In this document: in pieces, positions 1 to 64,000 of the stretch
How positions within the stretch are numbered: the stretch's first letter is position 1
Layout: every line of letters starts with the position of its first letter
Source of the DNA: Amia ocellicauda
Lineage: Eukaryota > Chordata > Actinopteri > Amiiformes > Amiidae
Direction: 5' to 3'
Assembly (NCBI RefSeq): GCF_036373705.1
Contig: NC_089856.1
Coordinates: forward strand, 26,684,798-26,748,797
Length of the DNA: 64,000 nucleotides
Translations under genes and position numbers: made by a program
Notes under the pieces: generated by a model
Told to the model about the DNA's origin: nothing
The model's input: the letters and a program-made list of their open reading frames with translations, nothing else
Databases searched by the model: none

Positions 1-278
1 ATCTAAGTGCAGTGAATGTTTAACTCAAATTGTGTTTAAGGTGGATGAGCAGATGCATGAGGTTGACAAAACTGCAACTCCATCGATTGAGTTTATTGTA
101 GGATTTAAACTAATTTGGAGTAAATTGGACAGATATGGAAACAAGTTATGATTGAATGAAAGAAATGTTTTAAAATTATCCAAAGATTGTGAACTACTGG
201 ACAATCATGAAGCATCTAGGACTGTGGGAATGAGTGAAATGGTATTGTATTATATTGAATTGCACTGCTGTGTTTCAG

Positions 279-3200
279 GACTATCGTCTGGGCTTGTTCC
301 GATGTACATTGGAGAGATCGCGCCCACAGCATATCGAGGAGCCTTTGGGACCTTACACCAGCTGGCTATTGTCACCGGAATATTGCTGAGCCAGGTAAGT
401 GCTTTTGTGATTGATATCATTAACTTCATCTTTCAAAAGAGCACTGTATGCCAAAATGACATAATTGTTTTCATGGTTTTGTTTTGCTACCGACTGGTAA
501 TTGTAGTGTGGTATATGTTTTTGTGTTTGCTCTTCCAAGCATTTAAGGTGATGAGACATTACTCAAGTTAAATGCGTCCGGAGTGTCATAATGACTGCTG
601 AGTTTTATGAATGCCTTTAGATTACTTAAAGACAGGAAAATGTATGCTATTTTATTAAATGAATGAAATGTAGTTGTTACTAAGCGGTGCAGGAAGGGAA
701 GGGTAAAGTAACCTTACTTAGTTTACTTTCCCATGCCTAAATGTTAGATTTCAATTTTGGGTGGGCTATGCCACTTACGTCATTGTTTATTTATATTGTT
801 ACACATACTTTAAACCTAAAGTTTAGGAGAAAGACAACCCCCAATCTAGGATCACTCTTCCTCGAAACACAACCAATCAGATACACACTTAATTGGAAAT
901 ACCATGTTACAAGTTTCCTCTCCTCTGTGTCAGTAGCTTTCTTGACATAGCACCACAACCACTCTCCCTCTTGCATACAACATTAAGAGCAACATTCCTC
1001 TGCCTCCCCAGTCTAACCCTTTGCAGCAGCTCCTTGGCTCCATCCAGCATGTGGGGAGGTTCTGATAGCTACTATTCAAAATCACTATCTTCCATCTACT
1101 TCTATAGGGGGTTGTCCAAACTACTGACAACCCCCTATATTTCATACTTCACTAGATATGCTTTTACACTGTATAAAAACAGTTTACTCTAGTTATTGAT
1201 AACTGTAGGGATGTCTCATGTGGCCAAGCTGACTGTCAGTCTTTTGTGTACAGGTCATTGGTCTAGAATTCCTGCTGGGAAATGATACAATGTGGCCACT
1301 ATTACTGGGCTTGTCAGGAGCACCAGCTGTTCTCCAGAGTTTTCTGCTGCCCCTTTGCCCAGAGAGCCCCCGCTATCTCTACATCAATCTGGGCAAGAAA
1401 GAGGAGACTCAAAATTGTGAGCAAGCTTTTCATGTTCTTGTGTGTTGAGGTGATTAGGCACACATAGTCACAAACATAAAACAAAATAGCATTTTGAATT
1501 GTGCCTCTGTCATTCCATGTCATATTGGCACTATCATACTATCTCCTAAAATAAGTGGCTTTCCACTCATTGAGCACAAGAAGTCTGACAAATGTAAAAT
1601 TGCTTTCACCAATATTCAGTTTGGAACTTTGTGAAGTTTTTATTTATTCCAGGCTGGAGTGAAAAACAACTGTTACATACATGATACCTAATTGAAACAC
1701 AGCTTCTCGTTGAGTTTCTGCAGTTGAAAGCTGTATTGATAGATTCAACATAGTTTTGACCTGAATCTTCCAATTTAACCCAATTCACCTGTGCTCCTTT
1801 AATTGGAATTATGAAAAGGATTTTGCGTAAGCACTCTGCTCCTGTGATTTTCCTCCTTTTAATCTGTGGGACAGGAAGATGGAAATACAAAATTAACCTG
1901 TCCCATCATTGAGCCCCCCTGAGGTTTTGGATCTTCAGCTATTTTATTGTTTTGTTTTAATATATTTACTTAGGTCTGAAGCGGTTAAGAGGAAAATGTG
2001 ACATTGAAAAAGATATGGCTGAGATGAAAAAGGAAAAGCAAGATTCTATAAAGGAGGACAAGATATCCATCCTGAAGCTCCTTCGCTCTACTGATTATCG
2101 ACAACCCCTCTTTGTGGCTCTCATGATGCATCTCTCTCAGCAGTTCTCTGGCATCAATGCAGTGAGTGAAGAGCTGGTGAAACCAGGAAACTCAGCTTTT
2201 ACTCTGTTGTTTTGTTTGGTTTCAGCACATTCACAGTGTATGCCTTTCATTTATACTTCATATTTGGACATGCATCATTTATTTTTGTTCCCATCCTAGA
2301 TTTTTTACTACTCCACTAGTATTTTTGAAACCGCTGGCTTCACCCAACCCGTTTATGCTACAATCGGAGTAGGGGTCATCAACACCATTTTCACCATGCT
2401 TTCAGTAAGTAATCTTCACACATTTTCATTAGGTCATTTATTTTTTAAAGGTTGTACCCTTGTAAATGTTTCTGTTGGATACCATGGTAAAACCACAGGG
2501 AAGTGTGAGAAGTAAAGTGAAATTACATTAAACATTAAACTATATTAGCGTAAAGTAAATGCATTGCAAAATTACTATACATTTTGTATTTACTATAATT
2601 TCCTATTACAAATGTATTGTGCTAAAAATATGCATAACTAACTGTATTTTGGTTTTGTAGAATGGCCCTTTCATTTTACACACCTTATACACTTTTAGGA
2701 GCTATGACTGTCCTATAAGTAATGTGCCAGAGCTCCCATTGCCTGATTAAAGCCTTTTCATCATATTAATTGGTATGATAATCCATATCCTCATGAGACA
2801 CAGCACAGTAAAAGCCTGAATCCCCCTGCACTGCGGACATGAAGCTTCTACTGCATTCTCTTTTTTTAAACCGGTGGAATAGTGCCAGGTCTTATCATGA
2901 AAGCCAGGAAAAATGTAACTGCCAAGTCAAGGACAAAGTGCATAAACAGCAAAGGCTAATGAACTGCTGTGAACCCAGCAAGAAGCCAGATAGAGGATTT
3001 GTGGGATACACTGAAATTCACTACCAGTCAGGATTAGTTATTCAAAATATAAATCGTGTCATTAATAATTAAACCAGGAAATAATAATAATAAATCCCAA
3101 AAAATCCACCTTAAAATGTGTTGTATCATAAACCCATAAGTCACAAACAATTTTATCAGCTTTATCTTTTCAGGAATGTGTATAACTCATTCAAATAAAT

Positions 3201-5965
3201 ACTGCATCCTTTGAAAGGATTTTTGTTTTAATTGTATTGTCTTAGATTTATTGCGATTGTATCCTGTATTCTGATTGCAAAGGTAATGACTGGCATTAAT
3301 ACTTCACATCATCAATTCTGGCAGCTCACATGCTTTTATGATTTTTTTTTTAAGGTGGTGCTGGTCGACAAAGCTGGTAGACGCACCCTATGTTTGATAG
3401 GATTAGCAGGAATGTGCGTCTGTGCAATAATCATGACTGTTGGACTGGTGTACTTGGTAGGTCATATTGCTTTATTCATTCTGCTCCTCCCTGTCATTAA
3501 CAGTCGGTTTCAAAGATGAGTTATTCAAAGTATTTTTATTGGTATTCTTACCAAACCCCCCCCAAAAGAATATGAAAAATAGCCCCTTGCTGTGTAAAAG
3601 TAAACTTTGAATATATGGGTGAAAAATTAAAGGAAAAACCTGAATAAATGAGTGGAGGAACATAACGAATGCAGATGCCTTCAAACAGGTTTACTGCATG
3701 ATAGATACAATTAAACACTTAACATCCTATCATGCTCTGTGGCATGTATAAAAATGCTGAACAGGCCCAGTTGACCTCAGTTTTGGATCAAGATGGCAAG
3801 AGGAAAGGATCTAAGTGACTTTGAATGAGGAGTCATTATTGGGGCACGAATGGCAGGAGCTTCAGTCACAAAGACTGCTCAAACTGGTCAGTGTTTCAAT
3901 AGGAACAGTGACTAAAGTTACATCTGCTTTTAGATCTATGGGAAAGACATCAGTAAATAGGGTTGGAAATTGTGGTCGAAAGCGCACATTTGATGACTGT
4001 GATGCTCGTGCATTATTACGATATGTCAGGAAAAACAGAATAGCAGCTTTTTCCCAGGTGACTGAGAATGCAAGGCAGTCTGTTGAGAACTACACAGAGA
4101 GGGATATTATAGTAGGGTTGCAGTAAACCCCTCATTACAAAGACAAATGCACATTTGAGAGTTCAGTGGTGCAAAAACCATAGGCACTGTTCTACAGAAA
4201 TGTGGAAAAAATCAGATGAGTCATCCTTCACCATATTCTTGACAAGTGGGCGAGTAAATGTGTGGCGACCCAAGAGAGCGGTACAGGCCTGACTGCTTGA
4301 CCCCTATAGTGAGGGGGGGTCCGGAGGCTCTGTTATGCTGTGGGGGGCATTTTCCTGGCATGGTTTGGATCAACTTGTCCCTTTAGAGTGAAGGGTCACT
4401 GCAAATCATTACAAAGTTATTCTGAGTGATCACCTTTATCTATGGTGAAACATTTCTATCCTGATGGGAGTGGTCTCTTTCAGGATGACAATGCCCCATC
4501 CACAGAGCACGAGGGGTCACTGAATGGTTTGATGAGTTTGAAAATTATGTGAATCATATGCTATGGCCTTCATAGTCACCAGATCTCAACCCAATTGAAC
4601 ATCTATGGGAGGTTTTGGACCGACGTGTTAGACAGCGCTCTCCACCACCATCATCAAAACACCAAATGAGGGAATATCTTTTGGATGAATCGTGATCCAT
4701 CCCTCCAATAGAGTTCCAGAGACTTGTAGAATCTGTGCCAAGACCATTGAAGCTGTTCTGGTGGCTTGTGGAGGCCCAACACCTTACTGAGACACTTTGT
4801 CACCTGTCTGTATGCATGTATGTATGTATATATAAATCTTAAAATGTGCATTGCTTTTCCAATAATCTGCTTTAATTTACAATGTCTCCATAGGACCAGT
4901 TTGCTTGGATGAGCTATGTCAGCATGGCAGGCATCTTCTTGTTTGTATGTTTCTTTGAGATTGGCCCTGGCCCTATCCCATGGTTCTTTGTGGCAGAGCT
5001 CTTCAGCCAGGGCCCTCGACCATCTGCCATTGCTTTAGCTGGCTGCTGCAACTGGACCAGCAACTTCCTCATTGGGATGTGTTTTCCATATATACAGGTG
5101 AGGAAACATTTCGGCAGGTAGCATACTGGTTTGCAAATGATGTAACAAAATGATACTGAAGGACCAAAAGACAGCACATTTCAATGGGAAGATTAAGGTA
5201 ATGCATGGTCCAGACAAAAAAAAAAATGTAAATCCCAATTCACCCATCAATTGCAAATTCACAATCCAGTACTTGATGGTGGATTTCCATTGGATAGTTG
5301 CAAGAAGCTATTTGGCAAATGGAAAGCTTGAAGTGACTCATTCATAAATTCCTAGTCAATCCAGCCCCTAATATACATTTATTTGTTTATAGTTAGGTAG
5401 TTGAACCAGACGATTTATATTTTAAGAACTGTTTAATTCAATTTACCAACATCTGTGTCTTAGCTATGCTATACAAATTGAAACTGTATTGGCAATAATT
5501 ATTAATCCACATATGTTTGAATATGAATTGACATTCTCTAGTATATGAAATGTTGAATCCAAAACTATGTACTTTTCTTCAAGTACAAAATGTATTTGCC
5601 ATGTGTTTGGTAATTAATTGGTAAAGATCCATTATCACTGGTTCTAATGCTGAGTTGACATGAGAGGTTCAATGCAACTGAACACCACGATAAAAGAAAA
5701 TAATAGGATTTGGGGGGTAAATCTGGCCCTACTGTCTCTCAGCTGCCTCTTTATTTCCCAGGGTTTTTGTGGAAGTTACGTCTTCATCATCTTCGCTGTC
5801 CTGCTGTTCTTCTTCACCATGTTTGCCTACTTCCGAGTGCCTGAAACAAAGGGAAAGACTTTTGAGGAAATCTCAGCAGAATTCTATCGCCGACGTCATG
5901 GCACACTCCCCAGCCCTAAAGCTGCAACTGAGATGTTATATCTGGGGACATCGACAGATGCCTGA
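279..5965 (+). CDS. slc2a2: Solute carrier family 2 member 2 (GLUT2 facilitative glucose transporter), 3' part of gene
   Basis: This is a 12-TM sugar uniporter of the plasma membrane (liver, beta-cell, gut and kidney type). Seven coding exons read as 279-394, 1254-1416, 1974-2161, 2300-2404, 3355-3456, 4894-5097 and 5762-5965, each with AG/GT borders. The joined frame stays open for 359 residues, and the missing N-terminal exons lie left of the window. Visible family motifs are [23 protein letters not shown] in the central loop, the TM7 motif [22 protein letters not shown] in TM10 and [11 protein letters not shown] before the C-tail. The tail [15 protein letters not shown] resembles the GLUT2 end and not that of GLUT1, 3 or 4. 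The exon 3 to 4 junction (1416/1974) splits a Cys codon. The intron 3457-4893 holds a dead Tc1 copy. Where GLUT2 usually has an HVA tripeptide before QQFSG, this copy has HLS. Neighbouring eif5a2 on the same strand supports the call. Confidence 0.95.
3790..4830 (+). mobile_element. Degenerate Tc1-like DNA transposon in an slc2a2 intron
   Basis: The segment reads as an old Tc1 transposase copy with many stops and frameshifts. It starts near ATGGCAAGAGGAAAGGATCT ([11 protein letters not shown]-like). A middle stretch (about 3870-4060) gives [20 protein letters not shown] and a GRKRTFDD-like linker. Near 4480 there is a QDDNAP-like remnant of the second catalytic Asp region, and near 4581-4630 [17 protein letters not shown], which carries the third catalytic residue. 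It lies between slc2a2 coding exons in sense orientation and must be spliced out. Terminal inverted repeats were not resolved, so the borders are approximate. Confidence 0.85.
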
Positions 5966-8223
5966 GAGTCTCCGAACAAGAGAACGCAAGAGCTGCCATT
6001 TTGGAAGTTATATACCTGTCCCATTTTTTTTTTTTATATATATCCACCCTGAAGAAAAAAAAAAAAAAAAAACTAATTTTGAGAGATGTCTGTTACACTA
6101 CAGGACTTTCAGTATTTTGAACACTACGGAAACACATAAAATGCAAACACAAAATTTAATGGCATTTCTGTGCTAAAAACATTCCGTTCTGTGACTATTG
6201 AATTAAACTAATACTATGCAATGGCTTTGATATCAACCACATTGTAAAGAGAAACTCTGGGCTGAGCTCAATTGCTCTGTTTTAAATATATGTATATTGA
6301 CATTTCTTAAGATCTAAGTGCTTTTCCAGGAGTTACTTTCTTTGCATGCATATAAAACATTCAATCAGACATTGCGCCCTTGACATCCAAACACAAACAC
6401 AGCTGTCACTGGCTGTAAAGTTCAGTAATAGGCTGGGTTGTGAGTGTATATGAGATTTTGTTCTCGTTTGACTGATCTGGTTATAGAAACAGAATCTGTC
6501 TATTGTTCAGGGAGTCAAATAGAGATCAAAGTATAGAGAAGTTTCTGGGACATATAGGAAATGGAACATGAATGGACTTATCTCTGGTTTCTTAGGCACT
6601 TTTATTTCTAATATATGAATAAATAGAGTCAAAGTAATTGGGAAAGGAAAAGACTGTTAACAATGTAACAGCTGCTGTTGCAATTTTATGAAACACTGTC
6701 CTTGCATATTTTCAAATGAGGCAGCACTTCTTTCCTTTTTGTGAACACTGTTTAAAAAAAGTGATCTAATGCCAGCTACATTTTTAGTTTCCATGTAGTT
6801 TGCAAGATTAACTTTGATTTGTTATACCTTGTTTGTATGGTGAATTGTGTTGTTTGTCATTGAGAGTATGCATGAAAGCATAACATTACTGTATGTTAAA
6901 TCCAACAGCTTTTGCTACATGAATTACTGATAAGAAAAATGTCCTATAGGAACGTCATGCAGAAATCTTTTGCAAACTCCTTCTAAACTATTTAAAGGAT
7001 CCTATAAAACTACTTGCAGTGCTTATGACTGGATGTTATACAGCTGAGACTAAATGGGAGAGAAATAGAATCTGCCTTCCACACACCTTTGAGATTTGAC
7101 TGCATTATTCAACTGTTCTTCAGCAGCTAACTAGAAGACCTTTATACAGATATCTGTTAATTTTTAACTTCTATGAAACACAAACATGTTTGTTAAAAGC
7201 AAACCCTAATTCCCTTTCTAAAAGCTCGACAGATTGTAATTTATGTTAATGGAGCATGATAATTGAATTTTACATTTCACTTTGTCGTGTTTTACTCTAC
7301 CTCTGCTAAGTTACTATATTATTACATTTCACAATTGTGATTTGATGACTCAGTGGAAACTCTGAAGATAAATGATACCTTGTGAAAACAACACTTGCCT
7401 GAGCTTGGCGACCTTGGCAGTGATGGGGCGAACTGCATGTGCAGTAACCCCCCCCCCAAAGCACTCAAGAGCATAGACACTTGAGGGAAGTCTATGGGAG
7501 GTGAATCTATAGGTCAGGCCTTAAAGAGCTGCGGAATCCTTTTTATTATTTTAATTCCAATCTCAACAACTTTTTTTCCTTCCTTTGTCAAAATCACCAT
7601 TATCTGCTACCACTTATTGCTAGGCTCTGTTTCAGTTTTTGGCCTATCCCTTAGACCACTGCTGACTGGATTTCAATTAACATAACGCAAAGGGTCAATT
7701 GTTGAATGACAATATATTGTCATTAATATTCAATTTTTCAATCAGCATCTCGCTTGTTACAACTGCTTTGATTAGAAAATTGAATAAATTATGTGTTTAT
7801 GGTGCTATCTCCTACATAAGTATATAGAAGGACATTAAATAAGGAAAACTATTGGGGGGGCAGCATTACACGTTATAAATCTGGTTTTAGACTAAGTGAG
7901 GGTGAATTTACCTGTTTTATCACCAGCTACACAGACACCTTTCTGTAAACAAACATGATCATATGTTGGCCCTGTGTTTCTCCAGTACCAAGCCTAAAAA
8001 ATACAAAGGTAACTGAACTGAAGACAAGAGGTGCCACAGATCATGGTTCTTTTAAAATGGCTTCCGAATTGTGCTTTTATAAATCCTCAAACTGAGACTA
8101 AAATAGCCCCCTACTGCCCTCTGGAGTTGTCATAAAGAAATGAGAAAATGTCCGAGTCCATCCCCAAATGCTGTCTATAATGCATTGAACTTAATTGATG
8201 CATGGTGCTTCATTAACATATCA

Positions 8224-8294
<71 letters not shown>

Positions 8295-9480
8295 TGAGTA
8301 ATCTGAAATTTGTTGAATGCTTTTATTTTATGCACAAATATGTACACTGACACTTTCAGAATAGTAGCTCCTTCACATTGTGCAATGTTTCCTTTCCTAA
8401 TGACCTCTAGAATCTACCAAAGGTTAGATAGTCTTATTAGCAGGACTGTGCCTTTTAACTGGAACATGTTCCTGTAATTTAATTAATTGTAATATCACAT
8501 TGGGTGCAGTGCCCTCTATTGGGCACATTGTACAATTGGTGACAGTCTCAGGAGAGATACAATAGGATGATTGTGTATTGATGTGTTTGTCAACCACAGG
8601 AACTCCACAGTGATTGATTACTTGAGCACTTTTCCCAAAAGGATATATAAGCAATGATGACAGAAGCTGCTACCTCATGTGCTAACATAATGCTTTTTTT
8701 TAAATAACCATGTAAGGATGTCTCTGTTGATTGAAATGTACAAGTTGTAGGGGGTGTCATGTTATTTCTGACAGTTGCTTACATCTGATGTCAGGAGCCA
8801 GGTCAAAAGTCGTTGATTTAATGACCTTGCTAATATATATATTGCAGATGCACGTTATATTATAAAGTTTAAATTTGTATATAGTAACTTGCTAAAGCAG
8901 TGTCAGTAACAGCAAATAATAATACCTAGGTAAAATGCTATTTAGAGTTAGTTGTACAGTTGTAAAGGGGGGATACAAACTTTGCTTTTCCTCTTTAGTT
9001 TTACAAAATTAATTTACACAGTTTTTCCGATGACGATTTTATATCCAAATTCGAAAACTATAGTAGGTTACTAGTCACAATTAAAATGCACCTTCTTTAT
9101 TATTAATTTGTCTAAATTGTCACACACTGTAATAAAGGAATTTATTTAATGCTAATGTAAAGCTAATTTATATGTGTAAGGGTGATTTGACATTTGTTGA
9201 AATGTGTTTTTGGTGAAAGGAAGGTAATATGCTGAATACAATGACTACACCACCACCACCAGTGATAATTATTGTAATTATTGATGTTCATGAGTGGATA
9301 GTGTTAACATGAAACAGACAGTGATATTACATTTTGTAATTCGTTAGGGGGGAAAACATAAATTATATATACAATAAATGATATATAAATGCAAACAATC
9401 AAAATGCATTCTTCTATCGGTTACATTGTACATCCACTGAGGTTTTACAGTATAAAATAACCTGATCATTACTTCTGAAC
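5966..9480. other. slc2a2 3' UTR and slc2a2-eif5a2 intergenic DNA
   Basis: AT-rich sequence follows the slc2a2 stop codon. An AATAAA at 6618-6623 is one possible polyadenylation signal, about 650 bases after the stop. There are poly-T and poly-A runs near 6027 and 6055, and a (GT)n(AT)n microsatellite (listed separately). No coding region longer than background, RNA gene or recognisable transposon was seen. Confidence 0.6.
8226..8292. repeat. (GT)n-(AT)n compound microsatellite
   Basis: About 33 bases of GT repeats run directly into about 34 bases of AT repeats. It is a simple sequence repeat in intergenic DNA and likely polymorphic. Confidence 0.97.
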
Positions 9481-9489
9481 AAATGCCAG

Positions 9490-9682
9490 CTTGCTCCCTC
9501 TTACCTCGCTTTCGTTTGTGATGCCCTCCCCCCCACCTCTTGCATTGTCCTGACGTCACGGACTGCATTTAAACCGGAAGCTGGAGGGATTCTGGGAAAT
9601 TCTTCAGTGAGCCCGCCCCTTGCAAGGCTGCCGCAGTAAAATTGGGCGCGCCTGCGCAGTCACGCTCCCTTTTTGTTGGAAG
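9490..9682 (+). promoter_or_regulatory. eif5a2: eif5a2 promoter and non-coding exon 1
   Basis: A GC- and CpG-rich island starts here within AT-rich DNA and extends to about 10.7 kb. A perfect CRE palindrome TGACGTCA lies at 9551-9558. A GC box (GCCCGCCCC) follows near 9610, and an NRF1-like GCGCCTGCGCA at about 9648. The transcript start is inferred near 9600-9660. Exon 1 appears to end at 9682 before a strong donor (GTAAGG). The matching acceptor is at 11419, just before the coding start, leaving a 1.7-kb first intron. No TATA box was seen, as expected for a housekeeping CpG-island promoter. Confidence 0.65.
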
Positions 9683-11440
9683 GTAAGGGCTAGCATGGCG
9701 CGTGCTTCTCTCCGCAGTAAAAAATAAAAAAATAAAAACTTTTCACCGTTTAGCGAGGCAGCTTTGTAAGGCAGACTTGTTGAGTTGAGTTTAGGGAAGA
9801 ACGGAGTAAGCCAGAGAGTTTAAGAAGTGGGTAATTTGTGCGCGACGCGGCTGCACGGCGGCAGGGTGTGGGTTCGTGTTTTAATTTCTCTCCCTCTCTC
9901 CTGGCTGCCCGAGATGAAAAGGAAAGGCATGGGGCCTGGTGCGCGCTCGATGCACTTTTCACATTTATCTTCCCAAATGCGTGCTAAAGTAACTGATCTG
10001 CCTCGGAAAAGCTGCTTCGTGAGAGTTTTCAATGTATACGTCTTCGTTCTTATGGGAGTTGTATCGCCTTTATAAACAGACAAGTGTTTGTTTATGGATT
10101 TTGTCTAGAGCAAATGAAAGAAAGCAGGAGGGGGTTCTTTTATCTCCTCCGTGTGTTATATTGCGCGACTTTCTTTCCCCCCGTATCTCGACCGTTAATA
10201 CGGATACATCGCACTTCATTTGTTTTTACTTTACTTTTCTTTCAGTATTCTGACAATTTTAACACGATTTATGGGGAGTGCGGGGTGAGGTATGTAAAGC
10301 CATTTTTGAATGAAGGCATCGGTTTAAATGATTTTAAAGAGTTTTGTACTTGATGCCAATCCATGATGTATTTGTCACTTTCTGCGGAATCGCGGTTGAT
10401 TGAATGAAATCGGGGCATTTGGGAAGGACGGGCTCTGGCCTACTCGCGTGGAAACGAAGTTTGCGGGGCTCGGGTTGTTTGGTGCGCGGATCTCGCGTGT
10501 ATTCTCCTGGGCTGGACTGTTGCGCGGTCCGCGTATTTCTCGGCGTGTTCGACGGGCCTCCTCTTGAATAGCCGGAGCACCATGATGCTGCAGGTTAGCA
10601 GCTCGCAGTTGAAGCCTGTTTCCGCTTCCCGATCAAAGCTCAGGCCAAACACAGACACGTGGACAGGGCGTGGGATAGCGGCTGGAAAGTAATCGTGGGG
10701 GATGCTGTTAATCGAACAATATTATATAGTGTCTCTGGGATAATGACGTTCTGCAGATCTTTAGAGGTTTCTGATTGGTTTTTTTTTTTTTTTTTTAAGT
10801 ACTTGGCAAATCGTGATCAATGTACGCCCAATTGACCCCCCCCTGCCTTGTATGCTTTGAAAGTTTCGGTAATGGATTCAGACGAATGAAGTAGTCTGGC
10901 AATTGTTTTGCGGGTTGTCCCTGTCCTTGTTCATCTGAAATGCTAATCGTGATGGGATTTTGAATTAAATTGTAGTGTTAAATGTGGTTGGCTAGTGGCG
11001 AGTGACCCGTGCAGATGTTGTGAAAGGTTATGATGAAAGTGTTGATAAACATTACAGCGCAATAACCTAACTTACTTTGCCGAATTAAACCTACAGGCAT
11101 TCAAACTTATTGCATTTTTTTTGTCAGTCTGTCTTCAGTCAGGCCTTTCAAATCGTATGTTACTGCATTGCACCTGTTATGTTCTCTAATTCTGACCAAT
11201 GTATTTGTAATGTTACTGGTTTAACTGTTCATTTTCTTGGTTAATGTAACTTTCATTTGACTACCAAATTATTTTCACTAATGTGTATCTGTTTTGCGAA
11301 AGTTGCCAATGATGCAGGCATCAACAAGACTTGTTCATTGTAAATTTACTTGTAATGACTACAGCATTAAAAAAAAAAAGTAGTTTTGAAGGTTTAATGA
11401 GTTGGGTCTTTTTCTGCAGTACCCCTAGAATCAATCCACC

Positions 11441-13578
11441 ATGGCAGACCCTGATATTGATTTCACCAGTGGAGATGCTGGGGCTTCCACCACCATCCCC
11501 ATGCAATGCAGTGCTCTGCGCAAGAACGGGTTTGTGGTGCTGAAAGGACGTCCATGCAAGATTGTTGAAATGTCAACTTCCAAGACTGGCAAGCACGGCC
11601 ACGCCAAGGTAATGTGATGTTTTTTTGTCATAGCTATATCATTAATCGAATCTCAATCCAAAAGGTGAATTAAACATCAGCCATGTAGTTCAATACAAAA
11701 TGTTTCCTGCACTAAATGTTTCTACCCTTTGTGTGGGCAGGTTCACATGATTGGGATTGACATTTTCACTGGTAAGAAGTATGAAGATATCTGCCCTTCC
11801 ACCCACAACATGGATGTCCCTAACATCAAGAGAAATGACTTCCAGGTGAGCTAGTCTTATAGTTTTAAGCATATTTCATGTAGGTACCCCATTAAGTCCT
11901 TGACTCTTCATTTGACATTGCCATGGCTATAAAATTGTTGTTTCCAGGGTTAGCTTTACCTTTATGCTGTCCAATGGAGTTCACTTTGCTTCCCTTGCAA
12001 TAATCAACCCTTTTAAAGTGTTCCATTTGTGCTCTACGAACTTAATTTGTAAGGTTAATGTTAAAATGCTGTATAGCCTGTAAAAAAAATCCCATAGGGC
12101 TTGTGGGTTTTCCATCCTCGGACATCTCTTTTTGTAAGGTCACACACACACTTCTCAAATTTTGTGTTGATAAATCAACCAAATCAAGGTTTACTTTTTT
12201 GGTACTACTAGAACATGATTAGTTTCATCTAAGCAGTGTGCACCAGTTAGTCAAGGTTCTTGGAGCTTGCAATTTTCTTGTGTACCTTGGACTCGTACTC
12301 TGGCTTCATGCATTTATAGTTGAACAGCTTGCATTTGTCTAGATCTTAAGTCATTTTATTACTTGATTTGATTTATTTTTTTACTGGTACATGTGCCAAA
12401 CTACCCATAGATCTAATGTCAATCAAATGCATGCTGACTGCTGAGAATACTTGTCTGTTTTGTTTTTGTCATGTATGCATTAAATCTGATGTATGGTAGT
12501 GTAGCACTGTCTCTTACACTCCAACTACATGCTCATTTATTTTTTTACCCAGCTGATTGGCATTACAGATGGTTTCCTTTCCCTGCTGATGGACAATGGG
12601 GAAGTCCGTGAGGATCTCAGACTGCCAGATGGTGATCTGGGCAAAGAAATTGAAAGCAAATATGAAGCTGGTGAAGAGATGCTGGTAAGCTGGAATTGTT
12701 GCACTTCTGAGTTGACCTGTCCTCATGGTTGAATTCTTGTGCATTTTGTACTATTGTGTGTGTACTGTTAAGGTTCCATCAGTTTAACATGCTTCTTAAA
12801 GTGAATGATTTTAATTCCTCAAATCCTTCCCCACAACCTCCACTCAAACCTATGTGATAATTATGGAGTATGCTTTGTAGTTCTTGCCATTGAAAGCTTA
12901 GTCACTTATAAGTGATGGTTGTCTTGTACCTGGTAGTACCTATTTTAATGTCAAATTTCTTATACTAAATACATCTACTTGATTTGTAATTTGACAGGAT
13001 AAGTTTCAAATTCATAATTCTCTGCCTATGAAATATATGCTAGACAAACCATTTTGGTTATTTAAATAAATCAAACTCATAGCATTTTAACTTCCAAACC
13101 TGTAAATCCACAGGATTTTTACAAATGAAGTCTAAATGTCTTCAATTCTTACACTAAGATCTGAAATAAATCCCTACAAGTATAAAAGGGGGAAGGTGGT
13201 ACCTTTTCAACTGGATAGACAATCATTTATTGGTTGTTGCACTGAGCTCATCAGCAGATGTAATTGTAATTACATGTAGAAATGTAATTTGGGAGACCCA
13301 CTAGTAGGAATCTTGCAATTTAAAAGCAGATTGTAATATACCAGTCATTATAGTTACTCCTTGCTCAGTTTATGCTGTAATCTTGAAATGGTTTTATGCA
13401 ATTGTTAATTTAAACTGCTTGTTTTAGTATGTCTATTGCTTTTGTTCAGCTTGTAATTGATAAATAGATGATGAAAAGCATTAAACATTCATGTTTTTCT
13501 CCCCCACACCACCAGATCTCAGTGCTTTCAGCCATGGGAGAGGAGTCTGCAGTTGCCATCAAGCCCATGACCAAGTAA
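11441..13578 (+). CDS. eif5a2: Eukaryotic translation initiation factor 5A-2 (hypusine-containing eIF5A)
   Basis: eIF5A binds the ribosomal E site and promotes peptide-bond formation and termination; it acts in the cytosol and needs hypusine. Coding exons are 11441-11608, 11741-11845, 12553-12684 and 13516-13578, giving 155 residues, one more than human eIF5A. The ATG sits in a good Kozak context (CCACCATGG), 21 bases after the exon-2 acceptor. The N-terminal SH3-like domain contains [12 protein letters not shown], with the lysine to be hypusinated at residue 51. The C-terminal OB-fold begins around the second splice junction. The protein ends [12 protein letters not shown]. Position between slc2a2 and rpl22l1 supports eif5a2, although NDFQLIGI and the LSAM segment look more like eIF5A1, so the paralogue call rests mainly on synteny. 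Confidence 0.92.
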
Positions 13579-14340
13579 ATAGGAAGAGACTGGCTGCTCA
13601 GGCTGAGACCTACCACAAATCTTAAATTTTGGTTCTAATTGTCACCAAAGCTATGGCCTTCACAAACAACCTCAATTTCTTTTTTCTTTTTTTTTTTTTT
13701 TTCCCAAAACCGTGCTGGACTTTTACAACTGTCTTGTAGGCTGATTGGCATTCTGCCAAATCACTGAGGTTTTGTTTTTTGCCTTTTTAATTGAGTTCTT
13801 GCCTTCAAGATGTCAGTCTTACCACTTACATTCCTAAATGTTTAAATTGATGGGATCCAATTTTGAAACCTAAACAGTATTTTTTTTTATTATTTGGTGT
13901 TCATCCCTCCCCACCCCCCAGGAGATATGCATTTTGGTTTATATATTTTATTTTAACTGACAAGGTGCCCAGATTTATTTTTCTTCCCCTGGAGGCCATA
14001 TGGTAATCAACATATTGAGTGTTGATGCCACCTCCTGTTGGTGCAGAGATGTTAATGCCCTGGAACTGATGCAGCTGGAATTGCTGATTATCGGTAGTTA
14101 GCACTTAAGAGCAGGCCTTGGGTACAACCAAACATTTTTACACCCTAGAAAACAAACTTCAGTGATTTTTTTTTTGTTTTGTTTTTTTTTTGTTTTGTTT
14201 TCCTAAATGCCAGTCTGCCTTAAAAACTTGCAGCCAAGTAAGACCTGGTGGCCATGTGCAATTATTACCTCTGTACAAAAAGCCAACTTTGTTGGCTGTC
14301 ATTGGCATCCTTAATAAAACCGTGTCAAAGCCTGTACATG
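13579..14340 (+). terminator. eif5a2: eif5a2 3' UTR with polyadenylation signal
   Basis: The stop codon at 13576-13578 is followed by a T-rich untranslated region. AATAAA lies at 14313-14318, next to a short hairpin (AGCCAACTTTGTTGGCT) at about 14281. Longer 3' ends are possible, since another AATAAA occurs at 16876-16881 with no gene in between. Confidence 0.6.
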
Positions 14341-17300
14341 TCTCAGCTAGATAGGCTTTCTGAATGTTGTGCTGACGCCATGTGGCGTGCTTAAGAGGGA
14401 CTCAACCTGGGGGAGGGGCATTTAAAGTTACAGAAATTTTCACTCGAGGCCTTTGTCACCAGACTGGAGTAAAAAATAAAAAATAAAAAAAAATAGAAAA
14501 ACTTTTCAGTTGCTTATTTCTTTTATTGTATTTATCATGCAGTGAAATTAAAATGAGTCAAGAACTCTTCCCCCCTGCAGCTTGTGTTCTTTTTTATTTT
14601 CTTTCTTTCCTCTAGTAAGCATGTTGGCTCTCATTCCATTTTTGATTTGCATGCATTATCAAGACCAAGTCTGTACATTAATCGCATGTCAGAATCAGGA
14701 CTTTAATCATTAAAGAAAACTCCTGAGGTGCATGTGACCCAAGAGTGTTAGTTGAGGTGAAAAATGCTAATGTAATTGCAGCTATTTTTCCCTCTCCAGT
14801 GTAATCAAAGTGCATCAGCCAAGCTGTTTGGAAAAAACTTGTGTGGGGGGGGGATCTCTCAAGGTATTTGATCATTTGGAGCCCTCCCATTAAGAGTTAA
14901 AATCTATATCAAGGCTGAGAATTATTGTCACTATCTACTGTTGGCTGTGATGTCCTGCCATTTCCCACAGATGTCAATTGTTATTGTGCAGCAGGATGGC
15001 TTTTGAGGCACCGCAACTTTGAAATGCTTTTTGTGAGCCAGGTTTTACTTGTGAATCAAGTTGGGTGTTTTTTTGTTTTCTCATCAGATTCAGCTTAATG
15101 GCTATCGGACATGCTCTTATTTGAATTTGAATGCTCTTGTCCTTTGTTTTAACTTCCATCCTGGTGAGAAATGAATGGCTCTGTCTTTGGCCTTTTTAAC
15201 AAAATCCCAGTGACCTGTGGCCCTGTAGCAAAATGCTTCTTTAACTCATTTCCTTTTTAACTGATATAGCCACTTAATGTCTTGAGCTTGCTTTAGGCCA
15301 GCCCCATTTGTTTACTGCATTGTATGAATCGCAAGATTAAGAGGTCTCTGAACTGCTTGGTTAATCAAGCTCAAGTAGTCCATAAGATCAAGCTTCTGTA
15401 AAGAAGCTCAATCTCAATTTAAACTTTTTTTTTTTTTTTTTTTGTTGTGTTCAGAGGTACCAAGGTTTCTTAGAAATCTATTGCCTAGTTTTGATTTTGG
15501 TTTGTTTTTATTTTTCTAATTTCACTCCTTCACATGACCTCAATTTCTAGCTTTGTTAATATTCTGGGGGGACAACCTCCCCAAAATGTTGCTTTGGAGG
15601 GAACATTTAAATAAGGGTTTTCTTTCAAGTCCCTCATTTTGTATTTGTAGGCACTTACAGATTTATTCTGGAATGTGTTTAAAGGAGTTGTCTTCTGGTA
15701 AAACTTTGACAAATACTTGATTTGGTCTCAATACTGAATGGTTATGTAATATGTGAATTTCCCTTTTAGTCTGTACAGAGGAATCCAGGTGAATTATACG
15801 CTGCATTTTTATTTTTATTTTTTTCTTCAAAAGATTTTTCTATTTGATACAGTATTCAACCATGTTTTCAGTATGTAATTTATCACATCATGGGAGACTG
15901 TCAATGTCGCATAGAATTTGTTAATTGTAATTCCTTGTTCCCACAACCATTCCATTGCATATGTGTACATCAGAAGCTCTTCTCAAAGGTGTTACAACCA
16001 ACTGACCATGTAAAGTTTCTGTAACTTTTACAATACTATTAAGCTTTTCTCCTCCCTATACACTCTGATGTATATTTTCCAATGTGAGGGGGAAAAGTAT
16101 ATATTGAGGTCTGATTTTGTTTATGTATTTAAAAGTGTTATTTCTCATCCTACCTTAGAAAAACGTGCATCATTTAAGCACTGATCAGTGTGTTGGTATC
16201 AAATGCTGATGTTGGTAGCTTAAAATACTTCTATATGTTCCTTGATTTGGGGAAACCACTGAACTGAGGTTATTGGTTTTCAAAGTGCAAAACACAAAAT
16301 AGAACCACAGGTATTAACAACTTTTAAGGTCCCATAAATCTTCTCTACATTGCAAAACCAGTACTGGAAATATTCTACACGGTCCTATTTAGTTTTAAAA
16401 ACTGCTCCTACAAGAGCCGAGTAGCATTATATATCGCAAAGTACAGCTCTTGAAGTCTTTTTGTATCCTCTTGAGAGTAGCAACTTTTCTTGTTTTGGTT
16501 ACATAATTTATTCAAATTCTGCATATAATACTAAGGGAAGTTGGCCTTTTGTTAGCATTTATGCTTTTATAAGTTACAAACTGCCTGTTTTACATGCTGG
16601 AATAGTTGTTTGTTTCTGGTCATTGAGGGCCAATGGCTCTGGTTTGCATTCCATCTCATTAATTCTCAGCATTTGCTTAATTAAACATTATTTTCCAATT
16701 TTGGTTTTCCTACTTGTGACCTCTTTGGATTTGAGTTGTACACCCTTGATTGTGAACTTGGTCATCATTGGCATGTCATTATAAACTGATGAAATCTCAG
16801 TCTCCTCTAGGTCTGTTTATTTTCTGAATAAAGGAAAATCCCACCTTTTGGTGAATACAATTTGCTAATACATCAAATAAACATAACATTTGGACTAATG
16901 GGGGACAATGTTTTTCATCTATCTATCACTTGTTCATCTTGATTTTGTGTTCAAGTCTTTTTGTCTTTCAGAGACTTGGTGATGCCACTGTATATGGTAA
17001 TTAGTGATATAAGCCAGATTTGTTAAAAAGTTTAAACAACCTGCCTTATCTTCTTAAATGTAATTATAGTTACATATGTTTGTGGTTTTTTTATCATTTA
17101 TTTTAAAACTAGTTAAAATGTTAAGGAAAGGAGTGGATAAATGAGCAGCAACTAAGTTATAGGATGTTGGACACATCATAGTATATCAAACAGACTGATT
17201 TGCTGATTGTTGATACTTAACCAGACTAACTGCATAATGCAAAATGTCTTATTAAACCGTTAAAGAAGGTGAATCATTTTCTGGATAAGGCTGTTTTCAT

Positions 17301-18900
17301 TTTGAATGTGCAAGTTGTCTCGGGTTAACAGTTTGTTTTGAAATTGCTCAAAATGGAGTTCCGTAATACATTTTGTTTTAATAGAAATGTGATGTACAAG
17401 ATGTACTTACAGTATGGGTCTCCTTAATTAAGTTGTATTGAGCTATCTGGGAGCTGCTGTCAATAAGGCAAAAAACTAATGTTTAGTTTGTACATCAGAA
17501 AACCTAATTTGACACATTTTGTTAAGGGCATTTTTTTTTTTACTGTTACACAGATTTCTATTGCTAAATAAGGACTTGTTCAAGGTAAAGTTTTGTAAAT
17601 TAATCGATTACACAAAACCTAAATCCCAGACAGTTCAATAGCAACGTGGGTTTATCCAGCACTCGGCAGTATTTCCAAGTGGAAATCCAGGTTCAGATTG
17701 CCTGCTGTTGATTTCTTGGGGAGGGTTGGGGCATGTCTTGAATTGTGGTGTTCTGGTTGCAGTTTTATAACAAGTGCTCATCGCCCATTATATTAAACAC
17801 CTCTGATGGGGTAACTATAAATAGAGACTAATATTTAGCAATAAAGTTAATGGAAAAAAATAGCATATGCTGTTCTGTTTTATTAATATCTTGAGAAGTA
17901 TGTGTAGGTGCGGTGTATTTGAAATTCTCTTATGGTCATGATATTTCTAATGGTACATTGGCAACATAATGGAATCGGATCACCAACTGATTATATGCAC
18001 AGAAATGTGGAAATCAACCTATAGTGTAAGCCTCTTGATATTTATTAGTAATAGTTTTCTATAACGGGAGGTATAAATGCATAAGTCCCAACTTGAACTT
18101 ACTGTGGCAAGTAACATTTGTAGGGCAACATATAGTTTTAAAAACAATTACAATAAATCCATAAATCTGTATGCCATGTTAAAATGGACTGTATCCACTG
18201 AACTCTATAAAGTATACTTTTTTTTATTATTGTCCATCTTCTAGGTTATATGTGCCCTGAAATTTGATCAGTAGTTTGATAGGAAAAATGAAAAATGATT
18301 CTTACATTTTAAATTCTTAGATACCAGTTTTCAGTGTTCTTCATCATGCAAAGAATTGAGAGATGTTAAACTCTTGTTAAAATATTCTATAAAGTAAAGT
18401 ATAATCATGCCCCAATGGAATGTCAGAAGGAGTAGTAGCTTTTTGCCTGTTCCAGAACATCTGTGGATATGTTTACCAGTCATGGATTAATGTTCAGGAT
18501 TAAGTTATATTTACTGCTAAATTTAAAGCTAAACAATCAGCACATTCTAGCACTGAATATATTTAAATGTCTTTCTGTTCATACAAATGTTTCCTGTGGT
18601 AGAAAATAAAATATTAAATACTTGTATGACAATAAATAGGACTGAATGACACTTCAGAGATGTAGGATTTACTTTTTAAACATTTGCTGGAATGTGAAGC
18701 AGCAATAAAAATGAACTATTTTAGTCTCTTGACTCATTTCAGTTACTTTTTAAATTTGTTTTCATTCCTGAATACACAGCTCTTATAGACTGACTTTTAG
18801 ATCACCGCACCCTCTGAATTTGGCTTATACTGAGCTTTAATTCCTTAATTAAAAAGGACTGCATAAAGTCACTTTTCAGAGGTTAGCTGCAATGAGTTGA
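14341..18900. other. Non-coding stretch downstream of eif5a2
   Basis: AT-rich sequence with poly-T runs (for example near 15425) and scattered AATAAA motifs. It could be an extended eif5a2 3' UTR or plain intergenic DNA. I saw no convincing coding exon, RNA gene or transposon. Confidence 0.5.
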
Positions 18901-18922
18901 GAGACAATCCACTGATATAGAG

Positions 18923-19334
18923 TATTGTTTCCCAACCTTTTGAAGGCTTAACTTTAAAATCACTTTAAACTTTAAAATTTGTGCACTATACCAACCCCTG
19001 CTACTCACCAGATTCCAAACTTAATTTCAGTGAGAAACCTGACCATGTCCTGATGTTTAGTGTTGTGGTATTGTAGGAATAATTTATTTACTTCATATTT
19101 TATTTTTGTTGCGTATTTTCCACAGTTAAGTGGCCCACTCAAAATGACCAAGTTTAAGGTACATAACCTATTAATGTAATACAATCTTTGATTAATCCTG
19201 TCAGAAATGCATTTCAATTAAATACGTTTATTCTGATCAATGTATTACGTTATATTTCTCGTGTGGCTTTTCATGTTTCATGTCACACCTGTTCATACCT
19301 CAATGTGCTACAGCACCCTGGTTCGGAAACAGTG
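18923..19334. mobile_element. Non-autonomous hAT-like element (MITE)
   Basis: The ends are imperfect inverted repeats: TATTGTTTCCCAACC at the left, and the reverse complement of CACTGTTTCCGAACC at the right. Both resemble the TTTCCCAACC ends common in vertebrate hAT elements. The flanks are an 8-base near-duplicate, ATATAGAG at 18915-18922 and ATGTAGAG at 19335-19342, as expected for hAT target-site duplication with one later mutation. No transposase is present. Confidence 0.5.
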
Positions 19335-19342
19335 ATGTAGAG

Positions 19343-21070
19343 CCAAGATTTAAATAAATGAATATTTCCTTTTCTAACCCTAAGACATATCCTTGAAAAG
19401 CTGCACATGCAACAAGTATTGTGTTTGATTGTATTTGATATCTCGAAGGTATTGCACCTACAATTTCAGTAACTATTCTTTGCACAGTTATAATGTGCAT
19501 TTTGTGAAGAAATGGCCACTGCAAACCAATCAACAAGCATTTTGGCAAATATGTCTGCTGCCAGTGTATCCACTATGACACCCAGTCTTATTTTTGGTGA
19601 AATAAGGGGCCTATGTGGTAATGCAACAGAAGGAAAAGGTTTTAGATTCTACAGGTAGGGAGATTTGAGGTGTGATGGAAACCTGGGGGAATATCCTCAG
19701 TGATATCTGATCACGGTGAAGAAATGGGTTAAAACAAAACAGGGCTGAAACTAGGTTGGCAGCCACCACTGTGCTGCCATACCAAAAAAGGATGTGGCAG
19801 GGTGAAGCGAATGGAGGCGGAGGTATAATATGCAGGCCTGGGCCAGAGCCTCATTCCACTCATTAGACTCACGGCCAACCGCTGGCAATCAGCCCAGGAC
19901 GTGGAATGAGTGATTGAGTGCATTAACAAAATTCCAGGACTTTCGGAAAACATATTTGTACTTAATGTATGGATTTGCCGCTGTTCTTTGAGATTTCAGT
20001 CAACAAATATAGCAAAACAGATAGTGAGATCTGTCTGAATTCACCTAGCTAGGGCATCTGACTGCTACTATAGTTTGTGAGTCAGGGTGAGGCCTCTTTT
20101 GGCACAGAGCCACTATTGCTTCAGTCCTAAAATGTCTGGTATCTACTGTCACAGTTTAAACCACACAGCAACGCAGTATCTACTGTTATAGGTTATGCTT
20201 GAGGCCTCTTCCGCTAGAAATGGTGGCTTTAGCCGAGTTTCAGATTTGCCTTTCCAACATTCCTCTGATTTATGCTTCACTTGGTCTGGGGCAGTTGCTG
20301 AAAAGAAAACATCTTAGTATGGCAGATTCTTCAGGAATACTTTGAAGAGATATACACTAGTCAGAGTGGCTCAACCAACACAGGCATTGAACTCTCAATC
20401 CTTTTTATGTGTGTGTGTGGCTTTGTTGTTGAATTTAAAATTGTGCTTTTTACTTTTCAAAAAGCAATGAGGATATTAATCTCTTTTCTAGAATTACTGA
20501 TGTCTTACTGGGAGAGTGGTGGGTACTGGTTTACATGGATACTACCCTTTATAAATGAGAACATACATGTAAATCTTCATTCTGAGAAAAAACGTAAAAT
20601 GTATTGTTCCCTGCAAAGCAAACACACAAAAATTGTATGATGCACATAGAAAGTAAAAAAAATACATACATAGAAAACAAACTCTCATGCATCTTAATAT
20701 GGGCACAGATCACCTTCCATACTCGTAAGTGTAAGAATACTTTAATGTCAAGCCACTATAGTGTCAAGAAGATGAGTGAACAGGAATTATTAAGTTCAGG
20801 AGAATTACACATTGGTAAAGCAGTATACTGCACAACCCCAATAACAGTTTTAGTTCTCTGGGGAAGTGTGGTGTGTGGGTGGGATGGCTTTTGTGTGTTT
20901 AGGGTGGTTCTGCTCATTACTAATCTCAGCTGTGAATCATTGGAAAATAATCTGGCTTGGGTAAGAGGAAAAAAAATATTAAATGTTTTTTAATAGCAAA
21001 TTACATTCAAGACAAATGTATCAAAATTGAGAACATTTTACACAGTTCATAGTTGAATTATATATAGACA
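19343..21070. other. Intergenic DNA with a short GC-rich hairpin
   Basis: No gene was recognised. A 10-base perfect inverted repeat (CTCATTCCAC at 19850-19859 and GTGGAATGAG at 19901-19910) lies in a locally GC-rich patch (19.72-19.93 kb) that may be an old repeat. Open frames near 20.4-20.99 kb have no recognisable domain and are probably chance. Confidence 0.4.
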
Positions 21071-22603
21071 GAGTTTAGACAGAGGGTCTTAATTTAGTAC
21101 AGTGGATTAGAATCTTTAGCTTTAGCAAATGTAGCACTTCTAATTATTTATTGTGGAAAAACAATATTATATACAGTACTGTGCAAAAGTGTTATGCAGG
21201 TGTGAAAAAATGCTGTAAAGTAAGAATGCTTTCAAAAATAGACATCTTACTAGATAATATTTATCAATTAACTAAATGCAGAGTGAGTGAACAGAAGAAA
21301 AATTACATCAAATCCATATTTTGTGTGACCACCCTTTGCATTCAAAACAGCATCAATTCTTCTAGGTACACTTGCACAAAGTCAGGGATTTTGTAGGCAT
21401 ATAATCAGGTGTATGATTAAACAATTATACCAAACAGGTGCTAATGATCATCAATGCAATATGTATGTTGAAACACAATCATTAACTGAAACAGAAACAG
21501 CTGTGTAGGAGGAATAAACCTGGGTGAGGAACAGCCAAACTCAGCTAACAAGGTGAGGTTGCTGAAAACAGTTTACTGTCAAAAGTCATACACCATGGCA
21601 AGACTGAGCACAGCAACAAGACACAAGGTAGTTATACTGCATCAGCAAAGTCTCTCCCAGGCAGAAATTTCAAGGCAGACAGTGGTTTCCAGATGTGCTG
21701 TCCAAGCTCTTTTGAAGAGGCACAAAGAAACGGGCAACATTGAGGACCGTAGACGCTGTGGTTGGCCAAGGAAACTTACTGCAGCAGGTGAAAGGCACAT
21801 CACGCTTACTTCCCTTCGCAATCGGAAGATGCCCAGCAGTGCCATCAGCTCAGAATTGGCAGAAAACAGTGGGTCCCTGGTACACCCATCTACTGTCCGG
21901 AGAAGTCTGGTCAGAAGTGGCTTTCATGGAAGACTTGCAGCCAAAAAGCCATACCTCCGATGTGGAAACAAGGCCAAGTGACTCAACTATGCACGAAAAC
22001 ACAGGAACTGGGGTGCAGAAAAATGGCAGCAGGTGCTCTGGACTGATGAGTCAAATCTGATATATTTGGTTGTAGCAGAAGGCAGTTTGTTTGCCAAAGG
22101 GCTAGAGAGCGGTACATGAATGAGTGTCTGCAGGCAACAGTGGAGAACAAGGAGTCCTGGACGTGATGGTATGGCCCCCACAGAGCCCTGATCTCAATAT
22201 CAAGTCTGTCTGGGATGACATGAAGACAGAAGCAACTGAGGCTGCCTAAATCCACAGAAGAACTGTGGTTAGTTCTCCAAAATGTTTGGGCCAACCTACC
22301 TGCCGAGATCCTTCAAAAACTGTGTGCAAGTGTACCTAGAAGAATTGATGCTGTTTTGAAGGCAAAGGATGGTCACGCCAAATATTGTTTTATTTAGATT
22401 TTTCTTCTGTTCACTCACTTTGTATTTAGTTAATTGATAAATATAATCTATTAGCAGGTCTATTTTTGAAAGCATTCTGACTTGACAGCATTTTTTCACA
22501 CCTGACTAAAACTTTTTTCACAATAAATAATTAGAAGTGCTACATTTGCTAAAGCTAAAGATTCTAATCCACTGTACTAAATTAAGACCCTCTGTCTAAA
22601 CTC
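21071..22603 (+). mobile_element. Tc1-like transposon with long inverted repeats and internal deletion
   Basis: Long terminal inverted repeats match. The left end from GAGTTTAGACAGAGGGTC (21071) through the CAGTACTGTGCAAAAG area is mirrored at the right, ending at 22603. The subterminal TGTGAAAAAATGCTGTAAA segment is mirrored near 22480-22505. The transposase frame (21594-21981) encodes an HTH domain (MARLSTATRHKVVILHQQ), a GRPR-like hook region (CGWPRKLTAAGE) and a second HTH. It then stops, with WTDESNLIY (first catalytic Asp) in another frame near 22042. Most of the DDE core between that motif and the C-terminal RIDAVLKAKD-like end is missing. It is non-autonomous. Confidence 0.88.
21594..21981 (+). 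pseudogene. Truncated Tc1 transposase (N-terminal DNA-binding part)
   Basis: About 129 residues from MARLSTATRHK survive before a stop. They form the paired-like bipartite DNA-binding region: two helix-turn-helix units (LSQAEISRQTVVSRCAVQAL and the later HPSTVRRSLVRSGF) around a basic linker. The catalytic core is broken: the first Asp motif lies out of frame after the stop, and the second Asp and the Glu regions are deleted or scrambled. It may at most bind its own repeats. Confidence 0.8.
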
Positions 22604-22990
22604 AGTTCAGTCAATTGGAATCTCATTTTCTCTTGGCTGAATCCAGTTCTAACAAAATTAAATATGACACATTAATTTCTATGCAATGACAGTCCAAAGT
22701 TTACACATACCCAATACCATGACATTCTACTACTTTTCAAACTGGAATTACAAATGTAACTTAATGTTCTGCTATAGTGATTATATGCCCAGCTTGAAGT
22801 GCTGCTGTGGGTATGAAAACACATGATAAGGGCAAATGCTAAATACTGACATTTAAGTCTGGTGGCACAATAATGAACAGACTCAACAATGTTTTACAGT
22901 TGTAATTCACTTTGCAAATCCCTGACTGAGCTGTTACATTGCCCTTTAAATCTTCTTACTTCAGATGTATCTGTTAGGAGAGTCCTCATA

Positions 22991-23304
22991 CAGTGGGGGA
23001 AAAAAGTATTTGATCCCCTGCTGATTTTCTACATTTGCCCACTGACAAAGAAATGATCAGTCTATAATTTTAATGGTAGGTGTATTTTAACTGTGAGAGA
23101 CAGAATAACAACAAAAAAATCAAGAAAAACGCATTTCAAAAAAGTTATACATTGAGTTGCATGTTAATGAGGGAAATAAGTATTTGATCCCCTATCAATC
23201 AGCAAGATTTCTGGCTCCCAGGTGTCTTTTATACAGGTAACGAGCTGAGATTAGGAGCACTCTCTTAAAGGGAGTGCTCCTAATCTCATCTCGTTACCTG
23301 TATA
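22991..23304 (+). mobile_element. 5' fragment of a Tc1 element (same family as 49817-51356)
   Basis: The segment starts CAGTGGGGGAAAAAAGTATT after a TA. It follows the left end of the Tc1 at 49817 nearly base for base, through ACAAAGAAATGATCAGTC and CAGCAAGATTTCTGGCTCCC, to a long hairpin around TTAGGAGCACTCTCTTAAAG. Similarity stops at the far arm of the hairpin (TACCTGTATA), and no transposase follows. It is a terminally truncated remnant. Confidence 0.9.
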
Positions 23305-24180
23305 ACTACAAGTTACAATGAGCACCTGCCTAGCTCCAATCCTTAATTTTTTAGATAACTTTTATTTGTTTATATATCTATATATAGTATATTTGATATA
23401 ACTATATATAATAATACTTATAATAATACAAATAGTAATAATATAACATATGAGAATATATGTTTTAGAAAACATGACACGCACATCAAGACACTTCACA
23501 TAGTGGGGTCTCAAGTCTTATTAAGATGGTAAAACAATATATAAACCTTATGCAAAAGCATTTCAAAAGAAAATGTAACAATGGTTATACCTTGGTGCCA
23601 CTTTGTTACTTTCATGGAGCTATTGTCCGTAATGCACACCACCAAACACAATATTGGATGTCAATATCTAAAATAAGGGGCTTTGTTTTTGATGTAGAGC
23701 TTTTCAAGTATGTGGAAACAAATTGCATAAAAATAAACATGACACAAAACCTGAAAGCAAACCAAAATATACCTGTTTTTGTTGTGTATATATTGACCTA
23801 ACTAATCCTTGCCATCTGTGTAATATTCCGGGAATAACAGCCACACAGATACAATACTGAACTCTGTGCCCAACACAGCAAAACATATATCATATTCAAT
23901 TCAAAGAAATAACTAACAATCTGAACTAATAATAGATCTGTAAATAAACAAACACATTTTAATTGCCTGGGAAATATAAACGAAAACTGATTAATAAAGT
24001 TACAATTCACATGTTTTATAAACAGTACTGTAACTGTTTACAAAGTCTGACCCTGTTTGTGGTTATGTACGTTCGACTGCTTCAAAATATACACACAGCA
24101 AGTTTTATTATTATTAAAGCACTGTTTTTGTGTGTCCCATAACATGGCAATACGAAGAAAAAAAAAGAGGTTAATCTAAC
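23305..24180. other. AT-rich intergenic DNA upstream of rpl22l1
   Basis: Contains a low-complexity TATA/TAATA-rich patch at about 23370-23460. No coding or RNA gene was recognised. Confidence 0.5.
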
Positions 24181-24189
24181 AATAGACTC

Positions 24190-24312
24190 AGCCCCCAGCC
24201 AGCGCCGCTACGCCTCTCTCCCCGGCAGAGGGACATGTGAGACTGCGTCATCACGTCTACAAGGAGCGTGCGTAATCTACGTCACTTCCCTTTTAAGTCC
24301 AGCTGGCTCAAT
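24190..24312 (+). promoter_or_regulatory. rpl22l1: rpl22l1 promoter and 5' UTR
   Basis: A short CpG-rich patch precedes the start codon. It includes CRE-like TGCGTCATCACG (24244-) and TACGTCACTTCCC, the latter joining a CRE half-site to an ETS-like core. A pyrimidine run CTTCCCTTTT at about 24285-24294 could be the 5' TOP start typical of ribosomal-protein genes. The start lies in ATATGGCGCCG, close to the YY1 initiator motif often seen at such genes. The transcript start itself is inferred. Confidence 0.6.
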
Positions 24313-26023
<1,711 letters not shown>

Positions 26024-26574
26024 CTGCTGCTGCTGTTGAGCTGCCTCTTGTGTGTACAATGATTGTGCCATCTCTGCTTATATGATCCCCGAGTAATTTA
26101 TTGAAGAATAAATGTTTGTACACAACATGCCTGATTTCATTTTTTTTTTAACTATCTTTAAATTAATCAGAAATGAAAACCCTAAAGGTTGTATGTGTTT
26201 CACCTGGGTGTTTTTCTGATGTCAGAATGGAGAGCCTTGCACAGTTTACATCACATACTTAATGATAAATAATTTCAAAGCTGTTAATAGAGATTCAAAA
26301 ACAATGAACATATAGGAGAAGGTCCAACATATTAAATATATACAAACCAGAAACTAAAAAATAAACTAAGATTAAAAACCCTTCACCAATCTACTTTCTT
26401 ATGGTGGTTCTCATTGAATACACTTAATCACATTTCAGACCAAATGATGTAGGTGTAACATCTACAGACATTTTTAAATTAATAGAAGCAGACCCATAAA
26501 TATAAATGTCTTGTGATTTTTAATTTGTAAATTCATAAGTAGTAATATATTTTTTGCAGTTTGTTGAATATTTC

Positions 26575-26638
26575 AGACTTCAGGCTGTGACCCAAATGTA
26601 TAGAGGGGGCGCCAGCCTAAAAGTTTGGGAACCACTGA
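26575..26638 (+). repeat. Tail of an hAT-like element
   Basis: GGGGGCGCCAGCCTAAAAG followed by TTTGGGAACCACTG matches the characteristic end of vertebrate hAT elements. No matching left end was identified, so this is an isolated terminus. Confidence 0.45.
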
Positions 26639-26828
26639 TCTAGCTAATGATAGCTAATGTCACCAAAAAAATTGAGTCTGACAAGGTGAACCAAAATCCT
26701 CCAAAAAACATAAGAAACTGCTCCTTTCAATCAGCTTGGACAAAAGACCCCAACTTTATATAATGCAGTATTACCATATATGAACACAAAAGCCAATAGG
26801 GCAGCTCTACACCATAGGGTGAATATAT

Positions 26829-26910
26829 ACATACTGCTCTGGAAAAAACTGAGACCACTTAACATTGATTTCTGAACTTGGAGTGGTCTCAATATTATTT
26901 TCACACTTTT
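26829..26910. repeat. Small palindromic MITE-like element
   Basis: GAGACCACT (26851-26859) and AGTGGTCTC (26882-26890) form a hairpin with a 22-base loop, preceded by ACTGCTCTGGAAAAAA. The arrangement is familiar from a short palindromic repeat spread through fish genomes. The right outer arm is imperfect here. Confidence 0.55.
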
Positions 26911-27866
26911 TAAGACCAAAAGATGGGTGTTAGTAAAAAGAAATATGGCATGTCAGTAAAAAAAATACAAATTAGTCTGTCATGTCAGTAAAATCACAAA
27001 TGTATGGTTGGCAACCCTGACACTATATATAATTCACAGTATTGTGGAACATAATCAAACTAAAATGAATCACTGAATTTGTTTCTAATTCAGGTTTTGA
27101 ATCCTGCAAGTCAGGCACTAAGTTTATCCATGATAAATCGAAATAATAGGAAAAACAAACCCTTAGATTAGTGAAGGGGATTAACGGTATTTAGGCGTCC
27201 TAATACTTTATCGCAATACTATTGTCATTATGATCAAAGAGTCAATTTCAATAAGCATGTTATTCATTAATTCCCATTCAAAAAAAAAGAAAAAGAAAGC
27301 AACCCTCGATATGTTGTGCTTTTTCAAATTAAATATCACGATGTTTTTGTAAATGTAGCAATACACAACCGTATTTGCTTAGAATCTGAAATATTCCATG
27401 AGCAGCTGTTACATTCTACATTCTGGTGAAAACATTTATTCTCAAGTAGTTTTGATTGATTAAAAGATCATTTGCACACACTAATTAAATACCGACAAAC
27501 ACATTTAAACATTTATGTACAATTAATTACAGCCTGTCGCCGCTGCTAAACGTCTCGGCCGCATTTTTATGTGTAAATGCATCCAGTTATTTTGTCATTA
27601 ATGATTCGTCTGGAGTGAAAGCAGGGGATCCAAAACCGAATCAAAGGAAATCTAACTCTAAAGGTGCGAGTGACATTGCTTTTGTAGAGCGATTGGTGCC
27701 AATAAACGAAGCTTATTTTTTGTCATGATAAATTGTATTTAATAGAAAACTTTGTACTTTTTGAGCATGAAAACCAAAATGTTATCCAGTACGTAAATAT
27801 ATAAGATTGCAATCAATTGTAATTTAATTCATATTTCACAAAATTTCGGATTAATATTACATATTA

Positions 27867-27920
<54 letters not shown>

Positions 27921-28385
27921 CATGTAAAAGGCCAGCTATATATCGACGCAAGTGGAAACACTTTGTCAGGCTTTCATGTAGCAGTGTGATATGTAGGCTA
28001 TATATAAATACATGTTATGTTGAACATCAAAATAATAAGGCTTTACAGCTGTAGCTGAGTTGAAGATAAGTTAAAACAAAAATAGAAAAAAAAATACATT
28101 AAGGTTTAGCTAGTGTATGTTTGTTTTACCTTACAAATAAAAACATTAATTTATTGGTAGGTATTTATAATATTCCACCATTCATTCCTTAAACCTATGG
28201 TGTTATCTTAATCCAATCAAGTATCATGTATTCCTGAGATATCATCAAAGTTGTATATTTTGTGGAACAATTGTGTGAAACCTCATTAGCCATTTAGAGC
28301 ACAGAATGGGATTGACGTAACCCGTCAGTGCCGGGCCTGGGGAGATAGAACCAGGGGAGGAGATTAGCCTCACTGTCTCCTGTTT
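26911..28385. other. Intergenic DNA between rpl22l1 and the DACT-like gene
   Basis: Mostly AT-rich with an (AT)n microsatellite at 27872-27916. A short patch at about 27530-27660 is richer in CpG (GTCGCCGCTGCTAAACGTCTCGG) and is followed by a homeodomain-type TCATTAATGATT. It could be a conserved element, but nothing proves it. No gene was seen. Confidence 0.4.
27872..27916. repeat. (AT)n microsatellite
   Basis: About 45 bases of uninterrupted AT dinucleotides. Confidence 0.97.
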
Positions 28386-30026
28386 TTGAGTGCTGAGACT
28401 TGCAGTACTGGGCCTCCATATAAATGGGGTAAAATGCTCACTTTTTGTGTGAGGAATGACGCAGAGATGGACAGAGCTCGCATCAGGGAACGCTTCCAAG
28501 CCACTCTGGCCGGGCTAATGGAGCTGGATTTGCTGAAAACAAAACACCAAGAGATAATCGAGGCAGCTCTGGAGTTCGGTGTCAAAGGGCAGAGTCAATA
28601 CATGGAGAAGGACTCCTCTGGGAAGCAGTCAGAAGTTAGGACGTCTTTCATTAGCTCAGACCAGTTCTATCAGTATGGTCTGCTGGACAGGGGTTCCTCT
28701 TTGATGCTTACACGAAGCTTTTCACAGGACACATTAAGTGGGTCAGAGGGTGACAGACTGCAGCCGATCCGTTCAAGTATCTCCTCACAAAACCTGCTGC
28801 AAAGGACACCGTCTGACCCAAGCTGGAGGGGAAACCTGGAGTCGGGAGCCAGTGCTGGTTTCTATGACAACAGTACCTCTCTGTCAACTTCCTGTGACTC
28901 CATTTATAGTGTGACTTCATATGGCTCAGAGGATTGGGAAGAAAACAAAGCTGGCAGGATGGACCACAACATGCAGCAACAGTCTCTTCAGCACAGGAGC
29001 AGAGGTAGAGAGAATCCCTTAGATCCCCAGAGGCCTTTGTCACGAGGGGATATTACCCCCATCAGTGGATTCTTGTCCATTGCTGACCTCTGCCCCCAGT
29101 CTCACTGGCAGGCCGTCTCCTCCATATTGCAGCCTCAGATGGTCTTAGATCGGAAGTATCGACTGGATCTGATCTCATTCAAAACAAGTGATGTCTACCA
29201 ATATCCCAGTCCTCTCCATGCTGTGGCCTTGCAGAGCTCTCTGTACACCCCGGCACTGAGAAGCCAACCTCCAGTGCAGGGCTCTTCAGCAGAACAATCT
29301 AGGGAAGAGACCACTGAGAACAATACTTCAGCTGAGGCCAATTCTGAATTAGAAGTGGAGCCTGTTTCTGAATTACAGCTGAACACTGTAGCTCATTTCA
29401 GGCCCAGCCTAGAACTCTGCTCTCTGCATGCAGATGCTTCAGCCTCCAGATGCTTTGGCCAGAAGTTGATTTCTTTCTCAAATAGGTGCCGTTTGGAGAA
29501 GTTCATCTCTGAAGTGGCCCTGAGACACAGTCACCTTTCTGCAGCGGCCCATCTGATTGCAGATGTTGAGAAGAGGTTGTTGGAGTCTAATGTTACAGCA
29601 GGTAGGAAGATGCCCAGAACCATTTCCACCTCTAAAGTGGCCACATCTCTGTCAGTGTGCAGTGGCAATGGTTTTCCAATTAGCTGGGGAGACAGGGCCT
29701 CTGTGGTTACAAGTTCTACATACAACATGTGTGGGATTCACGCTCTCCATGTGGAAAACAGAAGACACTCAGCTTTAGACCACAATCAAAGTTTGAGTAT
29801 AATTCCTTGTGCTCCCAACAGTCAAGTCAATTCTAAAGAGCATCCCAGGCCTGATGGTCTCTGGAATTCTGCCTCTGAAATCTTCCTCAGTTCTGTGGAA
29901 CATTGTAGACCTGAACATGTCTTTCATAGGAAATCTCGACACATTTTGGATACCCACAGTTCCAGGAGAGATTTGAAGCAAAAGTGGTTGTCTGTTTCAG
30001 ATATTTCCTCTTTCAACCACAGATAA
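28386..30026 (+). CDS. Dapper/DACT-family protein (dact4-like), intronless, atypical
   Basis: One open frame of 546 codons. DACT proteins are cytoplasmic scaffolds that bind Dishevelled and tune Wnt and TGF-beta signalling. DACT signatures are clear. The N-terminal block IRERFQATLAGLMELDLL (about residues 33-50) matches the family start, so translation may really begin at Met17 (28434) or Met28 (28467). ASAGFYDNSTSLSTSCDSIY (about 154-173) matches the SSGFYELSDG...SNSCTSVYS block. DVYQYPSPLHAVALQS (about 270) is a family hallmark. The end, KQKWLSVSDISS, resembles the RRWQSTxDIS block. The leucine-zipper region normally coded by middle exons is absent, and no intron interrupts the frame. The frame closes before any PDZ-binding MTTV end. 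A second frame (to 30364) continues at once and could be the rest after a frameshift. It may be a retrocopy or a rebuilt gene; which DACT paralogue is unsure. Confidence 0.8.
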   Translation: MSAETCSTGPPYKWGKMLTFCVRNDAEMDRARIRERFQATLAGLMELDLLKTKHQEIIEAALEFGVKGQSQYMEKDSSGKQSEVRTSFISSDQFYQYGLLDRGSSLMLTRSFSQDTLSGSEGDRLQPIRSSISSQNLLQRTPSDPSWRGNLESGASAGFYDNSTSLSTSCDSIYSVTSYGSEDWEENKAGRMDHNMQQQSLQHRSRGRENPLDPQRPLSRGDITPISGFLSIADLCPQSHWQAVSSILQPQMVLDRKYRLDLISFKTSDVYQYPSPLHAVALQSSLYTPALRSQPPVQGSSAEQSREETTENNTSAEANSELEVEPVSELQLNTVAHFRPSLELCSLHADASASRCFGQKLISFSNRCRLEKFISEVALRHSHLSAAAHLIADVEKRLLESNVTAGRKMPRTISTSKVATSLSVCSGNGFPISWGDRASVVTSSTYNMCGIHALHVENRRHSALDHNQSLSIIPCAPNSQVNSKEHPRPDGLWNSASEIFLSSVEHCRPEHVFHRKSRHILDTHSSRRDLKQKWLSVSDISSFNHR

Positions 30027-30364
30027 GCACAGATAAGTCAGGACAACATGGAAGCAATCAACACCCTCAGAAGGCACAAGGCAAAACAAAGTGTGCCTCA
30101 ATCCAGTGTGGTTGCGCTTTCACTTCAGACATCATGCCGTCTGCACTGAATCAAAGACATCTGGAGGCTGACAACCTCTATGGCAGAAGGGAAGAATATG
30201 AGAGAAGCATCTTTGGAAGTGCACACTGGGATAGCTCTCACCCATACAAACATCTGGGAATGGAGGAACCAGAGTCAATGGAACAGAGGTCTTCCTTCCC
30301 CAGAGAGCTGAAGAGGAGGTTTCAGAACCCCAAGAGTTTTTGTAATCAGAAAATCAAAAAGTGA
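30027..30364 (+). pseudogene. Possible frameshifted C-terminal continuation of the DACT-like gene
   Basis: The preceding frame stops at 30026, and a +2-shifted frame is open from about 29984 to 30364. It gives a hydrophilic segment (including DNLYGRREEYERSIFGS and a basic end, PRELKRRFQNPKSF). No DACT motif is certain in it, and the usual C-terminal MTTV is not found in any frame. It may be a decayed C-terminus or only 3' UTR. Confidence 0.3.
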
Positions 30365-30743
30365 ATTGGACAGACTAATCGGAAAGAAAATGTCAGTTAA
30401 CCTAAAGAGTTATGATCGTGTCAAACTAAGTTCATAGTGCAACATCATAGTGATGAACTTGGTATTTCAATATATGCTTTTTGAAATATTTTGGTGACAT
30501 GAAATGTATATCTAAATTTCTATTACATATGTTTAATGTTAATATAATGTAGTATTTCATATTTAATGTAATAATATGTAATATTTAATTAAAAAAATAC
30601 ATTTTTTCCCTTTAAAGTATCAGCAATACAGGATTATGGTGGCATGTATTTTCATTCTCTAGTTCATTCTCAGTTCTCTAATTATGTTTCTGTCCAATGT
30701 TTTCTTGTGTGGATTGTTTGTATTTGTATTGCTTCTATTATCA

Positions 30744-30771
30744 TTAATAAAGCCTTAAAAAAAAAAAAAAT
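30744..30771 (+). terminator. AATAAA followed by an A-tract, likely 3' end of the DACT-like unit
   Basis: AATAAA is followed five bases later by about 14 consecutive A residues. This could be a normal poly(A) signal near genomic A's, or the remnant poly(A) tail of a retroposed transcript. The second would fit the intronless state of the upstream frame. No clear target-site duplication was found. Confidence 0.4.
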
Positions 30772-31428
30772 CAAGACTATAAAGTTTTTACCTTTGTATA
30801 AGTTTAAAGTTATACCTTCATACAAGTTTTTAAAAGCTTCATAGTTAAAAACTTTAACTAGCCAGAAGAAAAGTTATATAAAAATAACCCTGTGTTGCTA
30901 TGACTACCGTCCCCTCTGAAACCTATTGTGATTGCTTTAAAAATGTTTTATGCCCTTTCATCAGTTTTATAATCCTTTTAACATAGCATTTGATACACTC
31001 AATTCAAACTTAAACAGCTGACATCATAATCAGTAGTTAACTAGTTACCATCCCACCTTAATTAATAAGATATGGCTATTTTTTAAAGGATAATGTTATG
31101 AATTCAAATTTTGATGGCTCTGCAAATTTATCTGAACAGCAATTTGAAACAGCTACTGTTAGAAATGATTAATTGAAACAAGCAACAAGCATAGCATTAC
31201 TTTTGCAGGTTCTGATTTTACGACAATTCTGCCTCTTTAAACATAACTCTGGCTACAATCCTCTAATTTAAAAATAATTATCTAAGAAAACAATGTACCT
31301 GTGTCTCAAAACGGGAGTGTTATATTTGTTCAGTATACTTGCTGGAAGGAATGATCTTTCCATTTTGACCTGATAGTGAAACTCACAGATGTAACTTCTG
31401 CACTTAGCTTAGATGTAGACTGTATTTT

Positions 31429-32200
31429 CTAAGCAAGAACAGTACACAGCAAAAAGTTGTCTCCCCAGCTGTGTTCACAGTGGTCCTCTGTATCAGAGCC
31501 ATAAACAGAAACCAGAATACTCTTAATGGCGGTGTATAGTTGACTGTGCTGTGTCATCAGTGCCACTGCATGCAGAGGGCTGGGGTAGTGGAAGACTTCT
31601 TTGGTTCCTGTGAAATTAGAACTGATTGGTACTGTGCTCTCGGGCCCACCTGAGATGTCAGGACCCAGAAGACTGTGGGGAAAATATCCCTGTGAGCAGG
31701 AGATCCTGGAATGAACTTCTCCTGTAGAAAACTGATTCTTGGTGACTCCATCAGGGTAGTTAATTGCAGTACATCCTCCATTCCCCTGCAAGAGGGGGTG
31801 TTGCTGCATTTGGCCTGCCTTCTCCATGTTCCAGTGTATTATTCCACACTCTCAGAAAATAGAGCAGTCCAAGTGAGAACGATAGCCATTAGGGAGGTAA
31901 AGCCAACCAAATCCACCAGATTATGCCACTGCTGCTGTGAGGCCATCAGGCAGCTCTGTCTAGGGCCTACCAGAGTCACTCAGAGGACTGTCAGCGTGGC
32001 TGTGGCTCAGCTTCAATGTGGACCCCAAGTGGCCGGAGTATGGTGCCTCCCTAGAGTTTTTGGCTGGACTATTTTGATGCTGCTTGTCTCTTCTTCCCAG
32101 AGCAGCTTCCACACTCTCCAGCTGTATGGATTTCAGCAGCTCTAACTTTATTATTCCTGCCAGGACAGCATGGAAGTGGACATCAAGCAGCAAATTATTT
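31429..32200 (-). pseudogene. Second DACT-like copy, broken, facing the first
   Basis: On the minus strand, LLLDVHFHAVLAGIIKLELL (from about 32190) matches the DACT N-terminal block. It is followed by ESVEAAL, as in EIIEAAL of the plus-strand copy. SDSGRP then meets a stop, and LPDG follows in the same frame, resembling the decayed SSGFYELSDG block; another stop lies farther on. After a gap, EVFHYPSPLHAVALMTQHSQ near 31560-31590 is the DACT hallmark, followed by LYTAIKS (LYTPALRS in the plus copy). There is no ATG for the first block, as a TAG precedes it in frame, and no C-terminal region. It is intronless like its partner, so the two probably derive from one intronless ancestor by inverted duplication. 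Confidence 0.7.
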
Positions 32201-35200
32201 TCCTCCTATAAAGGACAACAAAGTCTTTCTGTTCTCCCTCTGTTTTTATCTACCTAATCCCAGACAGGCAGGCTCTCTTTTTCTGGGTCTGTTAATTGTT
32301 TTTCCATTTTCCTGGTTCCTTAATAATTAAGACATTAAGAAATAATTAAATATCTTGGAAGGTATTGAAGAATGGCTAATTTATCGAATAGGACCTATTT
32401 TATAAATTAGAAGGAAGTTCATTTCATCTCACTGATCCTTTGAAGGATAGTCATTTCACAGAGACTGGTTTGTCTCCTTTTCTCTGATGGTAAGGAAACT
32501 CCCTCTATTCTTATTGGAAGAGGAGGTTTGTGGTCTGTAAAATAAGCCCTTTACTGTTTAATCAGTACCGATGAAAAGGTAGATGTGTTGTCAAGGATTA
32601 AAGTAAAACTCTGTGTAGTCCATTATAGTAGTTCATTATTATATTTTGATGTCTATTATAGTAACTGAATGGGCTTTGAATGAATGAATTATGTACACAC
32701 TGTAAACTAAATGACTCCTGTACTTGTTTTACATCAGTTCTGTCCCATGTTTCTTTTTTATTAATGTGAAATTATTACAGCTAATTCACAATTGTACTAA
32801 ATAATGTGGGCATAAAACCAACATACTAGCAATTAAAATTAGCTGCATAAAAATAACCAAAAGGTTCAGTTCAGGGGGGGTTATTTTAAGAAAGGAAAGT
32901 CTCAAAATATTATTAAATGCAAATGGTGTTCCCACATTTGATAATATGAACCCAAATGATTTTTCATCCGATTGCATTGTATTTCCTGACGAGCCACAGA
33001 AGACAAATTAATTACGTCAATTAATAACTGATACCTGTCGCAACTTCATTGTATAATGTTGATTGCATCAAGATAGAATTACATCAGTGAGGTGGCAGGA
33101 ACAAAAGAAAACTGATAAACGAACAAGCCTTGTTAAAACAGAATAATACCTACAGACAACCATTCAAGCATTTTAAACTTATTTTGGATGCTTAATTTGC
33201 ATTGTTGTTGTTTTTTTTCCTCTACATAATTATATAATTACAGTAGTAGAGTATGGATGTCGGGTGTACCACCAGATGTCAGTGTAGACTTAAAATTGAC
33301 CAGGTATCAGAAATCAGTTTAGTTCTACTATTGTGTGCCAAGAAAAAATAATAGTAATTACAGAGAAGCGGTCAGCTGCATTAACAGTCGCAGCACATTT
33401 GATAAGTCGTTAAGTCATTATTTCACATTAAATTATTTAACTATGTATGCACTGTTGTTTAAAAAAAAAAAAAAAAAAACATTAAAATTGTGTAATACCG
33501 TGATCTCGTCTTATTGATTTATTTAGTGTCATGTTTTTAGGTGTATGCGCATGCTTGTTGCCTTGGCTTTGCTAATTAGTAGACCAACACGTGTTTGGTC
33601 AGTTGAACATTTTGTTAAAGTCAAGCACGATAAGTTTCCCATATCATTTTGTTACATGTGCTTTATTAACACTAGTATAAGTCTTATGTTTACAAAGGAA
33701 CCAACAATTTGTATGTAGTTTGGTAATTAATTATTTGTATTTAAACTTAAATACAGCTGAAGTTGTGGAACATGCTTCAGCAAATGAAACTTGAAATGTT
33801 TAATTCTTATTATAATTTCACATAAAATCTAACAACAATAGTGCATTTTCAAGGTAAATCTCAATATGCTATGGTTATAAACATATTATTGCTCATTTCC
33901 AAAATACATCGTATGCATTAAGTTGACAGTTGTCCTTGAATTTTCATTATTTTACAACCGTCCAATAGGCCTATGCAATTTTAAAGTTTTCTTAAGTTAA
34001 GCAGCAGGTGTTAATAATGTAAATGTTTGTGTAATGACTTCTTGTAAGTGTTGACTCATTGCTACCACAGCTGAGATTCAAAGATTATTTAGTTGTTTTG
34101 TATTTAAAAAAATTAAGTGAATCTGCATGTACTGACTCTACAGAAAGAAACAACTGCGAATAAGCTAAACACAAAAGCATTTGTTGTTGTTGATTTCAAT
34201 GTCACTGTGTAGTGAGGGGGAAAAAAACTGAAACTTGCTGACATTAATAAGATCTTGATTAGGAGTTGCAAATGCACGGATAGGCAAAAAGACAGGTTGC
34301 ACTGGGAAGAGATTTTACAATGTGTCATTGAGTTGAAGATACAGACTTCACAGATAAGTAATTTTGAATTGTCAAGACTGAATTGGGAGTTTTAGTGAAC
34401 CATATCTTATATTTGTTTTTTTAAGTTTTGCACAATGTTACAAAAATATACTAATAATAACAAGCCTTCTGTTATTAATAATAGATTGTACAAAATGTCA
34501 TGCTATTCAGGGGTTGTTTTTGTGAAGGACACCATATTTGGAAGTATTATTTTCATCGTAAGGGCCCATACAACACATTTGTAAACCATATTGTAACATT
34601 TCTGAAGCTGCCCAGTATCCTAAACCCAAATCCACACATTCACATTTTGATGAAGTGAAGGGTGAATCTGGAAGAGAATCCTTATGGGGGAGGGGAAACA
34701 GTATTCCTTTGGCCATCTATCAGAATGACAGCATTGGCCGTTAAGAAGGGTGGATCTACAGCCTGTTAAATACTTTTGAACAGCTGTCTATTTTTCTGTT
34801 TTCTCATCTGGTTTTGAAATATAGCCTTTATTTGCTCTGCATTCTACCTATCAGCAACTGTGAGTTTTTCTCTCTAGATAACTGCAGGAGAACGCCGAAG
34901 AAAACAAAACCATGCTTGGTGAGCTCCAAAATGTCAAGAATCTGTGTGTAATGTGGGATAATTTATCAGAGCACATCCTCTTAAAGTTTCAGATTTTTCC
35001 ATTTTCCATTATAAACTTAAAGCTAGACCTCACTGATTCCTACTGAGCTTCAGCTTTTGTCTTTTTCAGAATGCAAGGGCCACAGCTTAAATATAATCTT
35101 GATATCAGTCATAATAATGTGTGGCAGAATACAAAGGAACTGCTGTGAATATTACTGTAGAAAAGTATTGTACTAATATAGTGTTCCCCCCCTACTTTGT

Positions 35201-36139
35201 GGTTAAGCAGTGGGGAGAGTGTAGTTGTGCCAAAGTGTGTGCTGCAGATTTGAAAAAACAATGAATATTTATACACTTTTTCTGCTTCTGTCTCTTCATA
35301 TCTTAATTATTTCCTGGACTGCCATCTATACACACAAGAAGGCTGGGCAAGGGAATAGAAATTGAACCCCAGTGATCGTTATGGCCTTGGTGTGTGGGAA
35401 ATGTATTGTTCTCCATCCCACAGTGTAGAAGTCAGCATATTTGCCTTCTGATAGCTAACATATGTTATAATAAGATATCTTAGTCAGACACACTTGTTTT
35501 CTATCTGCGTGATTTAACCTCCCACAGAATTACTCTTTCACAACCTAAGGTTCAGCAGTTCATTCAATTTTACATTTTTTTCCCCTCCTAATATTATCTT
35601 AACTTCTAATATCTAAACTTTTTTGTAGTTGAAGTAATTTAAAACATTACTCACTTATGCTACAGCTTTGAAAGGGGATATTGTGTGTTTTTGCTGCAAG
35701 TTTTTTGGCATCCACTTTTTCCTAGATTTTTGTTGACTTTCTCAACGTTATTCCTCACCTGTGGTAAAAAAAAAAGGTGCAGTAAGAGGGAAAATGTGCA
35801 TTCCATTTGTAATGCTCCTAAATCAAATACCTAAAAATAGAGATGGGGCTATGTTGCAGATGTGCAAAGCAAATGTTTCGTACAGTTACTCTCCTGGATA
35901 ATTTATATAATTGTAGTTCTTTAGTTTGTACTGAGTGTGGTTGATATTTAATTGCTCAGTGCTGGTGTGCTACCAACTTAAATCTATTCTACTAGTCTGG
36001 ACCAAATGGTTTAATGATGCTGTGGTTTAGTAGACTTGAGTTTCCCAGGTTTGCCTTGGCTTGATGCATAACTGCATTCACTGTAGCTTAATGGGTGGCT
36101 TTAAGACTGCAGTGTTAACAGTGAGATCTTCATTCATCC

Positions 36140-36260
36140 TCCTTACAATGGATAGGATAGGATCCTTGGATCACTCAGTTATTAATGGACACCAAATGAG
36201 CACTATGGGTCACATGGCCTGCTCTCGTATGTAACCTTTCTTATGTTCTAATGCTATAAT
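36140..36260 (+). repeat. 3' tail of a CR1/L2-like non-LTR element or derived SINE
   Basis: ATGGCCTGCTCTCGTATGTA followed by CCTTTCTTATGTTCTAATG matches the end typical of vertebrate CR1-like tails. No reverse-transcriptase sequence is nearby. Confidence 0.45.
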
Positions 36261-38091
36261 TCTGCTGTTTGCACCTTATGCACAGGAGTCACAAAATTGC
36301 TGATTGCAGATAGAGAGGGCATTCAAAGAAAAAATAATAGCTGATTTTGACATTGATTGAGGAGAAAAGTGGGTCAAAATGGACAGAACAAAGACAATGG
36401 GACAAGTAGAATTTCAACGAATGTCTTCCATTTTCCAAACGGTTTAGAAAGCTAATTTGAATGAAATGACGACAGGGTTGATGTTAAAAGAGGCTTGCAT
36501 GTGGTGTAGCCCAGTAGCAGAAGGCATAGCTCTAGCAGGCAGATTCTGGTTCCTGACAGGGAGGGCTTAGTATTCTCTGAAACAACAGGTGCCCCATGTG
36601 GTACGCTTCAATGTCAAAGCCTTAGATTTAGGGCTTCATGCCTGCAGGTGAGAAAATGTGAGCAACAAAAGCTCACATCTGGGCTCTGTCTCATATGAAA
36701 CTAGTTACGCCAGAAAGGGAATGAGAGGAGGGAGGCCAAGAGTGGATAAATCTGGAACAGGGTTGTTTGGCTTCATGCTACTTTTCTCTTTTGTTCTTTA
36801 GACTGCAAGATAGATCAAGGAAAAGGCGGGTAAGGCCTTGCTGCAGGACTGACATGATTACTGAAAGGTACATGACTTTAAGCAAGCGAAGAAACCAATC
36901 TTTAATCCAGTCTGTTGCAATCTAGTTGTGTTAATTTTTCTGAAATTAGATGGTATTTTTGTGTTTCAGCCAAGGAGTCTGTAGAAAGGTTACTCACAAT
37001 TTGAGATCCAATCCTCTCTATGTAAGATGTTTTGACTAAATGTATTGATTGATTAATGGCATGTCCTAGTCTGATTAATAAAACATATTTTTTAGAACAG
37101 ATTTTAGAATTCTGAATGACTTATCAGAAACTAGAACCTTAAATCATATGTAACTAATCAGACTGTCAAATATATATATACAGTAAACTAAATGATTTTT
37201 TCCCCAGCATTAATTTATTACTAAGTAAATTTAATGTTAAATTGTGTCAGTTTAGATGGAATGAATGGAGTCTGCAGGGCAAAGCATATATTTGTATGGT
37301 TATTAGAAGGGAGAAAGCATGGACAGTATTTGGGATTTGTGGAGCTTGACTCCTTAATCCCTGTTTTATTACCGAAGGTAGCCTTAAGACAGATTCTTAA
37401 ACTGCAAAGAAAATGACATTCATTTTAATATGTTTCTATAGCATGTGCTATTAAAAAGCAACCAGGGTAAATTTGGCCCCTCTTAGTTTATTTTCATTAT
37501 GATTTTTTTTTTTTGCCAAAGACTTTGCACAAGCTCTTGTAAAACTAAATTGCAAAGTCATTCAACATTGAGAAAGACGATATTCAAACACATAGTACTG
37601 TTTTGTATTTTAGTCATGGTCTCTCTCAGGTTGACTAGTATCACCATTTTGTCTGTTGATGTTAACTTTATAATCAGAATAACCCACTGCATTTACATAG
37701 AAAACAGAACAATACCAGACAATATTCCTTTTCAGACAGAAAATGTAACCATAACCTTGTAACGCCTTAGCATTCCAAAAGACTGGACAATGAGAGTGAC
37801 TGGAATTGTGGCTGTGCATTTGTGTGATGTCTCCACAATCCTTATTCCCACTGCGCCACAATGTTTTAAATGTTTGATAATTTCTGCTGGTCAATAATAG
37901 GTTAAGTTTTGTAAAATGGTGTAGGCAAATTGGAGATTCTACAAATAAATCTATCTTCACAATTCATTTTCTTGGTGATAGCCTTCCCATGAAAATTAAA
38001 TCTTGTATGATTTGCAGCTGTGTTGGCTGAGGTCAGTGGGTTGATGCTGACACAGCACAGGGCCACCAGCAGTCTGGGGCTGCAGGAGGAA

Positions 38092-38111
38092 TGACCTTTG
38101 ACCTATGACCT
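38092..38111 (-). promoter_or_regulatory. Triple DR1 nuclear-receptor site
   Basis: TGACCT-T-TGACCT-A-TGACCT contains three perfect half-sites in direct repeat with one-base spacing. On the minus strand they read AGGTCA. DR1 sites bind HNF4, PPAR-RXR and COUP-TF. It lies within the exon-like segment 38018-38143. The target gene is unknown; slc2a2, an HNF4-type liver gene, lies about 32 kb away on the same window. Confidence 0.5.
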
Positions 38112-39829
38112 TGAATCCAGTTACCCTCCTGTTGGATACTAAGGTGAGTCGCAAGGGAAATCAATGCTGCCTGTGAACAAGTTTTCAAAGAACACCCACT
38201 GTCAAATTAAAATTGAAACTTTCTATCCCTTATCCATTCATTTTTTTTATTTAGAGTGCGTTGAACTGACATGCACACGACAGGAAAAGTATTCAATCAC
38301 CATGATGCTCTTTTGCCTCACACTTAGAGGGAATAGATCTCAAATAGTTTGAACCAGTTGACACACAGCAGAAAGGCTCTTGAATTTCTTTTGGTGAGAG
38401 TAGATATCATGTTTGGAGTCAGTTTGGCATATTTTGTTTGACTGTCAGCAAAAATGTATGCCTGTGTTGTAGAAAGTTGCAGCTCCATTGAAGACAAATT
38501 GATGTCCTTAATGTGATGTGTGCTGAATGTTTCATGCATAAAAAAAGCAGGAAAAGGGAAGGCTGGGCGGATGGGTGCATGTGATATTTGTTAGTTCTGG
38601 CTTTAATGCATGGTATGAATACACAGACTTATCATGACTGTAAATCTTGCTTCTTTGAAGTTTGTGGCATTTCATATGAGGGAAAAATACAACACACAGG
38701 TCCAATCCATGCAATCCCTGTGTTTAATAAAATGTAACTTACTGATGGATTAAATGCATATCCCAAGCATTCCTTTGCATGCACGCATAGATCCCCAATT
38801 GTATCTTTTTTTCCCGTTTTATTTTGGGTTCTCATGAAACATTTGTAGGATGTCTGAGATGCTGTTTTGTAGGGGTAATATAGCCTGAAGCACATCTGAC
38901 GGGATTAGTATGTAGTCTTTTGGGGAAAGGAAAATAATTGCATGATTTATATTTGCAGGCTGCTTGCCATTTCTTTTCCAGACTGGGTATCTTGCAGAAT
39001 CCTTCTTTTCTTTTCAAACTTGCTAGGTTTACAAAAAGGCTTATTATTTTAACAGCTTCAGAACATTATGTAAGAATAAGAAAGCTTATATAACGACTGT
39101 GCATACTCCTTCCAACACTGTTGTGAGACTATTGCACATGTATTTTCACCATGAATAGTTGCTTCCATCTGCTCTGGATCTACTTGGAAAGCTGTATTGC
39201 TGGGCAGAACCAGGTTACTTATTGGCAGTAGTCCTGAAAATGGTCATGTGATTTAAAGTGTGGTTGTTGGAAATTCACAGCCAAGAGTTGCATGAATATT
39301 ATAATACTGCATTGTAAGACTTCAAGTATGATATTAAATGTACTATGAAGACAGTTATATAATTTAAACAGAATGTGCACACATGTAGTGAACTGTATCA
39401 CCTTGTTTCAATCAATAAAGAAAACTTATCTTGCTAATTTATTTAACAATCTCATGGCACAATTTTCTGTATCAGTGTATCAGGGCATGATACACAGTCC
39501 ATGTGAATATGAATCTTACATTTGTTGAGGTAATTTGGAGAAAACAACATCACAGTACATTATTAAAGTTAAACTAGTCTGATTGTGGAGGTTTTAGCTG
39601 TCTTGGAAATCTTGCTGTAAACAGTACTTCTGTATATGAAAACATGACTGGTGTAAATTGGAGTTCACGCTACATTATAAGCACAAAAATGCTGATATGC
39701 AAATTAAAAGATCTGATGGAAAAGTGTGTTCTTCTTATTCTGTGATTTATAAAAGTTTGAACCTAGTTTGACATGGATTTTATAGTTCTCTTCAAGCAAT
39801 CCCATTTCTAATTTTTCAAACAAGGACCA

Positions 39830-39960
39830 GAGACCACAAGTGCCAAGATGCTTGTTTAGCACTGAATAGAAGCGTGTCTGTACACAAAGAGCAGTGGGGG
39901 TCTGGAACAAGCTACCAAGCAATATTGTACTTTCTGGATTCCTTCAATAAATGTATTCAC
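39830..39960 (+). repeat. LINE (CR1/L2-like) 3' remnant
   Basis: The stretch GTACACAAAGAGCAGTGGGG followed by TCTGGAACAAGCTACCAAGC matches the conserved region near the 3' end of vertebrate CR1/L2-type elements. It is short and diverged. Confidence 0.45.
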
Positions 39961-40238
39961 TTTTAGCATCCATTAGCTGTTAAAAAGCAAATGTGAAGCT
40001 GTAGTTATCTTATTCTTTGAAGCAACTTCCTTGTATACATTCCTTGCCATAAGTTTTCTGTTTGGCCACATAAATTAAAGATGGAGTGTGGAGCTGGTTT
40101 AATTTGCTGTGGGACAGGGATTTGTAGTAAAGAGTAACAGATGGCAACTTTTTTAAGAGTGCAGATAGTTTTCTGGTTTGTGGAAGGTATTGCTTTCTTC
40201 TGTAATGGAACAGGTCTTTATGGTGCTATGGAGACACA

Positions 40239-40252
40239 GCTGCCATGGCAAC
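40239..40252. promoter_or_regulatory. X-box-like (RFX) palindrome
   Basis: GCTGCCATGGCAAC is nearly the palindromic RFX site GTTGCCATGGCAAC, differing at one base. It lies in a locally GC-richer patch (40.2-40.34 kb) in otherwise AT-rich DNA. A promoter or enhancer role is inference only. Confidence 0.3.
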
Positions 40253-43200
40253 ACCAATTTCTGTGCATCACTTGCGCAGGAATAATAGATTTGTGTTGAC
40301 GTGTGGAGAATGGAGAGCAGTTGTTTCAGGAACAGTACTGTTTATCCTGTTGTAAACTCTAACCTCCTGTGGCCTTCATGATAGCACAACATTAAAGTAA
40401 TTCCAAAGGGATTTTTCTTTCTTTTGCTCTAGCCTAAGGATAAAGACATTTTAAGTAGTAATATTGCTATAGTTAATGAAGCCCAGGTCAGCTTATTCAA
40501 CAAGTAAACAAAATGAAGTGATTATATTTTTTCCTTATGGAACTGTTCAATGTTCTAAGTTTCCGGTGAGTTTTTGTCCGCGTTGTGCTTGTGTCATGTC
40601 TATATGCAGTATTCTAGAAGCAACTTTTAGTTTTGTTGTTGTTTTAATTGTAAGCTACACTGCCTGGGTGACAAAATAATATCAGTGCAAGTGCAAGTAG
40701 CATTTACAAATGACCTTACAAAGTTTGAGTCCTATCGCATGCTAAACCAAACACTGATCTTTCTGTGTCTATGGTTTGAGGAATAGTGACTTTACTAGTG
40801 AGTTAACTAGAAACACGCCCACCCCCCAGTTGTAATGTATCGTTTTGAAAAAGGTGTTGGTAGTAATCTGTACTGTAAACTGGATGCATTTCACACTTCA
40901 GTGTTCCTGCTTTGTGACATGTCCACCAAGCAACAGCAATATTTTATCCGTACAACTTAACCTTGTCTTGGAGGTTTTGTCTTCATATAGTTCACTCACA
41001 TTTTTATGAACTACCTTTTCTTCTTAAACTGTAATAATATCTTGTCCCCTTTCCTGCTCTAGCTTAAAAAAATATGACCCCACCCATGGTCTAGTTCTTC
41101 TTTAAAGTTAACCCCTGCATTAAGTTTTCTGAAAATAAAATTATTATTTACAGTTGCACATCCACTTAAACAATGGTCAGATGTATTTAATTTAATTGTT
41201 CCATTCCCATTGGTAAGCACTCAAATGCAAACAAAATAAAAAGTGTTACCTAGCCTGAAAGGGTCAGAGATGTGCTAGAGATGGTCTCTGATTTCAGTGG
41301 AAAAAGTCATCCTTCAACCCTCCCTTTTTTCTTTTGTCTTTAATTGAGAGGTCTGAACTTGGGTCAGTCTTCAAACTCTTCAACTTTCTTTTGATTGGCA
41401 TTACTTAGAAAGACTAATATTGACACCCAGCTTCCATGTCTTGAAGGTCATTTGGAGTCCTAATGTTTCAAAAAGTATCGTATTATATTGCGAAAGATTG
41501 AGAACCAAAGAGGCACATTGTTGAGAAGTTTAATGTCAGTTCACTTGTTCCTGTCCACTGGCATGTGTTTTTTTATCTGAACATTCTGTGCTCTGAAGGC
41601 ACACAGCATGTTCTGGTGCCTATTTAGGCAGCAGGATTTATCAAACGATCCCTCCTCCTTCCCTCTCTCCCTTTCTCCATACACATACACACACACCTTT
41701 GATGTGTTTTATAAGGAAACCGCTAAAGGTTGTGAACCAGATGCGATCCAAAGAACCCTCACTGCCTTCCAAAGGTGTTTATGGAAGATGTTTTCTTTTT
41801 TCATAGTTACGGGTTATTAAATCCAGATTTGTGAGTGAAGGAAAATAAAATATGGCTTCTAAAAGTTTCAATCTGGTAATTTCACCTTATAAATGGGGGA
41901 AAAGGACTGGGGGGGGATTTGCTGGTGTGGTGGGTTTTGGGGTTGTCTTGGGTTTAAGGGTGATTAGAAAGCATGAAGGCTGTGGTAAGATAAACATGTA
42001 TTTCATTGTAAACAATTGAGTTGTAGACTTGCTGCAGGAACCCAATGAATAGGACCAAGTGGACAAGTATGCTTTATTCCTGGTAACACAGATGTATTGA
42101 CAAGTCTCATAATTAATTTGCAATGAAAAGCAAACCTCTCTTCAATAGGGGCCCCAGAAAATTGTGTACACTCTAAGTAAAGAATCTCAATCAGACCATT
42201 GTTAGGAAAAACATAATTTCATAATTTCTGAGGAAAATGTACAGATCAAAAAATAATAATAAGAAGAAAAGGATTTTAACACTTGAAAGCAATTGTCACT
42301 GCAGCCTTTTCGTACACGCTGTCCTACAGATCTGTCAGTGATGTTATTTGTAAGATGAATCATGGACTCTCACTGAGCCCTCATGGCATGGGGCTTTTGA
42401 TCAAGAGGAAATGTCACCAAATGGAAAATTCAAAAGGCAGAGAAGAGAAGGTATTGAATTTTGTATTCTGCTGTGATGCTTGGGTTTCGATGCTCGATAG
42501 GTGAGTAATTAGTTCAGATGTTGCCCAGGATGGATTACTTATGGATGGATCTCTGTTTTCTATAGAAACAAAGACAGAAATACTGCTTAGATTCCCCGTC
42601 TTCTTGGTTTTGAACATGCTGAGTTGAGACTAGCCAGCATGCTAAAAGATAAAATGGTAGGAAGGATATCATTCTGTGGCAGGTTTAATCTCCTCCATCC
42701 CTGGACGTCTCTGCTCCACAAAGGTTAAACGAGACGTTAAACAAAGTAGCTGATGATGGGTTCTTCACAGTGAAATTAGAAAATAGTGTTCAAATTAATT
42801 CCTTCTTTATTGACAGTTTCCTCAAAAGATATTTAACAAGACGGTGGTTGTTTTCTAGTGGAAATTTACCCTTCTAAGGATGGCATGTTTTTGTATCTGA
42901 ACTGAGCATTCAGGTTTGGTTCATAAGGTTCCAATTTCCACAGCAGCAGCTTTGTTGTTTTAATAAGTGGAGGACAGAGCACAGTTATACTTGGCATTGT
43001 GTATTATGTAGACTGTGCAAATTGAAAGCACTAGAAAAGAATGTTATATGTCACTTCAAAGTTCTATTATCTAAACTACATGGTGTCATGTTATTATGAA
43101 CCTAGTTCTCCTGATAAGAAAGGAATTAATATATAACTATGTACTGTATATCCTCTTATAGTCCAGTAGTCACCAAGTCTGGAGTTAACAAAATCTCATA

Positions 43201-44507
43201 TTTAGACCAAATCAAACCTATCCATTTGATTTATAAGCAGTACTGAGTGATTTATGTCTAGGTCAAAGTTTTGATTTGGTCTAGCAGTTGGTACTCTTAG
43301 CTTGCATTTTGCGCTTGTGTCATTGTTTATTACAGATGTGTTTTGGCATAAACAGAGTACAATAAATACATTTACAAAAGCAACCTGTTTGTCTTGGTAA
43401 GTGTGGGATGTTTTTAGTCTCTCTCACTCTCTCTCTGTCACACTCTCACTCGTATGATTTTTCTTGGCCATCCCTGTCCCCACCAAGATGTGATCAACAT
43501 TTAAAGCCTGGCCTCTCAAGTCAACTTTTTTTCTGCTTGTGCTTGTTTATATTGAACTTAACTCACTTTTGTCTATGTTCCCACATCGCAGGGGCTTTGC
43601 ACATTAGATTGGATATAAACCCATAGGTTGTGTATGCAATCGTGGTTATCTGAGAAAGGAAGCAAGCACTGCCCAAGGGGTTGGGGAGGGGTTTTCAGAG
43701 CGTCGCTGGAACGTACTGAAGACATTTGTCTATCAAAGCTGCCATTGGCTCTTTGGCCCGTCATTCAAACGGGACCCTTCCACCTGTTTGTATTAAAGGT
43801 GACATCTGCACAAAGACTTCCTCTTTTTGCCGGGAGCTAGTACTCCCGCGTGACCTTGCAACCCTTAGGCAGTGCTTCTTTTTTCAGATAACCATGGTTG
43901 CATACACAACCTATCGTTATCTTTCAAGTTAGAAGCACTGCCCACGGGGGATGGGTTACAGTATAACCAAACCGTCGCAAGGGAGGAGGCAGCGAGCTGG
44001 TAAGAGAGCTTGCCCCGAGGCGTACCTACTAGGAGCCGTACCAACTCTATGATAGAAACAACATGCCCTCGCTAACAGGAGCAGTCATCCACGTTCAACT
44101 TATATACACTGCGGGGTGCAGGAGCCAGCTCATGCCCCACACGCAGGACGCAGGAGCAAGCTACACACGGCCGACCAGCAGCTAGCGGCAATAGACGCTC
44201 TACATTCAATAAATGACCTATATACACAGTGGGGCACAAGAGTAAACTCAAAACCTCCCGCTGAATACAGCAGCAGCGGCCCTCAGCACAGCTACTATAG
44301 CTAGGGCGGGGCCACAGGCCTGCTGACAAATGAACTATGTACAAATGGCAGGGTACAGGTGTAAAAACACATGCACTCCCGCCTACAGAATGAGCTATAT
44401 ACAAGTCATAGTCCGGTAGGAAGGGAAAACGGTTCTGCGTTGCTTTCCCAAGCATGCTCAACAGGGGCAGACAGCGATAGAAAAGCCAGGAGCCAGTGCC
44501 CGATAGG

Positions 44508-45480
44508 CTACTGAGGCTCAACTGAAGCCAACACTGGATTCCAAAAAGAAGGAACCGGGCACATCACTTCCAGCCTGTAGAATCGAACAAAGGTGTGCGG
44601 CAAGACCCAACTCGCAGCCGCACAGATGCCTGCCAGTGGGGCGCCTTGAAAAAGAGCCCATGACGTGACCACACCTTGGGTCGAGTAGGCCATCAGGTGT
44701 TCGGGCACCGGGACTCCAGCCGACTCGTAAGCCGTGGTAATGGTGTCCACAATCCAGTGCAAGAGGCACTGCTTTGGCCCCGTGTCCATGCTCCATAGGA
44801 CACAAACAATTTGTCTGAGCACTGAATGTCCTTGGTGTGCTCCAAATAGCACCTGAGAGCCCGCACCGGGCACAACAGGTGTAGCCTGCTCTGCTCTTCC
44901 GAAGAGAAGAGAGGGGGATGGAAAGCCATCAACTCAATAGGCCTGTTGTTATAGAAAGGAGACAGCACTTCAGGAGGAACGCAGGATTAGGCTGAAGTGT
45001 AACCCTGGACCCATCTCCCGCAAAACGGACACACGCAGGGTGAACGGACAGGGCGTGTAACTCACTCACGCATTTTCCTGACGTGATTGCCAACAAAAAC
45101 GCCATCTTCAGTGACACTAATCTGAGGTCAACTGACTGCAAGGGCTCAAACAGTGCTACACGGACAGAGAAGGCCTCAGCCTGCACGCACCTTTCAGAAA
45201 CTGTGCCGCCAAAAAATGAGCCCAGAGGCTTGCCATCAATCCTGACATGACATGAGGAGAAGTCGGCCAAATAAACCTTGAGCGTGGACGGGGACATGCC
45301 CTGGTCCAACAGCTTCTGCAGGAATTGCAGAATGACACCTATATGGCTATTAACTGGGTCATGAGACTTCTCCTGACACGAAGTTTGAAAAGTCTGCCAG
45401 TGGTAGGAGTACTGTGACATCGTAGAGGGAGCTCCCCCCACCTGTATAGTAGCCACTACCGTGTCTGACCGACCCCAAGC
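44508..45480 (-). pseudogene. DIRS tyrosine recombinase, inactivated
   Basis: Tyrosine recombinases integrate the circular DIRS DNA. The N-terminal SAM-like part (SQYSYHWQTF, HIGVILQFLQKLLDQGMSPS) runs in frame to LAITSGKCVSELHALSV. Family members have Arg where Cys stands in GKCVSEL. After a frameshift come AFHPPLFSSEEQSRLHLLCP and VRALRCYLEHT, then AYSTQGVVTSWAL, where the catalytic H-x-x-R motif reads Y-x-x-Q. Next comes TFVRFY with the nucleophilic Tyr kept. Three of the catalytic residues are therefore lost in addition to frameshifts. Confidence 0.85.
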
Positions 45481-45482
45481 CA

Positions 45483-47174
45483 TCAGGCGATAACGCTCAG
45501 GGGCCAGGCCCAGAGCTGGAGCAGGACCGGGCTGCGATGCCACAGTGTGCCCTGCACCTGAGGCAGCAAGTCCGCCCACAGGGGAAGCTGCCAAGGCTCT
45601 CCGACCAAGAGGGAAACCAGGTCCGGAAACCACAGTCTGCGGGGCCAGCGAGGTGCTACCAGCAGAACTGTCACTTGTTCCTGCCTGATCGTCTCCAGAA
45701 CCACTGGGAAAAGAGGGAACAGTAGGAATGCGTAGAGGAGACAGCGCGGCCATGTGCTGTCTAGCGCATTGATCCCCGGGGTCCCTGACTGATCCCGAAC
45801 GGAGAACCATAGGGGACAATGTATGGACTCCGCCAAAGCGAAGAGGTCCACCTCTGCCCTGCCGTAACGGCTCCAAAGCTGCTGAATTACCAGCGTGTGG
45901 AGGTGCCATTCTGACACTGGGGGGCCTCCCCGAGAGAGGAGGTCTGCCGCCGTGTTGGAGCTGCCCGGGAGGTGGGCTGCTCTGATGGAGCGCAGCTGAG
46001 TCTGCATTCATAGAAGCAGATGACGCACTAGCCGATATAGTGTGTGCGACCGGAGACCTCCCTGCCTGTTGATGTAGGCAACCACTGCTATGTTGTCTGT
46101 CCGCACTAAAACATGACTCCCCTGAAGGGCCAGCATGAAGTGACGGAGACCAAGGAGCACAGCTTGTAATTCCAGGGCGTTGAATTGGGGGGCCCTGATG
46201 GGCACCGTCCAACTGCCCCGGACTCCCTGTCAATTTGCAGACAGCTCCCCAACTCTGCTTGGTAGCATCTGTTGTCAAAACCGCTCGGTGGCAGATTGGC
46301 CCCAAGGGCACACCGAGGGTTAAATTTGAAGGGCTCCGCCACCAATAGAGCACCTTCCAGCATGCTTGAGTGACTGCCACTCGACGTGCTCTGTCGCGGC
46401 AAGGATGCATCCCATGGGACCCGAACCACCACTGCAGAGGCCTTAGATGAACGAGGCTGAGGGAGAGGGTTTTGGACGCAGCCACTAGAAGGCCCAGCAG
46501 CCTCTGGCAAAGGGACACCCTGACACGGGCTCTCAACCGGAAAAGGGAGAGACACACGTTTATGAAGGCAGCTCTCTCTGGCTATGTAATCAAGGCCAAC
46601 TGTGCCTGCTGAGTTGGCACAAGAGAGTTCTTCTATCTGTTGACCCGAAGGAAGGCCCAACTCGGAGAGGCGGTCGAGGATCAGGCTTGTGTGGCTCTGA
46701 AACTGCTCCCTGGAGTTCGAACAGACCAGCCAGTTGTCTAGATAATTGAGGGGGCCAACATTGCATCCATGCACTTGTAGAAAGTGTGAGGAGCTAGAGA
46801 CAAGCCGAATGGGAGAACAGTGAACTCGAACGCTTGGCCTTCGAAGGCGAAGTGGAGAAACTTCCTGTGCGCCTGCACAATGAAAGTAGGCATCTTTCAA
46901 ATCCACCAAGGTGAACCAGTCTCCAGGCTTTGATAGCCTAAAACATGACGCTTAGAGTGAGCATCTTGAAACGTAACACCTTGAGGCAGCAATTCAGGTA
47001 CCTCAGATCCAAGATGGGGCAGAAACTGCCTTCTTTCTTGGGCACAAGGAAGTAAGGGGAATAGAATCCCTCATGCTGCCCCAGAGGGGGCACTTTGCGG
47101 ATCATGCATTTCTCCACAAAGTGATTTCGACACAAAGAGCCACACACTGCAACGGGTCCCTCACTCATGTCCAC
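45483..47174 (-). pseudogene. DIRS reverse transcriptase-RNase H, frameshifted
   Basis: Fragments in successive frames line up with DIRS RT. They include VPPLGQHEGFYSPYFLVPKK and FCPILDLRYLN (47.1-46.95 kb), DLKDAYFHC (about 46.9 kb), and FLQVHGCNVGPLNYLDNWLV near 46.74 kb. The last carries the YxDD box as YLDN, so the second catalytic Asp is replaced. RNase H follows with LTTDATKQSWGAV (about 46.27 kb), FNALELQAVLLGL and VLVRTDNIAVVAYINRQGGL (about 46.1 kb), then LPGSSNTAADLLSRG and VDLFALAESIHCPLW. At least three frame changes separate these blocks. Confidence 0.88.
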
Positions 47175-47402
47175 ACCACACCGGTGTGGGGGGTGTATGG
47201 GTGGGCCAGAGGCTGCTGGAACACTTCAGGGCCACGGCACAGTAGGGGGGGGGGAGGGAGTCCGCTGCCTGTCTTCTTGCCGCGACTCCTGGCATTTGGC
47301 CTGGCTCTACCACGGCAGGCCTGGGTAGGTGCCTGCCTGGCAGTGAGTCGCTGGTGCAGGTCAGCAGGAGGGCGGGGCTGCTGCTGCCAGCGGGCTGGCC
47401 TT

Positions 47403-47885
47403 CTAGGCCCTGCAGGTTGTCTGCGGGCCTGGCCCAGAGGTGCTGCTTGGGGGTACACTTGGGCGAGCTGTAGTGACTGCTCTCTCTCCTGGAGGGAGCG
47501 TGCCAGCATGCCCTCCATGGACGGTCCAAACATGAACCCGGGCAAGATGGGGGCATCCAGGGGCGTCTGCGTCCAGGACTCGCCTCACCTGGGACAGCCA
47601 GAGTTGGCAGCGTGCCGCCACAATGGCTGCCAGGGAACGGCCAATTGCATGTGCCCTATGGTACATCACCATTACTAGGAGGTCTGCCGCTGCAGCCATC
47701 TCCCCAGTAGGCTGTGCGGCCCCTGAGGGCCTTGCATCCAGGGCCTCCACTAGCTGGGCGATGTAGAGGACCAGCAGGGACTCCGTATTGCGGTTGCCCG
47801 CCTGGGCTCCAGCCTCATATGCTCGGCGGAGCATCGCCTCTGTCACCCTGCACTGCCTTTTAGGACAAGACAGATCCCTTGGCAT
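47403..47885 (-). pseudogene. DIRS gag-like protein, partial
   Basis: A 160-residue frame contains LRRAYEAGAQAGNRNTESLL and HAIGRSLAAIVAARCQLWLS, a helix-rich pattern recognised from fish DIRS gag proteins. Upstream (to about 48.4 kb) another frame includes LPHLSDAKGSVLS, likely the N-terminal part after a frameshift. Its role would be particle formation; here it is a relic. Confidence 0.65.
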
Positions 47886-48798
47886 CGCTGAGGTGGGGCA
47901 AGGACACCAATGCCGAGATGGTGGATTTCACCTTAGGGGCGCTCGGGCCACCTGCACAACAATTGGAGATGAGACTGACGGTGAGGAAGAGGAGGAGGAG
48001 GGGGCTCCCTCTCTGTCCCCTAATTGTCAGGGGTGGGACAGAAGCCCCAGCAGTCACTGGCCTGACAGAGGAGACAGATGGGGTAAGGGCTAGGTGGTAA
48101 GCAGAATCCACAGAAGCCCCGCCCTCGGCTGGAAAGGAGGAAAGCCTGACGACGCGGCAGCAACACTGTCTTCCAGGATGTACCTCAGACCCTGCGTGCA
48201 CGGAACCGCGATCCCAGACAGAGTGGGCAGACCACGTCACTGCTCCAAGCAGGTAAGGTGCGGTGTCCACACGTGGCACAGCGTCGGGGGTGGGAGGAGA
48301 AGGAACAGTGCTGCGCTCGTACATGCACTGCGAGGTGAGCGCACAGCGAGCGCTCCGGTCAGCGCAGGTACCGAAGGTACACCATCTGCCGAGGCGCTCT
48401 CGCGACATCTCCACTGGCAACGCAACACAACACAGTGGGCACTACACACGTTACTGCACTGGGGCACTGGGTTGAAAAACCAGGGAACACTTCTATCAAG
48501 TTGTGTCTTTTCTTTTATGGCAACAACATGGGAGGTCCCGAGGTGTAACACCAAACACCTCTGAAGTGCGCCGAACAAATCACTGCACAACACAGCACGT
48601 GTGCCGGGGGGGTACCGGCGACACTGGGCGCCACCCAGTAAACTGCCGCAGCTGCGGACTGTAGTGTGTGCGCAAGCCGGAGGAGGAGTCCCTCTCGCGG
48701 CGGCGAGGTCTCTTACTACAGGTTATTACTGCCGCTGCGTGCACTCCCGCTGTGGGGGAAAAAGTCCTGTCGACAAAAACCAACACCGCGAACTATCT

Positions 48799-48800
<2 letters not shown>

Positions 48801-48834
<34 letters not shown>
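48801..48834. repeat. (AAT)n microsatellite inside the DIRS element
   Basis: Eleven or so AAT units lie between the gag-side coding region and the right inverted repeat. Confidence 0.95.
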
Positions 48835-49247
48835 TTAATTAGTAGTCGTATGGAAGCCGAAATGAACGAGGCGCGGACGGACTTCCGTGGCGCGGACGGA
48901 ACAAAACAGCGTGACTAATTTAAATACAATTAAAATAGCACAACAACACACAACTGTAGCGAATCGGTGGATGGATGGTAATATTTGTAATACCAGTCAG
49001 CCGAAAAACGCAATTTCTGGTTTGTATTCACAAACACAGAAGCTCTCATCTGTCTTGACGAACCAAGGCGAAGGGCAAAAAGAGGAAGTCTTTGTGCAGA
49101 CGTCACCTTTCATACAAACAGGAAGCGGAAAGGTCCTGTGTGAGTGACGGGCACTTTGATAAACAAATTTCTTCGATTAGTTCCAGCCATGCCCGCTGAA
49201 AACCCCTCACCTCCCCCTTGGGCAGTGCATCTATCTCGAAAGATAAC

Positions 49248-49816
49248 TGTCTTTCACAGTTCAATGAAATTCTGCGTTCCATTTTCATGAGGGGTACCTC
49301 ATAGACTCCTAGGCCCAAATCTAAGCCTGCACTGGCTGTTTCTCCAAAATTGCATGACCATTCCAGCGGTCTGCTCTGAAAACATTCCATTCCCAATCCA
49401 TACAGGCATTTCCTGGAGAGAGCTTAAAAATTAAATTAAAATTTTTATTTTCTATTAAGCTTATTTTCCTGTTTCAGTGTGTATTTTCATAGACTCTGTT
49501 TGTTCTTCTTACCCTCCTGACTGATGCCGTACCCTTATCTGACTGTGTGTTTTTCATTGTTTTTTTTCCGTTCTCAACAGCAGCAGGTTTTATTAAAAAC
49601 ATTGGCTCTTTAATTTTCCGCCCATTTTTAGCATGTTGTGAGAAGCAGTTGCTTATTTTTTAAACCTCAATACGAAGGGCTTTAACCACATCAGAGTCTT
49701 TTGGCAAGCTAGCACTACAGCTACCCAAACCATTCTCTCCTATATGAATTGAATATTCCCTTTTATCAAAGGCACTTGTGCTTGTCTGTGTTTATGCCTG
49801 GAACAACCTGTTCATA
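49248..49816. other. Spacer between DIRS and Tc1 elements
   Basis: About 570 bases of ordinary AT-rich sequence with no feature recognised. Confidence 0.4.
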
Positions 49817-51356
49817 CAGTGAGGGAAAAAAGTATTTGATCCCCTGCTGATTTTGTACATTTGCCCACTGACAAAGAAATGATCAGTCTATAAAAAAATC
49901 CAGAAAAACGCATTTCAAAAAAGTTATAAATTGATTTGCATGTTAATGAGGGAAATAAGTATTTTATCCCTTATCAATCAGCAAGATTTCTGGCTCCCAG
50001 GTGTCTTTTATACAGCTAACGAGCTGAGATTAGGAGCACTCTCTTAAAGGGAGTGCTCCTAATCTCAGCTCGTTACCTGTATAAAAGACACCTGTCCACA
50101 GAAGCAATCAATCAATCAGATTCCAAACTCTCCACCATGGCCAAGACCAAAGAGCTGTCCAAGGATGTCAGGGACAAGATTGTAGACCTACACAAGGCTG
50201 GAATGGGCTACAAGACCATCACCAAGCAGCTTGGTGAGAAGGTGACAACAGTTGGTGCAATTATTCGCAAATGGAAGAAACACAAAATAACTGTCAGTCT
50301 CCCTTGGTCTGGGGCTCCATGCAAGATCTCACCTCGTGGAGTTTCAATGATCATGAGAACAGTGAGGAATCAGCCCAGAACTACACGGGAGGATCTTGTT
50401 AATGATCTCAAGGCAGCTGGGATCATAGTCACCAAGAAAACAATTGGTAACACACTATGCTGTGAAGGACTGAAATCCTGCAGCGCCCGCAAGGTCCCCC
50501 TGCTCAAGAAAGCACATGTACAGGCCTGTCTGAAGTTTGCCAATGAACATCTGAATGATTCAGAGGAGAACTGGTTGAAAGTGTTGTGGTCAGATGAGAC
50601 CAAAATCGAGCTCTTTGGCATCAACTCAACTCGCCGTGTTTGGAGGAGGAGGAATGACCCCAAGAACACCATCCCCACCGTCAAACATGGAGGTGGAAAC
50701 ATTATGCTTTGGGGGTGTTTTTCTGCTAAGGGGACAGGACAACTGCACCACATCAAAGGGACGATGGACGGGGCCATGTACTGTCAACTCTTGGGTGAAA
50801 ACCTCCTTCCCTCAGCCAGGGCATTGAAAATGGGTCGTGGATGGGTATTCCAGCATGACAATGACCCAAAACACACAGCCAAGGCAACAAAGGAGTGGCT
50901 CAAGAAGAAGCACATTAAGGTCCTGGAGTGGCCTAGCCAGTCTCCAGATCTTCATCCCATAGAAAATATGTGGAGGGAGCTGAAGGTTCGAGTTGCCAAA
51001 CGTCAGCCTCAAAACCTTAATGACTTGGAGAGGATCTGCAAAGAGGAGTGGGACACAATCCCTCCTGAGAAGTGTGCAAACCTGGTGGCCAACTACAAGA
51101 AAGTCTGACCTCTGTGATTGCCAACAAGGGTTTTGCCACCAAGTACTAAGTCGAAGGGGTCAAATACTTATTTCCCTCATTAACATGCAAATCAATGTAT
51201 AACTTTTTTGAAATGCGTTTTTCTGGATTGTTTTGTTGTTACTCTGTCTCTCACTGTTAAAATACACCTACCATTAAAATTATAGACTGATCATTTCTTT
51301 GTCAGTGGGAAAACGTACAAAATCAACAGGGGATCAAATACTTTTTTCCCTCACTG
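49817..51356 (+). mobile_element. Tc1-like DNA transposon, near-complete
   Basis: Both ends lie at TA dinucleotides. Left CAGTGAGGGAAAAAAGTATT (49817) is mirrored by right AATACTTTTTTCCCTCACTG (ending 51356), with further subterminal repeats (ACAAAGAAATGATCAGTC and its complement near 51286-51303). The total is 1540 bases. A 96-base palindrome (49999-50094, centred near TCTCTTAAAGGGA) lies just before the transposase start. The 22991-23304 fragment is the same family. Confidence 0.95.
50137..51108 (+). CDS. Tc1 transposase (DD34E), shortened C-terminus
   Basis: From [16 protein letters not shown] the frame gives 323 residues; upstream Met codons lie in the palindrome and are unlikely starts. 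HTH region residues about 5-55 ([20 protein letters not shown]) are followed by a second HTH ([15 protein letters not shown]). The DDE core shows [11 protein letters not shown] (first Asp), [12 protein letters not shown] (second Asp) and [11 protein letters not shown] (Glu). It ends at VANYKKV because one base is missing near 51102. In the next frame the usual tail (SVIANKGFATKY-like) runs to a stop at 51147-51149. About 18 C-terminal residues are lost, so activity is doubtful. It is a recent copy compared with the other Tc1 relics. Confidence 0.92.
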
Positions 51357-51488
51357 TAGCTCTGTAGCTCTCCTGCCTGTGCAACAGAACTGAAAGCACT
51401 AGCTCAACAAGTGTGACCAAGATTCCCCAAGGCTGACAGACTTTGTCAGGCCTACACTGCAGCTGATTGTGCTACTTTTTTACTAATT

Positions 51489-52110
51489 GAGTTATCTTTC
51501 AAGTTGGGAATAACACGCAAAGGGGACTATGGAAAGTGCACCAGCATGTCAGATATCGAGAATATATTGTACCAAAGCTGCGGATACGCCCTTTGTGCTG
51601 TAGCCAGACAACCCCCCCGCCCGCCGACTGCTTTATTTATCCCAGCACGCAGACACTTTGCCTGAACTGAAAAGTCCACGAGTGACCTTGCATTCTTTGG
51701 GTGTTATTCTCTCTTTCAGATAACTGGGGTTGCATTCACAACCTATTGTTATCTTTCAAGTCGAGAGTAACTCCCAAAGGGGACTGTGGGATACCTAAAC
51801 CTTTGCGAGGGAGACTATCAACAGGACTCACAAGCCATTCACCTACAACGTTTTAAGGCCTCAACTGGACAGAACCAAAAATGTGTTGGTTTCTCATGTA
51901 TTTGGAGAAGAGCAAAACAGGCTGTGTGTCTGTGTACTGAGTTAAGCAGGCGGCAGTAGAGGTAGCCTGGCTACAGCACACAGGGCCTTTCCGCAGCTTT
52001 GGTGAAATATATTCACGAAATGTGACTTGTTGGCACACTTCCCATAGTGCCCTTTGGCTGTTATTCTCTCTTTCAGATAACCATAGATTGCATCTGCATC
52101 CTATCGTTTT
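51489..52110. mobile_element. Short DIRS-like terminal derivative (non-autonomous or internally deleted)
   Basis: GTTATCTTTCAAGTTGGGAA (51491) at the left is mirrored by TTCTCTCTTTCAGATAACC at the right (about 52065-52083). In the middle (51708-51790) there is TCAGATAACTGGGGTTGCAT followed by ACAACCTATTGTTATCTTTC. This matches the internal complementary region of the DIRS element at 43.9 kb, and CCTAAACCTTTGCGAGGGAG corresponds to sequence near 43.96 kb. No gag, RT or recombinase coding is left. It is a different subfamily from the larger element, as the bases diverge. Confidence 0.6.
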
Positions 52111-55100
52111 TCCAAGGAAAGCCCTGCTGGTGCATGTTATTCAGACCTTGGGTAGAGGTATAAATTGGAACTGAACAATATTTAAACTGGAAGGAAGGAT
52201 CTTGTTATTCCTGGAATCTACGCTCTTGGCTTTTCCTTCAGGTCATTGATTGCATCTCTCTCCATTTCTGGGAAACAAAATGACAGCATACAGTTTGTAA
52301 GAACTGCACACAGCAAAACATGATAATTGGCTAGGAATGGTTATGTTTAAATAGCGTCTGTAGACCAACTGTGAATTCAAACCACCCTCACACACACACT
52401 GAGAGCCTGAGCCACACAGCTTGGAAGACCGATGGGTCTTCAGTGTTTGGGATATATGTAAATTTCTGAGGGTTCAACATCACCTGAACAAGTTTATACA
52501 CATGGGGGAAAGTAATACCCACAAAACAAGCAAAACTACAGATATGAGACCTGAAACATGCTCACTTGTTCCCTGGGGACAAGGGTCTTTGCACATCAGG
52601 TTTTCAGCACCTGCTTTTCTGCTTTAGGTATGAGCAAATTTACAACCATGTAGAGGAGACTTTTACATTTTGAAATTCTCTTTAAACCCTCCCTGACAGT
52701 CATTGTCTTTTTTTTTTCTTTTTTTTGGTAGAGGCCAAGGATAACATCTGGGGTTTTGCCTTTTTCTCATAAATCAACAGGAGGATAGGGAGTCTTCCAG
52801 TGAGGACCAGAGATTCTGTAATGAGCTAGCGCGGTGGAAAAACATTCTGATTGAAAACAGATGAGAGAGTGAGTTGTTGTTGCGGCTCGGGGCAGCAATG
52901 CACTCATAAAAAGCATGCCAGGACCCTCTTCCTTTTGCCATTGGTACAAATCTGTCCTAAGAGTACTACTCCTTAACCTTTATAAGCGATCCACCCACAC
53001 TAATGGTCTGCCAGTAGTGAGACACTTCCTTCCTAAATATCAGTGCATTTTGCTTTGTAATTTTCGCTACTGTTTCCAGCTGATGGAAACTGGAGAATAC
53101 ATTCCCACTGACTGACAGTTCAAATGACAAATGACAAGGTTAATTTGGTGATTGAAAATGTTAATGTTTAACCCAGAGCTAAAAAGGCCTTTACTGCTCG
53201 AAAATATCTAGAATTAAACTTCTGATTTCTAATTTTTGATTCCTTATTACTTGAATGACTTTGACTAAGCATTTTGATATTGCATAATAGTATCCAATAG
53301 AAATTCTAAGGTGTACAATGTTTGGGGCTAGGTTCAGCATTGTGGTGTTTGAATTTTACGCTCAACAGAACAATTAATATCCTGTAGCTTAGTGAATTAA
53401 ATTAACGCCTCAGTGGTAATTATCCAACATATTTAACTTACATTTAGCTCAGACCTTATTGGATCTAAATATATTGTAGGATTGTGGGTAAGAAAGCATC
53501 TTTCTTGCACCCACTGTTATTTAGCCGAGTTTTACAACAGAATTTAAGCTTTCACAATTAAAGAATAGCTATTTACATAACTGAGTCTTGGTAAGTTTTA
53601 AATTCACTGTATTGATGCTTTCCAGGACTATGGCTGTGAACAGTGAAATGAATAATAGGAGGGATTGTAATTAAATCATTGTGGTGACAATGATGCTAAA
53701 GTTCTCAGAATCCAACTACTTGCCATTTTTAATCATGATTTTAAATGCACAGGCTCAGACTAAGGACACCCCCTTCCTTACACAGCTGAAGCAAAAAAAA
53801 AATTCATAATCCTTCAGCTTGCTTATAATTCTAGCACTTATCAGTATTTATTTATATATTTTGTAATTGTATACCACTGCTACGGATGGCCATATGGATC
53901 TTGATTGATTCCATGAAAAGTAAACCAATTAGAGACAAGTAAACGGACACATAAGCTTTTAGCCTGTGGTGGCCTCAGATTAAGGAAATCATCTTGGCAA
54001 GCAGTCTTGGTGAGCCAGCAAATTGAAGAGAGTAATTACCCCATTTGCAAATGTTTCTTATTTTATTTAATAATATTTCATTTCGGTTTTTTTTTTAAGA
54101 AAAGCTAGCTGCAGAACAAGCATTCTTTTGAAAAAAGGGAATACTTTTTGATCAGCACAAATACTTTTTTGTTAGAAGCTCGACACAGCATTTTATTCCC
54201 TTAACAAAATAAAATAAAATAAAATAAATATAAGGTTTGAAGACAGGCCAGTGTTCATTTAACAAATTCAAGACTAACAAGAAAATATTATGGAACATTG
54301 TTTAGTAATTTTTATATATTGTTTTATTAGAACCTCATCAGTTTTCACTTTCATAACATGCTGTGGGTGGTATTCTGAATAGTCTTTTTGTCCAGTCTAG
54401 TTTGAACTATGAATGTTTTTTTTTCTTTTTAAATGCACCACATGTGTATCACTCATGTTTTTACAAGTCAAAGTAAAGTTAAGAAAACAACACCATTGTT
54501 CCAGAATACACTATGCAGAGGTTGAAGTTCACCTTTCCTGATAATTTGTTCTGGCTTTTATTTTTTCTCCATGGATGACCTTCATAAATCACAAACATGT
54601 ATTTGTAGTTGATTCCACCCACAACATGAAAATGTCCCATTATAGACCTCGCTTAGCATACTGTTTTAATTAAGTATGGCAGTAGTTTAATATCATCTTA
54701 AGTGCTAACTGACTTTATCTGGATACTTTTCTGTATGAAGAGCCCTTTTGTAGTTTATAAATTGATCCCAGACTTTTTTTTCTTTGGTACTTCTAAAATT
54801 CAACCAGTAATGTGAGGAATTTAAATAATAACTTTAATTTTTTTTTTTTTAAACCCAGTTTTTTAGTGTAAAGTTCAGTGTACATTTCAACAAATATATT
54901 CTGTCTTTGAAATGTCAATAATTACTTATTTAAGTGATGATACAGGCAGTTATATATAAATAGTAAAAATAATTACAGTCTGGAGAAAAGTGCTAAATAT
55001 TTCCAGTTAATCATGTAATTAGACCAGCAAAGGAGTTTCACACACCTGATGCACAAGGATTGTGTTTGGAAAAATAAGCCAATAACCTATTTTTGTAGCC

Positions 55101-58100
55101 CAGTATCCCTATAACTCCAAAATGCAGAAGCCTAGACTTTTAATCTCCCCCTGTGGTGTGTTTTTGTGGCCTCCTCTTACGAGAAAAGAAGTAGTGGGAG
55201 TTCTGAATTCCCACAAACAACCAAGCTGGAGCTGATTGTTGTGACTTGAGGCAGCAACAGAATTTGCTCTCTGCCTAGAGTCTGAAGAACCAATAACTAG
55301 TCAAAGGAGCGCGTTCTGTGCTCACTGCACAATGCTGACATCCATGGTCTTTCCTGGAAATTTGCCCAGAAAGATATATATCTTTTATAATGGTGGGTGA
55401 ATATTGAACATCTAAATGTTAATTAAGGCTGTGTTCAGGAATCTTGGCAAGCACTGGAAAAGCAAGTAGTAGTATTCTGCAATGCGTAATACTGCACTAT
55501 GTGTTTGCATGGTATACTGTATTATACATAAAATGCATTTGGATTCTTTTAGATTTTTTCCCCCCATTAGAAGGAAATCACATTGAACAGTGCACCCAAC
55601 TCTGCATTGCAATATCAACAATTTATTTGAAGCCCTCAAAAATATGTACACAGACATCACAGAACACAGATTATAGTGACAACACCAATTCCCTCACCCT
55701 TTCACAGTGCAGTTTAATTGTGGGGATGTCAGCAAATATAATATAAATGTATCAGACAGATAAATAAAGATAATTGCCCTATGATTTTGGCTACTGAGGC
55801 CTGCAAACTAGACCTCAGATTATCACAAATAATATGCAGCACATAGCATCGTTGTGGAAATAGGCTTCAACTGCATTCAACTGCCTTTAATCATTACTAA
55901 AGAAATAGGTTTTGGTTTTGACTGCTATCAATGGCAGTCTTTCCTGTGCTTTTTCTCTGCTAACCTGCTTGGCTAAAGGCTAATTGGAAAAACAGGCCTG
56001 CCACCAGTGCCCGAGAGAATGGTTTCCATTTCACTATTCCAAGACCTACAGATGACATCACTCCTAGAGCACATAAAACACCTATCCTGGTCATCAAGTC
56101 CAAAGTAGAGCACGTCTAATGAGGGGATTTTTGAATGGTGCCTACAAACTAATTTCTCACTAGAAATATAGAATTAATCCAGGGTAGTGTTACATTATTT
56201 ATTTTTTATTAAATAGCCAAAGGGAAAATCCTGATTATTTAGAAATGTAAAGATTTCAATTGATTCTTCTCAGAAGTTGCTATTATATCTTTTAATTAAG
56301 TTAAGATTTAAGCTGGTTGATTTGTGAAACCAGGAGCAAACCAGTGTGAAGGTCCCACTAGTTCTAAAATCATGGTCTTATGCATCTTTATGTGTTTTTA
56401 TAGTGCATAAGTAAGATACATACAACTGTTCCAGATTGAGTCCATCATATAAGTAACTTTTAAAACTTTTAAAACTTACCAAATAATGACAGTTATGTAT
56501 CGTATTTATACACTATAACAACACAAAGTCACATACCACCATGATTTTAGAACTAGTGGGACCTTCACATTAAACACTCATTTATATTAATACACCCCTG
56601 CCTCCTAGTACCATCCTAATTCTTTAACTAGCATTCAGACTCCATACCTCATTTATATCAAAATAGTTTCAGTGTTGATAGAAACACCTTTTTAGTTGGA
56701 GTTTTTGGGGTTAAATGTAGTTTCTCCCTCTTGCTCTGTAGTAGTGTGATTTATTTTGTCAAACGTGCCATTATCTAGGTGTAACTCAAGATTAATAAGG
56801 TTAACATTGTGAAGAGGTTCTGTGTGTCTTAGCTTTCCTTCAACTCTCATGTGATTTATTTGTCTGTTCTTGGGATTTTTTAAACCCATTAGGTCCATCT
56901 TTGCCTTGAAAATAGTTCCCTAATTCTCAAGTTTCTAGTTTATAATGCCATCAACCTAGGGAAGGACATTACTTTTGTAAAGGTGACAATTACCTCAGTA
57001 GTGTGCAAATTTAGTTTTAAATGAATATAGTACTTTAGACTTGATAGAAAACTTTTTTGCCCACTGAAGTCTATTTCCTTGAAGGCAAGGGTATTTCACA
57101 AAATAATGATTTATAAATCTGTACTTCAAAGCTATTTTTTATTTGTATTACCTACATCAAACTTAGTTTTTTATGGCTGTGTGGCATGTGTAGTGTATTC
57201 ACATATTTTCCATAGAAACAACAAGGCTCCTGCAATCACCACCATAAAACAGGCTGTACTTGGCACACTGAGAATTAAACAGCACTATTTTAGTGCAAAG
57301 GTGTTGGCATATTCCACTCACAACTCTGCCTGGGACCATGAGAGGAAAATTCGGAGCAGGATCAACTCCAGTAACACATGGCTCTTAAATGCATAGCAGA
57401 GCAGGATTTATAGATAGTGATCGTGATTTCATTTCTCTTTGTGTTATCATTATTCATATCTGTTAGAAGTGTGAACAGCTGCCAGTTCCCCATTCATCCC
57501 CCCCATTATGCATTTATTTGTGCTGAATATAAATGCATAAGCTTTGTACTTATGATGGCCTAGGGTAACTGTACAGGTTTTAGCAGTTACACAGGTGATC
57601 GTGAACACTGTGTATTGCATCAGACATATGCACTACCAGCCTCTAACATAGCTTGTGCTGAATAGTTAATAGATTCATCTTGTTTCTTGTTATCTCCTAT
57701 TTATGAATCAGTTAAGAATAAGTCACTCTGGGATATAAGAGTAGTAAGTGTTATTATTTGTGTTTTATTAGTATTCAAAGAGCTTAAGAAATGTATCTTT
57801 AAAAAGGGAATAATAAAGGAAAGAAGAAAAGATAGGCAAGAAAGATGGAGCACAAGAACATTTTGAAAAGAAGAAAGTTAAATTACCATTATGTGTCAGT
57901 ATAGTTGCACTATAGTTTTGTTGTGGTAACACTTGATTAAGGATTGAAGGATTGACAAGGATTGAAGCACGTGTTTGTTGTAGGTTGAAATGTGTGTATG
58001 TAGATTCAAAGCTTCAAAGTCGCATGTAAGCTAATGTTTTGGCTGAGAAACCTTTTTCGCAATTCAATATGATTGAAGTATCTTTTGGAAGATATGTTCA

Positions 58101-58945
58101 GCCTTGGATTAATTGCTGGAGAAGACGCGATGACATCACTGCCGTGTATAGTTCCTTTCAGTGATTAGGCACTGAGTGCTTTGACTTTCTTCTATCCCAT
58201 TGTTGCTATAGCACACGAACGAGTGTGCCTTGATTTGTACCAGTCTATGAACCTTGAAAATCCTACACTACAACCTTGTAAAAAAGGGCTATGGATGTTC
58301 TGTTCTTTTGGGAAATGAAAAGCCTCACTACTGAACATTGTCTTTTAAAGGTCAAACAATACTCTGAAAATGTAGCTCCAATCTTTGCATTGTCTCTGTG
58401 GCACGTGTCTAGAGCTTCGTGCTTTCAAGGCCTCTTCTGTTTATTTTATCTTGCTGAAATGCTTTACAGTAATTCAGGATTCACTACTTTGTGGCCTTGA
58501 CAGTTAAAAACAAACAAAAAATTATCTGTTTTCTTTTGCAGACAAGCCATTGTTCTGATGACATTCAGATGGATAATTTGAAAATCATTGGGTGTACATC
58601 CCTACAGCATAGCAGTTGAGCTCTATAGATACCACAAAAGCCATCATAATATTTTGAGAGGAAAAGTTTGGCTCGACAAAATATTCCATAAAATGGGCTC
58701 AAAGATTAAACCTCAGCACCTCCATAGTCTTGTCTCATTTCTGTTTGTGTGGAATAACAAACAGTCAAGTGTCAAAACAATTTAATTGTACTTCCTTTTT
58801 ATTAACAATTGTGGGAATGTCCATCGTGTAAGGTTCAGGGTCTGTTGTTACAAGACAGTGTGACTGGTTTTTGTGCAGAAGAAAGGCTTAAAATCTGACA
58901 TTTGCTCAGAACATTCAAGTAAAACCTCTGATGCTATTATAATTA
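52111..58945. other. Intergenic (or intronic) DNA without recognised genes
   Basis: AT-rich, with a short (AAAAT)n run near 54206-54230. An 18-base stretch ATTTTAGAACTAGTGGGACC at about 56541 is the inverse of GGTCCCACTAGTTCTAAAAT near 56350, a distant hairpin pair (about 190 bases apart) that may mark an old small element. No exon with family motifs was found. Confidence 0.45.
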
Positions 58946-59782
58946 TACTGAACAAAAATGTAATCACACCATGTAAAGTGTTAGTCCGATGTTTCATGAG
59001 TTGAAATGAAAGATCCCAGAAATGTTCTATACGCTCAAAAAGCTTTTTTCTCTCAAATCATGTGCACACAGTTGTGTGCATCCCTGTTACTGAGCATTTC
59101 TTCTTTGCCAAGATAAACTATCCACCTGACAGGTGTGGCACATCAAGAAGCTGATTTAAACAGCATGATCAACACAGGTGCACCTTGTGCTGGAGACTAT
59201 AAAAAGCCTCTCTGAAATGCACAGTTTTGTCTCACAATACAATGCCACAGATGTCTCAAGTTTTGAGGGAGTGTGCAATTGGCATGCTGACTCCAAGAAT
59301 GTCCACCAGAGCTGTTGCCAGATAATTGAATGTTAATTTCTCTACCATAAGCCGCCCCCAACATCGTTTTAGAGAATTTGGCCTCACAACTGCAAACCAC
59401 GTGTAACCACGCCAGTCCAGGACCTCCACATCTGGCTTCTTCACCTGCGGGATCGTCTGAGACTGGCCACCCGGACAGCCGATGAAACTGTTGGTTTGTA
59501 CAACCGAAGAATTTAATTTCTGCACACACTTTCAGAAACAGTCTCAGGGAAGCTCATCTGCATGCTTGTCATCCTCACCAGAGTCTTGACCTGCCTGCAG
59601 CTCTGGTGGACATTCCTGCAGTCAGCATGCCAATTGAACGCTCCCTCAAAACTTCAGACTTGAAATCCATAGATTAGAGCCTAATTCATGTATTTAAATT
59701 GACTGATTTCCTTATATGAACTGTAATTAAGTAAAATCTTTTAAATTGTTTGCATGTTGCGTTTATATTTTTGTTCAGTGTA
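58946..59782. mobile_element. Rearranged Tc1/mariner-type element with TACTGAACAAAAAT ends
   Basis: The terminal inverted repeats read ACTGAACAAAAATGTAATC at the left and TTTATATTTTTGTTCAGTG at the right. ATGCCACAGATGTCTCAAG (59241) begins a transposase N-terminus (MPQMSQVLRECAIGMLT-like), interrupted by frameshifts. The same N-terminal coding appears again inverted at about 59600-59660 (CCAATTGAACGCTCCCTCAA), so the catalytic core has been replaced by a mirrored copy of the start. It is not autonomous. Confidence 0.7.
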
Positions 59783-60104
59783 ATTTGCAATCTCAGTTCA
59801 CAGTCACCCTTCCATTTCTTCAGCTTGGGAAGATCTAGATGTTAATATTAAACTTATTTCAGATGTTGTTTCAGATCTCATTTGATTCCTGTTCTAACTT
59901 TGTGCATGCTTCTATGTGGTTGTTACTGAGTATATTAGTTGTCATACTAATATTTTCCACATATTATTTAGACTCTTTAGAGCTGATTGCTATATACACT
60001 ACAGTCCCATTTTTCCAGTTTTCTTGAAAATTAAGCAGTTCAAGTCCAGTGAATAACCTGAAATGGTACAAAGGTAAGCGGTAAACTGCCAGAGGTTAAT
60101 AAAA

Positions 60105-60210
60105 AGCACATCTTCAGAGGTCTAGTAGAGTCCATGCCTCGATGGGTCAGGGCTGTTTTGGGACCTACACAATATTAGGCAGGTGCTCATAATGTTATGG
60201 CTGATTGGTG
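60105..60210 (-). mobile_element. Isolated end of a Tc1 element, inverted relative to its neighbour
   Basis: Read on the minus strand it starts CACCAATCAGCCATAACATT. It continues through CCTAATATTGTGTAGGTCCC and CAAAACAGCCCTGACCCAT to CCACT/CTACTAGACCTCTGAAG. This is the same terminal region as in the element at 60275, but in the opposite orientation. The two are separated only by a (TA)n tract. Confidence 0.75.
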
Positions 60211-60212
60211 TA

Positions 60213-60274
<62 letters not shown>
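60211..60274. repeat. (TA)n microsatellite between two Tc1 ends
   Basis: A pure TA repeat of about 50 bases preceded by TATATATGTGTG. It lies exactly at the outer ends of two Tc1 termini, whose target site is TA. Confidence 0.95.
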
Positions 60275-60277
<3 letters not shown>

Positions 60278-61113
60278 CGAGGGTATATACACCCTTTTGC
60301 CGCCAAAACAGCCCTGACCCATCAAGGCATGGACTCCACTAGACCTCTGAAGGTGTGCTGTGGTATCTGGCACCAAGACGTTAGCAGCAGATCCTTTAAG
60401 TCCTGTAAGTTGCGAGGTGGGGCCTCAATGGATCGGACTTGTTTGTCCAGCACATCCCACAGATGCTCGATTGAGAGTCAACACCTTGAACTCGTGATTC
60501 ATCAGACCAGGCCACCTTCCTCCATTGCTCCGTGGTCCAGTTCTGATGCTCAAGTGCCCATTGTAGGCTCTTTCGGCAGTGGACAGGGGTCAGCATGGGC
60601 ACCCTGACTGGTCTACGGCTATGCAGCCCCATACGCAACAAACTGCGATGCACTGTGTGTTCTGACACCTTTCTATCAGAGCCAGCATAAACTTTTTCAG
60701 CAATTTGAGCTACAGTAGCTCGTCTGTTGGATGAGACCACACGGGCCAGCCTTCGCTCCCCACGTGCATCAATGAGCCATAGCCGCCCATGACCCTGTTG
60801 CCGGTTCACCACTTTTCCTTCCTTGGACCACTTTTGATAGGTACTGACCATTGCAGACCGGGAACACCCCACAAGAGCTGCAGTTTTGGAGATGCTCTGA
60901 CCCAGTTGTCTAGCCATCACAATTTGGCCCTTGTCAAAGTCGCTCAGATCCTTACGCTTGCCCATTTTTCCTGCTTCTAACACATCAACTTTGAGGACAA
61001 AATGTTCACTTGCTGCCTAATATATCCCACCCACTGACAGGTGCCATGATAACGAGATTATCAGTGTTATTCACTTCACCTGTCAGTGGTCATAATGTTA
61101 TGGCTGATCGGTG
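60275..61113 (-). mobile_element. Tc1-like transposon with internal deletion
   Basis: The right end reads TCATAATGTTATGGCTGATC then GGTG, at a TA (61113). The left end keeps only CACCGA before diverging, so its terminal repeat is damaged. Transposase lies on the minus strand. TA tracts flank both sides. Confidence 0.88.
60396..60965 (-). pseudogene. Tc1 transposase with deleted catalytic core
   Basis: Starting at [20 protein letters not shown] (60965), the paired-type HTH pair and hook ([39 protein letters not shown]) are intact. The first Asp motif VAWSDESR is present. The frame then jumps by a deletion of several hundred bases into the region after the catalytic Glu, read out of frame ([13 protein letters not shown]). 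It could at most be a DNA-binding fragment. Confidence 0.85.
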
Positions 61114-61119
61114 TATATA

Positions 61120-61167
<48 letters not shown>
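61114..61167. repeat. (TA)n microsatellite between two Tc1 elements
   Basis: About 54 bases of TA repeats with one G. It joins the right end of one Tc1 to the left end of the next. Confidence 0.95.
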
Positions 61168-61170
<3 letters not shown>

Positions 61171-62365
61171 TCACCTAAAGGATTATTAGGAACACCTGTT
61201 CAATTTCTCATTAATGCAATGGCAGTTGCTTCAATGCATTTAGGGGTGTGGTCCTGGTCAAGACAATCTCCTGAACTCCAAACTGAATGTCTGAATGGGA
61301 AAGAAAGGTGATTTAAGCAATTTTGAGCGTGGCATGGTTGTTGGTGCCAGACGGGCCGGTCTGAGTATTTCACAATCTGCTCAGTTACTGGGATTTTCAT
61401 GCACAACCATTTCTAGGGTTTACAAAGAATGGTGTGAAAAGGGAAAAACATCCAGTATGCGGCAGTCCTGTGGGTGAAAATGCCTTGTTGATGCTAGAGG
61501 TCAGAGGAGAATGGGCCGACTGATTCAAGCTGATAGAAGAGCAACTTTGACTGAAATAACCACTCGTTACAACCGAGGTATGCAGCAAAGCATTTGTGAA
61601 GCCACAACACGTACAACCTTGAGGCGGATGGGCTACAACAGCAGAAGACCCCACCGGGTACCACTCATCTCCACTACAAATAGGAAAAAGAGGCTACAAT
61701 TTGCACAAGCTCACCAAAATTGGACAGTTGAAGACTGGAAAAATGTTGCCTGGTCTGATGAGTCTCGATTTCTGTTGAGACATTCAGATGGTAGAGTCAG
61801 AATTTGGCGTAAACAGAATGAGAACATGGATCCATCATGCCTTGTTACCACTGTGCAGGCTGGTGGAGGTGGTGTAATGGTGTGGGGGATGTTTTCTTGG
61901 CACACTTTAGGCCCCTTAGTGCCAATTGGGCATCGTTTAAATGCCACGGCCTACCTGAGCATTGTTTCTGACCATGTCCATCCCTTTATGACCACCATGT
62001 ACCCATCCTCTGATGGCTACTTCCAGCAGGATAATGCACCATGTCACAAAGGTCGAATCATTTCAAATTGGTTTCTTGAACATGACAATGAGTTCACTGT
62101 ACTAAACTGGCCCCCACAGTCACCAGATCTCAACCCAATAGAGCATCTTTGGGATGTGGTGGAACGGGAGCTTCGTGCCCTGGATGTGCATCCCACAAAT
62201 CTCCATCAACTGCAAGATGCTATCCTATCAATATGGGCCAACATTTCTAAAGAATGCTTTCAGCACCTTGTTGAATCAATGCCACGTAGAATTAAGGCAG
62301 TTCTGAAGGCGAAAGGGGGTCAAACAGTATTAGTATGGTGTTCCTAATAATCCTTTAGGTGAGTG
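61168..62365 (+). mobile_element. Tc1-like transposon, full length, one nonsense codon
   Basis: Terminal inverted repeats are perfect over at least 20 bases: CACTCACCTAAAGGATTATT at 61168 and AATAATCCTTTAGGTGAGTG ending 62365. Each is flanked by TA. It is 1198 bases long and contains one transposase gene on the plus strand. This family is widespread in fish genomes. Confidence 0.96.
61295..62347 (+). pseudogene. Tc1 transposase (DD34E) with a single premature stop
   Basis: The frame from MGKKGDLSNFERGMVVGARR to KGGQTVLVWCS is open for 349 residues except for TGA at 61475-61477. There the family has Arg in the SCGRK hook motif, so CGA has become TGA. HTH domains, WSDESRFLL (first Asp), YFQQDNAPCHKG (second Asp) and [15 protein letters not shown] (Glu) are all intact. 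After the stop, reinitiation at 61511 (MGRLIQADRRAT) would give the catalytic half only. Confidence 0.92.
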
Positions 62366-63053
62366 TATATATATATATCGTTTTTTTGCATGCAGCATTT
62401 CATCTACTGTCCCACTTTGAGCAGGCAATTTTACACGTTCAAAATGTGCATTTTATTGAATGCTCATATTCAGTAACTTCTTAACTGCTTTACAAAGTTT
62501 AATGTATCCTGTGTTCAGGAACATTTTCTTCTTACTAGAATACATTCTGCTTAATCCAATTCTCCTCAGGTGGATAAAAATACTCTTAGTTCAGACTATG
62601 CTCTTACCTCATTTAAACATTGTTTTCACCGTTTGAAGAAAAATAAACCTTTCATCATTCATTCTCAGGCAGATTAAAATCACTCCTTATTGTTTTACCC
62701 TGTAGCTTCTCATTACAAAAGCTGATCAATAAGACAGTTGGGGCACACTGGCGTCAGATCCTTATCTTCAAAAATCTATCACTCGTACCATAGCAAAAGC
62801 CAAGCTCAGATCTGTATAGAAACGTATTTTCCCACAAGTGTCATGGTGGAAGCGCAACCAAAGGATTTGCCACATGCCCTTCAATGGATTCATTGGGGTC
62901 AATTTGGAGAGCACTTATAGTAACATGTAGGGACCAGATATTGAGTATTATGTTTACCATCCCTGTGGTAAAATGAGACCTGAGAAAATGGTATAGTTTT
63001 CTGAGCTCACCTTTTGGAAAAAAAGAAAAAAAAAAGAAATATATATATATATA

Positions 63054-63120
<67 letters not shown>

Positions 63121-64000
63121 TTTAATTATTTACGCCCTATATGTTTGCACGTCAGGGTGCTATATTAAACTATACCATGTCTGAGAATGAATTGGGTGTA
63201 ATTCTATGATTTACAGTTTTAGGAATGCCATACTTGAAATGAACTTTGTTTTGTCATTGCTGTTTTCTGCATAATGGCAGACGACAAAGACACAATATTC
63301 CGTCATAGCTTTAGGTCACTCATCCAGCTTGGGTTCCTCTAATCCATTATTTAATTTTTCTGTAACCAGGACCTGGAAATTCCAGTAGCATTACAGCTGT
63401 GTTGGATGAGACTATCTGTTGACAGGCATTTTATTGTTTTGCTTTTGCTCCTCTTATTACAGGCGGATTTGAGAGAGGCAGTATGTCATTTTGGCAGATT
63501 TCGAAAGGCTTCCAAAAGCAAGGGGTTTGGTGAAATGACTTTTTGAATGGCAGCCGACATATTTTTAAACTCTCCTGTGAACTAGCTATTAATTCATTGG
63601 CAGTGTCTCTTGTCCTATGCTCGGCCTCCCCCAACATCTTATGTCATTTTTTCAGTTCAAGTTTCAAAATGCCAATGTTTAGTTTACCACAGAAGGCCTG
63701 CTTTTTTAAATTATTTCACTGTGCAAAATAAATTAGTTTTTCATTTGTAGACTCACATTTACATAGAAAGTTGCTGGATTTATTTGGGTTATGGGCTATG
63801 GAGAAATATTTTGCTGCTGCTTTGTGTGTCAGTGACTAAGAGAGTTTGGAAGAAGTGTAACAATTATCAGCCTGAGGCTTTGAATGGCCATTGTTTAAAA
63901 CAGTTATCTCTTATAACTCTAAAAGCTTGATAAAGTAACCTGTGGGGCTTGACAAAAATGAAGGGCTTCTTTCCCCTAGAATTATTTAATCAAGGGAGTC
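62366..64000. other. Intergenic DNA at the right edge
   Basis: Contains an (AT)n microsatellite at 63039-63112 followed by a T run. No gene or transposon was recognised. Confidence 0.45.
63039..63112. repeat. (AT)n microsatellite
   Basis: About 74 bases of AT repeats with a single CTC interruption, bordered by an A-rich tract on the left and T10-12 on the right. Confidence 0.96.

What the first reader, a model, noticed from the sequence alone, without database searches (positions are those of the whole stretch)
28386..32200. Convergent pair of intronless DACT-like genes next to rpl22l1
Both copies carry the DACT N-terminal LAG...LELL block and the YPSPLHAVAL hallmark within one uninterrupted exon-like stretch, and they face each other about 1 kb apart. 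Known DACT genes have several exons with a leucine-zipper region. A neighbouring intronless pair, one open and one broken, suggests a lineage-specific or forgotten DACT branch (perhaps dact4) or a retrocopy that was inverted and duplicated.
Basis: partly seen in the sequence, partly recalled or inferred. Interest (0 to 1): 0.7.

Follow-up and report, generated by a model that had tools for sequence, protein, structure and literature searches.

The report
Intronless dact4r gene plus broken copy
A fish chromosome carries an intronless signalling-adaptor gene that most likely is the already described retrogene dact4r, and facing it lies an old, broken relative that apparently has not been described; the gene is known and the relic is a modest addition.

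Summary
The plus-strand frame (A, ATG 28434 or 28467, stop 30026) is a Dapper/DACT protein (PF15268, 77.6 bits, cut-off 27), with its N-terminal block and YPSPLHAVAL in one open frame. The minus-strand piece (B, 32205-31432) keeps both blocks in the same order and frame, but has three in-frame stops and no in-frame ATG before the first block. Read through with X at the stops, B passes the Dapper cut-off (30.5 bits). Upstream lie slc2a2-, eif5a2- and rpl22l1-like exons. No 'forgotten' branch is needed: Schubert et al. 2014 (PMC4236578) described zipper-less Dact4 and the intronless retrogene dact4r of gar and zebrafish. A fits dact4r on the points testable here: no heptad zipper, no PDZ-type end. 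New is B. In the 42 aligned core codons A and B differ mostly at third positions (24 of 38), so the pair is probably old and B was lost later. A may be worn too: coding-like DNA runs about 300 bases past its stop in another frame. No fish sequence could be reached (genome search did not complete), so orthology and tree are untested.

The parts
28434..30026 (+). Copy A: intronless Dact4-type ORF, 530 codons from ATG 28434 (or 519 from ATG 28467), probable dact4r
   Evidence: stop-free 552 codons; Dapper PF15268 77.6 bits (cut-off 27), E 1.4e-21; length; ATG contexts
28494..28571 (+). A, N-terminal Dact block FQATLAGLMELDLLKTKHQEIIEAAL
   Evidence: the first 89 aa scanned alone match Dapper profile positions 1-46; E 2.9e-6, 26.9 bits, 0.1 bit under the cut-off
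29202..29231 (+). A, YPSPLHAVAL block
   Evidence: 29184-30023 scanned alone matches Dapper profile positions 252-310 with E 2.4e-9
30018..30037 (+). Exact tandem 10-mer CACAGATAAG x2 at A's stop codon
30027..30437 (+). Possible former C-terminal coding tail of A, now out of frame: GC-rich to about 30330, one frame open 29930-30364, another open to a TAG at 30435-30437
   Evidence: no Dapper hit in 29930-30361, so its identity is inferred
31432..32205 (-). Copy B: broken Dact relic facing A; frame with stops at 31962-31960, 31923-31921 and 31854-31852, and no in-frame ATG before the N-terminal block
32098..32175 (-). B, N-terminal block FHAVLAGIIKLELLKSIQLESVEAAL
31558..31587 (-). B, YPSPLHAVAL block, amino acids identical to A with 6 synonymous differences
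24900..26015 (+). rpl22l1-like exons (neighbour, approximate limits)
   Evidence: Motifs at 24989, 25447, 25877-25964; Pfam Ribosomal_L22e 3.3e-21 for 25868-26008
11441..11846 (+). eif5a2-like exons (neighbour, first two coding exons only)
   Evidence: Pfam IF5A-like_N 1.7e-24 (11441-11608) and 4.9e-10 (11741-11842); motifs; sequence
152..5962 (+). slc2a2-like sugar transporter exons (neighbour, approximate limits)
   Evidence: Pfam Sugar_tr 3.1e-9 for 5654-5962; the earlier exons were not scanned with Pfam

Best explanation
Copy A is the ray-finned-fish retrogene dact4r. It is a reverse-transcribed Dact4 mRNA that landed downstream of rpl22l1 long ago and was kept as an intronless coding gene. 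Its product is a Dact4-type adaptor that keeps the N-terminal block and the YPSPLHAVAL block (which I take to be motif 4b, in the Tcf3-binding region) but lacks the leucine zipper and the C-terminal PDZ ligand. It would therefore work as a non-dimerising partner trap that counteracts other Dacts in Wnt/TGF-beta signalling. That function is proposed for Dact4 by Schubert et al. and is not shown here. Copy B is an old inverted duplicate of the retrogene that stayed coding for a long time and then decayed: no start codon, three stops, and nothing recognisable beyond about 45 codons after YPSPLHAVAL. SHOWN: the two Dact frames, their order, strands and breaks, and the neighbouring gene families. 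INFERRED: dact4r orthology, duplication as B's source, the order of events and the function.
For: Dapper profile hits for A and for read-through B. The N-terminal block (exon 1 in ordinary Dacts, partly recalled) and YPSPLHAVAL (motif 4b is coded in exon 4 of Dact1 and Dact2; four exons) lie in one open frame in A. No heptad leucine run of four, and no PDZ-type end in A's frame, as reported for Dact4. An intronless dact4r away from the dact4 locus is in print for gar and zebrafish. A and B share two blocks in one frame and one order. In the 42 aligned core codons, 24 of 38 differences are third-position, pS 0.61 against pN 0.20; in YPSPLHAVAL 6 synonymous and 0 non-synonymous. B keeps the 5' part and lacks the 3' part, the reverse of the usual 5'-truncated retrocopy (recalled), which favours DNA duplication.
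Against: No vertebrate Dact sequence was compared, so A could be another Dact4 retrocopy. The published dact4r neighbours are not named in section 14 or in the 12 dact4r passages, and eif5a, eif5a2, rpl22 and slc2a2 have 0 hits in the main text, so the locus could not be matched. The middle of B does not align with A better than shuffled B (483 of 1000 shuffles reach the score). Codons flanking the cores are far less conserved (pN 0.42 in the 51-codon block and in the 10 codons after YPSPLHAVAL). The aligned blocks were found by protein similarity, which by itself favours synonymous differences. No duplicated flank was found between A and B.
Confidence: 0.7

Rival explanations
1. A is a separate, lineage-specific Dact4 retrocopy at this site, not the ortholog of gar/zebrafish dact4r.
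For: Orthology was not tested; the published flanking genes are unknown to me. A run of 14 A (30757-30770) follows an AATAAA at 30746, as a retrocopy tail might.
Against: No convincing flanking direct repeats, and other A runs occur nearby (one at about 33460). Published dact4r is likewise intronless and away from the dact4 locus.
Confidence: 0.13
2. B is an independent second retrocopy, or the relic of a different Dact gene, that happens to lie beside A.
For: Very low DNA similarity (54 of 80 bases) and an unalignable middle.
Against: The two copies lie 1.4 kb apart, and B is missing its 3' end rather than its 5' end. Independent landing so close is unlikely (inference).
Confidence: 0.2
3. 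B is not dead: it is a short live gene whose stops lie in an intron, with its start in an upstream exon.
For: 29 in-frame GT-AG introns of 60-300 nt would remove all three stops, e.g. 31970-31722 with a TTTTCTACAG acceptor. A pyrimidine-rich stretch ending TTTATAG lies just before the frame opens at 32205. YPSPLHAVAL is fully kept.
Against: Many candidate introns are expected by chance; no shuffled control was run. The best donor reaches 6 of 9 of a recalled consensus. A's GFYDNSTSLSTSCDSIYS stretch (from recall a conserved Dact block) is not recognisable in B; a look-alike seen by eye (SGGF..DCSIF) is not supported by the alignment test. A first block in an internal exon would differ from the described gene structure.
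Confidence: 0.05
4. A is itself a decaying pseudogene, with a broken C-terminal frame as the first step.
For: The GC-rich, coding-like block runs to about 30330 while A's frame stops at 30026; the remaining stretch is open in another frame to 30364. An exact 10-base tandem repeat sits at the stop.
Against: A 530-codon open frame with a strong Dapper match. The tail frame has no Dapper hit, and the C-terminus of Dact4 is poorly conserved anyway. An assembly error at the repeat is possible.
Confidence: 0.2

Closest known systems
dact4r of spotted gar and zebrafish (Schubert et al. 2014, PMC4236578)
   Same: Intronless Dact4-type gene; zipper and PDZ ligand missing, as reported for the Dact4 group
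   Different: Here a facing, broken second copy is present; locus identity and sequence orthology were not testable
dact4 (four-exon parental gene)
   Same: Dapper family; no leucine zipper; no C-terminal PDZ ligand
   Different: Dact4 has introns and lies with ttc9, bscl2 and others (section 14 of PMC4236578)
DACT1-3 / Dapper / Frodo
   Same: N-terminal block and YPSPLHAVAL block; Pfam PF15268
   Different: Dact1 and Dact2 have a leucine zipper and a PDZ ligand (in Dact3 the zipper is reduced; and recall); A and B show neither

Membership tests
Dact/Dapper (Pfam PF15268) | Score above the curated cut-off | tested here: met
   A 77.6 bits, B read-through 30.5 bits, cut-off 27. B's single pieces fall below it: 19.7 and 14.5 bits
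Dact4 group | No leucine zipper | tested here: met
   No L-x6 heptad of four in A or B; two overlapping relaxed LIVM runs in A at aa 354 and 361, far from the N-terminus
Dact4 group | No C-terminal PDZ ligand (MTTV) | tested here: inconclusive
   A ends SFNHR, which is no PDZ ligand. Its C-end may be broken, though, and 11 PDZ-like ends were found in the other frames of the scanned flanks, which I take as chance
Dact4 group | Dact4-specific motifs 6 and 10; place in the tree | not testable with these tools
   Motif sequences are in additional files (no look-ups allowed); no vertebrate Dact sequences reachable
dact4r | Intronless | tested here: met
   Both blocks lie in one open frame of 552 codons
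dact4r | Same locus as gar and zebrafish dact4r, unrelated to the dact4 locus | not testable with these tools
   Section 14 and the 12 dact4r passages name no dact4r neighbours; 0 hits for eif5a, rpl22, slc2a2 and slc7a14 in the main text. Neighbours here are slc2a2-, eif5a2- and rpl22l1-like. I did not search the window for ttc9, bscl2 and the like
Recent processed pseudogene | Target-site repeats and poly-A tail | tested here: inconclusive
   No convincing flanking direct repeats; 14-A run at 30757 after AATAAA at 30746

The most novel reading that the evidence does not exclude
The dact4r locus of early ray-finned fish held two facing, functional, intronless Dact4-type genes for a long time. 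One was lost late in this lineage, and an intact second gene may survive in sister species.
Probability: 0.4. Interest if true: 0.45.

Novelty: new member of a known kind. Interest (0 to 1): 0.25.

Why it matters
Few papers turned up on Dact4 and dact4r (4, one treating them in depth by occurrences), adaptors proposed to act as 'anti-Dacts' in Wnt/TGF-beta signalling. A second copy at the retrogene's site, coding for a long time and then lost, would show that the retrogene itself was duplicated, and would give a place to look for a further Dact in other fish. For the gene itself the result is that its kind is already described.

Tried and rejected
A 'forgotten Dact branch' was rejected as unnecessary: dact4 and dact4r are in print. 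A zipper 'coded elsewhere' was rejected: Dact4 has none. A recent inverted duplication was rejected: the best DNA match is 54 of 80 bases, and among the 25 of 30 inverted pairs shown for 27000-33500 none linking the A and B sides is longer than 26 nt. Motif 3 in B (SGGF..DCSIF) was seen by eye only; the middle of B is no better than shuffles. Scans of viral contigs and genome contigs with A gave 4 and 24 pattern matches, none confirmed by tblastn; these collections are of viruses, bacteria and archaea. No PDB match up to E 10. No tRNA by ARAGORN and no Rfam family at gathering score in the window. A bacterial-type promoter scan of 28001-28500 found nothing and does not bear on a fish gene.

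Paper searches: dact4+dact3 gave 2 papers. 'dact4' as a word start (covers dact4r) gave 4, in which the term occurs 83, 1, 1 and 1 times (listing only, except PMC4236578). retrogene+zebrafish+spotted gar+dact gave 0. dact1+dact2+bowfin gave 0. rpl22l1/eif5a2/slc2a2/gar, at least three of four terms, gave 19, of which 10 were listed, none on this locus by title. That the broken second copy is not in print rests on these searches only; the paper's additional files were not open to me.

Full report
OBSERVATION. The window is a vertebrate, evidently fish, locus (inference from its genes and transposons). The species was not given and could not be established with the tools at hand. Stop-to-stop listing gives one large open stretch near the finding, 28368-30026 (+), 552 codons; the longest such run in 300 Markov simulations of 3 kb was 221 codons. 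From ATG 28434 (530 codons; a second ATG at 28467) it matches Pfam Dapper PF15268 with 77.6 bits, E 1.4e-21, in two stretches, the best being aa 139-308 on profile 109-310, which includes YPSPLHAVAL. Scanned alone, its first 89 aa match profile 1-46 with 26.9 bits, 0.1 bit under the cut-off. On the minus strand, 32205-31963 and 31851-31432 each hit Dapper weakly (14.5 and 19.7 bits, cut-off 27). Read through with X at the stops, the 258-codon frame reaches 30.5 bits, E 2.4e-7.

ANATOMY OF THE PAIR. tblastn of A against the whole window finds B as its two best non-self matches. They are in the right order on the minus strand: N-terminal block 51 columns, 35% identical, E 0.009; YPSPLHAVAL block 50 columns, 44% identical, E 0.001. 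B has three in-frame stops, at 31962-31960, 31923-31921 and 31854-31852, and no ATG between the upstream stop (32208-32206) and the N-terminal block. GC content marks two coding-like islands in AT-rich DNA: about 28321-30330 for A and about 31441-32280 for B. By the alignment B ends near the counterpart of A's position 29325, so it lacks the counterpart of about A's last kilobase. A's island runs about 300 bases past its stop at 30026. That tail is open in another frame up to 30364, and a third piece runs to a TAG at 30435-30437, but 29930-30361 does not match Dapper. An exact tandem 10-mer sits at A's stop (30018-30037). So 'one open, one broken' is right for most of the length, with a possible C-terminal break in A.

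AGE AND SELECTION. At DNA level A and B share 54 of 80 bases in the best match. Over the 42 ungapped core codons there are 38 differences, 24 of them at third positions (0 of 100000 random placements reach this); pS 0.61, pN 0.20. In YPSPLHAVAL there are 6 synonymous and 0 non-synonymous changes. Outside the cores conservation falls off: pN is 0.42 in the 51-codon N-terminal block and 0.42 in the ten codons after YPSPLHAVAL. The blocks were picked by protein similarity, which biases the count. Even so, silent sites near saturation beside unchanged residues suggest that both copies were coding for much of their separate history. The stretch between the blocks does not align: 483 of 1000 shuffles of B do as well. 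The global A-B score stands 9.8 sd above 300 shuffles of B, evidently driven by the two blocks.

LOCUS. Exons of an slc2a2-type transporter (Sugar_tr 3.1e-9 for the last exon), an eif5a2-type gene (IF5A-like_N 1.7e-24 and 4.9e-10) and an rpl22l1-type gene (Ribosomal_L22e 3.3e-21) lie upstream on the plus strand in that order (motifs).

WHAT IS KNOWN. Schubert et al. 2014 (PMC4236578; I read the abstract, sections 10, 14, 16 and 20, and passages returned by three searches of the text, not the whole paper) describe four gnathostome Dact groups. Dact4 has lost the leucine zipper and the PDZ ligand. An intronless dact4r occurs in gar and zebrafish, sits away from the dact4 locus, has similar surroundings in both species, and is placed before the holost-teleost split. 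Motif 4b is coded by exon 4 and lies in the Tcf3-binding region. That YPSPLHAVAL is motif 4b is my reading: the text has 0 hits for YPSP. Zebrafish dact4r is expressed in brain, otic vesicle and pectoral fin bud. Copy A meets what could be tested: Dapper family, intronless, no zipper; its end carries no PDZ ligand, but that end may be broken. The parts of the paper I saw name no dact4r neighbours, its additional files could not be opened, and no vertebrate sequences were reachable (genome search did not complete), so orthology is inference.

MECHANISM. The best reading is an old Dact4 retrogene that still codes for a non-dimerising adaptor without the Dvl-binding end, keeping the block in the Tcf3-interacting region. 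Such a protein could hold Dact partners and weaken other Dacts, as the paper proposes for Dact4; nothing here tests it. B is best read as an inverted duplicate of the retrogene: it keeps the 5' half and lacks the 3' half, the opposite of ordinary 5'-truncated retrocopies (recalled), and it lies 1.4 kb away in convergent orientation. No duplicated flanks were found (25 of 30 inverted pairs shown). An independent second retrocopy, or a spliced live B (29 in-frame introns possible, no shuffled control), cannot be excluded.

VERDICT. Its 'forgotten branch' reading is superseded by published dact4/dact4r, and the retrocopy reading is likely right. The facing broken copy is the only part not found in print by my searches.

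Noticed in passing
50020-51105 (+): Open 362-codon Tc1-like transposase with Sleeping Beauty-type HTH, Tc3-type HTH and DDE_3 domains, all above Pfam cut-offs.
   Followed up: partly
61478-62344 (+), 60399-61016 (-), 21490-21978 (+): Further Tc1-like transposase pieces with the Tc3-type HTH domain; the first also has DDE_3.
   Followed up: partly
44000-48500 (-): GC-rich block (0.55-0.58 in 44001-48000) with overlapping minus-strand frames and a weak reverse-transcriptase hit under the cut-off (RVT_1 0.0068). From recall it resembles a DIRS-type retroelement; none of the frames scanned gave a recombinase hit.
   Followed up: partly
30018-30037: Exact tandem CACAGATAAG repeat right at the stop codon of copy A, with coding-like DNA continuing in another frame.
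   Followed up: partly
27873-27916, 60211-60274, 61114-61167, 63039-63112: Long (AT)n arrays.
   Followed up: no
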